Positions 1 to 64,000 of a stretch of DNA of 64,000 nucleotides are shown one piece after another (within the stretch, counting starts at the first letter, position 1; every line of letters starts with the position of its first letter). The DNA lies in NCBI GenBank assembly GCA_934503275.1, contig CAKSVD010000003.1, forward strand, positions 135,666-199,665, written 5' to 3'. The notes under the pieces were generated by a model, which made no database searches, had not been told where the DNA came from, and saw only the letters and a list, made by a program, of their open reading frames with translations. The DNA is from an uncultured Faecalibacterium sp. Its GTDB lineage: Bacteria; Bacillota; Clostridia; Oscillospirales; Ruminococcaceae. The position numbers were made by a program, and so were the translations under genes.

Positions 1-459
1 CTCCCAAGTAGCGTAGCCCACGCTGCCGTCTGCCGTCAGACCGTTGCGCCGCTGGAACCGCTGCACGGCGGCAGCGGTGGCTGCACCGTACTTGCCGTCA
101 TCCTTCAGCCGCTCGCCCAGAGAGTTGAGTTTCTGCTGCACCAGCCGCACTGTGCCGCCGGAGGAGCCGGTGTGCAGCACGATGCCGGGGTAGGGCACCT
201 TCAGCCCGTGCTTTGCGGTGTAGCGAGTGTAGAGCACGTTCCATGTGTTCTGTCCCACCTTGCCGTCCATGTTCATCTTGTTTTTCAGCTGGAACTCCTG
301 CACAGCACGCTGGGTGCCAACGCCGAACTTGCCGTCTGCCTTCAGCGCATCGTACCATGTGCACGCATCGCGCACACCGTTGAGCCACGTCTGCACAAGT
401 GCCACGTCCGGCCCGGAGGAGCCGCGCTGGAGCAGGGAATAATAACCGGGAATCGCCAT
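1..459 (-). CDS. Peptidoglycan-binding (PGRP-like) domain protein, C-terminus cut by window edge
   Basis: The minus-strand frame opens with ATG at 459 behind a GGAGG site and stays open for 153 codons to base 1, so the C-terminus is missing. Two tandem peptidoglycan_binding_1 repeats are visible, at about residues 10-75 and 95-150. Each shows the family pattern 'DGKxGxxTxxAVQxFQ' (DGKFGVGTQRAVQEFQ, DGKYGAATAAAVQRFQ) followed by GxxTW. Such repeats anchor proteins to the cell wall, often attached to a hydrolase or an unknown domain beyond the visible part. No signal peptide precedes the first repeat. The catalytic partner, if any, lies outside the window. The domain call is secure; the overall function is unknown. 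Confidence 0.85.
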   Translation of the reverse strand, partial: MAIPGYYSLLQRGSSGPDVALVQTWLNGVRDACTWYDALKADGKFGVGTQRAVQEFQLKNKMNMDGKVGQNTWNVLYTRYTAKHGLKVPYPGIVLHTGSSGGTVRLVQQKLNSLGERLKDDGKYGAATAAAVQRFQRRNGLTADGSVGYATWE

Positions 460-508
460 AGAGGGATCCCTCCTTTCCCTCCATGCTATGCTCCGGCGGG
501 GTGTGGCG

Positions 509-1144
509 TCACCCCGCCAGCAGCACCGTCTGCCGCCGGGCAGTCAGCCGGTGTGCCCAGTCCACCAGCCGGAACCGCAGGATGTACTGCCCGCAGACAA
601 GGTCGTTCTCCGCAGGCAGGGCGTAGCCGCCCTGCGCAAAGCTGCACAGCCCCGGGTACAGCACACACCACCAGTTGCGCCCGCCGCCGCTGCCGATGTC
701 GATGCGCACCGCATCGTACCGCCCGGCGGGCAGCTGACCGGTGGGGTAGCGCCGGGCGGGAAAGTACATATTGACAAGATACACCCGCACCGGGGCATGG
801 ATGCCCTGCACGGCCAGTGCCCGCTGCGCCGCCAGTTGGAAATGCAAAAGCTGCCCTGCCGCCCATGCCCGCGCTTCCGGCGCGCTCTGCGCCGGGCATT
901 GCTGCATCACGGTCAGCACCGCGTCCCGCACCCGGAGTTTTGCGCTCTGGTCAGCTATGGCATTGCTGGCTGCCCGGATGTGCAGCCGCAGGGTGTCGGC
1001 GCACAGCGCAGCCCCGGCATCCAGCTGGGTACGCCCCCAGCACAGCCCCTGCAAAGCGCCGCACAGTGCAAAGCCCACCAGCACACTGGCGCACAGCAGC
1101 CGCATCTGCCGGACGGAAAGCGGCTTTAAGAGAAAACGAACCAT
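509..1144 (-). CDS. spoIIR: Stage II sporulation protein R (SpoIIR)
   Basis: This 211-residue protein has one N-terminal membrane segment (about 16-36) and an extracytoplasmic domain. That domain carries the SpoIIR signature: LRLHIRA near 52-58, KLRVRDAVL near 69-77, YFPARRYPTGQLPAGRYDA near 127-145, and NWWCVLYPGLC at 157-167. In Bacillus, SpoIIR is made in the forespore and signals to SpoIIGA in the mother cell to activate sigma-E. I chose ATG 1144 (MVRFLL) over the longer frame from 1225 because a GAGGGG site precedes it and the family starts close to its membrane segment. It is monocistronic in the window. Presence of this gene in a Faecalibacterium-like genome, a group usually called non-sporulating, is notable. 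Confidence 0.9.
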   Translation of the reverse strand: MVRFLLKPLSVRQMRLLCASVLVGFALCGALQGLCWGRTQLDAGAALCADTLRLHIRAASNAIADQSAKLRVRDAVLTVMQQCPAQSAPEARAWAAGQLLHFQLAAQRALAVQGIHAPVRVYLVNMYFPARRYPTGQLPAGRYDAVRIDIGSGGGRNWWCVLYPGLCSFAQGGYALPAENDLVCGQYILRFRLVDWAHRLTARRQTVLLAG

Positions 1145-1208
1145 AAAAAACAGACCCCTCTTCTGGAAATGATAACCAGAGGATGGGTCTGCTGCAGCGG
1201 GGTTATAC

Positions 1209-1245
1209 AAAAAACTCTCCGTCATTACTGCAAAATGACGGAGAG
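1209..1245 (-). terminator. Rho-independent terminator after the DUF711 gene
   Basis: The arms CTCTCCGTCATT and AATGACGGAGAG form a perfect 12-bp stem just beyond the DUF711 stop. On the minus strand it is followed by TTTTTT, so it ends the ACT/DUF711 transcript before spoIIR. Confidence 0.88.
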
Positions 1246-1255
1246 GGAGTTTATG

Positions 1256-2623
1256 TTAGTTCTTCAGGGACTGCATGGGGGCGGGCAGGCGGCCGCCGCG
1301 GTTGATGAACACCGAGGGGTCGTGGCTGTTCACCGGCATGATGGGGCCATAGCCCAGCAGACCGCCGAAGTCCAGCACCTCACCGGCCTTGCGGCCAATG
1401 GCGGGGATGACGCGCACGGCGGTGGTCTTGCTGTTCACCATGCCAATGGCGGCCTCGTCCGCGATCAGGGCACTGATGACGGCAGGGGTGGTGTCGCCGG
1501 GGATGATGACCATGTCGATGCCCACAGAGCAGACGGCGGTCATGGCTTCCAGCTTTTCAATGGTCAGGCAGCCGATCTCGGCAGCGTGGATCATACCGGC
1601 ATCTTCGCTGACCGGGATAAAGGCACCGGACAGGCCGCCAACGTGGTTGGAGGCCATCACGCCGCCCTTCTTCACAGCATCGTTCAGCAGGGCAAGGCAG
1701 GCGGTGGTGCCGCAGCAGCCGCAGGTCTCCAGACCCATCTCTTCCAGAATGTTGGCCACGCTGTCGCCGATGGCCGGGGTGGGAGCCAGCGAAAGGTCTA
1801 TGATACCGGCGGGCACGCCCAGTGCCTTGGAGGCAAGGTTTGCCACCAGCTGACCTACGCGGGTGATCTTGAAGGCAGTGCGCTTGACAAGCTCTGCCAC
1901 CTCGTCAATGGGGGCGTCCTTGGGCAGACGAGCCAGCGCAGCGCGCACAGCGCCCGGGCCGGAAACGCCCACATGGATCTCGCAGTCCGGCTCGCCGGGG
2001 CCGTGGAAGGCACCGGCCATGAAGGGGTTATCCTCCGGTGCGTTGCAGAACACCACCAGCTTGGCAGCGCCGATGCACTGACGGTCGGCGGTCAGCTCGC
2101 TGGCCTTCTTTACGGCCTCGCCCATCAGCTTGATGGCGTCCATATTCAGACCGGCCTTGGTGGCGCCGATGTTTACCGAACTGCACACGATATCGGTCTC
2201 GGCCAGTGCGCGGGGGATGGACTCGATCAGGCGGCGGTCACCGGCAGAAAAGCCCTTGTGCACCAGTGCGCTGTAGCCGCCTACAAAATTGACGCCCACT
2301 TTTTTGCCGGCGGCGTCCAGCGTTTTTGCAAAGTCCACGGGGTCTGCCTCCGGGCAGGCACCCAGCAGCATGGCAATGGGGGTGACGCTGATGCGCTTGT
2401 TGATGATGGGGATGCCGTACTCAGCGCTGATGCGCTCCACGGCGGAGACAAGGTTCGCGGCCTTGGTGGTGATCTTGTTGTAGATATTCTCGCAGGCCTT
2501 CTTGGGGTCCGGGTCGATGCAGTCCAGCAGGCTGATGCCCATGGTCACGGTGCGCACGTCCAGATTATCCTGCGTGAACATCTCGATGGTTTCCAGGATA
2601 TCCCCGGTGTTAAACATACTCAT
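1256..2623 (-). CDS. PFL family protein (DUF711 / UPF0210)
   Basis: This 455-residue protein matches the full length of the DUF711/UPF0210 family. Characteristic stretches are [36 protein letters not shown], the cysteine-rich [21 protein letters not shown], and [19 protein letters not shown]. The family is related to formate-lyase-like (PFL) folds, but no reaction is established for it. Translation starts at ATG 2623. Its AAGGAG site overlaps the end of the upstream ACT-domain gene, 24 bases away, so the two form an operon. The near-universal pairing with the ACT protein implies amino-acid-responsive control of an unknown enzyme. Confidence 0.9.
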
Positions 2624-2647
2624 AACGGTTGCGGGCTCCTTTCCGGC

Positions 2648-2917
2648 TCAGATGGTGTGCATGGCGTCAAAAACTTCCTGACGGGTCACGTTGATCTGCA
2701 TCCCCATCTCGGCGGCAAGCGCATCGGTGCGCTTGTGCAGCTGGTCGTGGTCAACATTGCAGTTGGAAAGATCCACCAGCATGATCATGGCAAACATCCC
2801 CTGCAGGATGCTCTGGGTCACATCCTCGATATTGATGTTCAGTTCGGTGCACAGACCGGCCACCTTTGCGACAACGCCCACGGTATCGTGTCCAATGACG
2901 GTAATGAAAGCTTTCAT
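2648..2917 (-). CDS. ACT domain protein (UPF0237)
   Basis: The 89-residue protein is a single ACT regulatory fold of the UPF0237 family. Its N-terminus MKAFITVIGHDTVGVVAKV and the segment ELNINIEDVTQSILQGMFAM match the family. ACT domains bind small ligands, usually amino acids, at dimer interfaces. I chose ATG 2917 over GTG 2926 because a GAGGG site lies 8 bases upstream and the family begins MKAxITVIG. It is the first gene of the operon with DUF711. A minus-strand extended -10 element (TGCTATACT, -10 at 2985-2990) lies upstream. Confidence 0.9.
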   Translation of the reverse strand: MKAFITVIGHDTVGVVAKVAGLCTELNINIEDVTQSILQGMFAMIMLVDLSNCNVDHDQLHKRTDALAAEMGMQINVTRQEVFDAMHTI

Positions 2918-2984
2918 GGTTTCCACCCTCGTTTTCCTTATAGTGATTGGTGCCGCAAAAGACCCGGCACACGCTTACCCTTCC

Positions 2985-3013
2985 AGTATAGCAGATTTAG
3001 CAAATTTTGAACA
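2985..3013 (-). promoter_or_regulatory. Probable sigma-A promoter of the ACT/DUF711 operon
   Basis: On the minus strand TATACT at 2985-2990 is preceded by TGC, an extended -10. The -35 (TGTTCA at 3008-3013, spacer 17) is weak. Another TATACT for the Lrp-type gene lies on the plus strand at 3095-3100, so the promoters are divergent. Confidence 0.55.
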
Positions 3014-3094
3014 CACTTTTTGTAAAAAAGAGCAGAATACAGGGGTAAAAGACATTCTATATAAAAATCAAGTGCAATCTGCCGGGGCTTGTGC

Positions 3095-3100
3095 TATACT
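3095..3100 (+). promoter_or_regulatory. Extended -10 element upstream of the Lrp-type regulator
   Basis: TGCTATACT ends at 3100, 55 bases before the regulator's start. I see no convincing -35, as expected for an extended -10 promoter. Lrp-family regulators often control their own divergent region, so sites for the regulator may lie here. Confidence 0.5.
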
Positions 3101-3155
3101 TATACTTAATTTCCCACGGATTTCCGTGTAGAGGGTTGATAAGGAGTATATAACA

Positions 3156-3635
3156 ATGGAACAGCTTTTGAAGATTCTGGAAAACAACGCCCGTCTGCCC
3201 GTGGAGGACATTGCCACCATGCTGAACAAATCCCCCGCCGAGGTGGCGGCGATGATGGACCTTGCCCGGGCGCAGGGCATCATCAAGGGCTACAAGACCC
3301 TTGTGGACTGGGAAAAGGCCAAGGTGAACCGCGTGGAGGCGGTCATCGAGTTGAACGTCAGCCCCAAAAAGAGCCGCGGCTTTGACGAGATCGCTGCCAC
3401 CATCGCCGCCTTTGACGAGGTGGAGAGCGTGCTGCTGATGAGCGGCGGGTACGACCTGCAGCTGGTGATCAAGGGGCAGACCTTCCAGGAGATCGCCCTG
3501 TTTGTGGCAAAGCGGCTTTCGCCGCTGGACGATGTGCTGTCCACCGCCACCCATTTTGTGCTGCGCACCTACAAAAAAGAGGGGCGGCTGTATCAGGATG
3601 AAGAAATTGATGAAAGAGAGTGCACGGTGCTGTGA
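3156..3635 (+). CDS. Lrp/AsnC family transcriptional regulator
   Basis: The 159-residue protein has an N-terminal winged helix-turn-helix (about 1-50, including LPVEDIATMLNKSPAEVAAMM) and a C-terminal RAM ligand-binding domain (about 60-145) with the conserved GGYDLQLVIKG. Such proteins sense amino acids as octamers. A site AAGGAG lies upstream of ATG 3156. The stop codon overlaps the start of the downstream aminotransferase by one base, which means coupled translation. In Bacillus subtilis the homologous pair alaR (yugG) and alaT (yugH) controls alanine transamination. That analogy suggests this protein is AlaR-like, but the sequence alone does not prove it. Confidence 0.92.
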   Translation: MEQLLKILENNARLPVEDIATMLNKSPAEVAAMMDLARAQGIIKGYKTLVDWEKAKVNRVEAVIELNVSPKKSRGFDEIAATIAAFDEVESVLLMSGGYDLQLVIKGQTFQEIALFVAKRLSPLDDVLSTATHFVLRTYKKEGRLYQDEEIDERECTVL

Positions 3636-4819
3636 TGGATTATGATAAACTGATCGCGCCTGCCGCCAAGGCCATGCGCCCCTCCGGCATCCGCAAATTT
3701 TTCGATCTGGCCGCCGAAATGCCCGAGTGCATCAGCCTTGGCGTAGGCGAGCCGGATTTCAAGACCCCGTGGGCTGTGCGCGAGGCCGGCATCGACAGCC
3801 TTGAGCACGGACGCACCCGCTATACCTCCAACGCTGGCTTAAAGGAACTGCGCGCCGAGATCAGCCGGTATCTGGAGCGGCGCATGAACCTGCGCTACGA
3901 CCCCATGCGGCAGATCCTTGTGACCGTGGGCGGCAGCGAAGCCATTGATATGTGCATTCGCACGCTGGTCAAGCCCGGGGACGAGGTGATCATCCCGGAG
4001 CCCTGCTTTGTGTGCTATGAGCCTATCACCACCCTGTCCGGCGGCGTGCCGGTGCACGTTGCCTGCCGTCAGGAGGACGAGTTCCGTCTGCGTGCCGATG
4101 CGCTGAAGGCTGCCATCACCCCCAAGACCAAGCTGGTCATCATGCCCTTCCCCAACAACCCCACCGGAGCGGTGATGGAGCGGGAGAATCTGGAAGCAGT
4201 GGCCGAGGTGCTGCGCGGCACCGACATCATGGTGCTGTCTGACGAGATCTACGCAGAACTAAACTACGGCCTGCGGCCGCACGTTTCTATTGCCACCCTG
4301 CCCGGCATGGCAGAGCGCACCATCGTGGTGAACGGCTTTTCCAAAAGCTACGCCATGACCGGCTGGCGGCTGGGCTATGCCTGCGGCCCGGAGGCGGTCA
4401 TTAAAATTATGACCAAGATCCACCAGAGCGCCATCATGAGCGCCCCCACCACCAGCCAGTTCGCCGCCATCACCGCCCTGAAGGAGTGCGACGGCGAGAT
4501 CGACCGGATGCGGGACGAGTACAATATGCGCCGCCGCTTGGTGGTGCGCAGCTTCAACGATATGGGTCTGACCTGCTTCGAGCCCCGGGGCGCGTTCTAC
4601 GCCTTCCCTTGCATCAAGAGCACCGGCATGAGCAGTCAGGAGTTCTGCACAAAGCTTTTGGAGCAAAAGCACGTTGCCATCATCCCCGGCGATGCCTTTG
4701 GCGCTTCCGGCGAGGGGTACTGCCGCGTTTCCTACGCGTACAGCGTGGAACACCTGACCGAGGCGCTGAAGCGCATCCGGGAGTTTTTGGTGGAAAACAA
4801 CATCTACCACGGCAACTGA
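3635..4819 (+). CDS. Class I/II pyridoxal-phosphate aminotransferase (AlaT-like)
   Basis: The 394-residue protein is a fold-type I aminotransferase. It shows the N-terminal substrate region (GVGEPDFKTP), the PLP-contact segment FPNNPTG, and the catalytic lysine in NGFSKSYAMTGWRLGY. The start is ATG 3635, whose A is also the last base of the regulator's TGA. The longer frame from 3620 would start inside the regulator. It most resembles the MalY/AlaT/PatA-type branch, and the AlaR-AlaT arrangement favours alanine or a broad amino-acid transaminase. Substrate specificity cannot be read from the sequence. ispE follows 12 bases later behind a GAGGAGG site and may be cotranscribed. Confidence 0.93.
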   Translation: MDYDKLIAPAAKAMRPSGIRKFFDLAAEMPECISLGVGEPDFKTPWAVREAGIDSLEHGRTRYTSNAGLKELRAEISRYLERRMNLRYDPMRQILVTVGGSEAIDMCIRTLVKPGDEVIIPEPCFVCYEPITTLSGGVPVHVACRQEDEFRLRADALKAAITPKTKLVIMPFPNNPTGAVMERENLEAVAEVLRGTDIMVLSDEIYAELNYGLRPHVSIATLPGMAERTIVVNGFSKSYAMTGWRLGYACGPEAVIKIMTKIHQSAIMSAPTTSQFAAITALKECDGEIDRMRDEYNMRRRLVVRSFNDMGLTCFEPRGAFYAFPCIKSTGMSSQEFCTKLLEQKHVAIIPGDAFGASGEGYCRVSYAYSVEHLTEALKRIREFLVENNIYHGN

Positions 4820-4831
4820 GGAGGAACACAG

Positions 4832-5716
4832 ATGGAACGGCGAGAGTGGAAAAACGCAGTGACCGTGCTGGCCCCGGCCAAGCTCAATCTGGCACTGGAT
4901 GTGGTGGGGCTGCTGCCCAACGGCTACCATGCGCTGGATATGACCATGCAGACCATTACCCTGTACGAGCGGGTGATGCTGCGCCGCAGCGCCGGGCTCA
5001 GTCTGCGTTTGCCGGGCAGCCCTGTGCAGCCCAACGATAAAAATACCGCCATCAAGGCGGCGCTGGCGTTCTTCCACTACACCGGCTTGCTGGCGGGAGT
5101 GGATATCACCATCTATAAAAATACCCCGGTGCGGGCGGGCATGGCAGGCGGCAGTGCAGACGCCGCCGCTGTGCTGGTGGGTCTGAACGCCCTGTACGGT
5201 GCAAAGCTTTCCATGAGCGAGTTGTGCGCGCTGGGCGCAGGCATCGGTGCGGACGTGCCCTTTGCCCTGATGGGCGGCACCTGCCGGGTGCAGGGCGTGG
5301 GCGACCTGCTCAAGGCGCTGCCCCCTGTGCCGGACTGCTGGTTCACGGTAGTGATGCCGGACTACGGCGTGTCCACCCCGGAGGCCTTTGCGGCCTACGA
5401 TACCGTGGGCAGCAGCACCCACCCGGACTGTGAGGCGCAGGAGAAAGCCATCCGCACCGGAGATTTAGATGCCGTATGCGCTGCCGCCGGCAACGCGCTG
5501 GAGGAGTGCAGCGGCGCAAAGGACAACGAGGCGATCAAAGCCCTGCTCCGGGCGAACGGCGCTGTCACTGCGCTGATGACCGGCAGCGGCGCGGCGGTGT
5601 TCGGCGTGTTCCGGGACGAAGCTGCCGCCAGAGCCGCCGCAGCGGCAGCAAAGCGGCAGTGGCCGCAGGTCTACGTTGCCAAGCCCGATCGCGGCGGTGC
5701 CCGGGTAATCCGCTAA
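4832..5716 (+). CDS. ispE: 4-diphosphocytidyl-2-C-methyl-D-erythritol kinase (IspE)
   Basis: IspE phosphorylates the 2-hydroxyl of CDP-methylerythritol in the MEP pathway to isoprenoids. The 294-residue protein shows GHMP kinase motif 1 (APAKLNLALDV), NGYHALDM, the glycine-rich ATP loop PVRAGMAGGSADAA, and ALGAGIGADVPF. The C-terminal motif is TGSGAAVFG. ATG 4832 has a GAGGAGG site. A strong hairpin with a U-tract follows the stop, so this is probably the last gene of the alaR-alaT-ispE unit. Confidence 0.96.
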   Translation: MERREWKNAVTVLAPAKLNLALDVVGLLPNGYHALDMTMQTITLYERVMLRRSAGLSLRLPGSPVQPNDKNTAIKAALAFFHYTGLLAGVDITIYKNTPVRAGMAGGSADAAAVLVGLNALYGAKLSMSELCALGAGIGADVPFALMGGTCRVQGVGDLLKALPPVPDCWFTVVMPDYGVSTPEAFAAYDTVGSSTHPDCEAQEKAIRTGDLDAVCAAAGNALEECSGAKDNEAIKALLRANGAVTALMTGSGAAVFGVFRDEAAARAAAAAAKRQWPQVYVAKPDRGGARVIR

Positions 5717-5720
5717 AAAA

Positions 5721-5775
5721 AGTATAAACCTCCTTCCCGCAGGGCATACTGCCCCCAAAGGAAGGAGGTCTTTTT
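5721..5775 (+). terminator. Terminator-like hairpin whose 3' arm contains the DUF378 ribosome-binding site
   Basis: CCTCCTTCC (near 5729) pairs with GGAAGGAGG (near 5760), with a smaller nested stem GGGCA/TGCCC inside. The 3' arm is followed by TCTTTTT and then the ATG of the DUF378 gene at 5776. It can therefore terminate ispE transcripts and also mask the Shine-Dalgarno sequence of the next gene. Confidence 0.75.
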
Positions 5776-5982
5776 ATGCAGACCTTTTACAAAATCTGCC
5801 TGCTGCTGCTCATTGTGGGCGGTGTGAACTGGGGGCTCGTGGGGCTTTTTCAGTTCGACCTTGTGGGCTGGCTGCTGGGCGGCAGCACCTCGGTGTGGTC
5901 CCGCATCGTGTTTGCGCTGGTGGGCTTGGCCGCCCTTGGCTGCATTCCGGAACTGTTCAGCGAAGAACCGGAGGAAGAATAA
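5776..5982 (+). CDS. DUF378 domain small membrane protein
   Basis: The 68-residue protein contains two hydrophobic segments (about 6-27 and 44-60). It carries the family motif LLLIVGGVNWGLVGLFQFDLVGWLLGG and an acidic tail (EEPEEE). DUF378 proteins are small inner-membrane proteins of unknown function. The AAGGAGG site sits in the 3' arm of the preceding hairpin, so expression may depend on how that hairpin folds. A near-perfect bidirectional terminator follows. Confidence 0.88.
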   Translation: MQTFYKICLLLLIVGGVNWGLVGLFQFDLVGWLLGGSTSVWSRIVFALVGLAALGCIPELFSEEPEEE

Positions 5983-5983
5983 C

Positions 5984-6021
5984 AAAACGGCTGCTGCACT
6001 TTTGCGTGCGGCAGCCGTTTT
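5984..6021 (+). terminator. Bidirectional terminator after DUF378
   Basis: AAAACGGCTGCTGCAC pairs with GTGCGGCAGCCGTTTT, a 16-bp stem with a single G-U pair. It is flanked by A and T runs, so it can work in both directions. Confidence 0.9.
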
Positions 6022-6059
6022 ATAGCGTACGGATGTGCAAATCTTTTGAAAAAACAGCC

Positions 6060-6088
6060 TTGACAAGCATTTTTCACTATGCTATATT
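6060..6088 (+). promoter_or_regulatory. Consensus sigma-A promoter of the RNHCP transcript
   Basis: TTGACA (6060-6065) and TATATT (6083-6088) are separated by exactly 17 bases, with TGC directly before the -10. This is one of the strongest promoters in the window. It lies 175 bases upstream of the RNHCP start, leaving a long leader. Confidence 0.85.
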
Positions 6089-6146
6089 CTGGTGGTAAGC
6101 AGGGCATCCGGCTCTGCAAAGCTTTGAAACAAAAGGAGTATGCTGA

Positions 6147-6182
6147 ATGAAGTGTTCTCGTGAATTGAAGATTGTGCGCTGA
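6147..6182 (+). CDS. Candidate leader peptide, 11 codons
   Basis: A good AAAAGGAG site at 6131-6138 stands 8 bases before an ATG that opens an 11-codon frame, MKCSRELKIVR, ending in TGA. A second ATG at 6140 would give only seven codons. Directly after the stop, CGGGAGGT pairs with ACCTCCCG (6186-6225) to form a hairpin before the RNHCP gene. A strong promoter, short translated frame and following hairpin are the layout of translation-dependent attenuation. The peptide's reality is inferred from the site alone. Confidence 0.5.
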   Translation: MKCSRELKIVR

Positions 6183-6262
6183 ACCGGGAGGTTTGCGCTA
6201 CATCTTTCGTTCGCACCTCCCGCATGATCGCACATACGCATCATTCTGGAGGAAAATCAATC

Positions 6263-6688
6263 ATGAATCGTGAAAATAAACGCAAGACATTTGAAAAGGG
6301 TTATTATAAAACACACGCCTGCAACGAGGTGTTCACCTGCAGGAACTGCGGACGCGTTGTCATTCCCGAGGGGGCAGGCAGTGCCCACCGCAACCATTGC
6401 CCGAATTGCCTGTGCAGTCTGCACGTTGACGAGGAGCCCGGCGACAGGGCAGCGGACTGCGGCGGACTGATGGAGCCCGTGGCAGTTTGGGTGCGGAAGG
6501 GCGGCGAGTGGGCCATCGTCCATCGCTGCCGCCGCTGCGGAAAGCTGGATTCCAACAGGGTCGCAGCCGATGATAATCCGATGAAGCTGATGTCCATTGC
6601 AATGAAGCCGCTTTGCGAACCGCCGTTCCCTCTTGACCGTATCCGTGAGATGACGGCACTGATGGGCGGGGACGGAACGATGGAGTAA
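6263..6688 (+). CDS. RNHCP domain protein
   Basis: The 141-residue protein contains the RNHCP domain: FTCRNCGRVV, the name-giving RNHCPNCLCSLHVD, GDRAADCGGLMEP, and HRCRRCGKLDSNRVAADDN. Paired CxxC motifs suggest zinc binding. I know of no established function. I chose ATG 6263 (MNRENKRKTFEKGYYK) because TGGAGG precedes it; the open frame starting at 6224 runs back into the leader hairpin. Expression may be controlled by the upstream leader peptide and hairpin. Confidence 0.88.
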   Translation: MNRENKRKTFEKGYYKTHACNEVFTCRNCGRVVIPEGAGSAHRNHCPNCLCSLHVDEEPGDRAADCGGLMEPVAVWVRKGGEWAIVHRCRRCGKLDSNRVAADDNPMKLMSIAMKPLCEPPFPLDRIREMTALMGGDGTME

Positions 6689-6706
6689 TAAGGCACACGA
6701 ACAAAT

Positions 6707-6747
6707 GAAAAGGCAGGGCACTCCCGTGGCGGGGGTGCCCTGCCTTT
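6707..6747. terminator. Bidirectional terminator between convergent genes
   Basis: AAAGGCAGGGCAC pairs with GTGCCCTGCCTTT around a GC-rich loop. It lies between the RNHCP gene and the minus-strand redoxin-like gene and has A and T runs on both sides. Confidence 0.88.
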
Positions 6748-6773
6748 GTGTAAAGCACAGTCTGCGCGTTATT

Positions 6774-7418
6774 TTAGCGGTCGTTATCCACATCATCCCA
6801 GCCGATGAGGTCGGGCAGGGTCAGCGTTTCGTCCGAGCAGTGGTGGCTTGCGCGGCGCTGGTCTGCGGCCTTGGTGTGCACCACCTCGCGGGCAAGTTCC
6901 CGGATGGCAACGCAGTCCTCCGGCAGGTCGGTCTGGCTGCGGCCGGAGTGGGTGAACAAGATCTTGCCCTCGTGCCCTACGATCAGGGTCATGGGCAGAA
7001 TCTGCGGGGCATTGCGGTCGTATTTGTAGCCGGCATCCCGGGCACTTTTGTAGATGCGCTGGGCAGAAAAACTCCAGCTTAAAAGCCCGCGTGCCTGCTC
7101 CACGCCCAAGTAGCTGTACAGCACGCCCGGCGCATCGCAGATGATGGGAAAGGGAAATTCCTTGCCCTGCGTAGCCTCGGCCACCGCGCGGGGGGCAGAG
7201 CGCACCACGCACGCCAGCCGCACGCCCCGCAGCCGCGGCAGGGTCTTTAAGTAGCGGGCAAGGTATTCCCGGGTGACCGGGTGGTCGAACCCGGGCAGAA
7301 AGATCATGCACAGGGGCTCGGTGCCCGCACACAGGGCGTAAAAATCGTTACCCGGGGTGGTGGGAGTGTCAAAGGTGAACCGGGGAATGGAGGTACCAAC
7401 CAGATGCTCAGAACTCAT
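6774..7418 (-). CDS. Redoxin/AhpC-like protein lacking the peroxidatic cysteine
   Basis: The protein is about 214 residues and resembles the thioredoxin-fold AhpC/TSA superfamily: a strand-loop-helix start (LCMIFLPGFDHPVTREYL), then FPIICDAPGVLYSYLGV, and a late strand (LPMTLIVGHEGKILFTHSG). In peroxiredoxins the loop reads PxxxTxxC. Here it reads PGFDHPVTRE, and no cysteine occupies the active position, so peroxidase activity is doubtful. The start is uncertain: ATG 7418 (MSSEHL) is preferred, because ATG 7433 overlaps the AAAGGA site itself. It lies just downstream of a strong terminator that ends the upstream RNA. Confidence 0.7.
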   Translation of the reverse strand: MSSEHLVGTSIPRFTFDTPTTPGNDFYALCAGTEPLCMIFLPGFDHPVTREYLARYLKTLPRLRGVRLACVVRSAPRAVAEATQGKEFPFPIICDAPGVLYSYLGVEQARGLLSWSFSAQRIYKSARDAGYKYDRNAPQILPMTLIVGHEGKILFTHSGRSQTDLPEDCVAIRELAREVVHTKAADQRRASHHCSDETLTLPDLIGWDDVDNDR

Positions 7419-7449
7419 GCCGCAATTGCACATCCTTTCAAATGGTGAT

Positions 7450-7500
7450 AAAAAAATCCACAGCCGTGCCCTGTGTTTGCAGGTGCACAAGCGGTGGATT
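7450..7500 (-). terminator. Rho-independent terminator of the structured RNA
   Basis: On the minus strand AATCCAC pairs with GTGGATT, with inner GC and GTGC/GCAC pairs. A seven-base T run follows. It ends whatever transcript comes from the structured RNA at 7508-7712 and separates it from the redoxin-like gene. Confidence 0.85.
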
Positions 7501-7507
7501 GGATTAC

Positions 7508-7712
7508 TATAAAGATCCCGCCCGGTCGTCTGCGGTCAATCAAACCTACCCTTACGGACAGGTGGGTGCCCTGTCTCCGGAATCACGCTTCCTCATCGAA
7601 CCTCCATGGTCGACCCATGGCGGGGAGGTCTGCAATCCACCGGAGAACTCCGGGCTCCCGTTGAATGATTAGTAGGATCATACAAACCGCAACAAATCGA
7701 GCCGGGCAGGAA
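7508..7712 (-). ncRNA. ssrS: Structured non-coding RNA, probably 6S RNA
   Basis: About 205 bases with no convincing reading frame fold well on the minus strand. CCTGCCCGG (7702-7710) closes with CCGGGCGGG (7517-7525), and TGCGGTT with GACCGCA lies inside that. Local hairpins are CCGGAG/CTCCGG (7640-7653), CCATGG/CCATGG (7604-7620) and CCTGTCC-GTAA-GGGTAGG (7545-7562). A terminator follows. Length, a long closing stem with a central open region, and the segment GCACCCACCTGTC near the 3' side recall 6S RNA, which sequesters vegetative RNA polymerase. The position next to DUF1292 and ruvX also fits my memory of clostridial 6S loci. The class was not verified by a covariance search. Confidence 0.55.
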
Positions 7713-7741
7713 GTCTTGCACGGGTCAATCCGTCAAAGGAC

Positions 7742-8056
7742 TTACTCGATATCGTAGTCCTCGCTCAGACGCTGCTCGAACAGCTTGCTGACTTCCATCA
7801 GCACCTCGTCATCCTCCACAACGTCCAGATATTCGCCTTCGTCGTCCTCCCCGACACTCAGGATCACCAGCTGGGCGTCCTCGTTCAGGTCCTCTTCGTT
7901 CTCGGCGTATTCCACAACAGCCAGATAATGCACGCCCTTGTGGTTCAGCGCATCGATCACCTCAAAGGTGACCTCGTTGCCGTCCTCGTCCTCAAGGGTC
8001 ATCAGGTCAGGCTGATATTCTTCTTCCGTATTGGGGTTCTTGATCTCGTCAGACAT
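7742..8056 (-). CDS. DUF1292 family acidic protein
   Basis: The 104-residue protein is strongly acidic and matches DUF1292 (YrzB-like): MTLEDEDGNEVTFEVIDAL, HYLAVVEY, DAQLVILSVGEDDEGEYLDVVEDDEVLMEVSKLFEQ in separate blocks. Function is unknown. In many Firmicutes it sits near alaS, ruvX and ireB, and ruvX is indeed nearby. The true start is ATG 8056 with an AGGAG site; the longer frame extending upstream runs through the promoter region. A good promoter (-35 TTGACG) lies just upstream on the minus strand. Confidence 0.9.
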   Translation of the reverse strand: MSDEIKNPNTEEEYQPDLMTLEDEDGNEVTFEVIDALNHKGVHYLAVVEYAENEEDLNEDAQLVILSVGEDDEGEYLDVVEDDEVLMEVSKLFEQRLSEDYDIE

Positions 8057-8128
8057 AATACGCTCCTGTATTGCTTTATCACAAAAAGCAGTTGATGCAG
8101 CGGGCTGCGTCCCGCTTGGTCTGCTTAT

Positions 8129-8157
8129 AGTGTAGCGTGTTTTGCGCAGTTCGTCAA
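8129..8157 (-). promoter_or_regulatory. Sigma-A promoter of the DUF1292 gene
   Basis: On the minus strand TTGACG (8152-8157) and TACACT (8129-8134) are 17 bases apart. It may also drive the structured RNA downstream of DUF1292. Confidence 0.75.
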
Positions 8158-8303
8158 GATGCTTTTTCGCACAGAAATCATTGGATAAATTTTCACGCAA
8201 TTTCCTCTCGCACTGCCGCGCAGAATATGGTATACTACTGGTTGAATCTTTTGCGCTGCACTGTGCAGCGTGCAGTACAGTATATGGAACAGGGAGCGGG
8301 AAT

Positions 8304-9026
8304 ATGTTGAAAAAATTCGGGGCAGTCTGTCTTGCGGCGGTGCTGCTGCTTACCGGCTGCAGCCTGCGGCCGCAGGAGAACGGCAGCAAAGTCCAGAGCA
8401 TCAGCCGCCCGGCGGTGGAATCGGCCGAGCTGCAGTTCACCCACCCGGCAGCGGGGGACACCGTTGCGGTGTTCGATACCTCTGCGGGTGTTTTCCGGGC
8501 GGTGCTCTTCCCGGAAAAGGCCCCGCAGGCCTGCGATAACTTCATCGGTCTTGTGCAGCAGGGCTACTATAACGGTCTTACCGTGAGCCGGGTGGAGAAC
8601 CAGTTCGTGGTGGAAGCCGGGCAGGGCGCAGACGGCAAAGGCGCTACTATCTGGAAGGGCAATCGCTACCCGGTGGAAGCATCGGACAGCCTGCACCACT
8701 ACGCCGGGGCGCTGTGCATGGGTGTGGACGCCTCCGGCGCGTGCGCCAGCGTGTTCTATGTGGTGGAGTCGCTGCCAGGAGACCAGTCGGTAACGCAGGA
8801 ACTGGCAGACCAGATGAACGCCGCCGGTTACCGCGCCGAGGTGGTAGCCGCTTACCAGACGGCGGGCGGTGCACCCTATCTGGACTACACCGACACCGTA
8901 TTCGGGCAGGTGTATGAGGGCATGGACATCGTGGACACCATCGCCCAGACTGCCGTGGACGAAAACCAGAAGCCCACCACCGATATCACCATCAACAGCG
9001 TGAGCATCGAGACCTATCAGGGGTAA
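8304..9026 (+). CDS. Lipoprotein peptidyl-prolyl cis-trans isomerase (cyclophilin type)
   Basis: The 240-residue protein begins with a lipoprotein signal (MLKKFGAVCLAAVLLLTGCS), the lipobox cysteine being near residue 19. A cyclophilin domain follows: VFDTSAGVFRAVLFPEKAPQ, CDNFIGLVQQGYYNGL, then a modified catalytic strand SRVENQFVVEAGQ, and VFGQVYEGMDIVDTIA. Canonical cyclophilins have FHRxxxxFMxQGGD. Here the arginine and phenylalanine survive but QGG does not, so activity may be weak. It would act outside the membrane as a folding factor. The start is ATG 8304. A possible -10 TATACT lies at 8231-8236. Confidence 0.88.
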   Translation: MLKKFGAVCLAAVLLLTGCSLRPQENGSKVQSISRPAVESAELQFTHPAAGDTVAVFDTSAGVFRAVLFPEKAPQACDNFIGLVQQGYYNGLTVSRVENQFVVEAGQGADGKGATIWKGNRYPVEASDSLHHYAGALCMGVDASGACASVFYVVESLPGDQSVTQELADQMNAAGYRAEVVAAYQTAGGAPYLDYTDTVFGQVYEGMDIVDTIAQTAVDENQKPTTDITINSVSIETYQG

Positions 9027-9037
9027 ATAGTAAAGTC

Positions 9038-9077
9038 AAAAAACGATGCCTGTGCGTGAGCACAGGCATCGTTTTTT
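9038..9077. terminator. Bidirectional terminator between the cyclophilin gene and ruvX
   Basis: A perfect 18-bp stem (arms ending in GCCTGTGC and GCACAGGC) with a GTGA tetraloop is flanked by A6 and T6. It overlaps the ruvX stop codon and serves both convergent genes. Confidence 0.95.
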
Positions 9078-9507
9078 ATAGTTCCCCGGGGTGCTCCTTG
9101 CGCCATGCAAGGTAGTCCTCTAAAATCACTGTGGCACTGACCGAATCCAAAATCTCCTTGCGGCGGCTGCCGTAGGTGCCGCTTTCGTCCAGAAGGTCGG
9201 CGGCGGCACAGGTGGTCTGGCGCTCGTCCCACATCCGCACCGGCAGACCGCTCCAAAGCTCTACGGTCTTTGCCAGCTTGCGGCTCTTGGCGGCGCGTTC
9301 GCCCTCGGTGCCGTCCATATTCAGCGGAAGACCAATCAAAATCATTTCGGCTTCGATCTCCTTGGCCACCTCGCATACCCGGGCGGCTACCTTGTTGCGG
9401 GCCTTTAAGGTGATCTGGGGCGTGATGGCGGTGGTAAGAAATTCGGTGCGGTCGCAGGTGGCAAGGCCGGTGCGGCTGTCCCCGTAGTCAACGGCTAAAA
9501 TCTTCAT
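9076..9507 (-). CDS. ruvX: Putative pre-16S rRNA nuclease / Holliday junction resolvase-like protein (RuvX, YqgF)
   Basis: The 143-residue protein has the RNase H-like YqgF fold with its acidic residues: ILAVDYGDSRTGLA at the N-terminus, IGLPLNMDGTEGERA in the middle, MWDERQTT and DSVSATVILEDYL near the end. YqgF processes the 5' end of 16S rRNA in E. coli and is essential in many bacteria; a resolvase role was proposed earlier. ATG 9507 follows AAAGGGA. The gene is convergent with the cyclophilin gene. Confidence 0.95.
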   Translation of the reverse strand: MKILAVDYGDSRTGLATCDRTEFLTTAITPQITLKARNKVAARVCEVAKEIEAEMILIGLPLNMDGTEGERAAKSRKLAKTVELWSGLPVRMWDERQTTCAAADLLDESGTYGSRRKEILDSVSATVILEDYLAWRKEHPGEL

Positions 9508-9644
9508 ACAAAGTCCCTTTCCGGTGTGCAGAGTGTTTTTTTCAGTGTACCACAGCCGGCAGGGGATTGCAAAGAAAAGCTGTGGTTTTATCTCTGCTTT
9601 CGTGTTACAATAATGACAAAATCAACGAGCGGGAGGAAACCGAA

Positions 9645-12600
9645 ATGCTGAAACTGGTTCTGGGCGCTTCCGGCAGCGGCAAGACCACCCTGCTGTATGC
9701 CCGTATCCGCGCCCGCGCCGAGGCGGGGAAGCGCAGCATCCTGCTGGTGCCGGAGCAGTTTACTTCCAGCACCGAGGCGCGTATCTACCGGGAGCTGGGG
9801 GATGCCCTTTCCGGTATGGTGGAAAGCTATTCCTTTACCAGTCTGGCCGAGCATATCCTTGCGGTAGAGGGCGGCGCGGCGGTGCAGACCCTGACCGATG
9901 CCGGGCGGGCGGTGCTGGTGCGCCGTGCGCTGGAGGAATTGCAGGATAATGTGCACTACTACTACCGCCACCGGCGCAGCGCAGCCTTTTGTCAGATGGC
10001 GGCCGAGACCATCGACGAGCTGAAAAGCGCCGGGCTTTCCGGACAGCAATTGCAGGAACTTGCCCGGGACTGTGGCACCGAGAGCGCAAAGTTGGGCGAA
10101 CTGGCGCTCATCTTTCAGGGCTACGAGAGCCTGCTGGCGGGCACCGGCATGGACCCTGCCGACCGTCTGGAACTGGCGGCCGACCGGCTGGAGGCCGCGC
10201 TTGCCCGGGACGAACTGCCGGACTTTTTGCACGAGCGTGAGGTGTTCATTGACGAGTTCGACACCTTCAACGCACCCAAGAAGCGGCTGATGGGTGCCAT
10301 GCTGGCCGCGCTGCCCGCCGTAACGGTGGCGCTGTGCGAGGACGGCGCACCCATGCAGCCCGGCGATCTGGAATTGTTCTCCGGTGCAAAGCAGGTGGCG
10401 GCGCAGCTGCGCCAGCTGGCACGCAAAAACGGCGCACAGGTGGCTGCGCCGGAACTGCTGCGGCGGGATCTGCGCCATAAGGATGCGCCGGGGCTTGCTG
10501 CCTTGACCGAACTGCTGGAGACCGGCAGCTGCACCCCGCCGGAAAACGCCCCGGAACTGCGGCTGTTTGCCGCCGCCAGCCGGGAGGAAGAGGCCCGCTG
10601 CGCCGCTGCCGCCATCCGCCGCCTGATGCGGCAGGGTGTGCGCTGCGGAAAAATTGCGGTGGTCTGCCGCGATATCAGCCTGTACCGGGCTGCGGTGCGG
10701 TACGAGTTCCGCATGGCAGAGATCCCTCTGTACTGCGACGAGCCCACCACCCCGGAGTTCAGCGCGCCCGCCACGGCGGTGCGGGCGCTGCTGGCATTGC
10801 TGCGGGGCGCGGACATGACCGAGCAGCTGACCGTGCTGGCCAAGACCGGCCTGTGCGCCCTGACCGAGCCGGAGGTCTGCGCGCTGGAAAACTACGCCTA
10901 CACATGGTCGCCCAATGCGGCGGCGTGGCGGGCGGAGTTTACCAAAAGCCCCCGGGGCTTTGGCGATGCCGAACTGACCGAGGAAGATACGCTGAACCTG
11001 ACCCGGGCCGAGAACGCCCGCAAAAAGCTGGTGACGGCGGTGGATACCCTGCGCAGCGGAGTGCGCAGCGCCAACGCCGAGCAGATCAGCCGGGCGCTGT
11101 ATTTCTGCCTGAAGGAACTGGGTGCAGAGGAGCAGCAGACCGCGCAGGTGGAGGATATCCGCACCGCCCGGAGCATCCCGGCGGCAGAGGAAGCCGCCCG
11201 CGAGTGGAACGTGGTGATGCAGCTGCTGGACGAGATGGCGCGGCTGCTGGGCAGTCAGGGCATCACCGTGCCGGAGTACGAGGATCTTTTCAGCCTGCTA
11301 CTGCGCTCCTCTGATCTGGGGCACATCCCGCAGACGCTGGATGCGGTGGTACTGGCAAGTGCCGGCAAAATGCGTCTGGATGCGCCGGACTATGTATTCG
11401 TGCTGGGGCTTGCGGAGGGGGAATTTCCCTGCACTCCCGCAGAGAGCGGTCTGCTGACCCACGCCGACCGTGACCTGCTGATGGCAAAACAGATCGACCT
11501 GCCGGATTGTTTTGAGAACCGCGTTGTGCGTGAGCAGGTCTGTTTTTACAAAGCCCTTACCGCCCCGGCAAAGGGGCTGTGGATGAGTTGGCCGAAAGGG
11601 CAGGGACAGACCCTGTGTGCTGCGCTGGAGCCCATCGTGGAGGCATTGCAGCCTGCCGCGCCGCAGCTGGAACTGATCGACCTTGCCGCCACCCCCGCAG
11701 ACGGGCTGGATGTGCTGGGCGGCGGCTGGCCGCTGACCGAGCGGGAGCGCGCCAGCCTGACCGAGGCGCTGCGCGCCCCCGGCGAGGGGGTGCAGGCACC
11801 CCGGGGACTTGCGCTGTTGCAGCGCATGGAGCAGGATCCACCCCGGCAGGTGCAGGATCTGCCCACGCTGGAAGCGCTGCTGGGCAGGCGGCTGCACATC
11901 TCGCCCAGCCAGCTGGAAAAATATTACACCTGCCGCTATGGCTACTTTTTGCAGTATGTGCTGGGGCTCAAGCCCCGCCGCCGTGCAGAACTTTCGGCCG
12001 ACCAGAGCGGTACGCTGATGCACTGGGTGCTGCAGATGGCACTGGACCCCCACCCCGGGGCAGACAACCCCTGCGCCGGGCTGCGCCCCTTCTTGGAACT
12101 GGATGACGCCGCCATGACCGACCTTGCCGCCGCGCTGGTGGACGAGTACGCGCGGCGCTATCTGCCGGAGGATACCGCACGCTTTACCTATCTGCTCTCC
12201 CGGCTGAAAAAGAGCATGGCCAGCCTGTTGTGCTATCTGCGGGACGAGCAGAACCAGTCCCTATTCAAGCCTGTGGCCTGTGAACTGAAGATCGGCCGGG
12301 GCGAGGACGCCGTGCCCGGGCAGGTGTACCGCCTGTCGGACGGGCGCACGGTGCAGCTGGTGGGCACGGTGGACCGCGCGGACGAGTGGATCGAGGAGGA
12401 CGGCACCCGCTGGGTGCGGGTGGTGGACTACAAGACCGGCAGCAAAAAGCTGGACTTAAAGGAAGTCTACTGCGGGCTGGACTGCCAGATGCTGTTGTAT
12501 CTGTTCAGCCTGACCCGGGATGCGGGCGGGCGCTTTACCGGTGCGCAGCCGGCGGGCGTTTTGTATCTGCTGGCCGACCCCGCCCCCCAGACCCTGCCGC

Positions 12601-13003
12601 GCGGACAGGCTGCCCGGGCGGTGGAGTACCAGCTGGACGGCCTTGTACGGGACGAGCAGAAGATCTTTGACGCCATGGACGCGGACGAAACCGGCAAGTA
12701 TCTGCCCTTTGGCTACCGCAACGGCGCGCCCAGCCCCTACCAGAAGGAGAAACGGGCCGACAGCGCCAAACTCAGCCGCATCCAATTGCATCTGGACGAC
12801 CTTGTCACCCAGATGGGCGAGCAGCTTTACGGCGGGCAGATCGACGCCGAGCCGCTGGTGTTGAGCAGCAGCAAAAGCCCCTGCACATGGTGCGATTACA
12901 GTTTTATCTGCTGCCACGAGACCGGGGTGCACGAGCGTGCGCTGGAAGCCCCTGCAAAACCCTTTGAACCCGAGGAAGGACCCGAAGAAAAGGAGGAACA
13001 GCC

Positions 13004-13007
<4 letters not shown>
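9645..13007 (+). CDS. addB: ATP-dependent helicase/nuclease subunit B (AddB)
   Basis: AddB partners AddA to resect double-strand breaks and recognise Chi in Firmicutes. The 1120-residue protein has a Walker A motif at its start (LGASGSGKTT), helicase-like domains without full motif conservation, and a C-terminal RecB-type nuclease (VRVVDYKTGSKKLDLKE). One cysteine lies before the nuclease (YYTCRYGYFLQ) and three after it (CTWCDYSFICC), the set that holds the AddB iron-sulfur cluster. I chose ATG 9645 because GGGAGG precedes it; the frame open from 9567 adds 26 unlikely codons. A -10 TACAAT with TG sits near 9606. addA overlaps the stop by four bases. Confidence 0.95.
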
Positions 13008-16690
<3,683 letters not shown>

Positions 16691-16733
16691 AAGGGAAAAG
16701 TCATATTTTTTCCAAAGAACGCATAAAAAGTGC

Positions 16734-16762
16734 TTGACAGGGCAGGTAAAGCGTGGTAGAAT
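16734..16762 (+). promoter_or_regulatory. Consensus promoter of the infC-rpmI-rplT operon
   Basis: TTGACA (16734-16739) and TAGAAT (16757-16762) are 17 bases apart. It lies about 200 bases before infC, leaving room for the regulatory leader. Confidence 0.88.
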
Positions 16763-16774
16763 AACCGGGTAAAG

Positions 16775-16917
16775 AAAGCAGCTACGGCCTGTGCCGCGCT
16801 CGCCTTGCGGGAGGATGTCCCCGGGCTATACCCGAAACAGCAGCTTGTTCCTTTGAGAATGCTGCGGCTTTGTGTGAAATTTCGCGCGGCTGTCCAGAAT
16901 ATGGGCGGCCGCGTTTT
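16775..16917 (+). promoter_or_regulatory. L20-type leader with attenuator ahead of infC
   Basis: The untranslated leader between the promoter and infC ends in a perfect 11-bp hairpin (CGCGGCTGTCC with GGGCGGCCGCG, 16885-16913) followed by TTTT, an intrinsic terminator inside the leader. In Bacillus the L20 protein binds this leader and favours termination, so ribosomal protein L20 represses its own operon. Gene order (infC, rpmI, rplT) and hairpin position match that system. I did not map the L20-binding pseudoknot. Confidence 0.75.
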
Positions 16918-16964
16918 CTATGCCAAATATTGCAACACTATGGATTTTGTTTGGAGGTGCATTC

Positions 16965-17498
16965 ATTATCGCTACCGCTGGAAAGTCGAAGGAACTGGAG
17001 ATCAACGGCCAGATCCGTGATCGTGAAGTTCGCCTGATCGGAGCAGACGGCGAGCAGAAGGGCGTTGTCACCATTCAGGTGGCCATGCGCGCTGCTGAGG
17101 AGGCCGGCCTCGATCTGGTCAAGATCGCACCGCAGGCTGTACCGCCTGTGTGCAAGGTGCTGGACTACGGCAAATACCGTTTTGAACAGCAGAAGAAGGA
17201 GAAGGAAGCCAAGAAGAACCAGAAGGTGGTCGAAGTCAAGGAGACCCGCCTCTCGCTCAACATTGACACCAACGACTTCAACACCAAGCTGAACCAGACT
17301 GCCAAGTTCCTGGCAGCTGGCCATAAGGTGAAGGTTTCGATCCGTTTCCGCGGCCGTGAGATGGCGCACAGTGCTCTGGGTGCCGACGTGCTCAAGCGCT
17401 TTGCCGAGGCTCTGCCGCAGGCAAGCATGGACAAGCAGCCGGTTCTGGAGGGACGCACGATGTCCATTCTGCTGATCCCGAAACCCAATAAGGACTAA
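16965..17498 (+). CDS. infC: Translation initiation factor IF-3
   Basis: IF-3 binds the 30S subunit and enforces correct start-codon selection. The 177-residue protein shows the N-domain (ELEINGQIRDREVRLIG, DLVKIAPQAVPPVCKVLDYGKY), a lysine-rich linker (QQKKEKEAKKNQK) and the C-domain (DFNTKLNQTAKFLAAGHKVKVSIRFRGRE). The GGAGG at 16952-16957 is followed 7 bases later by ATT ATC GCT in frame. There is no ATG at the right distance; the only upstream ATG (16920) would place the ribosome-binding site inside the gene. I therefore call ATT 16965 as the start, as in E. coli and B. subtilis infC, where the rare codon allows IF-3 to repress itself. Confidence 0.93.
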   Translation: MIATAGKSKELEINGQIRDREVRLIGADGEQKGVVTIQVAMRAAEEAGLDLVKIAPQAVPPVCKVLDYGKYRFEQQKKEKEAKKNQKVVEVKETRLSLNIDTNDFNTKLNQTAKFLAAGHKVKVSIRFRGREMAHSALGADVLKRFAEALPQASMDKQPVLEGRTMSILLIPKPNKD

Positions 17499-17516
17499 TT
17501 TTAGGAGGAAACTAAA

Positions 17517-17720
17517 ATGGCTAAGATGAAACTGAAGACGCACTCCGGCGCTAAGAAGCGCTTTAAGCTGACCAAGAACGGCAAGATCAAGCGCGGCCAC
17601 GCATTCCGCAGCCACATCCTGACCAAGAAGACCACCAAGCTGACCCGTGGCTACCGTCAGCCCAGCTACGTTGATAAGACCAACGCAGCTACCATCAAGA
17701 GCATGCTGCCCTACGCCTAA
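17517..17720 (+). CDS. rpmI: 50S ribosomal protein L35
   Basis: The 67-residue, highly basic protein matches L35 throughout ([36 protein letters not shown]). It follows infC by 18 bases with a TAGGAGG site and precedes rplT, the universal infC-rpmI-rplT order. Confidence 0.98.
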
Positions 17721-17775
17721 GAGCGAGCCGCAGGTACACAAAACTTTCTACGAGATACTAAAGGAGATATAAAAA

Positions 17776-18126
17776 ATGGCACGTATCAAAGGCGCAACCA
17801 TGACCCACAAACGTCGTAAGAAGATGCTGAAGCTGGCCAAGGGCTTCTACGGCTGCAAGAGCAAGCACTTTAAGATGGCCAAGCAGCAGGTCATGAAGAG
17901 CGGCAACTACGCTCTGGCTGGCCGCCGCATGAAGAAGCGTCAGTTCCGCAACCTGTGGATCTGCCGCATCAACAACGCAGTTCGTCCTCTGGGCATGAAC
18001 TACTCCACCTTCATGGCTGGCCTGAAGAAGGCAGGCATCGAGCTGAACCGCAAGATGCTGTCCGAGATGGCCATCAACGATCCCAAGAGCTTTGCCGCTC
18101 TGGTCGAGACCGTGAAGAACGCCTGA
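17776..18126 (+). CDS. rplT: 50S ribosomal protein L20
   Basis: The 116-residue protein matches L20 ([40 protein letters not shown]). L20 is needed for 50S assembly. Its free form probably represses this operon through the leader described at 16775-16917. A site AAGGAGA precedes ATG 17776, and a terminator follows the stop. Confidence 0.98.
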
Positions 18127-18143
18127 TAAAGACTTTGCATCGT

Positions 18144-18175
18144 GACGCCCGCGCGTATACGCGGGCGTCCGTTTT
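18144..18175 (+). terminator. Terminator of the infC-rpmI-rplT operon
   Basis: GACGCCCGCG pairs perfectly with CGCGGGCGTC, followed by CGTTTTG. Confidence 0.85.
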
Positions 18176-18214
18176 GTATCCGGGCATTTTTTGCGGCCAG
18201 GGAAACAAGGCAAC

Positions 18215-18262
18215 GGGGCAGCGCCCTGCCGCAGAAATCTGCGGCAGACGCTGCCCTTTTTC
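18215..18262 (+). terminator. Second terminator, or attenuator before the SpoU methyltransferase gene
   Basis: GGGCAGCG and CTGCCGCAGA pair with TCTGCGGCAG and CGCTGCCC, forming a long stem with small bulges, then TTTTTC. It follows the rplT terminator closely and lies 47 bases before the next gene, so it may back up the first or regulate the next. Confidence 0.8.
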
Positions 18263-18308
18263 TATTGTATCCAAAGCAAAAGCATACACACCTGTTCGGG
18301 AGGAACTC

Positions 18309-19091
18309 ATGGACGAAAAGATCACCAGCCGGGAAAATGCAAAAATAAAATACGCCTGCCGCCTTGCCTCCGGTGCAGCATTCCGCCGCACCGAGGGGCG
18401 CTTTCTGGCCGAGGGGCGCAAATTGTGCCCGGAGCTTGCCCGGGGCGCAGAACTGGAGACCCTGTTTTATACCGAAAATGCGCTGGAAAAGTGCCCGGAA
18501 CTTGCCGCTTTGCCGGGCGAGCATTATCTGGTAGAGGATCATGTGGCGGACAAGCTGGCAGATGTGGGCACCCATCAGGGCGTGTTCGGGGTGTTCCGCA
18601 CCCCGGTGCACACCTTGGAGGAGGTGCGCCCCGGCGGGCGGTATCTGGCGCTGGAACGGGTGCAGGACCCCGGCAACGTGGGCACCCTGCTGCGCAGCGC
18701 TGCGGCCTTTGGCTTTGACGGCGTCATCCTGAGTGAGGGCTGCGCCGGCGTCTACGCCCCCAAGACCCTGCGCGCCTCCATGGGCGCGGCGGTGCGCATC
18801 CCGGTCATCGAGACCGGTGCCATGCCGCAGGCCATCGCTCTGCTGCGGGAAAAAGGCATCACCTGCCTTGCGGCGGCGCTGTACCAGTCCCAGCCCCTCA
18901 GCGCGGCAAAGGCCGGGTATCCCGGCGGCGTCTGCGTGGTCATCGGCAGCGAGGGACAGGGCCTGACCGATGAGACCATCGCCGCCTGCAACAGCACGGT
19001 GCGCATCCCCATGACCGACCGGGTGGAAAGCCTGAACGCCGGGATCGCGGGCAGCATCCTGCTGTGGCATTTCCGGGAGGAAAGCCTGTGA
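18309..19091 (+). CDS. TrmH/SpoU family RNA 2'-O-methyltransferase
   Basis: The 260-residue protein has an N-terminal substrate-binding domain (about 1-95, with RRTEGRFLAEGRKLCPE) and a C-terminal SPOUT domain with the three knot motifs: ERVQDPGNVGTLLRSAAAFG, VCVVIGSEGQGL, and VRIPMTDRVESLNAGIAGSI. Such enzymes transfer methyl groups from SAM to ribose 2'-OH of rRNA or tRNA. The exact target is unknown. ATG 18309 follows GGGAGGAA. Its TGA overlaps the GTG start of dprA. Confidence 0.93.
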   Translation: MDEKITSRENAKIKYACRLASGAAFRRTEGRFLAEGRKLCPELARGAELETLFYTENALEKCPELAALPGEHYLVEDHVADKLADVGTHQGVFGVFRTPVHTLEEVRPGGRYLALERVQDPGNVGTLLRSAAAFGFDGVILSEGCAGVYAPKTLRASMGAAVRIPVIETGAMPQAIALLREKGITCLAAALYQSQPLSAAKAGYPGGVCVVIGSEGQGLTDETIAACNSTVRIPMTDRVESLNAGIAGSILLWHFREESL

Positions 19092-20215
19092 CCGGGCAGA
19101 CCAGCCTGTTCCCGCCGGAACCTGCACCTGACCCGCTGCTGTGCTGGCTGTGGCTGTCGCAGGTGCTGGGGCCCGCCAGTCTCCACGCCGGAAAGGTGCT
19201 GGACGCCTTTGGCGGTGCACAGGAGGCATGGGAGGCGCGGGAGGCCGAGGAGTTCCGACAGGCGGCAGGGGATATAGCCTTTAAGCGTGCAGCGCAGCTG
19301 GATGCAGAAAGCTTCCACACGCTGGTGATGCAGTGCGATGCCCTGCGGGTGCGCATCCTGCCCTTTGACGACCCGGACTACCCGCTGGCCTTTTCCCGCA
19401 TTCCGGATATGCCGCTGGTGCTCTACTGCACCGGCGACCCCCGCTGGCTCAACGAGCCCGGGGCGGTGGGCATCGTGGGCAGCCGCAAGCCCACGGAATA
19501 CGGCCTGAACGCGGCGGCGGATATCGGCGGCGAACTGGCAAAAAACGGAGCCATCATCGTCAGCGGTCTGGCCGATGGGCTGGACAGCGCCGGACACCGG
19601 GCAGCGGTGAAGAACGACTGTCCCACCGTTGCGGTGATGGGCGTACCCATCGACCGCACCTACCCGGCAGCCAATGCCGCTCTGCGGCAGCAAATCGAGC
19701 GCAAGGGCTGCGTTATCAGCGAATACCCGCCATACAGTGAATATGTTGGCCCTAGCTGCTTTTTGCAGCGCAACCGGCTTATTGCGGCGCTTTCCTCGGC
19801 GGTACTGGTGGTGGAGGCGCGGGAAAAAAGCGGCACCATGTCCACCGTTGCACACGCCGAGCGCTACGGCAAGCCGGTGTACGCCGTGCCGGGCAGCATC
19901 TACTCCCCAAACTCGGCGGGCACGAACGGCCTGCTGCGGGACGGACGAGCCCGGGCGGTGGCCGGCGCTGCTGACCTGCTGGCGGCGCTGGGTTTGCACG
20001 CCCGGCAGACGGCACCGGCGGCCGCAAAGCAGCCTGCACCCCTGAGCGATACCGAACGCCGGGTGCTGGCGGGCATCGGGCCAAAGCCCGTGGGCATCGA
20101 GGAACTGTGCGTGAGCACCGGCCTGCCCATGTCCGTGCTGCTGGGCACCCTGATGAGGCTGGAACTCACCGGCCGGGTGTACAAGCAGCCGGGGCAGCGG
20201 TATGTGCTGCGGTAA
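19088..20215 (+). CDS. dprA: DNA processing protein DprA
   Basis: DprA loads RecA on incoming single-stranded DNA during transformation. The 375-residue protein has an N-terminal helical region (1-90), the Rossmann-like core (GIVGSRKPTEYG, IIVSGLADGLDSAGHRAA, FLQRNRLIAALSSAVLVVEA, SGTMSTVAHAERYGKPVYAVPG) and a C-terminal winged helix from about residue 325 (GIEELCVSTGLPMSVLLGTLMRLE in the last 60 residues). The start is GTG 19088, overlapping the preceding stop, with GGGAGGAA upstream. No other competence gene is in the window apart from cinA. Confidence 0.95.
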   Translation: MTGQTSLFPPEPAPDPLLCWLWLSQVLGPASLHAGKVLDAFGGAQEAWEAREAEEFRQAAGDIAFKRAAQLDAESFHTLVMQCDALRVRILPFDDPDYPLAFSRIPDMPLVLYCTGDPRWLNEPGAVGIVGSRKPTEYGLNAAADIGGELAKNGAIIVSGLADGLDSAGHRAAVKNDCPTVAVMGVPIDRTYPAANAALRQQIERKGCVISEYPPYSEYVGPSCFLQRNRLIAALSSAVLVVEAREKSGTMSTVAHAERYGKPVYAVPGSIYSPNSAGTNGLLRDGRARAVAGAADLLAALGLHARQTAPAAAKQPAPLSDTERRVLAGIGPKPVGIEELCVSTGLPMSVLLGTLMRLELTGRVYKQPGQRYVLR

Positions 20216-20327
20216 AATTGTGGAATATTTCCGCTGGTAAAGCACACAACAGCTGTGGTACAATAATATGAGCGAAGAACCGTGCATCCCCTTGGGGGCA
20301 CGTTGCAGATAGAGGAGAAAAGAAGAA

Positions 20328-22412
20328 ATGGCGAAACTGGTTATCGTGGAGTCGCCTGCAAAGGCGAAAACCATCGGCAAATATCTGGGCGATGACTACG
20401 AGGTCACCGCCAGCATGGGTCATATCCGCGATCTGCCCGCATCTCAGCTGGGCATTGATGTGGAGCATGGCTATACCCCGCAATACATCAGCATCAAGGG
20501 CAAGGAAAAACTCATCAAGGAGTTGAAGAGCAAGGCCAAACACGCCGACGGCGTGCTGCTGGCGACCGACCCGGACCGCGAGGGCGAGGCCATCAGCTGG
20601 CATCTGGCAAACATTCTGGGGCTGGACCCCCACGAGCCCAACCGCGTCACCTTTGACGAGATCACCAAAAAGGGCGTGAAGGAGGGCATGGCCCACCCCC
20701 GCGCCATCGACGAGGATCTGTTCAACGCCCAGCAGGCACGCCGCGTGCTGGACCGTCTGGTGGGCTACAAGCTCAGCCCGTTTCTGTGGCGCAAGGTGCG
20801 CCGCGGCCTGTCCGCAGGCCGTGTGCAGAGCGTGGCAGTGCGGCTGATCGACGACCGGGAAAAGGAGATCGAAAACTTCAAGCCAGACGAATACTGGAAC
20901 GTGGACGCCACCTTGGGTGCCGGGCACAAAAGCTTTGTGGCACGCCTTGCTACGGACGCCAACGGCAAAAAGCTGCTGCCCAAAAGCGAGGCCGAGGCCC
21001 GCGCCATCGAGAAGGGCTTGGAGGGCGCAAGCTATGTGGTGAGCGAACTCAAGCGCGGCAAGCGTGCAAAGCAGCCCACCCCGGCCTTTATCACCAGTAC
21101 CCTGCAGCAGGAGGCCTCCCGCCGCTTGGGCTTTACGGCTACCCGCACCATGCGCGCCGCCCAGACGTTGTACGAAGGCGTGGACATTGCCGGGCATGGC
21201 ACCATGGGTCTGATCACCTATATGCGTACCGACAGTCTGCGCATCTCGGACGAGGCTGTGGCCGCTGCCAAGGAGTATATCGCCGGAGCCTACGGCGAGG
21301 CGTATATCTGCCCCTATAAGCGCACATGGAAGACCAAAAGCGCCACGGCAGCACAGGACGCCCACGAAGCCATCCGTCCCTCTGTGCCCTCCCTGACCCC
21401 GGATGAGGTGGACAAAAGCATCAGCGGCGATACCGCAAAGCTGTACCGCATGATCTGGAGCCGCTTTATGGCCAGCCAGATGGCAGACTGCCAGCAGGAC
21501 ACCGTGTCGGTCACCGTCAGCGCGGCGGATTACCACTTCAAGGCCAGCGGCTACACCGTGACCTTTGACGGATTTACCGCCCTGTACGAGGAAGCTACCG
21601 ACGAAAAGGAAAAAAAGGAAACCAACCTCCCCCCGCTGGAACAGGGACAGGTGCTCAAGCTGCGGGAACTGAAGAGCGAGCAGAAGTTTACCCAGCCGCC
21701 CGCCCGCTATACCGAAGCTACCCTCATCAAGGCGCTGGAGGAAAACGGCATCGGCCGTCCCTCCACCTACGCGCCCATCATCACTACCATCATCGACCGC
21801 GGTTATGTGGAGCGCGACCAGAAAAAGCTTAAGCCCACCCTGTTGGGCCGGGCTGTGGACGGGCTGATGCTGGAACAGTTCCCCCACATCGTGGACGTGG
21901 ACTTCTCCGCGCAGATGGAGAAGAATCTGGATAAGGTGGAAAGCGGCAAGGCCGACTGGCGCAAGACCGTGGACGACTTCTATCAGGGCTTTGAAGCCAG
22001 TCTGGAGCAGGCCGAAAAGAACATGGAGGGCAAAAAGGTCAAGGTGCCGGACGAGCCCTCCAGCGAGGTGTGCGACCTGTGCGGCCGCCCTATGGTCATC
22101 AAAGTGGGCAAGTACGGCAAGTTCCTTGCCTGCAGCGGCTTCCCGGAGTGCCGGGGCACAAAGCGCCTCGTCAAGGACACCGGCGGCATCTGCCCCAAGT
22201 GCGGCAAGGGACGTCTGCTGGAACGCAAGAGTTCCAAGGGACGCATCTACTACGGCTGCGAGCGCTACCCGGACTGCGATTTTATGACTTGGGATATGCC
22301 CGTGGCTACCAAGTGCGAAAAGTGCGGCAGCACCCTGTTCCGCAAGGGCGGCAAGCTGTACTGCGCCAAGGAGGGCTGCGGCTTTGAGATGCCGGTGCCC
22401 AAAAAGGATTAA
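20328..22412 (+). CDS. topA: DNA topoisomerase I (type IA)
   Basis: TopA relaxes negative supercoils. The 694-residue protein begins with the Toprim domain (KLVIVESPAKAKTIGKYLG; ATDPDREGEAISWH) and holds the active-site tyrosine in GLITYMRTDS. Three C-terminal zinc ribbons are visible: CDLCGRPM...CSGFPEC, CPKCGKGR...CERYPDC, and CEKCGST...CAKEGC. A small leader hairpin (near 20281-20302) precedes the GAGGAG site. A TACAAT -10 with TGG lies near 20260. trmFO follows after 12 bases. Confidence 0.97.
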   Translation: MAKLVIVESPAKAKTIGKYLGDDYEVTASMGHIRDLPASQLGIDVEHGYTPQYISIKGKEKLIKELKSKAKHADGVLLATDPDREGEAISWHLANILGLDPHEPNRVTFDEITKKGVKEGMAHPRAIDEDLFNAQQARRVLDRLVGYKLSPFLWRKVRRGLSAGRVQSVAVRLIDDREKEIENFKPDEYWNVDATLGAGHKSFVARLATDANGKKLLPKSEAEARAIEKGLEGASYVVSELKRGKRAKQPTPAFITSTLQQEASRRLGFTATRTMRAAQTLYEGVDIAGHGTMGLITYMRTDSLRISDEAVAAAKEYIAGAYGEAYICPYKRTWKTKSATAAQDAHEAIRPSVPSLTPDEVDKSISGDTAKLYRMIWSRFMASQMADCQQDTVSVTVSAADYHFKASGYTVTFDGFTALYEEATDEKEKKETNLPPLEQGQVLKLRELKSEQKFTQPPARYTEATLIKALEENGIGRPSTYAPIITTIIDRGYVERDQKKLKPTLLGRAVDGLMLEQFPHIVDVDFSAQMEKNLDKVESGKADWRKTVDDFYQGFEASLEQAEKNMEGKKVKVPDEPSSEVCDLCGRPMVIKVGKYGKFLACSGFPECRGTKRLVKDTGGICPKCGKGRLLERKSSKGRIYYGCERYPDCDFMTWDMPVATKCEKCGSTLFRKGGKLYCAKEGCGFEMPVPKKD

Positions 22413-22424
22413 AGGAAAGACTAA

Positions 22425-23801
<1,377 letters not shown>

Positions 23802-23830
23802 GGCAAACCACCTGAAAGGAGAAAACAGGT

Positions 23831-24844
23831 ATGAAGATCATTGTGGACATGATGGGCGGCGACAACGCCCCGCTGGCTGTTCTGGAAGGCGCCGCACAGG
23901 CCGTTAAGGAGTACGGCGTGCAGCTTATCGGCGTGGGCAACGAGGCGCTGGTGCGCAAGACCGCCGCCGAGCACAACATTCCGCTGGACGGCATCGAGCT
24001 GGTGAACTGCACCGAGACCATCGAGATGTGCGACGAGCCCGCCCGCGCCGTCCGTCAGAAAAAGGATTCCTCCATCGTGGTGGGTCTGAATATGCTCAAG
24101 GAGGGCAAGGGCGATGCCTTTGTTTCTGCCGGCAGCACCGGTGCGCTGCACGTTGGCGCAAGCCTCATCGTGCGCACTTTGCGGGGCGTCAAGCGCCCGG
24201 CACTGGCTACCATGGTGCCCGCAAAGCAGCAGGCTTATCTGCTGCTGGACTGCGGCGCCAATGTGGAGTGCCGCCCGGAGATGCTGGCCGCCTTTGCGGT
24301 CATGGGCAGCTGCTATGTGAACAAGGTAGAGGGCCGCAAGAGCCCCAGCGTGGCGCTGGCCAACAACGGTGCCGAGGAGAGCAAGGGCACCCCCGTGCTG
24401 CGGGACGCACACCAGCTGCTCAAGACCACCCCGGGCATCCGCTTTGTGGGCAATATCGAGCCGCGTGATGTGCCCAACGGCGCGGTGGACGTGGTGGTCT
24501 GCGACGGCTTTACCGGCAATGTCATCCTCAAACTGACCGAGGGCGTGGCAAAGATGCTGCTGGGTATGCTCAAGCAGATGTTCCTTGCAAACCTTGGCGG
24601 CAAGCTGGCTTATCTGCTGCTCAAGAGCGGAATTACCGACCTGAAGCACCAGATGGACAGCGAGGAGTACGGCGGCGCACCCTTCCTTGGCGCAAAGCAG
24701 CCGGTCATCAAGGCACACGGCTCCTCTAAGGCCAAGGGCATCAAAAACGCCATCCGGCAGGCAAAGATCTGCGTGGAGAACGATCTGTGCGGCACCATGC
24801 AGTCCGCACTGGACGAACTGGCCGCAGCACAGCCGAAGGAATAA
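23831..24844 (+). CDS. plsX: Phosphate acyltransferase PlsX
   Basis: PlsX converts acyl-ACP to acyl-phosphate, the acyl donor for PlsY in phospholipid synthesis, at the membrane surface. The 337-residue protein begins MKIIVDMMGGDNAP and has DAFVSAGSTGALHVGASL, NNGAEESKGT and VVCDGFTGNVILKLTEGVA. In many Firmicutes plsX leads a fab gene cluster ending acpP-rnc. Here rnc follows directly after two repeats and no fab or acp gene is present. ATG 23831 follows AAAGGAGAAAA. Confidence 0.96.
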   Translation: MKIIVDMMGGDNAPLAVLEGAAQAVKEYGVQLIGVGNEALVRKTAAEHNIPLDGIELVNCTETIEMCDEPARAVRQKKDSSIVVGLNMLKEGKGDAFVSAGSTGALHVGASLIVRTLRGVKRPALATMVPAKQQAYLLLDCGANVECRPEMLAAFAVMGSCYVNKVEGRKSPSVALANNGAEESKGTPVLRDAHQLLKTTPGIRFVGNIEPRDVPNGAVDVVVCDGFTGNVILKLTEGVAKMLLGMLKQMFLANLGGKLAYLLLKSGITDLKHQMDSEEYGGAPFLGAKQPVIKAHGSSKAKGIKNAIRQAKICVENDLCGTMQSALDELAAAQPKE

Positions 24845-24906
24845 AACCCTCTCCGGCAGTGCCTTGCGGCACTGCCACCTCTCCCGAAGGGGCGAGGTTT
24901 GAGAGG
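24843..24906 (-). repeat. Palindromic intergenic repeat, family 2, copy 1 (minus orientation)
   Basis: The unit has three stems: GGCAGTGCC-TTGC-GGCACTGCC, ACCTC(T)CCC-GAAG-GGG(C)GAGGT, and outer arms CCTCTC/GAGAGG. Read on the minus strand its layout matches copies 2 and 3: a GC-rich hairpin, then a TGGC-started hairpin, then GAGAGGGTTTT. It abuts the plsX stop and may serve as its terminator. Confidence 0.75.
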
Positions 24907-24915
24907 TAGAAGATC

Positions 24916-24970
24916 AAAAAGCTCCCCTCTCGGGGGAGCTGGCGCGTAAGCGCCTGAGAGGGTTCAATTT
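24916..24970 (+). repeat. Palindromic intergenic repeat, family 2, copy 2
   Basis: AGCTCCCC-TCTC-GGGGGAGCT is followed by GGCGC-GTAA-GCGCC and GAGAGGGTT. It forms an inverted pair with copy 1, ten bases away, and lies 24 bases before rnc. Confidence 0.75.
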
Positions 24971-24993
24971 TATTCAAGGGAGTAAAAACGACC

Positions 24994-25668
24994 ATGAGCC
25001 ATCAGTTGGAAACTATCATCGGTTACAAATTCAAAAACCCGGAACTGCTGGAGACCGCGCTTACCCACACCAGCTACGCCAACGAGAGCCGCACCCCGGT
25101 CAAGCACAACGAGCGGCTGGAATTTCTGGGCGACAGCGTATTGCAGATCGTGTCCGCAGACTACCTGTTCCACGCCTACGCCGACCGCCCGGAGGGCGAT
25201 CTGACCCGCATCCGTGCCAGCCTTGTCAGCGAGGGTGCGCTGTTCCAGTTCGCACAGGAGATCGACCTTGGCGAGTATCTGCGTCTTGGCCGCGGCGAGG
25301 AGCGCTGCGGCGGCCGCACCCGCCCCAGCGTGGTGTCGGACGCCTTCGAGGCCGTTATTGCTGCCTTGTATCTGGACGGCGGCATGGAGGTGGCGCGCAA
25401 GTTCATCCTGCCCTTCATCACAGAGGGCAAGCACGCTGAGGCGGACTACAAGACCCGCCTGCAGGAGATCGTGCAGCAGAACCCGGAAGAGCGCCTGAGT
25501 TATGTGGTGGAAAGCGAGTCCGGCCCGGACCACGACAAGCATTTTGTGGTGGCGGTGCGCTTTAACTCCGACCGCGTGGCGCGGGGCGAGGGGCGCAGCA
25601 AAAAGGCTGCCGAGCAGTGCGCCGCCAAGGAAGCACTCAAGCTGCTGGGCGTGATAAAGGAAAAGTAA
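24994..25668 (+). CDS. rnc: Ribonuclease III
   Basis: RNase III cleaves double-stranded RNA and matures rRNA. The 224-residue protein shows the signature NERLEFLGDSVLQ, the downstream acidic segment SDAFEAVIAALYLDGG, and a C-terminal double-stranded RNA-binding domain (DYKTRLQEIVQQ to AAKEALKLLG). ATG 24994 has GGGAG upstream. smc starts immediately after the stop, the common rnc-smc-ftsY order. Confidence 0.97.
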   Translation: MSHQLETIIGYKFKNPELLETALTHTSYANESRTPVKHNERLEFLGDSVLQIVSADYLFHAYADRPEGDLTRIRASLVSEGALFQFAQEIDLGEYLRLGRGEERCGGRTRPSVVSDAFEAVIAALYLDGGMEVARKFILPFITEGKHAEADYKTRLQEIVQQNPEERLSYVVESESGPDHDKHFVVAVRFNSDRVARGEGRSKKAAEQCAAKEALKLLGVIKEK

Positions 25669-28600
25669 ATGGTATTCAAGGAACTGGAGATCCAGGGCTT
25701 TAAAAGTTTTCCCGATAAGGTAAAAATCAGCTTTGATACCGGCGTTACCGGCGTGGTGGGACCCAACGGCTCCGGCAAGTCCAACCTTTCGGACGCAGTG
25801 CGCTGGGTGCTGGGCGAGACCAGTTCCCGCCAGCTGCGTGCTGCCGGCAAGATGGAGGATGTCATCTTTGGCGGCACCCGCAAGCGCAGCCCCATGGGCT
25901 TTGCGCAGGTGCGGCTGACGCTGGACAACGCCGCCCACACGCTGGATGTGGACGCGGACGAGGTGACCATCGGCCGCAAATACTACCGATCCGGCGACAG
26001 CGAGTACACCATCAACGGGCAGGTATGCCGTCTGCGGGATGTGTACGAGCTGCTGCTGGATACCGGCATCGGTCGGGACGGCTATTCGGTCATCGGGCAG
26101 GGACGCATTGCGGAGATCGTGGCAGCCAAAAGCAGCGAGCGCCGCGAGATCTTTGAAGAGGCCTGCGGCATTGCCAAGTACCGCTACCGCAAGACCGAGG
26201 CCGAGCGCCGCTTGGCTGCGGCGGGCGAGAATCTGGAGCGTCTGCGGGACATCCTTGGCGAACTGGAAAGCCGGGTGGGCCCGCTGGAAAAAGAAAGCGC
26301 CAAGGCGCAGAAGTTTCTGGAACTGAGCGCCCAGCGCAAAACGCTGGAGGTGACCCTGTGGACCGATGGGGTGCACCGTGCCCGGGAAGCCGTGCGCCAG
26401 CAGGTGCGGGACTACGAGACCGCCCAGACCGATTACGAGCGTTTTGACCGGGAGACCAAGGCCGCCGAGCAGGAGGCTGAGGAGATCCGTATGCAGGCAC
26501 AGCAGCTGACGGTTGCTGTCGAGCGCCTGAATGGGGATATCCGCAGCATCACCCAGCAGATCAGCGGCTCCGAAAGCCGCATCGCCGTGCTGGAAAACGA
26601 TATTCTGCGCAACGACGAGAGCGCGGCTTCCCTGCAGCAGGAGATCGCCGCCGGGCAGCAGGACACCGCCGAAGCAGACGCCGCCTTGCAGCGCCACCGT
26701 GCCGTGGCAAAGACCATGGAGGCAGCGGGCGAAAAGCTTGCGGCAGAGATCGAGGCGCTGAACGCAGAACTCGCCCGGCTGGCAGATGCCAGCACCGCCA
26801 GCGGTGCCCGCAAGGATACGGTGCGCACAGAACTTGCCGACCGCACCGCAAAGCGCACCGAGGCACAGGTGGTGCAGGCTGCCGCCGAAGCCGCCGGAGA
26901 TACCGCCCGGCAGCGTCTGCCCGCGCTGGAGCAAAGCGCCCGGGACGCCGCCGCACAGCTGGAAGAGACAAAGCAGGATCTGGCTGATACCGTAAAGTAC
27001 CGCCAGACATTGGAAGAAAACGAAAAGCAGCTGGGCAACATCCGCTCCGGTCTGGAACTCAAGCTGCGCAGCCGCAAGGCCGCGCTGGACGAAGCCGATG
27101 CCGCCGAGCAGCGGCTTGGCAGGGAACTGGATGCCGCCCGGCAGCGCCTTTCGGTGCTGCGGGAACTGGAAAAGAACATGGACGGCTACCAGAACTCGGT
27201 GCGTGCGGTCATGCGCGCCGCCGGGGCCCGCCGTCTGCGGGGGGTTCTGGGGCCGGTATCCACCATCCTGAAGGTGGAGCCCGGGTGTGAGGTTGCCATC
27301 GAGACCGCGCTGGGCGGTGCGCTGCAGAACATCGTGGTGGAAAACGAAGCCGCTGCGAAAGCTGCCATCGCCCTGCTGCGCAATGACCATGCGGGCCGTG
27401 CCACCTTCCTACCACTGGATACCGTGCAGCCCGGTGCGTTCCGGGGACGGCTGTCCGGCACGGCACGGTTGGCCTCTGCACTGGTGCAGGCCGACCCACG
27501 GTACGAGAATATCGTCTCGAACCTGCTGGGGCGCATCATCGTGGTGGAGGATATCAACGAAGCCTCCCGCGTGGCGCGGGACAACGGCTACCACAACAAG
27601 GTGGTCACCATGGACGGACAGGTGATCAATGCAGGCGGCAGCTTTACCGGCGGCAGCGTGCAGCGCAGCGCCGGTCTGTTCACCCGCAAGCAGGAGATGG
27701 AGGAGTTGCGCCTGAAAGCGGCGAAGCTGCAAAAGGACTGCATTGCCGCACAGGAAAAGACCGACCAGTGCAAGGAGCAGACGGATGCGTTGCAGGCAGA
27801 ACTGACCGCCACCGCCAGTGAGCAGATCACCGCCGCCAACGACCGGGTGCGTGCAGAGGCCGAACAGAAGCGGCTGGAAGCTGCCGCCGCCCAGCTGGAA
27901 ACTGCCGTGCAGAACGCACAGCAGCAGATGGACGCCCTGCAGGCTGCGTTGAACGACAGCCGCGCCAAGGCCGATGCCGCCGCCTTGCAGCAGGCAGAAC
28001 TGACGGCGCAGATCGAGCAGCTGACTGCCGAACTGAGCCGCATCGCAGAGGGCAGCGACAGTTTTCTGACCCAGCAGAACCAGCTGGCACAGGCACTCAG
28101 CGCCAAGCGGCTGGAGCAGGTGACCCGCCGCAAGGACGCAGAACTGGCCTACAGCCAGATCGCCGCGCTGGAGCAGCGCGCCAAGGACGCTGCTGCCCGC
28201 CGCACTGCGCTGGAAGAAAGCCTTGCCGCCCTTGCCGCCCGCAGCGAAGCCTGCCGCACCGAGATCGCAGCCATCCGCAAGGCCAAGACCGACAGCCAGA
28301 CCACCATCACCCAAAAGGAACAGGCCATCCGCGAAGCCACCGAAAAGCGGCTTGCCTGCCAGCAGAAGGAAACGGAAGCACTGGCAAAAGCCCGCACCGC
28401 CTCCGACAGCCGCGAGGAGATGGGCCGGGAGATGGCGCGCCTTGCTGAGCGCAAGGCCGCTGCCGAGGCCGAGTACGACCAGACCGTGGCAAAGCTGTGG
28501 GACGAGTACCAGCTCTCGGTCAGTCAGGCCGAGCAGCTGTGCGTGGAGTTCGACAGCCTGACCGCCTTGCGGGCACAGGTGGCCGACCTGCGCAGCAAGA

Positions 28601-29226
28601 TCCGCGCCCTTGGCAGCGTGAATGTGAGCGCCATCGAGGAGTATAAGGAGGTCAAGGCCCGCTACGATGAACTGTCCCGTCAGGTGACCGACGTGGAGGA
28701 GAGCCGCAACGAGTTGAGCCGCATGATCGCAAAGCTTTCCGCCCAGATGCGGGAGATCTTTACCGACAGCTTCCGCGCCATCAACGAAAACTTCAGCCGC
28801 GTATTCACCGAGTTGTTCGGCGGCGGCGAAGCCAGCCTTGTGCTGGAGGACGAAAGCGATGTGTTGGCCTGCGGCATCGGCATCCGGGTAGCGCCGCCGG
28901 GCAAGGTGATCAAAAATCTGGAAGCCCTTTCCGGCGGCGAGCAGGCGCTGGTGGCCATCAGCATCTACTTTGCCATTCTGGCGGTGAACCCCGCGCCCTT
29001 CTGTATTCTGGATGAGATCGAGGCCGCCTTGGACGATGCCAACGTGGTGCGGTTTGCCCAGTATCTGCGCCGCATCAGCGATAAGACCCAGTTCATCGTC
29101 ATCACCCACCGCCGCGGCACCATGGAGGCCGCCAACGTGCTGTATGGCGTTACCATGCAGGAGGACGGCGTGTCCAAGCTGCTCAAGCTGGATCTGGAAC
29201 AGGTTGACGCAACGCTGGTTTCCTGA
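25669..29226 (+). CDS. smc: Chromosome segregation protein SMC
   Basis: SMC condenses and segregates chromosomes with ScpA and ScpB. The 1185-residue protein has Walker A (GPNGSGKSNLSDAVRWVLGE), two long alanine- and glutamate-rich coiled coils (about 165-500 and 675-1010), a hinge (about 520-640, RRLRGVLGPVS, GRATFLPLD), the ABC signature LSGGEQALVAIS and Walker B (FCILDEIEAALDDAN). ATG 25669 directly follows the rnc stop, and its AAAGGA site lies inside rnc. Confidence 0.97.
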   Translation: MVFKELEIQGFKSFPDKVKISFDTGVTGVVGPNGSGKSNLSDAVRWVLGETSSRQLRAAGKMEDVIFGGTRKRSPMGFAQVRLTLDNAAHTLDVDADEVTIGRKYYRSGDSEYTINGQVCRLRDVYELLLDTGIGRDGYSVIGQGRIAEIVAAKSSERREIFEEACGIAKYRYRKTEAERRLAAAGENLERLRDILGELESRVGPLEKESAKAQKFLELSAQRKTLEVTLWTDGVHRAREAVRQQVRDYETAQTDYERFDRETKAAEQEAEEIRMQAQQLTVAVERLNGDIRSITQQISGSESRIAVLENDILRNDESAASLQQEIAAGQQDTAEADAALQRHRAVAKTMEAAGEKLAAEIEALNAELARLADASTASGARKDTVRTELADRTAKRTEAQVVQAAAEAAGDTARQRLPALEQSARDAAAQLEETKQDLADTVKYRQTLEENEKQLGNIRSGLELKLRSRKAALDEADAAEQRLGRELDAARQRLSVLRELEKNMDGYQNSVRAVMRAAGARRLRGVLGPVSTILKVEPGCEVAIETALGGALQNIVVENEAAAKAAIALLRNDHAGRATFLPLDTVQPGAFRGRLSGTARLASALVQADPRYENIVSNLLGRIIVVEDINEASRVARDNGYHNKVVTMDGQVINAGGSFTGGSVQRSAGLFTRKQEMEELRLKAAKLQKDCIAAQEKTDQCKEQTDALQAELTATASEQITAANDRVRAEAEQKRLEAAAAQLETAVQNAQQQMDALQAALNDSRAKADAAALQQAELTAQIEQLTAELSRIAEGSDSFLTQQNQLAQALSAKRLEQVTRRKDAELAYSQIAALEQRAKDAAARRTALEESLAALAARSEACRTEIAAIRKAKTDSQTTITQKEQAIREATEKRLACQQKETEALAKARTASDSREEMGREMARLAERKAAAEAEYDQTVAKLWDEYQLSVSQAEQLCVEFDSLTALRAQVADLRSKIRALGSVNVSAIEEYKEVKARYDELSRQVTDVEESRNELSRMIAKLSAQMREIFTDSFRAINENFSRVFTELFGGGEASLVLEDESDVLACGIGIRVAPPGKVIKNLEALSGGEQALVAISIYFAILAVNPAPFCILDEIEAALDDANVVRFAQYLRRISDKTQFIVITHRRGTMEAANVLYGVTMQEDGVSKLLKLDLEQVDATLVS

Positions 29227-29261
29227 TATAAAATAAACAGAAAATAGATAGGAGGACCACT

Positions 29262-30200
29262 ATGGCGTTCTTCGGATTTGGAAAAAAAGAAAAAGATAAG
29301 ATGAAAACGGGTCTGGAAAAGACCCGCACCGGCTTCTGGGGCAGCATTATGAACACCCTGACCGGCAGTGTCATCGACGATGAGATGTACGATGATCTGG
29401 AGGAGCAGCTGATCCTTGCCGACGTAGGCGGCGAGGTGGCGGTGCATCTGGTGGACAAGCTTCGCGACTGTGTGCGTGACAAGGGACTCAAGTCCGGCGA
29501 ACAGGCCGCAGATGCCCTGCGCGACATCATTGCCGAGGAGATGACCCCGGAGGCCGAGATGGCGCTGGACGGCAAGCCCGCCGTCATTCTGGTCATCGGC
29601 GTCAACGGCGTGGGCAAGACCACCAGTATTGCAAAGCTGGCCGATTATTACACCCGGCAGGGCAAGCGGGTCATGCTGGCCGCCGGTGACACCTTCCGTG
29701 CCGCTGCCAGCGAGCAGCTGGAGATCTGGGCAAGCCGCGCCGGTGTGCCCATCATCAGCGCGGGCGAAGGCGCAGACCCCGCCGCTGTCATCTTTGATAC
29801 GGTCAAGTCTGCCACCGCACGCGGCTATGATATGGTCATTGCGGACACCGCAGGCCGTCTGCACAACAAAGCAAACCTGATGGCAGAACTTTCCAAGATC
29901 AGCCGCAGCGTCAAAAAGGCAAGCCCGGAGGCCAGCCTTGAGACCCTGCTGGTGCTGGATGCCATCACCGGGCAGAACGCTATCAGTCAGGCCAAGGAAT
30001 TCTGCAAGGCTGCCGATGCCACCGGCATCATCCTGACCAAGCTGGACGGCACCGCCAAGGGCGGCTGCGTCGTGGCGGTCAAGCAGCGTCTGGGTCTGCC
30101 GGTGCGCTTTATCGGCGTGGGCGAGGGCATCGATGACCTGCTGCCCTTCACCCCGGAGGGCTTTGTGGAAGAACTGCTCCCCCGGGAATGGAAGCATTAA
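29262..30200 (+). CDS. ftsY: Signal recognition particle receptor FtsY
   Basis: FtsY is the membrane-associated GTPase that docks the SRP-ribosome complex. The 312-residue protein has a short charged N-terminus, a helical N domain and a G domain with [44 protein letters not shown] and [10 protein letters not shown]. The long acidic A domain of E. coli is absent, as in other Firmicutes. An AGGAGG site precedes ATG 29262. Confidence 0.97.
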
Positions 30201-30213
30201 GGAGGCGCGGAAA

Positions 30214-30849
30214 ATGAAAATTTGTGCAGCTACCGGCAACGCCGGAAAGCTTCGCGAGCTGCGCCGCATTCTGGAGGCGCAGGGGCACGAGGTGGTCAGC
30301 CAGAAGGAACTGGGCATCACCATCGAGCCGGAGGAGACCGGCACCACCTTTGCCGAGAATGCTCTTATCAAGGCCGAGACCATCTGCAAGGCCAGCGGTC
30401 TGCCTACCATCGCCGATGACTCCGGCCTGTGTGTGGACGCGCTGGACGGCGCACCCGGCGTGTACAGCGCCCGCTACTGCGGCCACCACGGCGATGACGA
30501 GGCCAACAACGATAAGCTTCTGACTGCCATGCAGGCGGTGCCTGCCGGGCAGCGGGGCGCAAAGTTCGTCTCGGCGGTGTGCTTCATCCTGCCGGACGGC
30601 CGGCACCTCACCTGCATGGGCGAATGTCCGGGCAGCATCGCCTTTACGCGGCTGTGCGGCGACTACGGTTTTGGCTACGACCCGCTGTTCATCCCCGCCG
30701 ACTGCGGCGTGGGCAAAACGGACAAGCGCCCCAACACCGAGAACCGCAGCTACGCCCAGCTGACCCCGGACGAAAAGGACGCCATCAGCCACCGCGGCAA
30801 CGCGCTGGCAGAACTGGAAAAGCAGCTGCCGGGGTTTCTGGGGGAGTGA
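30214..30849 (+). CDS. rdgB: XTP/dITP diphosphatase (RdgB/HAM1 family)
   Basis: The enzyme hydrolyses non-canonical purine triphosphates (ITP, dITP, XTP) and so prevents mutagenic incorporation. The 211-residue protein shows ATGNAGKLRELRRIL, TTFAENALIKAE, ADDSGLCVDALDGAPGVYSARY and the C-terminal GYDPLFIP and SHRGNAL. The start is ATG 30214 behind AAGGAGG, 13 bases after the ftsY stop; the longer frame lies inside ftsY. Confidence 0.95.
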   Translation: MKICAATGNAGKLRELRRILEAQGHEVVSQKELGITIEPEETGTTFAENALIKAETICKASGLPTIADDSGLCVDALDGAPGVYSARYCGHHGDDEANNDKLLTAMQAVPAGQRGAKFVSAVCFILPDGRHLTCMGECPGSIAFTRLCGDYGFGYDPLFIPADCGVGKTDKRPNTENRSYAQLTPDEKDAISHRGNALAELEKQLPGFLGE

Positions 30850-31018
30850 AGAGACGCAAGGGTTGCTGTGTTTGACCCGGGCGGTTGGTACTTTCTCTGA
30901 GGACCGTCCGCTGGGGTGGGACCCTGTTGCCCGCAGGGCAATAGGGCGGGCGATGGAATGGCCCGATTCGTGTCCGAAGAGAAATGTACCCGCCGCCCGC
31001 GCCACCTCTCGTGAAAAA
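30850..31018. other. Intergenic region without a supported gene
   Basis: With the repeat that follows, this forms a gap of about 307 bases before yhbY. The first part is GC-rich. I see no frame with a ribosome-binding site and no clear RNA. A possible stem (CCGCCCGCG-like against GGGCGGGCG-like segments around 30,940-31,005) is not convincing. Confidence 0.5.
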
Positions 31019-31114
31019 GTAAAATTGAAAAATCTACAGATTTTTCAATTTTACAAAATATAAAAAGAATTCTGCTGATATTGTCAGAGCGTAAGCGGAG
31101 ACAATACTAAATCG
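31019..31114 (+). repeat. Two-hairpin repeat, family 1, copy A
   Basis: Hairpin 1 is GTAAAATTGAAAAATC, loop TACA, then its exact complement (16-4-16). After 26 AT-rich bases, hairpin 2 is TTGTC, AGAGCGTAAGCGGA, GACAA, followed by TACTAAATCG. It lies 42 bases upstream of yhbY. Copies B (40664-40760) and C (45470-45566) have the same geometry with different but compensated stems. Confidence 0.88.
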
Positions 31115-31156
31115 TTTTTTACCGGAATATCAACCTGAAAATAAAGGAGAAAAACT

Positions 31157-31453
31157 ATGCTGACTAGCAAACAGCGCGCCATTCTGCGCGGCAAGGCAAA
31201 TACCATGGACCCCGTTTATATCGTGGGCAAGGGTGAGATCGACGAGACCCTGATCCAGGGCGTGAAGGACTGTCTGGACGCCCGGGAACTCATCAAGCTT
31301 AAGGTGCTGGAAAACAGTATGTACAACGCCCGCGAGGCCGCCACCATGCTGGCCGAGGCCACCGGCGCAGACTGCGTGCAGGTCATCGGCTCCAAGTTCG
31401 TGCTGTATCTGCAAAAGAAAAAGGACAGCGCCTACGCTGCCCTGCTGAAGTAA
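31157..31453 (+). CDS. yhbY: YhbY family CRM-domain RNA-binding protein
   Basis: The 98-residue protein is one CRM domain: MLTSKQRAILRGKANTMDPV, IVGKGEIDETLIQGVKDCL, LIKLKVLENS and GADCVQVIGSKFVLY. YhbY associates with pre-50S particles and is thought to act in ribosome assembly. ATG 31157 follows AAAGGAG. nadD starts one base after its stop, so yhbY-nadD-yqeK form an operon as in many Firmicutes. Confidence 0.94.
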   Translation: MLTSKQRAILRGKANTMDPVYIVGKGEIDETLIQGVKDCLDARELIKLKVLENSMYNAREAATMLAEATGADCVQVIGSKFVLYLQKKKDSAYAALLK

Positions 31454-31454
31454 G

Positions 31455-32093
31455 ATGAAGATCCTTCTCTATGGTGGCAGCTTCGACCCACCCCATAACG
31501 GACATCTGAACAACCTGCGTGCAGCGGCAGAGCGTGTGCACCCGGATAAGATCGTGGTGATGCCGGCAGGAACCTCCCCTTTTAAGGAGGGGACGAATGC
31601 CTCCGGCGCGCTGCGGCTGGAAATGTGCCGGTGCTTTGCGGCGCTGGCGCAGGAGCCCGGGATGCCGCCGCTGGAAGTAAGCGGCTGGGAGGTGGTGCAG
31701 GCCGCAGCGGGCAGCCGCAATTATACCGTGCTCACGCTGGAAATGCTGGCAAAGGAAAACCCCGGTGCTATACTGTACTTGGCCATTGGCAGCGATATGC
31801 TGCTCAGCTTTGAGGGCTGGCACCGCTGGCAGGATATCCTGCGCCTTGCGCGGGTAGTGGTCACCAGCCGGGATATCGGCGATGCCCCGGCGCTGCACGC
31901 AAAGGCAAAGCAGCTGGACCCGTCGGGCGGACGCATCCTGTTTGCCCCGGTGCAGGCGCTGCCCATGTCCAGCAGCCAGCTGCGGGCCCGGCTTGCCGCC
32001 GGAGAAGAGTGCGAAACCGAACTGCCGGAGGAAGTGCGCAGCGTCATCCGGCGGGAGGGACTATACCGGAACACAGAAGGAAGTAGCAGATAA
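31455..32093 (+). CDS. nadD: Nicotinate-nucleotide adenylyltransferase (NadD)
   Basis: NadD adenylates nicotinate mononucleotide in NAD synthesis. The 212-residue protein shows the nucleotidyltransferase motif YGGSFDPPHNGH, MPAGTSPFK, AIGSDMLLSFEGWHRW and the C-terminal MSSSQLRARLAAG of the ISSTxIR type. It is directly followed by yqeK. Confidence 0.96.
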   Translation: MKILLYGGSFDPPHNGHLNNLRAAAERVHPDKIVVMPAGTSPFKEGTNASGALRLEMCRCFAALAQEPGMPPLEVSGWEVVQAAAGSRNYTVLTLEMLAKENPGAILYLAIGSDMLLSFEGWHRWQDILRLARVVVTSRDIGDAPALHAKAKQLDPSGGRILFAPVQALPMSSSQLRARLAAGEECETELPEEVRSVIRREGLYRNTEGSSR

Positions 32094-32672
32094 ATGGATC
32101 TGAAACAGGCAAAGGAGCTTGTGCGCGGCCGCTTGAGCGATAAGCGCTACGAGCATACCATCAACGTGAAAAAAATGGCCGTCAAGCTGGCCAAGCACTA
32201 TGGCACCGACCCGGAGCAGGCCGCACTGGCTGCGCTTTTGCACGATGCCGCCAAGGAACTGCCCAAGGACGAGATGCGCGCCATCATGCAGGCGCACCCG
32301 GAATATGCGCAGGGGGGCGAAGCACGCCCCACGCCGGTGTGGCACGGCATCTGTGCCGCCATTCTGGCGCGTACGGAGTGGGGCGTTACGGACGAAGCCG
32401 TGCTCAGCGCCATCGCCTGCCATACCGCAGGCAAGGCGGGCATGACCCAGTTGGACAAGATCCTGTATCTGGCAGATATGACCAGTGCCGAGCGGGACTG
32501 GCCGGGGGTGGAAAAGCTGCGCAAGCTGGAAATGAAGGACTTAGACGCAGCCATGCTGGCAGCGCTCAGGCAGACCAACGGCTTTGTGCTGTCCGACGGC
32601 AAACCCCTTGACCCCGAGAGCAAGGCCGCCTACGAGGATATCTTAGCGCACAGCGGGCAGAATGAAGGGTGA
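32094..32672 (+). CDS. yqeK: HD-domain symmetrical Ap4A hydrolase (YqeK)
   Basis: The 192-residue HD-domain protein has RYEHTINVKKMAVKLAKHY, the metal-binding LLHDAAKELP, a histidine in VWHGICAAIL, and CHTAGKAGMTQLDKILYLADM. YqeK proteins hydrolyse diadenosine tetraphosphate to two ADP. It starts immediately after nadD and usually precedes rsfS; here an LCP gene is inserted between them. Confidence 0.93.
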   Translation: MDLKQAKELVRGRLSDKRYEHTINVKKMAVKLAKHYGTDPEQAALAALLHDAAKELPKDEMRAIMQAHPEYAQGGEARPTPVWHGICAAILARTEWGVTDEAVLSAIACHTAGKAGMTQLDKILYLADMTSAERDWPGVEKLRKLEMKDLDAAMLAALRQTNGFVLSDGKPLDPESKAAYEDILAHSGQNEG

Positions 32673-32722
32673 AAAGCCGGACACCGGTTGAAAATGGTTC
32701 CGGCCATCCCCGGATAAAACAA

Positions 32723-32751
32723 TTGCAGATTTTGCCATACCATGTTATACT
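32723..32751 (+). promoter_or_regulatory. Sigma-A promoter of the LCP gene
   Basis: TTGCAG (32723-32728) and TATACT (32746-32751) are 17 bases apart, 69 bases before the LCP start. A new transcript therefore begins after yqeK. Confidence 0.75.
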
Positions 32752-32819
32752 GAAGGATATGACAGGTCTGCAGGTAAAAAACTCTGCAGAGCAGTGAAAA
32801 GCTGGAGGATACAAAAAGC

Positions 32820-34196
32820 ATGAGCCAGACGCCACGCCATATCAATACAGACCGCTCACTCGGCCGCCCGGATCAGGCAGCCAGTGCTTCCCGCCCCACG
32901 CCGGAGCAGCAGAATACCCGCAGCACTGCCGGGGCGCAGCACGCCGCACCTCCCCGCCGCCCGGCACAGCCCGACATGGGCGGGGACGGTGCACCGCGCC
33001 GCCGCAAAAAGAAGAAAAAGACCCCGCTGTGGCTGCCCTTTGCCATCGTGATGGGTGTGATCGCCGTGATCTCCGGTGTGGTGGTGTACGGCGTGAGCCT
33101 TGTGAACAAGGTGGAGGACAGCATCCGCCCGGCAGAAAGCGCCCCCTCCATCGTGCAGGAGATCCAGACTGCCGAGGAATACAAGGGCGATGTGGTCAAC
33201 ATTCTGGTCTGCGGCATCGACTTTGAAGAGGGCCGCACCTACAGCGACGCCAGTTCCAACGACGGTATGACGGATATGATCCTGTATTGCCAGTTCGATA
33301 TCAAGGGCGGTGCGCTGCGGATGCTGCAGATTCCCCGCAACACGCTGGTGACCACCCAGAACCGCAAGCTTACCCTCTCCAACGGCAAGACCTATGCCGT
33401 TTCCAACTACCAGATCAACTCGGTGGCACTTTCCAACGGCGGCAGCATTGCCGCGCTGGCAGATGTCATCTACGACCAGTACCACCTGCCCATCGACTAC
33501 TATGTCACGATTGATATGCAGGCACTGGTGGAAATGGTGGATAACTTCGGCGGCATCGAGGTGTATATCCCCCGGGATATGTCCTACGGCGGCAGTAAAC
33601 TGCTGAAGGGCTACCGCAATCTGGACGGTGCCTCGGCGGAGTTCTTTGTGCGCTGCCGCCACGGCGACGGCTACGCAAACTCTGATATCGACCGCTTGAA
33701 TATGCAGCGCTACTTCTACGCAGGCCTGTTCAAGCGCGCCCGCGCCATGGGCATTACCGATATCCTGAACCAGCTGCCGCTGATATTCAAGGACTATATC
33801 CACACGGATATGGATATCACCACCATCGCAAAGCTGCTGGCGTCCTTCCTTAAGATCGACAGCTCCAATATCATTCTGGCGCAGACGCCGGTGTTCATGG
33901 GTGTGCCCAACGTGGGCAAGACCGACTCCTTTGCCGGCTATTCCTGCGTGGTGCCGGATGCCGGCTCCATCGCAAATCTGCTCAACCAGTATTTCTGCAC
34001 CTACACCGGCCCGGTGGAGGTAAGCGAGTTGCACATGGTCACCGACCAGTGGCCCCACGGCAGCGCATCCACCGATGCCAACGTGCAGTATATGGGACGC
34101 ATCGATAAGGAATCTGACGACGCCATCCTCGGCGGCGATACCGACCTTTCCGGCGCTGTGACCACCGATGGTCAGGCAGCGGGCACCGGACAGTAA
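32820..34196 (+). CDS. LytR-CpsA-Psr (LCP) family cell-wall ligase
   Basis: LCP enzymes transfer glycopolymers from lipid carriers to peptidoglycan outside the membrane. The 458-residue protein has a disordered basic N-terminus (about 1-75, with RRRKKKKK), a membrane segment (about 77-100) and an extracellular LCP domain: VVNILVCGIDFEE, MLQIPRNTLV, MVDNFGGIEVYIPRDM, and RCRHGDGYANSDIDRLNMQR. The start is ATG 32820 after a GGAGG site. It interrupts the usual yqeK-rsfS pair. Confidence 0.93.
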   Translation: MSQTPRHINTDRSLGRPDQAASASRPTPEQQNTRSTAGAQHAAPPRRPAQPDMGGDGAPRRRKKKKKTPLWLPFAIVMGVIAVISGVVVYGVSLVNKVEDSIRPAESAPSIVQEIQTAEEYKGDVVNILVCGIDFEEGRTYSDASSNDGMTDMILYCQFDIKGGALRMLQIPRNTLVTTQNRKLTLSNGKTYAVSNYQINSVALSNGGSIAALADVIYDQYHLPIDYYVTIDMQALVEMVDNFGGIEVYIPRDMSYGGSKLLKGYRNLDGASAEFFVRCRHGDGYANSDIDRLNMQRYFYAGLFKRARAMGITDILNQLPLIFKDYIHTDMDITTIAKLLASFLKIDSSNIILAQTPVFMGVPNVGKTDSFAGYSCVVPDAGSIANLLNQYFCTYTGPVEVSELHMVTDQWPHGSASTDANVQYMGRIDKESDDAILGGDTDLSGAVTTDGQAAGTGQ

Positions 34197-34258
34197 CAAC
34201 AGAAAACAACGCCCTGCACACCGGGTGCGGGGGATGTTCCGACAGAAGGGAGAAACAT

Positions 34259-34642
34259 ATGGATAATTTCAACGACAGCAAGGCGCTTGCCATTGAGATC
34301 GCCAAGATTTTGGACAAGAAGAAGGCGCAGGATGTGCGGGTGCTCAAGGTGGAAAGCCTGACCGTCCTGACCGATTACTTCGTCATTGCCTCTGGTACCT
34401 CCACTACGCAGGTGGCCTCTCTGGCAGATGAGGTGGAGTACGAGCTTTCGCAGAAGGGTCTGGAACCCTATAGCACCGAGGGCCACGACACCAAGAACTG
34501 GGTGCTGCTGGATTACTCTAACGTCATCGTGCACGTCTTTGTGCCCAACAGCCGCGCCTACTATGATCTGGAGCACCTGTGGGCAGACGGCGAGCCGGTG
34601 GACATCTCGGAGTACCTGACCCCGGATAGCAGCATTGAATAA
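34259..34642 (+). CDS. rsfS: Ribosomal silencing factor RsfS
   Basis: RsfS binds L14 and blocks subunit joining under starvation. The 127-residue protein matches the family: LAIEIAKILDKKKAQDVRVL, LTDYFVIASGTSTTQVASLADEVE, and NWVLLDYSNVIVHVFVPNSRAYYDLEHLW. GAAGGGAG precedes ATG 34259. Confidence 0.95.
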   Translation: MDNFNDSKALAIEIAKILDKKKAQDVRVLKVESLTVLTDYFVIASGTSTTQVASLADEVEYELSQKGLEPYSTEGHDTKNWVLLDYSNVIVHVFVPNSRAYYDLEHLWADGEPVDISEYLTPDSSIE

Positions 34643-34710
34643 TTAAGGCAAACAGGTCTACCTCCGGTAAAAGTCCTCTTTGTGATTGCGGCGCAATAGG
34701 GAAAGTTGGC

Positions 34711-34768
34711 AAAAACTTCCCCTTGGGGGAGTTGGCAGGGCGAATGCCCTGACAGAGAGGGTTTATAC
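34711..34768 (+). repeat. Palindromic intergenic repeat, family 2, copy 3
   Basis: AACTTCCCC-TTG-GGGGAGTT is followed by GGCAGGGC-GAAT-GCCCTGAC and GAGAGGGTTT, the same layout as copies 1 and 2 near rnc. CCGGTAAA upstream and TTTATACCGG downstream may add an outer stem. It lies between rsfS and leuS. Confidence 0.7.
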
Positions 34769-34839
34769 CGGAAGTACCTTGAAAGCATACACACCCCAAG
34801 CAACGGTATTTTGGTTAAAGTCTGGAGCTGATTACAAAC

Positions 34840-37389
<2,550 letters not shown>

Positions 37390-37518
37390 GAACTGCTGCT
37401 CCGCTGAATAAGCGTGAACATATCATCACCCGCAGAGGCGGACCCGGCGCAGGAAACACCCGGGGGCGTCTGTTCAAAAATCTTTCAAAAGTTTTGAGCA
37501 AAAACTTTCAAAAAAAGG

Positions 37519-37547
37519 TTGACGAACCGGATAAAATGCGCTATACT
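37519..37547 (+). promoter_or_regulatory. Sigma-A promoter of rpsU
   Basis: TTGACG (37519-37524) and TATACT (37542-37547) are 17 bases apart, 64 bases before rpsU. Confidence 0.85.
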
Positions 37548-37610
37548 GTCTACTGTTAGTTACCATGTAACAACGAAATTCCTGCCTCACGGTCCAAGGG
37601 AGGGAATAAG

Positions 37611-37787
37611 ATGTCGGAAATTCGTGTTAAAGAGGGCGAGTCGCTGGAAAGCGCACTGCGTCGCTTCAAGCGCAGCACTGCTCGCAGCGGTGTGCTCGCA
37701 GAGGTTCGTAAGCGCGAGGCTTACGAGAAGCCGTCTGTTAAGCGCAAGAAGAAGTCCGAAGCAGCCCGCAAGCGCAAGTTCAAGTAA
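37611..37787 (+). CDS. rpsU: 30S ribosomal protein S21
   Basis: The 58-codon frame ([20 protein letters not shown], then [20 protein letters not shown], ending KRKFK) matches S21 over its full length. A GGGAGGGAA site precedes ATG 37611. It is short enough to be missed by length-filtered gene finding. A terminator follows. Confidence 0.97.
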
Positions 37788-37843
37788 TTGATTGCTTGGA
37801 ATCGCACGTTGCTTTAGATTTTAAACGCGTTGCTAACGCCGAT

Positions 37844-37880
37844 GTAGGGGAGCCTGTTTATGCAGGTTCCCCTATTTTCA
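37844..37880 (+). terminator. Terminator after rpsU
   Basis: TAGGGGA(G)CCTG pairs with CAGG(T)TCCCCTA and is followed by TTTTCATTTT. Confidence 0.85.
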
Positions 37881-37923
37881 TTTTAAAGCTGCTTTGCGCA
37901 GGGCAGACTGAGAGGGTCTATTT

Positions 37924-38427
37924 ATGCTCATTACCCCCGAATATGTTTTTAAGGACGTTACCCACATCACGCCGGAATGGCTTGCCGCCAAGGGCATCAC
38001 GGCTCTGGTGCTGGATATCGACAACACCCTGACCGCAGACCGCAGTCAGGAACTGCCGGAGGAGGTGGCCGCGTGGCTTGCCGCCATGCGCAAGGCCGGG
38101 GTAAAGCTGACCATCGTCTCCAACGGCGCAGAAAAGCGGGTGCGCCCCTTTGCTGAAAAGCTGGGCCTTGCCTATCTGTATCGCGCCGCCAAACCCCTGC
38201 CTTTTGCGCTGATGGCGGCGCAGCACCGCATGGGCGTGAAGCACCGCCAGATGGCCATGGTGGGCGACCAGCTTTACGCCGACCGCATGGTGGCGGCGCT
38301 GTACGGCATTCCCGGGCTGATGGTCATCCCCCGCGGACCGGATTTGGGTGCACAGGTCATCCTCAAGCGCAAGTGGGAAAAAAAGCACTGGCAAAAGTAC
38401 TACGACAGAGGAGGTAAGACCCTGTGA
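37924..38427 (+). CDS. yqeG: YqeG family HAD-type phosphatase
   Basis: The 167-residue protein is a HAD IIIA phosphatase of the YqeG family. Visible motifs are I (LVLDIDNTLTADR), II (LTIVSNG) and III/IV (MAMVGDQLYADRMVA). Substrate is unknown. GTGAG overlap joins it to the next gene, whose GTG 38424 lies across its stop. Confidence 0.92.
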   Translation: MLITPEYVFKDVTHITPEWLAAKGITALVLDIDNTLTADRSQELPEEVAAWLAAMRKAGVKLTIVSNGAEKRVRPFAEKLGLAYLYRAAKPLPFALMAAQHRMGVKHRQMAMVGDQLYADRMVAALYGIPGLMVIPRGPDLGAQVILKRKWEKKHWQKYYDRGGKTL

Positions 38428-39293
38428 GCGAAGCTTGGAACATCCGGTTCGGCACCGCAGGCACCAGCGACAGCTTTGCTGCCCAAGGCTACAAAAGCAG
38501 CTTGGATGTGCCGGAGTACACCGCAAAAATGGGGCTGAACGCCTTTGAGTACCAGTGCGGGCGCGGGGTGCGTCTGGGGCTGGATAAGGCCGCCCGCATG
38601 GCTGCCCTTGCCGCCCAGCAGGATATCCTGTTCAGCGTCCACGCACCTTATTATATCAGTATGTCCAGTCTGGAAGAGGACAAGCGGCTGAACAGCATCC
38701 AGTACCTGCTGCAAAGCGCGGCGGTGTGCCGGGCGCTGGGCGGCAGACGCATCATCTTCCACTCCGGCAGCTGTGGCAAGCAGAGCCGGGAAGCCGCGCT
38801 GGAAAAGGCGCTGGATACCATGCGCCGCGCCGTGGCTGCGCTGGACGAGGCAGGCTTTGAGGATATGACCCTGTGCCCGGAGACCATGGGCAAGGTGGGG
38901 CAGCTGGGCACGCTGGACGAGGTGCTGACGCTGTGCGGCGTGGACAGCCGCATCACCCCCTGTATCGACTTCGGACATCTGAACGCCCGCACGCTGGGCG
39001 GCATCCGGACCAAGGCAGACTACGCCGCCATTCTGGACCGCATGGCTGAGGTGCTGGGCGATGACCGCGCCCGGCAGTTCCATGTGCACTTTTCCCGCAT
39101 CGAGTACTCAGCGGGCGGCGAAAAGCGCCACTGGACCTTTGCCGATACCCAGTTCGGCCCGGAGCCCCAGCCCCTGATGGAGTTGCTGGCACAGCGTCAG
39201 CTGACGCCGGTGGTCATCTGCGAGAGTGCGGGCACGCAGGCCGAGGATGCGCAGATGATGCAGCAAATGTACCGCGCAGCGCGGAATGTGTAA
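38424..39293 (+). CDS. Endonuclease IV-like TIM-barrel protein
   Basis: The 289-residue protein resembles AP endonuclease family 2 (Nfo) with its metal ligands: FSVHAPYYISM, IIFHSGSCG, LCPETMGKVGQLG, CIDFGHLNAR, FHVHFSRIEYS and VVICESA. Endonuclease IV cuts 5' to abasic sites with three zinc ions. The family also includes sugar isomerase-like barrels, so DNA repair is likely but not certain. The start is GTG 38424, four bases into the yqeG stop overlap, with GAGGAGG upstream. Confidence 0.85.
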   Translation: MSEAWNIRFGTAGTSDSFAAQGYKSSLDVPEYTAKMGLNAFEYQCGRGVRLGLDKAARMAALAAQQDILFSVHAPYYISMSSLEEDKRLNSIQYLLQSAAVCRALGGRRIIFHSGSCGKQSREAALEKALDTMRRAVAALDEAGFEDMTLCPETMGKVGQLGTLDEVLTLCGVDSRITPCIDFGHLNARTLGGIRTKADYAAILDRMAEVLGDDRARQFHVHFSRIEYSAGGEKRHWTFADTQFGPEPQPLMELLAQRQLTPVVICESAGTQAEDAQMMQQMYRAARNV

Positions 39294-39332
39294 AAGATTT
39301 TGTGTTTTTATCGTCTTTTTTGCCCAAACCCC

Positions 39333-39361
39333 TTGCCAAACAGGGGCAGATTGGGTAAAAT
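39333..39361 (+). promoter_or_regulatory. Sigma-A promoter of efp
   Basis: TTGCCA (39333-39338) and TAAAAT (39356-39361) are 17 bases apart, 52 bases before efp. Confidence 0.75.
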
Positions 39362-39412
39362 AAATAGAGATATGCGTTAAGCATCTGAGATTAAATTTAT
39401 GGAGGAATTCCT

Positions 39413-39970
39413 ATGATTTCTGCAGGCGAGTTTCGCAATGGCGTGACCTTTGAGCAGGACGGCCAGGTTCTTCAGGTCGTTGAGTTCCAGCACGTCAAGC
39501 CCGGCAAGGGCGCTGCCTTTGTCCGCACCAAGACCAAGAACGTGATCACCGGCTCTGTGGTTGAGACCAGCTACAACCCCACCGCAAAGTTCCCGCAGGC
39601 TTTCATCGAGCGCAAGGACGTGACCTACAGCTATGAGGATGGCGATCTGTACCACTTCATGGACAACGAGACTTACGATGACATCCCCGTCAACGCAAGC
39701 GATGTGCCCGATAACTTCAAGTTCTGCAAGGAGAACGAGCTGTGCAAGCTGCTGAGCTACAAGGGCAAGGTGTTCAGCGTTGAGATCCCCAACTTCATCG
39801 AGCTGGAAGTCACCCAGACCGAGCCGGGTGTCAAGGGCAACACTGCTACCAACACCCTGAAGCCCGCTACCGTTGAGACTGGCGCCGAGATCCGTGTGCC
39901 TCTGTTCATCAACGAGGGCGATCACATCCGCATCGATACCCGCACCGGCGAGTATATGGAGCGCGTCTGA
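39413..39970 (+). CDS. efp: Elongation factor P
   Basis: EF-P rescues ribosomes stalled at polyproline. The 185-residue protein has three beta domains, with the modifiable residue as K32 in VKPGKGAAF and the C-terminal [18 protein letters not shown] lysine in that loop is shared with EF-P proteins that do not carry rhamnosyl-arginine. No modification enzyme is in the window. TGGAGG precedes ATG 39413. Confidence 0.97.
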
Positions 39971-39991
39971 TCATTTGTCGCATACCGGGCA

Positions 39992-40017
39992 GCGGGCAAC
40001 CGTTTGCCCGGTTTTTT
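39992..40017 (+). terminator. Terminator after efp
   Basis: CGGGCAA pairs with TTGCCCG and is followed by GTTTTTTG. The next gene starts 28 bases later, so it may be partial. Confidence 0.78.
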
Positions 40018-40044
40018 GTATGATAAGTTAGGAGGGCATTTCAG

Positions 40045-40638
40045 ATGGAACTGAACAAGAAGGCAGCCTACCTGCAGGGCTTAGTGGACGGTCTGGGCGT
40101 GGATGAAAGCACTAAAGAGGGCAAGATCATCAAGGCCATGGCTGCGCTGCTGGGCGAGATGGCCGATGCCATTGCCGCCATGGACGAGGATCTGACCCAC
40201 GCCTACGACCAGATCAACGATCTGAGCGAGGAACTGGAGGATCTGGAGGCCGACCTGTACGAGGACGAGGATGCCGAGGACGAGGATGCCGAGGACGAGG
40301 ACGACGACGCAGCCGACGAGGATGAGGATGCGGGAGATGATGACATCGCCAGCGAGCCCTTCTACGAGGTAGCCTGCCCCGCCTGCGGCGAGACTGTCTA
40401 CGTCAGCGAGGATGATCTGGATGCAGGCGAAGCCAACTGCGCCCACTGCGGTGTGACCTTTGAGGTCGCACTGGAAGGCGACGAGGAGGACGAAGCCAAG
40501 GACGCCCCTGTGCAGTACGAGGTGACCTGCCCCGCCTGCGGAAAGACCGCCGTATTTGAGGAGGATGAGCTGCTGGACGGTGCACCCAAGTGCCCCAACT
40601 GCGGCGAGCCGCTGGACTTTGAGGTGACTGAGGAGTAA
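40045..40638 (+). CDS. CD1247-like N-terminal domain protein with two zinc ribbons
   Basis: The 197-residue protein begins with a helical domain (KAAYLQGLVDGLGVDESTKE) that I recognise as the CD1247-type domain often found after efp in Clostridia. A very acidic linker (about 70-105, repeats of EDEDAED) leads to two zinc ribbons: CPACGETVYV...CAHC and CPACGKTAVF...CPNC. The function is unknown; zinc ribbons and an acidic linker suggest a protein or RNA partner. GGAGG precedes ATG 40045. Confidence 0.85.
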   Translation: MELNKKAAYLQGLVDGLGVDESTKEGKIIKAMAALLGEMADAIAAMDEDLTHAYDQINDLSEELEDLEADLYEDEDAEDEDAEDEDDDAADEDEDAGDDDIASEPFYEVACPACGETVYVSEDDLDAGEANCAHCGVTFEVALEGDEEDEAKDAPVQYEVTCPACGKTAVFEEDELLDGAPKCPNCGEPLDFEVTEE

Positions 40639-40663
40639 ACGCTTCTTCATCGCCCGTGAAAAG

Positions 40664-40760
40664 GCAATTTTGGAAAATCCGCAGATTTTCCAAAATTGCA
40701 ATCTAAAAAAGAAATTCCTATGAATATGGCCAAAGCGCACGCGAAGGCCATTCCAAATCG
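40664..40760 (+). repeat. Two-hairpin repeat, family 1, copy B
   Basis: Hairpin 1 is GCAATTTTGGAAAATC, loop CGCA, then the exact complement. After 27 bases hairpin 2 is TGGCC, AAAGCGCACGCGAA, GGCCA, then TTCCAAATCG. This copy lies between convergent genes, so an upstream-leader role does not fit it. Confidence 0.88.
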
Positions 40761-40773
40761 TCCCTGTAAAAAC

Positions 40774-40809
40774 GCAATGCCGGGCAGTCCGCAGACTGTC
40801 CGGCATTGT
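40774..40809. repeat. Extra 16-bp hairpin with CGCA loop beside repeat copy B
   Basis: GCAATGCCGGGCAGTC, loop CGCA, GACTGTCCGGCATTGT: again 16-4-16, with two G-U pairs. It begins 13 bases after copy B and may be a further module of the same family, or the terminator of the convergent genes. Confidence 0.7.
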
Positions 40810-40824
40810 TCATTTTAATTTGGT

Positions 40825-41112
40825 TCAGCGGTTCTCATTAGCCTTCTGCAGCCAGATGCCGCCGATGTCCAGCGCATTATACAGGCCGTGCTTGGTGGTC
40901 TGACGCGCTACGCGCTCCTGCGGTGCCTTGGTGGTATCCGTAGAAAGCAGCATCAGGTGTACCTTGTCGGCTACCTGCTGCTCGCCCACCGGGGTGGTGG
41001 TCAAAATCTGCAGATACAGCACATAGGGATCGGTCATGCTGCCGTAATACAGCTCGTTGTCCTTGCGGACGAGGGGCTTGCCTTTATAAGTCAGTTTCGG
41101 TGTATATGCCAT
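40825..41112 (-). CDS. Conserved-looking hypothetical protein, 95 aa
   Basis: I do not recognise this protein. It reads MAYTPKLTYKGKPLVRKDNE, then a possible beta-rich middle (YVLYLQILTTTP), and ends in GLYNALDIGGIWLQKANENR. There is no signal peptide, membrane segment or cysteine. A GGGAGG site precedes ATG 41112, and a minus-strand extended -10 (TGTTATACT, around 41144-41152) lies upstream, so it looks like a genuine monocistronic gene. It is convergent with the zinc-ribbon gene. Confidence 0.75.
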   Translation of the reverse strand: MAYTPKLTYKGKPLVRKDNELYYGSMTDPYVLYLQILTTTPVGEQQVADKVHLMLLSTDTTKAPQERVARQTTKHGLYNALDIGGIWLQKANENR

Positions 41113-41334
41113 CGTGAAAGCCTCCCTGTCGTTTGATTCATCTTAGTATAACACATCCTGCCTATGGGATGCAAGCGTTTGCGGCAGGGCTGTGTCGGTT
41201 TTGCACCAAAACTGCTCCGCATCGTGCAAAACCGGCGGCGCATTTTTTGGCAAATGGGGCTTGCTGTTGGGTGCAGTTATGCTATACTATAAATAGAACA
41301 GCCCGTACTCCGGGCCGGAAGCGAGGGAACGACA

Positions 41335-42234
41335 ATGGCAGATTATCAGGAATACCGGCGGCGCATCCTGCACCGGCGCTGGCGCAGGGTGTTTATCATC
41401 GTTGCCCTTCTGGCGCTTCTGGCTCTGCTGGGAGCCATCGGCATCCTGTGGAAGGTGCTGCACCGGGAGCGCGTGGATACCACCCTGAGCCAGAACACCA
41501 TTCTGCGGCAGGTGACCACGGACAACACGTGGAACACGGTCAGCTACCCGCTGGCGCGGCAGCTGCGGGTGCAGACGCTGGAGGACAGTACGGAAACCGC
41601 GCTAGACTTCCGCATGGCAGCGCTGCCAGCCAGCGCCCCGGTGGAAAAAAGCTGGTTTGCGCAGGCCAGCTTTGTGGGCGACAGCCTAACGCAGGGCTTG
41701 CAGATCTACGATACCGGTCTGCCCGGGGCGCAGTTCTGCGCCTATAAGGGGGTAGGCCCCAACGCCTTTGTCAACGGCACCAGCTGCAAACGGGTGGACG
41801 GCGTGACAGAGATCCCACTGGACGCCTTGACCGCCCAGCAGCCCAAGGCTGTCTATGTACTGCTGGGCAGCAATGTGCTGGGGCGGGACACCGACTACAC
41901 CAGCTTTCTGACCTACTACCGTCTGATGCTGGATATGATCAGTCAGGCGCTGCCGGACACAAAAATTTATGTACAGTCCATCACGCCGGTGCGTCCGGAG
42001 GTGAGCGCGCAGGCAAACCACGCAGGGCTGAACCGCGACCGCCTGTGCCACATCAACAACGAGTTGGCCGCCATTGCACTGGAAAAGAACTGCTACTTCC
42101 TCAACCTTTGGGAGGTACTGGCGGACGAAAACGGCGATCTGATCGAAAGCTATGCCCAGCCGGACGGCTACCATATCAAGCCGGAGGGCTACGCCGCATG
42201 GGTGGACTACCTTTGCAGCCACACCATGGAGTGA
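41335..42234 (+). CDS. Membrane-anchored SGNH/GDSL hydrolase
   Basis: The 299-residue protein has a basic cytoplasmic start, one membrane segment (about 18-42) and an extracellular SGNH domain. Visible blocks are I (FVGDSLTQG with the serine nucleophile), III (LLGSNVLGRDTD) and V (PDGYHIKPEG with the Asp-His pair). Such enzymes deacylate or deacetylate cell-wall and surface glycans. The target is unknown. A promoter with TATACT near 41283 lies upstream. Confidence 0.88.
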   Translation: MADYQEYRRRILHRRWRRVFIIVALLALLALLGAIGILWKVLHRERVDTTLSQNTILRQVTTDNTWNTVSYPLARQLRVQTLEDSTETALDFRMAALPASAPVEKSWFAQASFVGDSLTQGLQIYDTGLPGAQFCAYKGVGPNAFVNGTSCKRVDGVTEIPLDALTAQQPKAVYVLLGSNVLGRDTDYTSFLTYYRLMLDMISQALPDTKIYVQSITPVRPEVSAQANHAGLNRDRLCHINNELAAIALEKNCYFLNLWEVLADENGDLIESYAQPDGYHIKPEGYAAWVDYLCSHTME

Positions 42235-42246
42235 AAAAGAACATAC

Positions 42247-42278
42247 AAAAGGCGCTGTCCTTGCGGACAGCGCCTTTT
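42247..42278. terminator. Bidirectional terminator between the SGNH gene and fhs
   Basis: AAAAGGCGCTGTCC, loop TTGC, GGACAGCGCCTTTT: a perfect 14-bp stem between convergent genes. Confidence 0.93.
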
Positions 42279-42299
42279 GTGTTTTATCAGGCTTTTTTA

Positions 42300-43961
42300 T
42301 CAGAACAGGCCGGTGATCTTGCCGTCTGCGTCCACGTCGATGTTCACGGCGGCGGGCTTTTTGGGCAGGCCGGGCATGGTCATGATGTTGCCGCAGATCA
42401 CCACCACAAAGCCTGCGCCGGCGGCCAGACGCACCTCGCGCACTTCCATGGTGAAGCCGGTGGGCGCACCGGTCAGCTTGGCATTGTCACTGAAGCTGTA
42501 CTGGGTCTTGGCGATGCAGACGGGCAGGTTGCCGTAGCCCATCTCGGTCAGTTCGGCCAGCGTCTTGCTGGCGGCGGCGCTGAAGTTCACGCCGTCGGCG
42601 CGGTAGATCTTGGTGGCAATGGCGTTGATCTTGTCCTTCAGGGGCATCTCCAGCGGGTAGGTGTACTGGATGGGACGATCCTCCAGGATCTCCAACACCT
42701 TCTCAGCCAGTGCCTTGCCGCCCTCGCCGCCCTTGGCGAATACCTCGCTCAGCACGCAGGGCACGCCCTGCTCGGCGCACACCTGCTCCACATAGGCCTG
42801 CTCCTCGGCGGTGTCGGTGGGGAAGGCATTGATGGCTACCACCACCGGCAGACCGAAGCCGTTCTTCAGGTTGTCGATGTGGCGGATCAGGTTGGAGGCA
42901 CCGGCCTTGACAGCCTCGAGGTTGGGCTGGTTCAGGTCTGCCTTGGCTACGCCGCCGTGGCTCTTGAGGGCACGCACGGTAGCCACCAGCACACAGGCAG
43001 AGGGGGCAATGCCGGCGTAGCGGCACTTGATATCCAAGAACTTCTCCGCACCCAGATCGGCGCCGAAGCCTGCCTCGGTAATGGTATAGTCTGCCAGCGA
43101 GAGGCTGAGTTTGGTGGCCAGCACACTGTTGCAGCCGTGGGCAATGTTGGCAAAGGGGCCGCCGTGGATGATGGCGGGGTTGTTCTCCAGCGTCTGCACA
43201 AGGTTCGGGTCCAGTGCGTCCTTCAGCAGGGCGGTCATGGCACCGGCTGCGCCGATCTCACCGGCGGTCACCGGCTTGCCGTCGTAGGTGTAGGCGCACA
43301 CGATGCGGGACAGCCGCTCCTTCAAATCGGAGATGCTGGTGGCAAGGCAGAAGATGGCCATGACCTCGCTGGCCACGGTGATGTCAAAGCCGTCCTCGCG
43401 GGGGGTGCCGTTCACCTTGCCGCCCAGACCGTCCACGATGAACCGCAGCTGACGGTCGTTCATGTCCATGCAGCGCTTCCAGGTGATGCGGCGGGGGTCG
43501 ATGTTCAGCGGGTTGCCCTGCTGGATGCTGTTGTCGATCATGGCAGCCAGCAGGTTGTTGGCAGTGCCAATGGCGTGCAGGTCGCCGGTAAAGTGCAGGT
43601 TGATGTCCTCCATGGGCACCACCTGTGCGTAGCCGCCGCCGGCAGCGCCGCCCTTTACGCCGAACACGGGGCCAAGGCTGGGCTCGCGCAGGCAGAGCAT
43701 GGTCTTTTTGCCCAGTGCGTTCATGGCATCGGCCAGACCTACGCTGGTAGTGGTCTTGCCCTCACCGGCAGGGGTGGGGCTGATGGCGGTGACAAGGATC
43801 AGCTTGCCCTGCTTTTTGGCGTTGTGGATCAGCCGGTGGTCGATCTTGGCCTTGTAGCGGCCATAGGGAATCACACTTTCCTCCTTCAGACCCAGCTGGG
43901 CTGCGATCTGGGTGATGGGCTTCATTTTAGCTTCCTGCGCGATCTCGATATCGGTCTTCAT
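42300..43961 (-). CDS. fhs: Formate-tetrahydrofolate ligase
   Basis: The enzyme makes 10-formyl-THF from formate, ATP and THF, feeding purine synthesis and one-carbon metabolism. The 553-residue protein has the ATP loop [39 protein letters not shown], and PTDTAEE in the THF region. It starts at ATG 43961 ([13 protein letters not shown]) behind AAGGAGG; the frame extending to 44072 runs through the riboswitch. Expression is controlled by a ZTP riboswitch in its leader. Confidence 0.97.
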
Positions 43962-43983
43962 ACAGACATCCTCCTTGATAGCA

Positions 43984-44025
43984 AAAAAGGACAGCTTTGC
44001 GCAGCAATTGCGCAAGGCTGCCCAG
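43984..44025 (-). terminator. Expression-platform terminator of the ZTP riboswitch
   Basis: On the minus strand GGGCAGC and TTGCGCA pair with TGCGCAA and GCTGTCC, followed by TTTTTT. The 5' arm shares GGGCAGC with the 3' conserved core of the aptamer, so ligand binding and termination exclude each other. Confidence 0.88.
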
Positions 44026-44096
44026 ACGGTCGGCATTGACATCCCATGCACCCCTGCACTGTGGTGCTCCACAAGGTTCCGTCAGCAGGGGTGCGG
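44018..44096 (-). promoter_or_regulatory. ZTP riboswitch (pfl motif) upstream of fhs
   Basis: On the minus strand GCACCCCTGC (about 44086-44095) closes with GCAGGGGTGC (44047-44056). Inside are the conserved CTGACGGAACC and a TGTGG-AGCA-CCACA hairpin. The 3' core reads GCCGACCGTCTGGGCA (44019-44034), the pfl signature CCGnCTGGGC. These riboswitches bind ZMP/ZTP, a signal of 10-formyl-THF shortage, and turn on genes such as fhs. Location, both conserved cores and the overlapping terminator all agree. Confidence 0.93.
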
Positions 44097-44107
44097 TCTA
44101 TGTTGTA

Positions 44108-44137
44108 AAGATAGCACACCACCGGGGTGTTTGTCAA
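44108..44137 (-). promoter_or_regulatory. Promoter of the fhs transcript
   Basis: On the minus strand TTGACA (44132-44137) and TATCTT (44108-44113) are 18 bases apart, directly upstream of the riboswitch. Confidence 0.75.
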
Positions 44138-44180
44138 GGAGGTACAGTTACAAAAATCACCCATAAATGCATAAATTTTT

Positions 44181-44209
44181 TTGCGTTATCCAAGGGTTTG
44201 TGCTATACT
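44181..44209 (+). promoter_or_regulatory. Promoter of the cysteine desulfurase gene
   Basis: TTGCGT (44181-44186) and TATACT (44204-44209), 17-base spacer, TGC before the -10. Confidence 0.75.
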
Positions 44210-44257
44210 TATTCTGGGTTATTATGAAAACAACGACAGAAAGCAGGAAATCCGTTT

Positions 44258-45409
44258 ATGCTGCAAAACCCTCAGTTACATTATCTGGACAACGCGGCCA
44301 CCACCATCGTAGCGCCCGAGGTGGCGGACGTCATCGACAAGGCCATGCGGGAGCACTGGGCAAACCCTTCCAGCCTGTACGGCCCGGGCGCGCGCAGTGA
44401 AGAGGCTTTGAACGCCGCCCGCGCCGCCGTGGCGCGCACGCTGGGCTGCAAAAGCCGGGAACTGTATTTCACCTCCTGCGGCAGCGAGAGCAACAATCTG
44501 GCGCTGCTGGGCGCAGTGCAGACCCGCACCTTCGGCAAGGGCATTGTGGTGTCCGGCTTCGAGCACCCCAGTGTGCAGCGGCCGCTGGAGCGGCTGGCAA
44601 AGCAGGGCTACGACGTTACCGTGGTAGCCCCCCGGGCAGACGGCACGCTGGACATTGCCGCCATGCTGGAGCGGGTGGACAAAAACACCATCCTTGTGGC
44701 CTGCATGATGGTGAACAACGAGATCGGCACCCGCAACGATGTGGAGCGCCTTGCCGCCGAGGTAAAGCGCCGCAACAGCCGCACCATCGTCCATGTGGAC
44801 GCAGTGCAGGCGTGGATGCGTGTGCCCATCAAGCTGGATAACATCGACACGCTCTCGGTGAGCGGCCACAAAATCCACGCACCCAAGGGCATTGGTGCGC
44901 TCTACCTTTCCGACCGGCTGGTGCAGGCCTTCCAGCCGCCCTATCTGGGCGGCGAGCAGGAGCGGCAGATGCGCCCCGGCACCGAAAACCTGCCCTACGC
45001 CATGGGTCTGGCCGCAGCGGCCACCCGTCTGGCAAAGACCATGAAGAGCCGGGACACCGCCATGCGTGCGCTGAACCGGCAGCTGCGGGAGGGGCTGAAG
45101 GCCTTCCCGGAGGTAGTCATCAACAGCCCGGAGAACGCCGTGCCCGAGGTGTTGAACTTCAGCGAGAGGTGCATCAAGAGCGAGACCATGCTGGCTTTTC
45201 TGGCCGAAGAGCAGATCTACGTCTCCTCGGCCAGTGCCTGCGGGCGCGGCCAGCCCAGCCACACGCTGGCAGCCATGGGACGCGACCCGCTGGCCATCGA
45301 CACCGCCATCCGGGTGTCCTTCTGTGCGGACAACACCCCGGAGGATGTGGATGCCTTCCTCAACCGCTTCGAGGACGGCATGAAGCACTTGCAGAAGATC
45401 AGAAAGTAA
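44258..45409 (+). CDS. Cysteine desulfurase (NifS/IscS family)
   Basis: The PLP enzyme removes sulfur from cysteine as an enzyme-bound persulfide. The 383-residue protein shows YLDNAATT, TSCGSESNNLAL, HVDAVQAW, the PLP lysine in SGHKIHAPKG and the catalytic cysteine in SSASACGRGQPSH. The location immediately upstream of thiI is the Bacillus NifZ-ThiI arrangement, so its likely job is to supply sulfur for 4-thiouridine at U8 of tRNA rather than general Fe-S assembly. Confidence 0.95.
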   Translation: MLQNPQLHYLDNAATTIVAPEVADVIDKAMREHWANPSSLYGPGARSEEALNAARAAVARTLGCKSRELYFTSCGSESNNLALLGAVQTRTFGKGIVVSGFEHPSVQRPLERLAKQGYDVTVVAPRADGTLDIAAMLERVDKNTILVACMMVNNEIGTRNDVERLAAEVKRRNSRTIVHVDAVQAWMRVPIKLDNIDTLSVSGHKIHAPKGIGALYLSDRLVQAFQPPYLGGEQERQMRPGTENLPYAMGLAAAATRLAKTMKSRDTAMRALNRQLREGLKAFPEVVINSPENAVPEVLNFSERCIKSETMLAFLAEEQIYVSSASACGRGQPSHTLAAMGRDPLAIDTAIRVSFCADNTPEDVDAFLNRFEDGMKHLQKIRK

Positions 45410-45469
45410 AAACTGAAGCCGTTCTATGGGAAGATGCAGTTTGCCTGCGCGACCCTAATGCGTGAAAGG

Positions 45470-45566
45470 GTGAATGGAAAATGACCGCAGTCATTTTCCA
45501 TTCACAGATAAAAATAATTCATCCGCTGAATATGGCCAGAGCGAAAGCGGAGGCCATTATAAATCC
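45470..45566 (+). repeat. Two-hairpin repeat, family 1, copy C
   Basis: Hairpin 1 is GTGAATGGAAAATGAC, loop CGCA, then its exact complement. After 27 bases hairpin 2 is TGGCC, AGAGCGAAAGCGGA, GGCCA, then TTATAAATCC. It ends 22 bases before the thiI start, between the desulfurase gene and thiI. Confidence 0.88.
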
Positions 45567-45588
45567 CACATCAGGAGATGCAACATTT

Positions 45589-46788
45589 ATGAAGGAAATT
45601 ATTATGGGCTATCAGGGCGAGATGTCCCTGAAAGGCCTCAATCGCAACCAGTTCGAAGCAGCCATGATGAAGATCCTGCGCTACCGTCTTAAGACGGTGG
45701 GCAAGTTCAAGGTGTACTGCACCCAGTCCACCTTTTATATGGAACCCGAGGAAGAGGACGTGGATATGGACCTCGCCTTTGAACGGGTCAGCAAGGTGTT
45801 CGGCCTTGCCGCGCTCAGCCGCGCCGTGGTGTGCGAAAAGGATTTCGATACCATCTGCCAGACCGCTGAGGATTATCTGGGCAGCGAACTGCATGGCATC
45901 CGCACCTTCAAGGTGGAAGCCCGCCGTGCCGATAAGACCTATCCCATGACCAGCCCGGAACTGATGCGGGAACTGGGCGCTTACCTGCTGGGCAAGCACA
46001 ACTACCTGAAGGTGGATGTGCACAACCCGCAGTTCAAGGTGATCGTGGAGATTCGAGATTACGGTGCGTATATTCACGGCCCGAAAGTACCGGGCGAGGG
46101 CGGTTTGCCCGTAGGCACCAGCGGCCGTGCCCTGAATATGCTCTCCGGCGGCATCGACAGCCCGGTGGCGGCATATCGTATGGCAAAGCGCGGTCTGGCA
46201 CTGGATCACATCCATTTTGCATCCCCTCCGTATACTTCCGAGCGCGCAAAACTGAAGGTAAAGGCTCTGGCGCAGCTTATCACCGTGTATACCGGCAGCG
46301 CCAACCTGTTCGTGGTGCCCTATACCAAACCCCAGGAGTACATCCGGGATAACGCCCCGGATGTGCTGTTTACGGTGCTGATGCGCCGCAGCATGATGCG
46401 CATCGCAAACGTTATCGCTAAAAAGCAGGGGTGCGAGGCGCTGGTCACCGGCGAAAGTCTGGCACAGGTGGCAAGCCAGACCGTCAAGGCTTTGCAGTGC
46501 ACCGATGCTGCACAGGATCTGCCCATCCTGCGCCCGCTCATTGGCATGGACAAGACCGAGATCATCGAGACCTCCCGCCATATCAATACCTTTGAGACCA
46601 GCATCCTGCCCTACGAGGACTGCTGCACCATCTTCACCCCGCCGCACCCGAAGATCCGCCCCGAACTGGAGGAGATCCTTGCCGCCGAAGCCGCCATGCC
46701 CGGCCTTGCCGCGCTGGAAGCTGAGGCCGCAGAGCAGACCGAGCGCATCCGGGTGCGCATCACCGATCAGGTAGAATTTGAGGGTTGA
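45589..46788 (+). CDS. thiI: tRNA 4-thiouridine synthetase ThiI
   Basis: ThiI adenylates U8 of tRNA and installs sulfur taken from the upstream desulfurase. The 399-residue protein has the N-terminal ferredoxin-like and THUMP region (IMGYQGEMSLKGLNR; TFKVEARRADKTYPM), the PP-loop SGGIDSPVAAYRMAKRG and the catalytic cysteine region YEDCCTIFTPPHP. No C-terminal rhodanese domain is present, as in Bacillus. I chose ATG 45589 with AGGAG upstream; the frame open to 45481 would translate through repeat copy C. Confidence 0.95.
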   Translation: MKEIIMGYQGEMSLKGLNRNQFEAAMMKILRYRLKTVGKFKVYCTQSTFYMEPEEEDVDMDLAFERVSKVFGLAALSRAVVCEKDFDTICQTAEDYLGSELHGIRTFKVEARRADKTYPMTSPELMRELGAYLLGKHNYLKVDVHNPQFKVIVEIRDYGAYIHGPKVPGEGGLPVGTSGRALNMLSGGIDSPVAAYRMAKRGLALDHIHFASPPYTSERAKLKVKALAQLITVYTGSANLFVVPYTKPQEYIRDNAPDVLFTVLMRRSMMRIANVIAKKQGCEALVTGESLAQVASQTVKALQCTDAAQDLPILRPLIGMDKTEIIETSRHINTFETSILPYEDCCTIFTPPHPKIRPELEEILAAEAAMPGLAALEAEAAEQTERIRVRITDQVEFEG

Positions 46789-46795
46789 TTTGTCC

Positions 46796-48115
46796 ATGAC
46801 AGCAGAGATCATCAGTGTCGGTACCGAGTTGCTGCTCGGCAACATTCTTAATACCAATGCTCAGTACCTCAGCCGGGAACTGGCTGCGCTGGGCATCACC
46901 GTCCGGCGGCAGAGCACCATCGGCGATAACCATGGCCGTCTGGCGGATTTTGTCAACGAGGCAAAGCAGCGGTGCGACCTGCTGGTGTTCACCGGCGGGC
47001 TGGGCCCCACGGCGGATGACCTGACCAAGGAGACGGTGGCCGCCTGCTTTGGCGATACCCTTACCTTTGACCCCGACGAGTGGCAGAAGATCGTGGACTT
47101 CTTTACCCGCACCGGGCGCGAGACCACCCCCAACAACCGCAAGCAGGCCATGGTGCCGGTGCACGGGCATAAGGTGGTCAACCACCACGGTACCGCGCCG
47201 GGCGCATGGTTCGAGCAGGACGGACACTGTGCCGTGCTGATGCCCGGCGTGCCCCATGAGATGAAGGCCATGTGGGAGGAAAGCGTGCGCCCGCTGCTGC
47301 TGGCGCGGCAGAGCTGTGCCCTGCACAGCCTGACGCTGCGGGTGCTGGGCGGCGAGAGCAATCTGGAGTACCGGGTGCGTGCGCTGCTGGAAAACCAGAA
47401 CCCCACCGCCGCCATCTACTGCAAGACCGGCGAGTGCGAGATCCGCATCACCGCCCGGGCGCAGAACGACGCCGAGGCGCAGACCATGTGCCGCGCCTAT
47501 GCCAAAAAGTTCTATGATCTGCTGGGTGATGCGGTGTATGATGAGGATGTCGCCGGGTTGGAAGAAACGGTGGTGCATACGCTGCAGGCCAACGGCCTGA
47601 CCATTGCCACCGCCGAAAGCTGCACCGGCGGCATGATCGCCCAGCGCCTGACCAGTGTGTCCGGCGCAAGCGAGGTGTTCGGCTACGGCTTTGTGACCTA
47701 CTGGGAGCAGGCCAAGGCGAAGCTTGTCGGGGTAGACCCGGCGGTCATTGCGCAATATAATGTGGTGTCGGCTCCCGTGGCGGCGCAGATGGCGCTGGGC
47801 GCGGCAAAGGCCGCCGGTGCAGATATCGCGGTCAGCGTTACCGGTCTGGCAGGCCCCGGCGGCGGCGACGCCGTCCGGCCTGTGGGCACGGTGTATCTGG
47901 GCGCTGCCCGGGGAGACAAGGTGTATGTGAAAAAGCTGTTCGTCTCCCGTCCGGACCGCGCGCTCATCCGCGCCCGCGCCGCGCAGACTGCGCTGGAAAT
48001 GGCGCTGCGTCTGGCACAGGGCAAGACCCCTGCCGGTACGCAGGTGCTGGCCGAAAGCGCACAGCATGACCCCGCCGCTCTGACTGCCTTGGACGAGACC
48101 CTGCGGGCAGAGTAA
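46796..48115 (+). CDS. cinA: CinA family protein (competence/damage-inducible protein A)
   Basis: The 439-residue protein has an N-terminal MoaB/MogA-like domain (AEIISVGTELLLGNI; TGGLGPTADDLTKE), a KH-like middle domain, and a C-terminal PncC-type domain with AESCTGGMIAQRLTSVSGAS and SVTGLAGPGGGD. Such proteins have nicotinamide-nucleotide deamidase and ADP-ribose pyrophosphatase activity. The name reflects coexpression with competence genes in some species; dprA is also in this window. ATG 46796 is preferred to 46778 because the family starts AEIISVG. Confidence 0.95.
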   Translation: MTAEIISVGTELLLGNILNTNAQYLSRELAALGITVRRQSTIGDNHGRLADFVNEAKQRCDLLVFTGGLGPTADDLTKETVAACFGDTLTFDPDEWQKIVDFFTRTGRETTPNNRKQAMVPVHGHKVVNHHGTAPGAWFEQDGHCAVLMPGVPHEMKAMWEESVRPLLLARQSCALHSLTLRVLGGESNLEYRVRALLENQNPTAAIYCKTGECEIRITARAQNDAEAQTMCRAYAKKFYDLLGDAVYDEDVAGLEETVVHTLQANGLTIATAESCTGGMIAQRLTSVSGASEVFGYGFVTYWEQAKAKLVGVDPAVIAQYNVVSAPVAAQMALGAAKAAGADIAVSVTGLAGPGGGDAVRPVGTVYLGAARGDKVYVKKLFVSRPDRALIRARAAQTALEMALRLAQGKTPAGTQVLAESAQHDPAALTALDETLRAE

Positions 48116-48149
48116 GGGCGGCCCCTGCGGCCGCAGGGGGGGATGCGTC

Positions 48150-49064
48150 ATGACAAATAAAGAAAACCGCCCGGCAGGCTGCGTGCTGCGGCTGTTCGGT
48201 GCGCCGGAGCAGACCGTGCAAAAGGCTGTGGAAGCCCTGCCGGACACTTGGCAGGGCACCGTGCACTGCCGCACCCGGGGCGCGGAAACGCTGGTGGCGC
48301 TGCAAAGCAGCACCCCGCAGCAACTGCACCGGGCGGTACAGCTGCTGCGGACAAGCCTTGCCCCGGCGCTGTACGGGGAAGGGGAGCAGACACTTGCCGC
48401 TGCCGCAGTGCAGACACTGGAGCAGCACCGCAAGCTTTTGGTGTGCAGCGATGCCGCCGCCGGGGCGCTGCTGGAAAGCCGGCTGGAAAACCTTCCCGGC
48501 GCGGAAAAGGTGTTCGATTTTGGCGCCATGAGTTACGCCAATGCCGCGCTCACCGCCCGGCTCAGCCGCAAACTACGCAAGGGCCCGCAGGCAGAGCCTG
48601 CCCGCACACTGGCGCAGGTGCAGACCATGCAGCGGCTGACCGGCGCTGCGCTGGCGGTGGGCTGTGTGGAACTGCCCCAAAGCCGCCTGCTGCTGGTGGG
48701 CGGCAAAAAGGGCTGCTGGCTGCGGTGCACAGCAATGGACGAAAACCCCGGTCTGTGGCTGCTGGATATGCTGCGCCGCGCCGCCTGTGGTCTGCCGCAG
48801 GCTGGTGGCACAGGCTGGCAGCCCTACGGCAAAGCCGTGCCGGATGCCGCTCTGACGCCTGCCGCCTTCGCGGCGGCACCGCCCGCGCCGCCGCGCCCGA
48901 AGCGTCATAGAATAGGCAAGGTGCTGGCGGTGCTTCTGCTGCTGGCATTGGCAGCACTGGCTGCGGGCTGGTACTATACCGGCGGCGACCTTGCCGCTTT
49001 GCCCCAAAAGCTGCAAAGCCTTGGCGCAGAAAGTCTGCCCCACGCCGGGGCAAAATTGGTGTGA
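48150..49064 (+). CDS. Membrane-anchored CinA-like paralogue, degenerate active site
   Basis: At first sight this 304-residue protein is unknown. Aligning it by eye with the adjacent CinA shows parallels in order: LRLFGAPEQT with LRVLGGESNL; AVQTLEQHRKLLVCSDAAAGALL with VVHTLQANGLTIATAESCTGGMI; NLPGAEKVFDFGAMSYANAAL with SVSGASEVFGYGFVTYWEQAK; and ALAVGCV, then RLLLVGGKKGCW, with DIAVSVTG and TVYLGAARGDKV. It thus looks like the KH-like and PncC domains of CinA without the MoaB domain. The ESCTGG and TGLAGPGG active-site loops are gone. A proline-rich linker and a membrane helix (about 251-273) are added. An 18-base palindrome (48122-48140) covers part of its ribosome-binding site. Confidence 0.6.
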   Translation: MTNKENRPAGCVLRLFGAPEQTVQKAVEALPDTWQGTVHCRTRGAETLVALQSSTPQQLHRAVQLLRTSLAPALYGEGEQTLAAAAVQTLEQHRKLLVCSDAAAGALLESRLENLPGAEKVFDFGAMSYANAALTARLSRKLRKGPQAEPARTLAQVQTMQRLTGAALAVGCVELPQSRLLLVGGKKGCWLRCTAMDENPGLWLLDMLRRAACGLPQAGGTGWQPYGKAVPDAALTPAAFAAAPPAPPRPKRHRIGKVLAVLLLLALAALAAGWYYTGGDLAALPQKLQSLGAESLPHAGAKLV

Positions 49065-49094
49065 GCGTTGCGGCGGCGCTTTCAATAGAAAAGC

Positions 49095-49140
49095 AAAAAC
49101 CAAGCCCGGAGGGTTCACAGACCTTCCGGGCTTGGTTTTT
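49095..49140. terminator. Strong bidirectional terminator after the CinA-like pair
   Basis: AAAAACCAAGCCCGGA pairs perfectly with TCCGGGCTTGGTTTTT around a 14-base loop. It lies immediately before the tRNA fragment. Confidence 0.95.
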
Positions 49141-49144
49141 GCAC

Positions 49145-49189
49145 TGGCGTCCCCGATGTGATTCGAACACACGGTCTTCCGCTTAGGAG
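49145..49189 (-). pseudogene. 3' half of a tRNA-Arg(CCU) gene, probable attachment-site remnant
   Basis: On the minus strand the sequence runs from the anticodon loop CTCCTAA through the 3' anticodon stem GCGGA, a T-arm (GTGTG-TTCGAAT-CACAT), the 3' acceptor strand CGGGGAC, G73 and an encoded CCA. No 5' half (expected to contain GTCCCCG and TCCGC) precedes it; the sequence changes abruptly to AT-rich DNA at the anticodon loop. Tyrosine recombinases commonly integrate at exactly this part of tRNA genes, so this is best read as an att remnant. Confidence 0.82.
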
Positions 49190-49639
49190 TAGGGGCTGAA
49201 GCAATAAATCCTAGACAAAAGTAGGTAAAATAAGTGACGTTTTATCAATGGATTTTTTGTTGCGCTGTCAATCCGAGTAAAGAACACAAACCCCGAAATA
49301 AAACGAGTAAAAGGCTTTTCATTAGCAGAAAATTAGCAGAGCTAATGAAAAGTGGAAGGATTATTGTAAAATGCCCACCTTTCATTAGCTGGGAAGTGTA
49401 CGTTTCCCTACGGATATTTGCTTGTTTAGCATTCGTAAACCAGACCATACAGCCGTAACTGGTGTGATGGACAAATGTTTTCAATAGAAAAAGCCAGAGC
49501 TTTCTGAGAGAAAACTCTGGCCTATGTAACAGTATGATTGGAAATGTGCATTGTCTTGTAAAAGGAAGGATCTTATGGTATTCTTACGGGAGTAGAGGCA
49601 CTGGATGCGAGGAACTTTGCGTGATCTTAGGAGTGTGCA
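49190..49639. other. AT-rich region with repeats, no supported gene
   Basis: The sequence is much richer in A and T than its neighbours. It contains a perfect 12-bp inverted repeat (CTTTTCATTAGC/GCTAATGAAAAG, 49315-49352), a further TTTCATTAGC copy near 49380, and a hairpin GCCAGAG/CTCTGGC (49493-49522). A 13-base direct repeat TTTCAATAGAAAA occurs here (49479-49491) and beside the terminator (49080-49092). A frame at 49234-49458 lacks a ribosome-binding site. The region looks like mobile-element debris. Confidence 0.6.
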
Positions 49640-50044
49640 ATGGAAAAGAAATTTAATATTGTAGTCGGTGAAGATGGAACTGTAAAACTCCCAGATGCGG
49701 TTCTGGAAAAACTTGAAGTCAGACCCGGAGAGGAAGTTCGATTCGAAGTAGACGACAATTTCTATGCAGTCAGGCTTCTATCACGGATAGAAGCTGAACG
49801 CTTGGATTACTTGAATTGGATGCATAATAAACATTGCCCCTCTATTGAGGAAATGATTGCGGAGTCGAGAAAACAAGCCACCCAGAACATTGTGATCTCC
49901 CGTATCCTTGATGGAATGCCGGTAGAAAAAATTGCAGAAGACTATGAAGTTTCACTCGACTATGTAGAGCAGCTTGCCCATCAGCTGAAGATTGACATAG
50001 AGGAAGCTAAGGCGAAAAAACACAAAGAAACGGGATCATCCTAA
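49640..50044 (+). CDS. AbrB/SpoVT-like small protein with possible second helix-turn-helix
   Basis: I do not recognise the exact family. The first 50 residues of this 134-residue protein look like a swapped-hairpin AbrB/MazE-type fold (VGEDGTVKLPDAVLEKLEVRPGEEVRFEV). Residues about 92-115 (ILDGMPVEKIAEDYEVSLDYVEQ) resemble a helix-turn-helix. AbrB-like antitoxins bind their own promoters, so it may be an orphan antitoxin. AGGAG precedes ATG 49640. Base composition is lower in GC than the core genes, and it lies in the putative island. Confidence 0.65.
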   Translation: MEKKFNIVVGEDGTVKLPDAVLEKLEVRPGEEVRFEVDDNFYAVRLLSRIEAERLDYLNWMHNKHCPSIEEMIAESRKQATQNIVISRILDGMPVEKIAEDYEVSLDYVEQLAHQLKIDIEEAKAKKHKETGSS

Positions 50045-50050
50045 AACAGA

Positions 50051-50093
50051 CAGCGGCAGCTTTCTATATACGGAAAACTGCCGCTGATATTTT
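50051..50093. terminator. Bidirectional terminator between the two small island genes
   Basis: CAGCGGCAG pairs with CTGCCGCTG around an 18-base loop and is followed by ATATTTT. It separates convergent genes. Confidence 0.8.
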
Positions 50094-50108
50094 AATGGAT
50101 GTGGCGGA

Positions 50109-50432
50109 TCAGGTGATCTTTAACCATTTATGATCTTCTGCCATCCGACCATGTGTCTTTTCCACTAGCTGTATCGGATCATATTCGGAAACCCCGACAG
50201 CATCAAGGTAATAGTTAAGCCCGCAGCGAGTTCTTGGAATACAACGACTCTCTAAAAAAATCAGAAAATCATCCCAAGTGGGTTCCGTGTTGACCCCGAA
50301 AGCGGTGTCCAGAATAGAATCCACTTTGTTTTCCACACGCACCTGCTTTGTGGTGAAATCTACGTCAATGATACTGCAAAGGGTATCACGGTCATAATAT
50401 TCATATTTCCGTATTGTGTGCACCTGCTCCAT
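50109..50432 (-). CDS. Small orphan protein ending in a GRMAEDHKWLKI-type motif
   Basis: The 107-residue protein has no membrane segment or signal. Its features are an N-terminal strand (RKYEYYDRDTLCSIIDVDF), a middle VRVENKVDSILDTAFG, and a C-terminal ESRCIPRTRCGLNYYLDA and KTHGRMAEDHKWLKI. From memory, similar small proteins occur beside DUF3990 or HipA-like toxin genes in Clostridia, but no such partner is here. AAAAGGAG stands 8 bases before ATG 50432. Its function is unknown. Confidence 0.7.
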   Translation of the reverse strand: MEQVHTIRKYEYYDRDTLCSIIDVDFTTKQVRVENKVDSILDTAFGVNTEPTWDDFLIFLESRCIPRTRCGLNYYLDAVGVSEYDPIQLVEKTHGRMAEDHKWLKIT

Positions 50433-50477
50433 GCCGACCACTCCTTTTATAGAAGTATACCAGATTTCACCGTGGCT

Positions 50478-50677
50478 TGACAAAATGTCAGGTCGAGGTC
50501 AAACGTAACACAAACGGAGTCAATGTGGACAAATTGTCTACATTGATTCAAGCTGCGGCCAATTTGCCTCATGTGGTCAAAATGTCCACATGAGGTGAGC
50601 CGTAACGCAGAATGTTCTTCCGGTGAATGACGTTTTGCGTCATTCACCACATCAACTGGCCATTTTGACCAGTTGAT
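50478..50677. repeat. Array of palindromes sharing a GNCAAAATGNC-like core
   Basis: Four large palindromes and one small one lie within 200 bases: TGACAAAATGTCA (50478-50490), then units at 50520-50546, 50567-50595, 50623-50647 and 50651-50677. Outer arms differ (TCAATGT, CCTCATGTGG, GTGAATGACG, ATCAACTGG), each matched by its complement. The cores are alike: GACAAATTGTC, GGTCAAAATGTCC, GACGTTTTGCGTC and GGCCATTTTGACC. No reading frame crosses them convincingly. Confidence 0.8.
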
Positions 50678-50682
50678 ATTGG

Positions 50683-51095
50683 GTGCGCCGTTCTCCCTGC
50701 ATGGATTTCCTGCCCCCTTCCAGCGGCGTTTTCCGGCTCTCCCACTTGGGGGTCATGGCCGGGTATCACATGCAGACGGTCCTTCGGTTGTCAAGGTACG
50801 GTGCTGGATTTGGCAATAAAAAATCGCCACACAACAACCTGAACCTGACCATCCCTTCTGGGATGGCCTTGGTTCGGGTTCGTTATGTAGCGATAAGAAA
50901 GTCAAAAACTTGCTCCGGCTCCTTCGGGAGCCGAGCTGGAACTCTAAATAAATATGTTATATTAAATTGTTGGGATAGATTACCACATAAATCGAGCTGT
51001 GTCAACAAAAAGTTTTGAAAACACGACACTTTTGGCGGTTTGCAAGAAAACGCAAAAGTAACTTTGGTAAAAAGAGAGAACTGGACAGCTCGTTT
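50683..51095. other. Region without a supported gene, two hairpins
   Basis: A 111-codon frame runs from 50683 but lacks a ribosome-binding site and any recognisable protein features. Two hairpins are visible: CCATCCC-TTCT-GGGATGG with flanking TGAACC/GGTTC (around 50,835-50,880), and CCGGCTCC-TTCG-GGAGCCG (around 50,912-50,935). The last 150 bases are AT-rich. This may be the end of the inserted segment before the sugar locus. Confidence 0.5.
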
Positions 51096-51098
51096 TAC

Positions 51099-52928
51099 TT
51101 ATTTGTTTTTTACCAACAGCGCCTGATAGGGCTTCAGCTCCACATCCGCCAGCCAGACGGAAGCTCCATCTGCGGTCTGATACTTGCCGCCCAGAGCGTC
51201 CAGACTGGCTCCTGCCGGGTACTCGGTAAAGTTGAACAGTCCCACCAGCGTCTCCTCACCACGCTTGCGCACCAGTGCCAGCACGCCGGGGTTATGGCTG
51301 TCCCATGTGGTCACCCACGCATCCGGGGCAAAGCAGGGGTCTGCACGCATTTGGCGCAGCTGCTCCATGCCCTGCCACAGCTGGTTTTGCAGCGTGCCCT
51401 TTCGGGTGCGCTGCTTTGCATCCTCCCAGTTGAATTTGCTGCGATGCAGATTACGGCTGTCCTCCACACGGTCGGGGTCGTTTTTGTAATCCCAGCAATT
51501 GAGCTGCGCAATTTCATCGCCGCAGTTCAGCATGGGGAAGCCCTGCAAAAACGCCATGGCAGTATGTAGCAGCAGATCACGCTTCACCGCATAATCCAGT
51601 GCGGTCTTGTCGTTCTTTTCCAGTGCCTGCTCCACGCCGCACAGGCTGGCGGTGGTGCCGCAGCTCCGGGCGTCGCCGGTGGCGGGGTTGTAGTTGTACA
51701 GCTCGCCCTTTGCCCAGCTGCCAGGGAAATTGCCCTCATAGAAGTGATACAGATATTCTTTGTGTTTCTGCGGGTCAATGCCGAGCCGGTTTTCCACCGC
51801 TTCGTCCAGACCCCAGCCGATGTCATCGTGGCAGCGCAGATAGTTCACGAACCAACAGTTGTCCGGCAGGGCGTGCAGAGCATCCAACTGCGCTTTCAGC
51901 AGCCGGGTGTCCCTGCTGGCAAGGGCGCTCCACAGGTTGACCATGGTGGACACGTTGTAGAGCATGTGGCATTCTGGCTTTTCAGGTGTGCCGAAGTATG
52001 CCGCCAGTTCTTTCGGAGCCATGACCACTTCGCCCTTGAGGATGACCGCCGGGCAGACACATTCCAGCACCATGCGGAGCATCCGCACGATGGTGTGCAC
52101 CTGCGGCAGATTGCGGCAGGTGGTGCCCAGCTGCTTCCAGATGTAGGGCACGGCATCAATGCGGAACACCTCTACGCCCAGATTTGCCAGATGCAGGATG
52201 CTCTTTGTCATGTCCACGAACACCGCCGGGTTTGCGTAGTTCAGGTCCCACTGGTAGTCGTGGAAGGTGGTCAGCACCCACTTGTGCATCTCCTCGCACC
52301 ATGTAAAGTTGCCGGGTGCGGTGTTGGGGAACACCTGCGGCACGGTCTGCTCGTACTGGTCGGGGATGGTGCGGTCATCATAGAGATGGTAATAGGCCTG
52401 AAACCACGGGTCGCCTGCCTTTGCTGCCATCGCCCAGCGGTGGGTGCTGGCGGTGTGGTTCATGACAAAATCCAGACACAGGCTGATGCCGGCCTTGCGC
52501 AGTTCACGGGTCAGGTTTTCCAGATCCTTGTTGGTGCCAAGGGCCGGGTCTACGGTGTCGAAATCCTCCACCGCATAGCCGCCATCGTTGTGGGGGTGGG
52601 GCATCTGCAGCAGGGGCATCAGGTGCAGATAGGTCAGCTTCTGCTCTTTGAGGTAGGGCAGCTTCTTTGCCAGTTCTTTCAAATTTCCGGCAAAGAGGTC
52701 GGTGTACATGGTCATGCCGAACATATTGCCACGCTTGTACCACTCCGGGTCGGCAGAGCGTACCTTGTCCAATGTTTTCAGCTCGGCGCTGCGGGCGTTG
52801 TAGGCGTCTGCCATCTCCTGCTCCAGAACCTCCAGCCCTTCCCGGTTGTGGTACAGCTCCATGAACAGCCATTCCAGTTCGTCCTTGTGTTTGGCAAATC
52901 GGGACGCAAATTCCTGTTTTGCTGCCAT
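51099..52928 (-). CDS. Amylosucrase-type glycoside hydrolase (GH13)
   Basis: The 609-residue protein matches the amylosucrase group (GH13_4), which builds alpha-1,4-glucan from sucrose and releases fructose, or in some members simply hydrolyses sucrose. An N-terminal helical region precedes the (beta/alpha)8 barrel. The catalytic residues are visible as D258 (VEVFRIDAV), E300 (ILKGEVVM) and D368 (RCHDDIGWG). There is no signal peptide, so it acts in the cytoplasm. It follows the fructokinase gene by three bases, with a GGAGGG site inside that gene. Fructose released by the enzyme would be the kinase's substrate. Confidence 0.88.
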   Translation of the reverse strand: MAAKQEFASRFAKHKDELEWLFMELYHNREGLEVLEQEMADAYNARSAELKTLDKVRSADPEWYKRGNMFGMTMYTDLFAGNLKELAKKLPYLKEQKLTYLHLMPLLQMPHPHNDGGYAVEDFDTVDPALGTNKDLENLTRELRKAGISLCLDFVMNHTASTHRWAMAAKAGDPWFQAYYHLYDDRTIPDQYEQTVPQVFPNTAPGNFTWCEEMHKWVLTTFHDYQWDLNYANPAVFVDMTKSILHLANLGVEVFRIDAVPYIWKQLGTTCRNLPQVHTIVRMLRMVLECVCPAVILKGEVVMAPKELAAYFGTPEKPECHMLYNVSTMVNLWSALASRDTRLLKAQLDALHALPDNCWFVNYLRCHDDIGWGLDEAVENRLGIDPQKHKEYLYHFYEGNFPGSWAKGELYNYNPATGDARSCGTTASLCGVEQALEKNDKTALDYAVKRDLLLHTAMAFLQGFPMLNCGDEIAQLNCWDYKNDPDRVEDSRNLHRSKFNWEDAKQRTRKGTLQNQLWQGMEQLRQMRADPCFAPDAWVTTWDSHNPGVLALVRKRGEETLVGLFNFTEYPAGASLDALGGKYQTADGASVWLADVELKPYQALLVKNK

Positions 52929-52931
52929 GGT

Positions 52932-53864
52932 TCAGCCCTCCACTTCCGCAAGGGTGGGCATGGCGGGGATAGCACCGTGGCGGCTGGTGGTGATGCTGGC
53001 CGCTTTGTTAGCAAAGGCCAGAATGCCTTCCAGCTTGTCCACCGTCAGGGTGTCCAGCTCCTCCTTGCAGAGTTTGGACAGAGCAGCCCCAAAGAAGGTA
53101 TCGCCTGCGCCGTTGGTATCACCCACCTTGCAGGGGACGCCAGCCACATGGCCGGTCTTGTCCCCAAAGCGGTAAAACACGCCATTTGCACCCAAGGTGA
53201 CAAAAATCAGCCGGATGCCGTTCTGGGCAAGCTGTGCTGTGCCCTCTGCACAGTCGGTGGTGCCAGTGAGCAGAGGCAGCTCTTCATCGGAAACTTTCAG
53301 GATATCCACCAGCGGCAGGGGTGCTTTCATCTGGGCAATGGCATCCTCTTTGTTTTTCCAGAGGTTGGCACGGTAGTTGGGGTCGTAGGTGATGGTAGCA
53401 CCCAGCTTTTTGGCACGGGCGGCAGCGTCCAGTGTGGCAGTGCGGGAGGGGTCAGCGGTCAGGCTGACAGAACCGAAGTGGACGATTTTGGCAGCTTTCA
53501 GAGCCTCGTCCGAAATATCCTCTTTGCACAGCATCACATCAGCGTTGGCGCTGCGGTAGAAGCTGAAATCCCGCTCGCCGGTGGCATCCACCGAAACAAC
53601 AGCCATGGTGGTGGGGTGGTCTGCATCCACCGCCATGCCGGAAACGTCTACCTTGTTTTCTGCCAGAACCTCTTTCAGGTAGCGGCCAAAGGCATCCGCA
53701 CCCACCTTGCCGATAAAGGCAGTCTGTGCACCCAGTCTGGAAGCAGCCACCGCCAGATTGGCCGGGGCTCCGCCGGGGTTTGCGGCAAATTGAGGGATGC
53801 CGCGCGCATCCTTACCGGTCTGGGTCAGGTCGATCAAAACTTCACCAATCGTTAAAATGTCCAT
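52932..53864 (-). CDS. scrK: Fructokinase (PfkB/ribokinase family)
   Basis: The 310-residue protein has the PfkB signatures NPGGAPANLAVAASRLG near the N-terminus and GDTNGAGDTFFGAALS with the catalytic aspartate near the C-terminus. The substrate region and the sucrose context favour fructose phosphorylation. I chose ATG 53864 (MDILTIGEVLIDLT) because AAGGAGA precedes it; the longer frame overlaps the upstream gene. It lies between the membrane protein gene and the GH13 gene in one minus-strand operon. Confidence 0.93.
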   Translation of the reverse strand: MDILTIGEVLIDLTQTGKDARGIPQFAANPGGAPANLAVAASRLGAQTAFIGKVGADAFGRYLKEVLAENKVDVSGMAVDADHPTTMAVVSVDATGERDFSFYRSANADVMLCKEDISDEALKAAKIVHFGSVSLTADPSRTATLDAAARAKKLGATITYDPNYRANLWKNKEDAIAQMKAPLPLVDILKVSDEELPLLTGTTDCAEGTAQLAQNGIRLIFVTLGANGVFYRFGDKTGHVAGVPCKVGDTNGAGDTFFGAALSKLCKEELDTLTVDKLEGILAFANKAASITTSRHGAIPAMPTLAEVEG

Positions 53865-53907
53865 GGTTGCTCTCCTTATTTTTATCCTATAAGTTAAAAC
53901 CCAACGA

Positions 53908-54525
53908 TCACCGCTGGAACAGATAATGAATGTAAGCGGCTGCACGCTCCGGGTGCGGTGCATTCTGCACTACCCCAAGATAGACCTTGCCAGAAAAACC
54001 TGCCTGCCTGACAAACGGCGTGTCCGAAATATCCAGCACGGTCCCACCGGCGTTCAGACCCGACAGTGCATGGAAAGACGCATCCAGTGTCCGCAGATCG
54101 AGAAAATAATCATCTGCCAACAGTCGATCCCGTGCATATTCGTCCATCAGAACAACATCTAACCGCTGGGCACTGACTGCACCCAGCAGCTTCATCTCCG
54201 AAGCATATACATACTGCTCCTCTGCGTGTTCGCTTTCGCTGAGCAGCAAGCCGGACAGCAGATCGACCTGTTGCTTTTTGGTCAGACCCTGCGCCTCGGC
54301 AAAGCCGGTGGTAAGCTGTTCCGTCAGATCAGACCCGGCAGTGATATTTACCAGACCAAGGTAAAGCACATCCTCTTTTTTCGTCACATGACGGTAGGCT
54401 GCATACCCGAGGATATAGACAACGATGAGCACGATCGCAATGGGCAGCTTGTAATATGCCCAGATGTGCTCCCACTTTTTGCGCCCATGGAGGGAGCGGA
54501 GCGTATCCCGGTCAGTTTTTGTCAT
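53908..54525 (-). CDS. Hypothetical single-pass membrane protein of the sugar operon
   Basis: I do not recognise this 205-residue protein. It has a basic N-terminus (SLHGRKKWEHIWAYYKLP), one membrane segment (about 27-47) and an extracytoplasmic domain of about 150 residues that may be alpha/beta (VLYLGLVNITAGSD; SAQRLDVVLMDEY; GFSGKVYLGVVQNAP). The segment around QRLDVVLMDEYAR looks like a periplasmic-binding or TPM-like fold, but this is weak. It overlaps the DUF624 gene by 14 bases; GAGGAA precedes ATG 54525. Confidence 0.7.
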   Translation of the reverse strand: MTKTDRDTLRSLHGRKKWEHIWAYYKLPIAIVLIVVYILGYAAYRHVTKKEDVLYLGLVNITAGSDLTEQLTTGFAEAQGLTKKQQVDLLSGLLLSESEHAEEQYVYASEMKLLGAVSAQRLDVVLMDEYARDRLLADDYFLDLRTLDASFHALSGLNAGGTVLDISDTPFVRQAGFSGKVYLGVVQNAPHPERAAAYIHYLFQR

Positions 54526-55162
54526 GGTCGTATTCCTCGTGTACTGCATCAGGGTCTCCACCGATCAGATAGAGGATCCGAAGCATCAGAAAGGAGCAGA
54601 GCATGGCGCACAGGCCCATGCCCAGCAGGAATGCAGGCGTGAACACAAACACCATGACGTACCCCATGATGCCATAGATCGCCGCCATCAGCAGGGTGCA
54701 AAACAGATACCGGACACCCACGAGAAACGCTGTTTTCAGGATGCCGAAGGTGGTGTTTTCAAACCGTGCCAGCAGAGGAAAGGCATACAGCAGAACGATG
54801 CCGTACAGAACTGCCGCACCAATAAGCACTGCAGTGAGCAGCGTCCAGAAAATGTTTTCGCTCCACATTCGGCGCAGCACAAAGCCATCCGCAGCCAGGA
54901 AACTGCCGACTGCCAGCAGGATAAGCCAGAGTTTTGTGGCAGGCTTAAAATTTTCCCGGAACGCCTTAAAAAACATCCGGGTCAGACCATCGTCCCGATC
55001 TTCCGCCATTTTGAGCGTGACGTAGAACAATGCGGTCGTAGAAGCCCCTATGGTAACGATGGGCAGGCTGCACACGAGCCATAAGATGTTCAGGTACGCA
55101 CTGTAAGTCAATTTCGTCAGCACAGCAAACAGCGGCTTGTCCGTATTGCACAGGTCACGCAT
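54512..55162 (-). CDS. DUF624 (YesL family) membrane protein
   Basis: The 216-residue protein has about five hydrophobic segments and the YesL-type start (LTYSAYLNILWLVCSLPIVTIGASTTALFY). DUF624 proteins occur in sugar-utilisation operons with ABC transporters of the LplABC/YtcQ type, and their role is unknown. This location supports a function tied to that transporter. AAGGAG precedes ATG 55162. Confidence 0.88.
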   Translation of the reverse strand: MRDLCNTDKPLFAVLTKLTYSAYLNILWLVCSLPIVTIGASTTALFYVTLKMAEDRDDGLTRMFFKAFRENFKPATKLWLILLAVGSFLAADGFVLRRMWSENIFWTLLTAVLIGAAVLYGIVLLYAFPLLARFENTTFGILKTAFLVGVRYLFCTLLMAAIYGIMGYVMVFVFTPAFLLGMGLCAMLCSFLMLRILYLIGGDPDAVHEEYDHDKN

Positions 55163-55179
55163 GGGGGTTCTCCTTTCGC

Positions 55180-56235
55180 TCAATCTCCTGTGGATTCGCG
55201 CAGGATCAGGTTGGTTTCCGTATAGACGGTGCGATAGTTCAGCGATGGCTCTTCGATGCGGGTCATAAGCAGATTGGCAGCGGTGTAGCCCATGATCTGT
55301 CCATGGATATGGATCGAAGTCAGATGAGGGGCAAAGTAGGAAGCCTCCTGACTGTCATCGAAGCCGCAGACCCAGATATCATCGGGAACCGAATACCCCA
55401 GCTCATTCAATGCCTTGACCAGATCCATGGCAACAAAGTCATTGGCGCAGACAAAGGCATCCGGCATCGTTTTGAACCGACGGATGGTTTCGTACAGGGA
55501 TGCCGGATAGTTCTGCTGTCCAGATGGCATCGCACAGGTGCTCAGGCCTTCTGTCAGACCAAGGTACTCCATTGCATCCTTATAAGCCATATAGCGCTCA
55601 AAGAAGGACTGACAGTGGTTTTTATCCCCCGCAAAGCTGATGCGTTTTTTGCCGCGCTGGACCATGTGGGCCACCGCATTCTGGATCTCAATGCGGTTTT
55701 CCATATAAAGGCGGTCGGCTTTAAGAGGAGGACGCATATCCATCACAGGGGTGTCTACAAACAGCAGCGGAACATCCAGATCGCACAGCATCTGTGCGTA
55801 GTCATAGTCGAATACTTCAAAGCAGATGATGCCGGCTGTGTGCTGGATGTTGAGAGAAGATGGAAGTTTTTTCTCTTTCAGCTCTGTGGGAGAAATGCGA
55901 TGAATGGTCATGCCGCTGTGCAGATGGTCGATTTCCGACTGGAAACGATCCAACATCATGGAGGAAAAGTGAGAGTTGCTCAGAAACTGGGTCGTCAGCA
56001 TGGCGATCTCCCGTTTATCACTCGGCAGAATGGAAGGCTCTGCTGTTTTTGCAGCGTCTTCCTGAAACAGCGGCAGATAGGCGAACTGCTTATAGCCCAT
56101 TTCGGCGGCTTTGCGCAGGATCTTCTCCCGTGTGGCATCTGCCAGCACACCGGTGTTGTTGATGGCCTTTGAAACTGTGTTGCGGGAAAGCTGCAGTTCG
56201 CTTGCAATATCCTGAATGGTGACCTTGGTTGCCAT
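55180..56235 (-). CDS. LacI family transcriptional regulator of the sugar locus
   Basis: The 351-residue protein has a LacI helix-turn-helix (VTIQDIASELQLSRNTVSKAINN, residues about 5-27), the hinge region, and a periplasmic-binding-like effector domain (AGIICFEVFDYDY; FVCANDFVAMDLVKALNELG; VCGFDDSQ). It is the first gene of the left arm and probably controls both arms through the repeated GTGCAAATG-type sites between them. The ATG 56235 has an AGAGGA site. Confidence 0.93.
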   Translation of the reverse strand: MATKVTIQDIASELQLSRNTVSKAINNTGVLADATREKILRKAAEMGYKQFAYLPLFQEDAAKTAEPSILPSDKREIAMLTTQFLSNSHFSSMMLDRFQSEIDHLHSGMTIHRISPTELKEKKLPSSLNIQHTAGIICFEVFDYDYAQMLCDLDVPLLFVDTPVMDMRPPLKADRLYMENRIEIQNAVAHMVQRGKKRISFAGDKNHCQSFFERYMAYKDAMEYLGLTEGLSTCAMPSGQQNYPASLYETIRRFKTMPDAFVCANDFVAMDLVKALNELGYSVPDDIWVCGFDDSQEASYFAPHLTSIHIHGQIMGYTAANLLMTRIEEPSLNYRTVYTETNLILRESTGD

Positions 56236-56329
56236 AAGTCATCCTCTTTCTTTATAATATAGGGGCGGATGTTCTTTCTTTTATAGATAAAGTCTGGTGA
56301 CGGATCTTATTCTTTATGGCTCTAGTATA

Positions 56330-56341
56330 GTGCAAATGCAC
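56330..56341. promoter_or_regulatory. Palindromic operator-like site GTGCAAATGCAC
   Basis: A perfect 12-base palindrome of LacI-operator type, with a central pair flanked by GTGCAA/TTGCAC-like halves. CAAATGTAAAA follows at 56350-56360, matching the downstream copies. Confidence 0.65.
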
Positions 56342-56452
56342 AAATTAGTCAAATGTAAAAACGCAAATCATCATTTTGCATATTTGCGCACGTTCGAATT
56401 TGTGCATCTGTACAAATCCACAGTAATTTTTGATGTATACCGTAAATTATCG

Positions 56453-56481
56453 TTGACATTCGCTTGCTTGAGTGGTATAAA
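56453..56481 (+). promoter_or_regulatory. Consensus promoter of the transporter arm
   Basis: TTGACA (56453-56458) and TATAAA (56476-56481), 17-base spacer, 97 bases before the first permease gene. The inverted sites lie just downstream of it. Confidence 0.85.
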
Positions 56482-56493
56482 TGAATCACGGAA

Positions 56494-56550
56494 TTTTACA
56501 TTTGCACAATCGAAGTGAAAAACGTAAAACTCAAAGGTGCAAATGTAAAA
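56494..56550. promoter_or_regulatory. Inverted pair TTTTACATTTGCAC ... GTGCAAATGTAAAA
   Basis: The two 14-base sequences are exact reverse complements, 29 bases apart, at 56494-56507 and 56537-56550. They sit in the start of the transporter transcript. Either two operator halves for the LacI protein, or an mRNA hairpin, would explain them. Sharing of GTGCAAATG with the site at 56330 favours protein binding. Confidence 0.7.
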
Positions 56551-56577
56551 CACAAATCAAAAGGAGGAGAATGATTC

Positions 56578-57525
56578 ATGAAAGCAAAGACGGCCTCACC
56601 GGAAACGGCTGTGCTGACAGCAGAACGCAAGCTGCACAACACATGGGTCTACATCAAACGGCATTGGCAGCTTTACCTGTTGTTCCTGCTGCCTGCCGTG
56701 GCGCTGACGCTGGTGTTCAAGTACGCTCCCATGGGCGGTGTGCTGATCGCGTTCCAGAAGTACAATCCCTTCAAGGGCATCTGGGGCAGCGAGTGGGTAG
56801 GCTTCAAAAACTTTACCCGCTTCATGTCCTCGCCGGACTTCCAGCGCTATCTGATCAACACCCTGAAGCTGAGCGTCTACGGTCTGCTGTGGGGCTTCCC
56901 GATCCCCATCCTGCTGGCATTCCTGCTCAACCGTATCGAGAGCAAGAAGATCAAGCAGAAGGTGCAGCTGGTGCTGTATATGCCCAACTTCATCTCGGTC
57001 ATCGTGCTGTGCGGTATCGTCCGGGTGCTGCTGAGTGTCACCGGTCCGGTGAACGGCCTGCTTCACACCAGCATCAACTTCATGACGCTGCCGGAAGCGT
57101 TCCGCCCCATCTACATCATCAGCGGCATCTGGCAGGGTGCCGGCTGGGCATCCATCATGTACACCGCATCCCTTTCTAACGCCAGCAAAGATCTGAAGGA
57201 AGCTGCTATGATCGACGGCGCAAACCTGATCCAGCAGATCATGACAGTGGAGTGGCCCGCCATTAAGGATATGGTCGTTATTCAGTTCATCCTGCAGGCA
57301 GGCAACATCATGAGCATCGGTTTTGAAAAGGCCTATGCCCTGCAAACTGACCTGAACCTGAACACTGCCGAGATCATTGCAACGTACGTTTATAAAAAGG
57401 GCCTGTTGGACGGCGATTACAGCTTTTCCACGGCAGTCGGTCTGTTCAACACCGTTGTCAACGTCATCCTGCTGATCGCAGTGAACAAGGTCGTTGCCAA
57501 AATGAACGATGGCAAGGGCTTGTAA
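56578..57525 (+). CDS. Sugar ABC transporter permease (LplB/YteP type)
   Basis: The 315-residue protein has six predicted membrane segments and an inner-membrane transport EAA loop (EAAMIDGANLIQQIMTVEWPAIK). The N-terminal FLLPAVALTLVFKYAPMGGVLIAF is typical of the oligosaccharide LplB/YteP group, CUT1-type. It pairs with the next permease. AAAAGGAGG precedes ATG 56578. No ATPase gene is nearby, so a shared MsmK/MsmX-type ATPase elsewhere is likely. Confidence 0.93.
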   Translation: MKAKTASPETAVLTAERKLHNTWVYIKRHWQLYLLFLLPAVALTLVFKYAPMGGVLIAFQKYNPFKGIWGSEWVGFKNFTRFMSSPDFQRYLINTLKLSVYGLLWGFPIPILLAFLLNRIESKKIKQKVQLVLYMPNFISVIVLCGIVRVLLSVTGPVNGLLHTSINFMTLPEAFRPIYIISGIWQGAGWASIMYTASLSNASKDLKEAAMIDGANLIQQIMTVEWPAIKDMVVIQFILQAGNIMSIGFEKAYALQTDLNLNTAEIIATYVYKKGLLDGDYSFSTAVGLFNTVVNVILLIAVNKVVAKMNDGKGL

Positions 57526-57538
57526 GGAGGGGTTTACC

Positions 57539-58444
57539 ATGGCAAAACAGAAAAAATCAAAAATGGCCCTCTACACCAGACAAGATAAGATCATCCTGTA
57601 CTGCGGCTACGCACTTCTGGGCTTGTTTCTGCTGGCGATCATCGTTCCGATGATCTACATCGTCATCGCGTCCTTTATGGACCCGGTCACTCTGCAAAAC
57701 AAGGGCATCTCCTTTGATTTCAGCAAGTGGAGTCTGGATGCTTACCAGCGTGTCGTTTCGGACAAGCAGATCTGGGTCGGCTTCAGGAACGCGGTGCTTT
57801 ACTCGATCATCTTCACCATCATCTCGGTAGCTGTGACGATGCTTGCCGCTTATCCCATGTCACTGCCGGACTTCAAAGGCAAAAAGATCTTCAACACCTT
57901 GTTTGTGATCACGATGTTTTTCAGCGGCGGTCTGATCCCCACCTACCTGCTCATCAACAATCTGGGTCTGCTGGATTCCATGTGGGCGGTCATTCTGCCG
58001 GGAGCATTCAGCGTGTGGAACATGATCATTGCCCGTACCTATTATCAGGGCATCCCGCGTGAGCTGCGCGAAGCTGCGGATGTGGATGGCGCCAGCGAGA
58101 TGCTTTACTTCTTCAAGATCCTGCTGCCCGTCTGTATGCCGGTGGTGGCAGTTCTGGCCCTGTGGCAGTTCGTGGCAATGTGGAACAGCTACTTTGACGC
58201 CATGATCTACCTGAACAGCGCATCGAAGCAGCCGCTGCAGCTGGTGCTGCGTTCTATCCTGATCCAGAGCCAGCCGGAATCCGGCATGATCGCAGATATC
58301 CAGAGCACTGCCGAACGTGCGAAGATGGCAGAGCTGCTCAAATATGCAACCATTATTATTTCCAGTCTGCCGCTGCTGGTGATGTATCCCTTCTTCCAGA
58401 AGTATTTTGATGCCGGCATCATGGCTGGTTCCATTAAAGGCTGA
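57539..58444 (+). CDS. Sugar ABC transporter permease (LplC/YtcP type)
   Basis: The 301-residue protein has about six membrane segments and the EAA loop as REAADVDGASEMLYFFKILLP. The short cytoplasmic basic start (AKQKKSK) and AIIVPMIYIVIASFMDP fit the LplC/YtcP group. The start is ATG 57539 behind AAGGAGGGG; the frame from 57509 overlaps the upstream gene. It forms the channel with the preceding permease. Confidence 0.93.
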   Translation: MAKQKKSKMALYTRQDKIILYCGYALLGLFLLAIIVPMIYIVIASFMDPVTLQNKGISFDFSKWSLDAYQRVVSDKQIWVGFRNAVLYSIIFTIISVAVTMLAAYPMSLPDFKGKKIFNTLFVITMFFSGGLIPTYLLINNLGLLDSMWAVILPGAFSVWNMIIARTYYQGIPRELREAADVDGASEMLYFFKILLPVCMPVVAVLALWQFVAMWNSYFDAMIYLNSASKQPLQLVLRSILIQSQPESGMIADIQSTAERAKMAELLKYATIIISSLPLLVMYPFFQKYFDAGIMAGSIKG

Positions 58445-58520
58445 GGATATTCCAGAATTTTATGAGCAGGTACGCTCATCTGTTACACGAAAAAAGAAAC
58501 ATGAAAAAGGAGAAAATACC

Positions 58521-60194
58521 ATGAAAAAGCTGATCTCTCGCCGCAACTTCCTCAAGGTCTGCGCTCTGGCGGGCTCTGCCGCTGCTCTGTCTGCCTGTGG
58601 CGGCGGCAAATCCACCGGCAGCAGCAATTCTGCTGCCGCAGCTGTGGACACGACCGGTGCCGTTACATTTCCGCTGTCCGAAAAGGTCACCTTTACCGGT
58701 ATGACCAGCTTCCCTGTGGGCAGCGAACCCGAGCCGAACAACCGCACCATCTTCAAGCGTCTGGAAGAGCAGACCAATGTGCACATCGACTGGACCGCCA
58801 TCCAGTCCGACCAGTGGAGCGATAAGATCACCCTGAATATGTCCAACCCCAACACCCTGACGGATTTTGTTTTTACTGCTGATTTTACCGACAGCAATCT
58901 GCTGCGCTACGCAGATCAGGGTGTCATCCTCAATCTGGAAGACTACATTGACAACAATATGCCTTATCTCCAGAAGGTCTTTGAGCAGTACCCGGAGTAC
59001 CGCACCATGTGCACCGACAGCGATGGCCACATCTGGGCACTGCCCTGGATCGAGCAGCTCGGCGCAGAAAAGACCGCCATCCAGACCATTGGCAACATGA
59101 GCTTCATCAATACCAAGTGGCTGAACTTCCTCGGTCTGTCGATGCCCACCACGGTGGACGAGTTTGAGCAGGTGCTGATGGCATTCCGTGATAACGCCGT
59201 TTCTATCAAGGCAGAGTATGGCATTGACGGCGACATCATCCCCATGTCCTGCATCGTCAACAACGGCGATCAGGACCCCAGCATCCTCATCAATGGCTTT
59301 GGCGAAGGCTACGGCGATGCAGACAAAGACCGCCATATCGCCGTTACCAACGACCGGAAAGTCATCTGTGCCGCCACCCAGCAGGGCTACCGTGATGGTC
59401 TGGACTGGCTGCACAAGCTGTATGCCGAGAAGCTCATTGACCCGGAGTGCTTCACGCAGGAGTGGTCCACCTATGTTTCCAAGGGCAAGGCTGGCCGCTA
59501 TGGTGTCTGCTTCAGCTGGGATGTTGCCAACATTGACAACCTGACCGACTGGGAGCCGCTGCCTGCCCTGACCGCCGATACCCGCAATATCACTCCGCAG
59601 AACGGCTCTTTCACCAGCGGCTTTGCCCGCGGCAGATGCGTTGTCACCGCAAAGGCGACTAATCCTGCACTGGTTTGCGCATGGCTGGATCAGATGTACG
59701 CACCCCTCCAGTCTCCGCAGAACAACTGGGGTACTTACGGCGATGCGGAAGGCTTTAACATTTTTGAACTGTCCACCAACGATAAGGGCGAGCCCATGCT
59801 GAAGCACGCTCCTCTGGGCGATGCTTCTCCCGTGGAAGTCCGTGAAGCGCAGTGTGTCAGTGGGCCTCTGGCGGTTCTGGATGATTACTATGGTGTATAC
59901 GTTACCTGCCCGGACGATGCACAGTACCGTCTGGACTGGATCAAGGATATCTACACCCCGGATATGAACAACGATTATGTCTATCCCAATGTCTTTATGA
60001 GCAACGAGGACACCGAGCAGGTCTCTAACCTGCAGGCAGATCTGCAGACCTACATGAATACGCAGAAGGCCAACTGGATCATGAACGGCACTACGGATGC
60101 AGAGTGGAACGAATATCTGAGCAAGCTGGAAGCCTACGGCCTGTCCGACTATCTGGGCATTATGCAGAAATATCTGGATGCTTACTACGCATAA
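58521..60194 (+). CDS. Extracellular substrate-binding lipoprotein with twin-arginine signal
   Basis: The 557-residue protein is of the large LplA/YtcQ group of solute-binding proteins. Its N-terminus (MKKLISRRNFLKVCALAGSA, then AALSACGGG) joins a twin-arginine motif S-R-R-N-F-L-K with a lipobox cysteine at residue 26, so it may be exported folded through Tat and then lipidated. Binding-protein blocks include FTGMTSFPVGSEPEPNNRTI and VFKRL-like repeats. ATG 58521 follows AAAAGGAG. The 76-base gap after the permease genes has no terminator, so it is in the same operon. Confidence 0.9.
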   Translation: MKKLISRRNFLKVCALAGSAAALSACGGGKSTGSSNSAAAAVDTTGAVTFPLSEKVTFTGMTSFPVGSEPEPNNRTIFKRLEEQTNVHIDWTAIQSDQWSDKITLNMSNPNTLTDFVFTADFTDSNLLRYADQGVILNLEDYIDNNMPYLQKVFEQYPEYRTMCTDSDGHIWALPWIEQLGAEKTAIQTIGNMSFINTKWLNFLGLSMPTTVDEFEQVLMAFRDNAVSIKAEYGIDGDIIPMSCIVNNGDQDPSILINGFGEGYGDADKDRHIAVTNDRKVICAATQQGYRDGLDWLHKLYAEKLIDPECFTQEWSTYVSKGKAGRYGVCFSWDVANIDNLTDWEPLPALTADTRNITPQNGSFTSGFARGRCVVTAKATNPALVCAWLDQMYAPLQSPQNNWGTYGDAEGFNIFELSTNDKGEPMLKHAPLGDASPVEVREAQCVSGPLAVLDDYYGVYVTCPDDAQYRLDWIKDIYTPDMNNDYVYPNVFMSNEDTEQVSNLQADLQTYMNTQKANWIMNGTTDAEWNEYLSKLEAYGLSDYLGIMQKYLDAYYA

Positions 60195-60218
60195 GAATTC
60201 TTTCCTTTGGAGGATTCC

Positions 60219-61694
60219 ATGAACGATTTGACTTTACAAAAAGCCCGTGCCTACGAGGCCGAGCACGGCGCAGCGATCTCCCCGGAAGAACGCCCTGCCT
60301 ACCACCTGACCCCCTATGTGGGCTGGCTGAACGACCCAAACGGTTTCTCTTATTATAAAGGGAAGTATCACCAGTTCTATCAGTATAATCCCTACGATGT
60401 GCGGTGGGCGCCCATGCACTGGGGTCACGCGGTCAGCACCGACCTGCTGCACTGGGAGTATCTGCCCTGTGCGCTTGCCCCGGATTCCCCGGCAGACAAC
60501 GGCCCCGGCTGCTTCTCCGGTTCTGCCACCGAGATGGATGACGGCAAGCAGCTGCTGATGTACACCAGCGTGATTGCAGAAAAGCAGCCCAATGGGGAGA
60601 TGCGGGACATCCAGACCCAGAGCATTGCCATCGGTGACGGTCTCGACTACGAAAAGCCTGCCTGCAACCCGGTGCTGACCCAGAAAGACCTGCCGGAAGG
60701 CTTCAGCAAGTTTGATTTCCGGGACCCCAAGATCTGGCGTGAGACCGACGGCACCTACTCCGCCGTCACCGTCTGCCTTGCCGAGGATGGCAGCGGCGCA
60801 GCGGTACTGTTCCAGAGCAAGGACGGCTTCGACTGGCACTTTGTCACGGTGCTGGAACGCTGCAACAATCAGTACGGCAAAATGTGGGAGTGCCCGGACT
60901 TCTTCCCGCTGGATGGCAAGCAGGTCTTGATGCTCGGCCCCATGGAGATGCTGCCCAAGGGCGAGTTCCACAATGGTCACAACGTCATTGCCTTCATCGG
61001 CAGCTATGACGAAGCCACCCACACCTTCACCAAGGAAAATGTGCAGCTGATGGATGGCGGCATCGACTTCTACGCCACCCAGACCACCCTTGCCCCGGAC
61101 GGCCGCCGCATCATGACCGCATGGCTGCAAACATGGTCGGACACCGAGGATAAGCCGCAGGGCTGCAAGTGGTTCGGGCAGACCATCTGCCCCCGCGAGC
61201 TGCATATCAAGGACGGACGTATTATTCAGACCCCCGTGCGGGAGCTGGATGCCGTCCACGGCAAGCGCACCTTCCACGAAAATGTGACGGTGCAAAGCGA
61301 AACTTCTCTGGAAGGCATCAAGGGCCGTGTGGCGGATCTGACCGTCACGGTGCAGCCCGGCGAATACCGCTCCTTTACCATGAAGCTGGCTGCTGACGCA
61401 GACCATCACACCAGCCTGTCTTATGACCCCTACACCTCGCAGCTGACGCTGGACCGCAGCTATGCCGGTTCCCGTGCCGACATCGTGCATACCCGCAGCT
61501 GCAAGGTCCGCAGCCAGAACGGTGCGCTCAAGCTCCGCATCCTGCTGGACAAGAACAGTATCGAAGTTTTCGCCAACGATGGCGAGCAGACCATGACCGC
61601 ATGGATCTACACGCCCCAGTCTGCCGACGGCATCACCTTTGCTGCCGATGGCAAAGCAACTGTTACGGCAGAACAGTTTGAACTGAATCTGTAA
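60219..61694 (+). CDS. Sucrose/sucrose-6-phosphate hydrolase (GH32)
   Basis: The 491-residue cytoplasmic enzyme has the GH32 nucleophile in WLNDPNG (residues 36-42), the transition-state motif FRDPKI, and the acid/base glutamate in WECPDFF. A C-terminal beta-sandwich follows (about 350-491). Members cleave sucrose, its phosphate or fructo-oligosaccharides; an ABC importer suggests unphosphorylated substrate. I chose ATG 60219 with TTTGGAGG upstream. A terminator follows at 61727. Confidence 0.94.
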   Translation: MNDLTLQKARAYEAEHGAAISPEERPAYHLTPYVGWLNDPNGFSYYKGKYHQFYQYNPYDVRWAPMHWGHAVSTDLLHWEYLPCALAPDSPADNGPGCFSGSATEMDDGKQLLMYTSVIAEKQPNGEMRDIQTQSIAIGDGLDYEKPACNPVLTQKDLPEGFSKFDFRDPKIWRETDGTYSAVTVCLAEDGSGAAVLFQSKDGFDWHFVTVLERCNNQYGKMWECPDFFPLDGKQVLMLGPMEMLPKGEFHNGHNVIAFIGSYDEATHTFTKENVQLMDGGIDFYATQTTLAPDGRRIMTAWLQTWSDTEDKPQGCKWFGQTICPRELHIKDGRIIQTPVRELDAVHGKRTFHENVTVQSETSLEGIKGRVADLTVTVQPGEYRSFTMKLAADADHHTSLSYDPYTSQLTLDRSYAGSRADIVHTRSCKVRSQNGALKLRILLDKNSIEVFANDGEQTMTAWIYTPQSADGITFAADGKATVTAEQFELNL

Positions 61695-61726
61695 CCTGAT
61701 ATTCCCTTCATTTCTCCTTCATCAAC

Positions 61727-61768
61727 ACAGCCCCGCTCTGGATTCCTTCACCAGAGCGGGGCTGTTGT
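61727..61768 (+). terminator. Terminator of the transporter-GH32 operon
   Basis: ACAGCCCCGCTCTGG pairs perfectly with CCAGAGCGGGGCTGT around ATTCCTTCA, followed by TGTTGG. Confidence 0.9.
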
Positions 61769-62552
61769 TGGTTCTATAAATCTGTTCTCTGATGCAGCCC
61801 TTCGTAAGCCCACATCCATCTACCATCCCCTCAATTTCTCCACCAAACCGGAACAACACTCTTTTTGCACTGCACAAATCATAGCATCGTTTGGCGTAAA
61901 ATTGGCGTATGGTGTAAAAATTGCTGGAAATCATTGCAAACAAAAAGCCCGAAACTTCTCGGTTTATCAAGAAGTTTCAGGCTTTGTTTTGCTTAAATTG
62001 GAGCTTGTCGGGGCAAGGCCCCTCCATCTTGCTGGCGCAAGACCGCTCGGCCGCTTAAAAGCCCCCCACTGGGGCTTTCATTGCTGCGCAAACGCGGAAT
62101 TTACTGCTCAATCGGCTTCATCGTGGGGAGTTGGTGCAGGTATTTCTCGCCGTGTATTTGCCAAGCACCAAGTTTCATAAATATGGAATGATCTACCGGA
62201 CGACGGCAAAAGAAAAAAGCCGTCGTATAGCAGACATATCCGCGCGCCCATTTTGAAGCGGCGGCTTAATTTTCAGAGCCGCCGCTTCTTTGTGTTTACA
62301 CAAACCAATGATGACTTGCAGGGATAAGTCTCCATCTCCTTTATAAATGATGAAATTGGCAGAATGTTCCACACAATTTTCTATAAAAACGATTTTCATT
62401 ATGCTGCATTCATTCTGCCGGGCTTATGAAAAGGCAGGCATTTTTCTTGCTTTCATCATCCTGCAAACAGATGGTTAAGCCTACTGGGTATCAATATCAA
62501 AAAAGTCTTTATTTGAGTTCAGAATTCATTGAAGATCAAAGGATCATTCGGA
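61769..62552. other. Hairpin-rich non-coding region, probable mobile-element debris
   Basis: About 780 bases hold no frame with a ribosome-binding site. The segment begins with the iterated GGCGTAAAATTGGCGTATGG near 61892. Four hairpins follow: AAAGCC(C)GAAACTTCT/AGAAGTTTC(A)GGCTTT (61945-61985), AAAGCCCC/GGGGCTTT (62058-62080), ACGACGGC/GCCGTCGT (62201-62228) and AAGCGGCGGCT/AGCCGCCGCTT (62261-62292). Such closely spaced terminators are typical of sequence at the edges of inserted elements. Confidence 0.5.
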
Positions 62553-62581
62553 TTGCAATTACTGTATGAATATGCTATGAT
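62553..62581 (+). promoter_or_regulatory. Promoter of the second LacI gene
   Basis: TTGCAA (62553-62558) and TATGAT (62576-62581), 17-base spacer. Right behind it, GTTGAAA...TTTCAAC (62585-62608) is a 7-bp inverted repeat that could be an autoregulatory operator. Confidence 0.75.
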
Positions 62582-62636
62582 TACGTTGAAAACCATTTGT
62601 GTTTCAACTGATCAGACAGGGAGCGTGTGAACGGCC

Positions 62637-63671
62637 ATGAAGCGTTTGCAGGATATTGCAGATCAAGTTGGTGTAAGCCGGACAACAGTGTCCAATGTGC
62701 TGCACGGCAACACCAAAAAAGTCTCCAAGGAAATGATCCGGAAAATTTCGGAAATTCTGAACCAGGAGGGCTATGTCCCGAATACATCTTCCCGTGAGCT
62801 GACCCGCAAAGGGTCCTGCATCATTGGACTGGTGCTGGGCTACAGCTGTATCCACGGCATCCCTTCTCTGCGCGATACCTTTGTGGCAGAATTTCTGTCT
62901 GGTGTAGAAGAGACAGCCCATCGAAACGGATATTATGTCATGCTGATCAATGGACAGGACAAAAATACGGACCGGGTGGCAGAGATTGCCTCCCGATGGA
63001 ATGTGGATGGTCTTGTCGTTCTGGGACTGGACGAAAAGAAATACAAGGAGCTGCGCAGGCAACTCAACAAATATATGGTCCTGATTGACACCTATCCCGA
63101 GGCGGAGTACCACTACGTCAACGTGGGGACTGATGATTTCGGCGGCGGCGCCATGATTGCAAAGTATCTGCTGGACAACGGGTACACCCAGGCCATCTTT
63201 GCCGCCGAGTGTGATACCGGCGCAGACCATTACCGCTGGAAAGGATTTCAGCATCAGATGCGCTCTGCCGGGATTGACTGCGGAGAAGAGCGCCATATTC
63301 TTCTCCCCGAGGATCTTTCTCTGCGCCGTGTCATGTACGGCCACTATTTGGATCGCTTTGTCCAGGCCAGGGCTGTGGCCCTGGCCTCTGACTATGATGC
63401 GGCGGAAGTGATGAATTATCTGCAGGACCACGGCATACAGGTGCCGGAGCAGGTCTCCGTCACCGGGTTTGACGACTGCATCTATGCAGAACTCATGCAT
63501 CCCCCTCTGACGACAGTGCGTCAGAACGTCCCGGCCAAAGCAGAGGCCGCCGTGGAACTGCTGGTGCGTCTGATTCGGCAGGAACCGGTGGAGTGTAAAA
63601 ATTACGTTCAGCCTGTTGAACTGATCCGCCGCAACTCGGTGTGCGAATCAACCCCCAACGCCGCGCCCTAG
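62637..63671 (+). CDS. LacI family transcriptional regulator
   Basis: The 344-residue protein has an N-terminal helix-turn-helix (MKRLQDIADQVGVSRTTVSN), a hinge (NTSSRELTRKGSCIIGLVLG) and a sugar-binding-type effector domain (SRWNVDGLVVLGLDEKK; VNVGTDDFGGGAMIAKYLLDNGYTQ in separate parts; SVTGFDDCIYAELMHPPLTTVRQ). Its targets are unknown: no sugar gene follows in the window. It is distinct from the first LacI at 55180. A promoter with a possible autoregulatory site precedes it. Confidence 0.93.
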   Translation: MKRLQDIADQVGVSRTTVSNVLHGNTKKVSKEMIRKISEILNQEGYVPNTSSRELTRKGSCIIGLVLGYSCIHGIPSLRDTFVAEFLSGVEETAHRNGYYVMLINGQDKNTDRVAEIASRWNVDGLVVLGLDEKKYKELRRQLNKYMVLIDTYPEAEYHYVNVGTDDFGGGAMIAKYLLDNGYTQAIFAAECDTGADHYRWKGFQHQMRSAGIDCGEERHILLPEDLSLRRVMYGHYLDRFVQARAVALASDYDAAEVMNYLQDHGIQVPEQVSVTGFDDCIYAELMHPPLTTVRQNVPAKAEAAVELLVRLIRQEPVECKNYVQPVELIRRNSVCESTPNAAP

Positions 63672-64000
63672 TCACAAGATCTGCACAAAACCCACAAATA
63701 ATTCTTGTGGTATTTATCAGTTTCGTAGGAAACGTTGCGCAAAACCCTTTTCAAATCCTCTTCGGTTTTGTATAATGAGCTCGTCAAAAAGACACGCTGC
63801 GCAGCCTGTCAGAACGAGACATATACAAACTGGAAGAGGATTTGTTTTTTGTATCCTGGATGGAGCAGACAAAAAACGAATTCCGGAAAATCTGACTGAA
63901 CATCGTGGAGGATTTTATTAAGGGCTAATTTATATTCTTTCAGAGCGCTCCGGAGACGGGGCGCTCTGTCTGACAAAACAACCATTCAGTCACTTTTATT
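63672..64000. other. Right-end region without a supported complete gene
   Basis: A hairpin CCACAA/TTGTGG (63692-63710) lies after the LacI stop. TTTTCA and TATAAT, 17 bases apart with -10 at 63769-63774, form a possible promoter. A short frame without a normal start codon ends at about 63896 and reads LRSLSERDIYKLEEDLFFV, then SWMEQTKNEFRKI; it may be a gene fragment. A hairpin AGAGCGC/GCGCTCT lies at 63940-63968. Confidence 0.45.

Follow-up and report, generated by a model that had tools for sequence, protein, structure and literature searches.

How can a hairpin change almost all of its sequence and still remain perfectly paired? We met this question in a 64,000-nucleotide stretch of DNA (the window) from an uncultured Faecalibacterium sp., a representative of one of the commonest groups of human gut bacteria, where a two-hairpin element occurs three times with stems that have little sequence in common. 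Such a variable yet perfect stem offers a natural way to test whether selection maintains long palindromes or whether copying between arms at the DNA level does so.

Architecture of the unit

The three elements in the window lie at the places and have the geometry given in the initial annotation, with 16-bp P1 stems closed by TACA, CGCA and CGCA loops. Several of its details are revised here. The unit extends beyond the 96-97 nt first proposed, with GTGAAAA directly 5' of P1 and a further 5' block in some copies. The small stem (S2) does change between copies, but it has 6 bp rather than 5 (ATTGTC/GACAAT, ATGGCC/GGCCAT and ATGGCC/GGCCAT). The AAATC end is found in all three, copies 1 and 2 reading AAATCGT, while the supposed 14-base apex could be half of an H-type pseudoknot (S1, TCCGCT with AGCGGA), a pairing that lacks covariation. 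The features are as follows, all on the plus strand.

31011..31018, plus strand: GTGAAAAA motif of copy 1, 5' of P1; on the reverse strand, a U-run after P1
31019..31054, plus strand: P1 of copy 1, 16-bp perfect hairpin with TACA loop, in the yhbY leader
31071-31076 and 31094-31099, plus strand: candidate pseudoknot of copy 1, TCTGCT with AGCGGA, a pairing without covariation
31080-31085 and 31100-31105 (within 31071..31105), plus strand: S2 hairpin of copy 1, ATTGTC with GACAAT
31109..31115, plus strand: AAATCGT end block of copy 1
40656..40662, plus strand: GTGAAAA motif of copy 2
40664..40699, plus strand: P1 of copy 2, 16-bp perfect hairpin with CGCA loop, between convergent genes
40726..40751, plus strand: S2 hairpin of copy 2, ATGGCC with GGCCAT
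40755..40761, plus strand: AAATCGT end block of copy 2
40774..40809, plus strand: second P1-like hairpin with CGCA loop, adjoining copy 2, terminator-like on the plus strand
45430..45461, plus strand: 5' block (GAAGATGCAGTTTGCCTGCGCGACCC...) of copy 3, outer limit uncertain
45462..45469, plus strand: GTGAAAGG motif of copy 3
45470..45505, plus strand: P1 of copy 3, 16-bp perfect hairpin with CGCA loop, in the thiI leader
45522-45527 and 45546-45551, plus strand: candidate pseudoknot of copy 3, TCCGCT with AGCGGA
45532-45537 and 45552-45557 (within 45522..45557), plus strand: S2 hairpin of copy 3, ATGGCC with GGCCAT
45561..45565, plus strand: AAATC end of copy 3

The candidate pseudoknot strand of copy 2 is degenerate (TTCCTATG), and P1 of copy 1 counts among the terminator-like hairpins of the minus strand. 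Copies 1, 2 and 3 fold with z-scores of -4.73, -4.70 and -5.98, respectively. The genes downstream of copies 1 and 3 encode CRS1_YhbY and ThiI; copy 2 has a Zn-ribbon gene on one side and, on the other, an opposing ORF of 95 aa that has no Pfam match. A covariance model based on 24 copies, including those of the window, gives the three elements 105-114 bits and the rest of the window at most 23 bits. None of the three has an Rfam match at the gathering score within the window, and two 20-kb loci and the yhbY leader yielded chance-level Rfam matches alone.

Across the family, GTGAAAA is followed by the 16-bp P1 hairpin with its CGCA loop, then by an AT-rich linker, the S2 hairpin and an AAATCGT end. 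The unit spans about 95-150 bp, is at times paired head-to-head and, by inspection, lacks terminal inverted repeats as a single unit. The conserved portions are GTGAAAA, which is among the best conserved parts, the CCGCAG loop and S2. A further 5' block was detected in 52 of 119 copies at the threshold used. The AAATCGT end is conserved in the parsed matches (45 of 77 were parseable), and CGTC lies near this 3' end (AAATCGTC), away from the palindrome foot. Alignment A2 left out L009 and L025, where the script found no P1, as well as L024, L003+482, L030 and L015.

Matched arms in a variable stem

The claim that these elements form one family with real paired change is borne out by both-sided changes in 14 of 17 P1 pairs and 4 of the 6 S2 pairs. 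Paired change also holds at the orthologous thiI locus, where all five changed P1 pairs are compensated and four of them form a contiguous block. Counting truncated ones, 207 distinct matches carry P1; they hold 136 arm sequences, and 133 of the stems are perfectly Watson-Crick. The loop is CGCA in 178 of the 207 and certain stem bases are also conserved; DNA-level arm correction therefore cannot be the whole story.

The kinds of mismatch bear on the two readings that had been offered, structure under selection and a mobile palindrome. Single departures within the inner 15 pairs, counted over distinct stems with no more than two departures from the 207 matches, comprise 15 G-U and 23 A-C (p=0.26, on small numbers). 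Since G-U is not in excess over A-C, the inner stem gives no sign of selection on an RNA from one strand, and the mobile palindrome fits better. An early hint of a plus-strand RNA (22 G-U against 11 A-C in 137 copies) was dropped after this larger count. Another 25 distinct mismatches were of other kinds, with 15 located at pairs 7-8. The outermost pair lies outside the inner-pair count and has 23 G-U and 7 A-C.

Linkage between the stem and the accompanying 3' block is close to nil (Mantel r=0.10, p=0.08; 43 copies in G023). Among 26 pairs of copies that share the same 16-nt arms, of which one stem contributes 15, the 3' blocks differ by 14.7, compared with 16.5 overall. No module border was found between the outer and inner stem halves (r=0.27, versus 0.32 for an interleaved split); recombination between stem halves was likewise set aside, with just one four-haplotype quartet seen.

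In the case of S1, pairing of TCCGCT with AGCGGA reaches 90.6%, compared with 37-66% in slid controls, and no covariation or compensatory change of this pairing was found in the alignments. Out of 157 rows, both strands are intact in 120, only the 5' strand is changed in 22, only the 3' strand in 11 and both in 4. Well conserved and with its changes uncompensated, S1 stays a candidate H-type pseudoknot.

Dispersal, mobility and placement

The covariance model was run on relatives, as had been proposed, and at E ≤ 0.001 it picked up another 143 matches, some of them truncated, across 2.4 Mb of sequence from four genomes: 77 came from 1.6 Mb and the other 66 from 0.8 Mb. The earlier caveat that a lack of further copies would reduce the resemblance to chance is answered by the many copies in these genomes. 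Matches per 400 kb numbered 37 in G023, 25 in G006, 15 in G030 and 0 in G012, and a further 798 kb of G023 held 66. Full-length copies occur at 48-51 per Mb in G023 and G006 and 28 per Mb in G030, which extrapolates to between about 80 (G030) and 160 (G023) full copies per rich genome. With blastn, one copy gave 26 rows at E ≤ 0.0112 against the nearest genome, G001, one of which was the reverse-strand self-match of the first. In a survey of 100 genomes with strict filters, eight had at least 35 scored matches and four others of the genus had 1-3, while 19 others of the genus and 69 genomes outside it had none; of 297 genomes of the family, two had matches, both within the genus. The repeat is thus restricted to Faecalibacterium as far as searched, and abundant in one clade. 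The exact pattern was not found in viral_contigs, no match was found in plasmids, and 8 of 50,697 phage records had partial matches; all eight are short entries of faecal origin, named "Bacteriophage sp." and without annotation, and may be bacterial DNA. Our literature search found no description of this repeat family.

At the thiI, yhbY and Zn-ribbon gaps relatives are without the element, which therefore is or was mobile. These three loci, which the initial annotation had singled out for a presence/absence comparison, were compared in 20 regions, with measurable gaps in 19 for thiI, 11 for the convergent locus of copy 2 and 13 for yhbY. The thiI gap is filled in the window and seven genomes and measures 7-24 nt in seven others (G029, G007, G026, G005, G016, G020 and G028); the convergent gap is filled in the window and four genomes, and in seven it spans 45-71 nt with an ordinary terminator, as judged by eye. 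Absence in relatives could in part reflect loss. A scan of single units for target-site duplications of at least 5 bp, with the 5' limit uncertain, found none in excess (18 of 79 versus 15.5 expected, and 6 of 40 versus 7.7). A mobilising enzyme was not found among the Y1, RVT_1 and IS110 families, each of which is missing from at least two of the eight rich genomes and shows no co-occurrence. Y1 (PF01797) is present in 11 of 31 genomes of the genus and absent from the copy-rich G006 and G031; of two Y1 copies inspected in G023, one abuts an element and the other does not.

By the same extrapolation, many of the full copies of a rich genome would lie right behind stop codons, and the copies differ between strains. 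Two window copies lie in leaders and one in a convergent gap, as annotated, yet leaders are not the typical place. With genes called by a simple script, and after discarding 18 of 69 copies that fell within predicted ORFs, 23 of the 51 intergenic copies lie in convergent gaps (versus 180/771, p=0.001), 25 in co-directional gaps and 3 in divergent gaps (versus 195/771, p=0.001). The opposing stop codon is a median of 11 nt from the element's 3' end (n=34). Pairs of P1-filtered copies closer than 300 bp are all head-to-head (11/11, after removal of one of 12 in which the same place had been called on both strands), and in G007, where copies are few, two of the three matches are arranged in the same way. 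No clear replication-strand bias was observed among copies.

A run of 4-6 A residues beside P1 in 127 of 136 S2-bearing copies, read on the reverse strand as a U-run followed by a conserved CAC, together with at most one T on the forward side after P1 in 131 of the 136, suggests a one-way terminator role, although U-runs of 4-5 are short and the A-run also belongs to the search model. Gene ends facing the 3' end of a match had a terminator-like hairpin in 25 of 42 cases, versus 129 of 366 convergent gene ends without a match (p=0.004). This enrichment was not upheld for full-length copies in a recount with a stricter scan (9/21, p=0.49); it came from low-scoring or truncated matches (16/21), which the model may pick because of their hairpin and A-run.

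Competing explanations and known repeat families

We favour, with confidence only slightly better than even, a non-autonomous mobile repeat of REP/MITE-like type that has an interchangeable DNA palindrome at its core; our confidence was lowered because full-length copies lack terminator enrichment. The arms of P1 would stay matched while their sequence changes, and the stem would combine with different 3' blocks. Matching might be upheld at the DNA level by template switching within the palindrome and/or by a transposase recognising the single-stranded hairpin, with selection for a stable stem acting alongside, and stems may spread by exchange between copies. Copies landing behind a stop codon would be tolerated or kept, P1 and its reverse-strand U-run possibly providing an intrinsic terminator for the abutting gene. 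It is tempting, if unlikely in our estimate, to go further and regard P1 as an exchangeable cassette, in which a structure-recognising or template-switching process rewrites both arms and moves stems while the rest stays put. If so, a mobile hairpin kit may reshape the ends of genes throughout a major gut commensal's genome.

Equally unlikely, in our view, is a structured RNA, regulatory or mRNA-stabilising, transcribed from the strand of the element itself, in which P1, S2 and possibly the pseudoknot would be under selection as RNA. The strong covariation of P1 and S2, the conserved unpaired blocks, the excess of S1 pairing over slid controls, the low fold z-scores and the G-U bias of the outermost P1 pair all agree with it, but the inner pairs show no such bias, S1 lacks compensatory change, Rfam offers chance-level matches at best, and the same genes in related species do without the element. 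Template switching at quasi-palindromes might instead keep the arms of a dead, functionless repeat equal by mutation alone. Perfect arms of free sequence, inner-stem mismatches without strand bias and the run of four adjacent changed pairs at thiI speak for such upkeep; we nonetheless judge it rather improbable, as the loop and GTGAAAA are better conserved than the arms, S2 covaries despite having just 6 bp, and position and orientation at gene ends are non-random.

Intrinsic (Rho-independent) terminators have a stem followed by a U-run, lie near gene ends and are free in stem sequence, all of which P1 and its reverse-strand U-run share. A family of host terminators that have loop and flank in common and were dispersed through ordinary recombination, without being a mobile element, would account for the gene-end preference and for the P1-like hairpins that lack the remainder of the element and look terminator-like in the same genomes. 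However, P1 sits in a larger conserved dispersed element whose linker, S2 and 3' end play no part in termination, and full-length copies show no enriched terminator-like hairpin behind the facing gene. Head-to-head pairs, absence from relatives and the lack of perfect CGCA-loop hairpins of at least 12 bp in 400 kb of the element-free G012 also speak against this explanation, to which we give the least credence.

Among known mobile repeats, REP/REPIN sequences of the GTAG and CGTC families are short, high-copy intergenic palindromes, non-coding and present as singlets and dimers, in the relevant part of the account by Di Nocera et al. (PMC3733652), which gives REPs as 20-40 bp and CGTC families as lacking a dedicated transposase. 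The Faecalibacterium repeat resembles them in its high-copy intergenic palindromes, inverted dimers and lack of coding capacity; it differs in its greater length, its two hairpins and a stem that varies between copies while the flanks are conserved. Unlike the GTAG class, its consensus foot is GTGAAAA and its consensus has no GTAG, and the RAYT/Y1 transposase associated with that class is missing from two copy-rich genomes; unlike the CGTC class, its CGTC is not at the palindrome foot. YPAL/RU-2, ERIC, RUP and Correia/NEMIS, as covered in the pertinent passages of Delihas (PMC2229807), likewise measure about 100-200 bp, have no autonomous gene and form stable transcript stem-loops, but the Faecalibacterium repeat has two separate hairpins and interchangeable P1 arms. 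YPAL shares with it the occurrence of empty and filled sites; according to the same passages, YPAL duplicates 3-26 bp of target, in contrast to the lack of detected duplications of at least 5 bp here. The CIR element of Caulobacter also has two hairpin arms and a linker, with GANTC at a loop in that description, whereas the Faecalibacterium repeat conserves GTGAAAA, the CCGCAG loop and S2.

Anatomy of the repeat and paired change in its stems

The initial annotation described three two-hairpin elements, at 31019 (yhbY leader), 40664 (a gap between convergent genes) and 45470 (thiI leader), and we found both their positions and their anatomy as it described them. Scored with a covariance model of 24 copies, 21 from the relative G001 and these three themselves, the window copies reach 105-114 bits and all else in the window at most 23 bits. 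From 5' to 3', the element consists of a 5' block (AAATGCCGTTT..CC..TACGACCCCTCCC, with its distal part present in 52 of 119 copies), GTGAAAA, a 16-bp hairpin (P1) whose loop is CGCA in 178 of 207 cases, an AT-rich linker, TTCCGCTGA, a small hairpin (S2, AUGNNC/GNNCAU, apex ARAGC..GCGGA) and AAATCGT. Judged from sequence, pairing of TCCGC with GCGGA would create a pseudoknot; this candidate is paired in 90.6%, versus 37-66% in slid controls, and is conserved, yet covariation analysis finds zero compensatory change in it. No Rfam family matches the element at gathering score, all matches being weak. Two other features of the window have Rfam gathering scores:

7511-7715, (-) strand, 6S RNA
44013-44099, (-) strand, ZMP/ZTP riboswitch

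The paired change originally noticed among the three copies extends to the larger set, as covariation in P1 and S2 far exceeds shuffled and slid controls (24 copies). Among orthologues at thiI, comprising seven distinct sequences, 100% of cells are paired, with five P1 pairs altered on both sides, and at the yhbY locus, by our reading of the alignment, G029 and the window lineage differ at two pairs each of P1 and S2, every changed pair being matched. Counting truncated copies too, the 207 distinct matches that have a P1 carry 136 different arms, and 133 of the stems are without any departure; the S2-bearing subset (n=136) has 84 arms, 94 perfect stems and nine fully Watson-Crick S2 forms. An excess of G-U mismatches would be expected if RNA were selected on one strand. 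For stems that have no more than two departures, with the outermost pair excluded, the distinct inner-pair mismatches comprise 15 G-U, 23 A-C (p=0.26) and 25 of other kinds, of which 15 fall at pairs 7-8; in these small numbers, the inner P1 pairs therefore do not have the expected excess. The outermost pair, which lies outside this test, has 23 G-U versus 7 A-C.

Range and mobility of the family

An exact pattern from the element's 3' half recovered 15 matching stretches in genome_contigs, every one from Faecalibacterium, the genus to which the window belongs, and matches occur in 2 of 297 genomes of the bacterial family, both within the genus. Searching relatives for further copies, as had been suggested, gave many matches. 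Among 100 relatives, 12 genomes, all in one genus, have matches (at least 35 scored matches in each of eight, 1-3 in each of the other four), and under strict filters that lose weak matches there is none in 19 further genus members and 69 genomes beyond the genus. By ThiI identity, the eight rich genomes are nearest to the window (95-99%), followed by the four poor genomes (92-93%); the same strict-filter search gave zero matches in G012 (93%) and G005 (92%). Per 400 kb sampled, there are 37 matches in G023, 25 in G006, 15 in G030 and 0 in G012, and an additional 798 kb of G023 holds 66. G023 and G006 each carry about 50 full-length copies per Mb and G030 carries 28, which would extrapolate to about 160 in the 3.2-Mb G023 genome and about 80 in G030.

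Presence and absence in orthologous gaps, compared across 20 fetched regions (measurable in 19 for thiI, in 11 for the convergent gap and in 13 for yhbY), bears out the suspicion of mobility, with the thiI and convergent gaps filled in some genomes and short in others. At thiI, the window and seven genomes carry the element, and the gap is just 7-24 nt in G029, G007, G026, G005, G016, G020 and G028. Between the convergent genes, the element is present in the window and in four genomes; in seven others this gap measures 45-71 nt and contains, by eye, an ordinary hairpin-T-run terminator. Three genomes have a yhbY gap of 21-22 nt, and orthologous places also hold truncated and overwritten copies. 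Close pairs (<300 bp) are head-to-head in 11 of 11 cases after removal of one artefact, two of the 11 being mutually orthologous. Low-copy G007 has three matches, two of which make such a pair.

The family works like REP/REPIN, YPAL and CIR repeats. However, both the GTAG test and the RAYT test for REPs failed, and no target-site duplication of at least 5 bp was seen at its ends. The portions of the literature searched, PMC3733652, PMC2229807 and PMC12306157 among it, contain no description of it.

Gene ends and the terminator question

We placed 69 copies on simple gene calls and, after setting aside 18 within predicted ORFs, counted 51. Of these, 23 lie in convergent and 3 in divergent gaps; among the 771 gaps that measure 100 nt or more, 180 are convergent and 195 divergent (p=0.001 for each comparison). 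Where the 3' neighbour lies on the opposite strand (n=34), its stop codon is at a median of 11 nt. On that neighbour's strand a U-run of 4-6 follows P1 in 127 of 136 S2-bearing copies, a frequency partly due to construction because the run belongs to the search model; on the forward strand, at most one T follows in 131 of 136. In a stricter scan, a terminator-like hairpin follows 25 of the 42 gene ends that face a match's 3' end and 13 of the 41 that face its 5' side; at ends without a match, the figures are 129 of 366 (convergent) and 118 of 452 (co-directional). The 3'-facing ends divide by score into 9 of 21 for full-length copies (p=0.49 versus convergent ends) and 16 of 21 for low-scoring or truncated matches. 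Given this split, it is plausible, on sequence grounds, that P1 would act as a terminator in some copies and truncated remnants.

How the arms may stay matched, and neighbouring repeats

Among 49 G023 copies, per-site difference is 0.49 in the P1 arms, 0.43 in the AT-rich linker (ungapped) and 0.25-0.28 in the flanks (approximate register), so that the arms vary about like the linker and more than the flanks. P1 shows almost no linkage with the 3' block (Mantel p=0.08), which differs by 14.7 between identical-arm pairs, 15 of 26 of which come from one stem, versus 16.5 between random pairs. Three of five G006/G023 orthologous pairs have identical stems; in the other two pairs, 11 and 6 of the 16 positions differ, the latter at a site also otherwise rearranged. 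Taken together, the orthologous sites, the pairing and the unlinked 3' block suggest that stems are mostly inherited per site and sometimes exchanged, with the arms kept matched.

The best-supported picture is that of a REP/MITE-like element that would have spread within a single clade and become established at gene ends, the place of least harm, where P1 may serve the abutting gene as a one-way terminator. The arm matching would be compatible with template switching in the palindrome, with a transposase that recognises a single-stranded hairpin and equally with selection for stem stability; the conserved loop and GTGAAAA suggest that selection or recognition has some part in it. A mobiliser was not found among three families tested.

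Other repeats were noted as well. CTCAGTCGCTGCGCGACAGCTCCCCCAAGGGGGAGC (window 24921-24962; also G023, G006 and G030 segments) is often found immediately upstream of the main element or, at the same site, in its place. Bounded by TTTCTCT/AGAGAAA, a second small repeat (GGACCGTCCGCTGGGGTGGGACCCTGTTGCCCGCAGGG...; window 30870-30985) has outer arms that are matched but locus-specific. It recurs at the thiI gap of loci L077-L080, in opposite orientation between strains (L077 and L078 versus L079 and L080), and at that of L087, from G012, a genome that lacks main-family matches under strict filters. A third, of about 105 bp (GCAACGACGACGACCGCCGCC...GCAACCCG), is inserted within or beside main-family copies (L127:13337-13560, the L078 thiI gap, L024, L026) and yields 3-7 blastn rows in each 400-kb segment, that of G012 among them. 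In the yhbY leader of G027 (L077), another perfect palindrome (GTGAAATGAAACTGA...TCAGTTTCATTTCAC) stands where the element would be. An IS200-like Y1 transposase element lies directly behind terminator T-runs in L182 (about 10050-10800) and L188 (about 12200-12900), and the one in L182 directly adjoins a main-family copy at that copy's 3' end.
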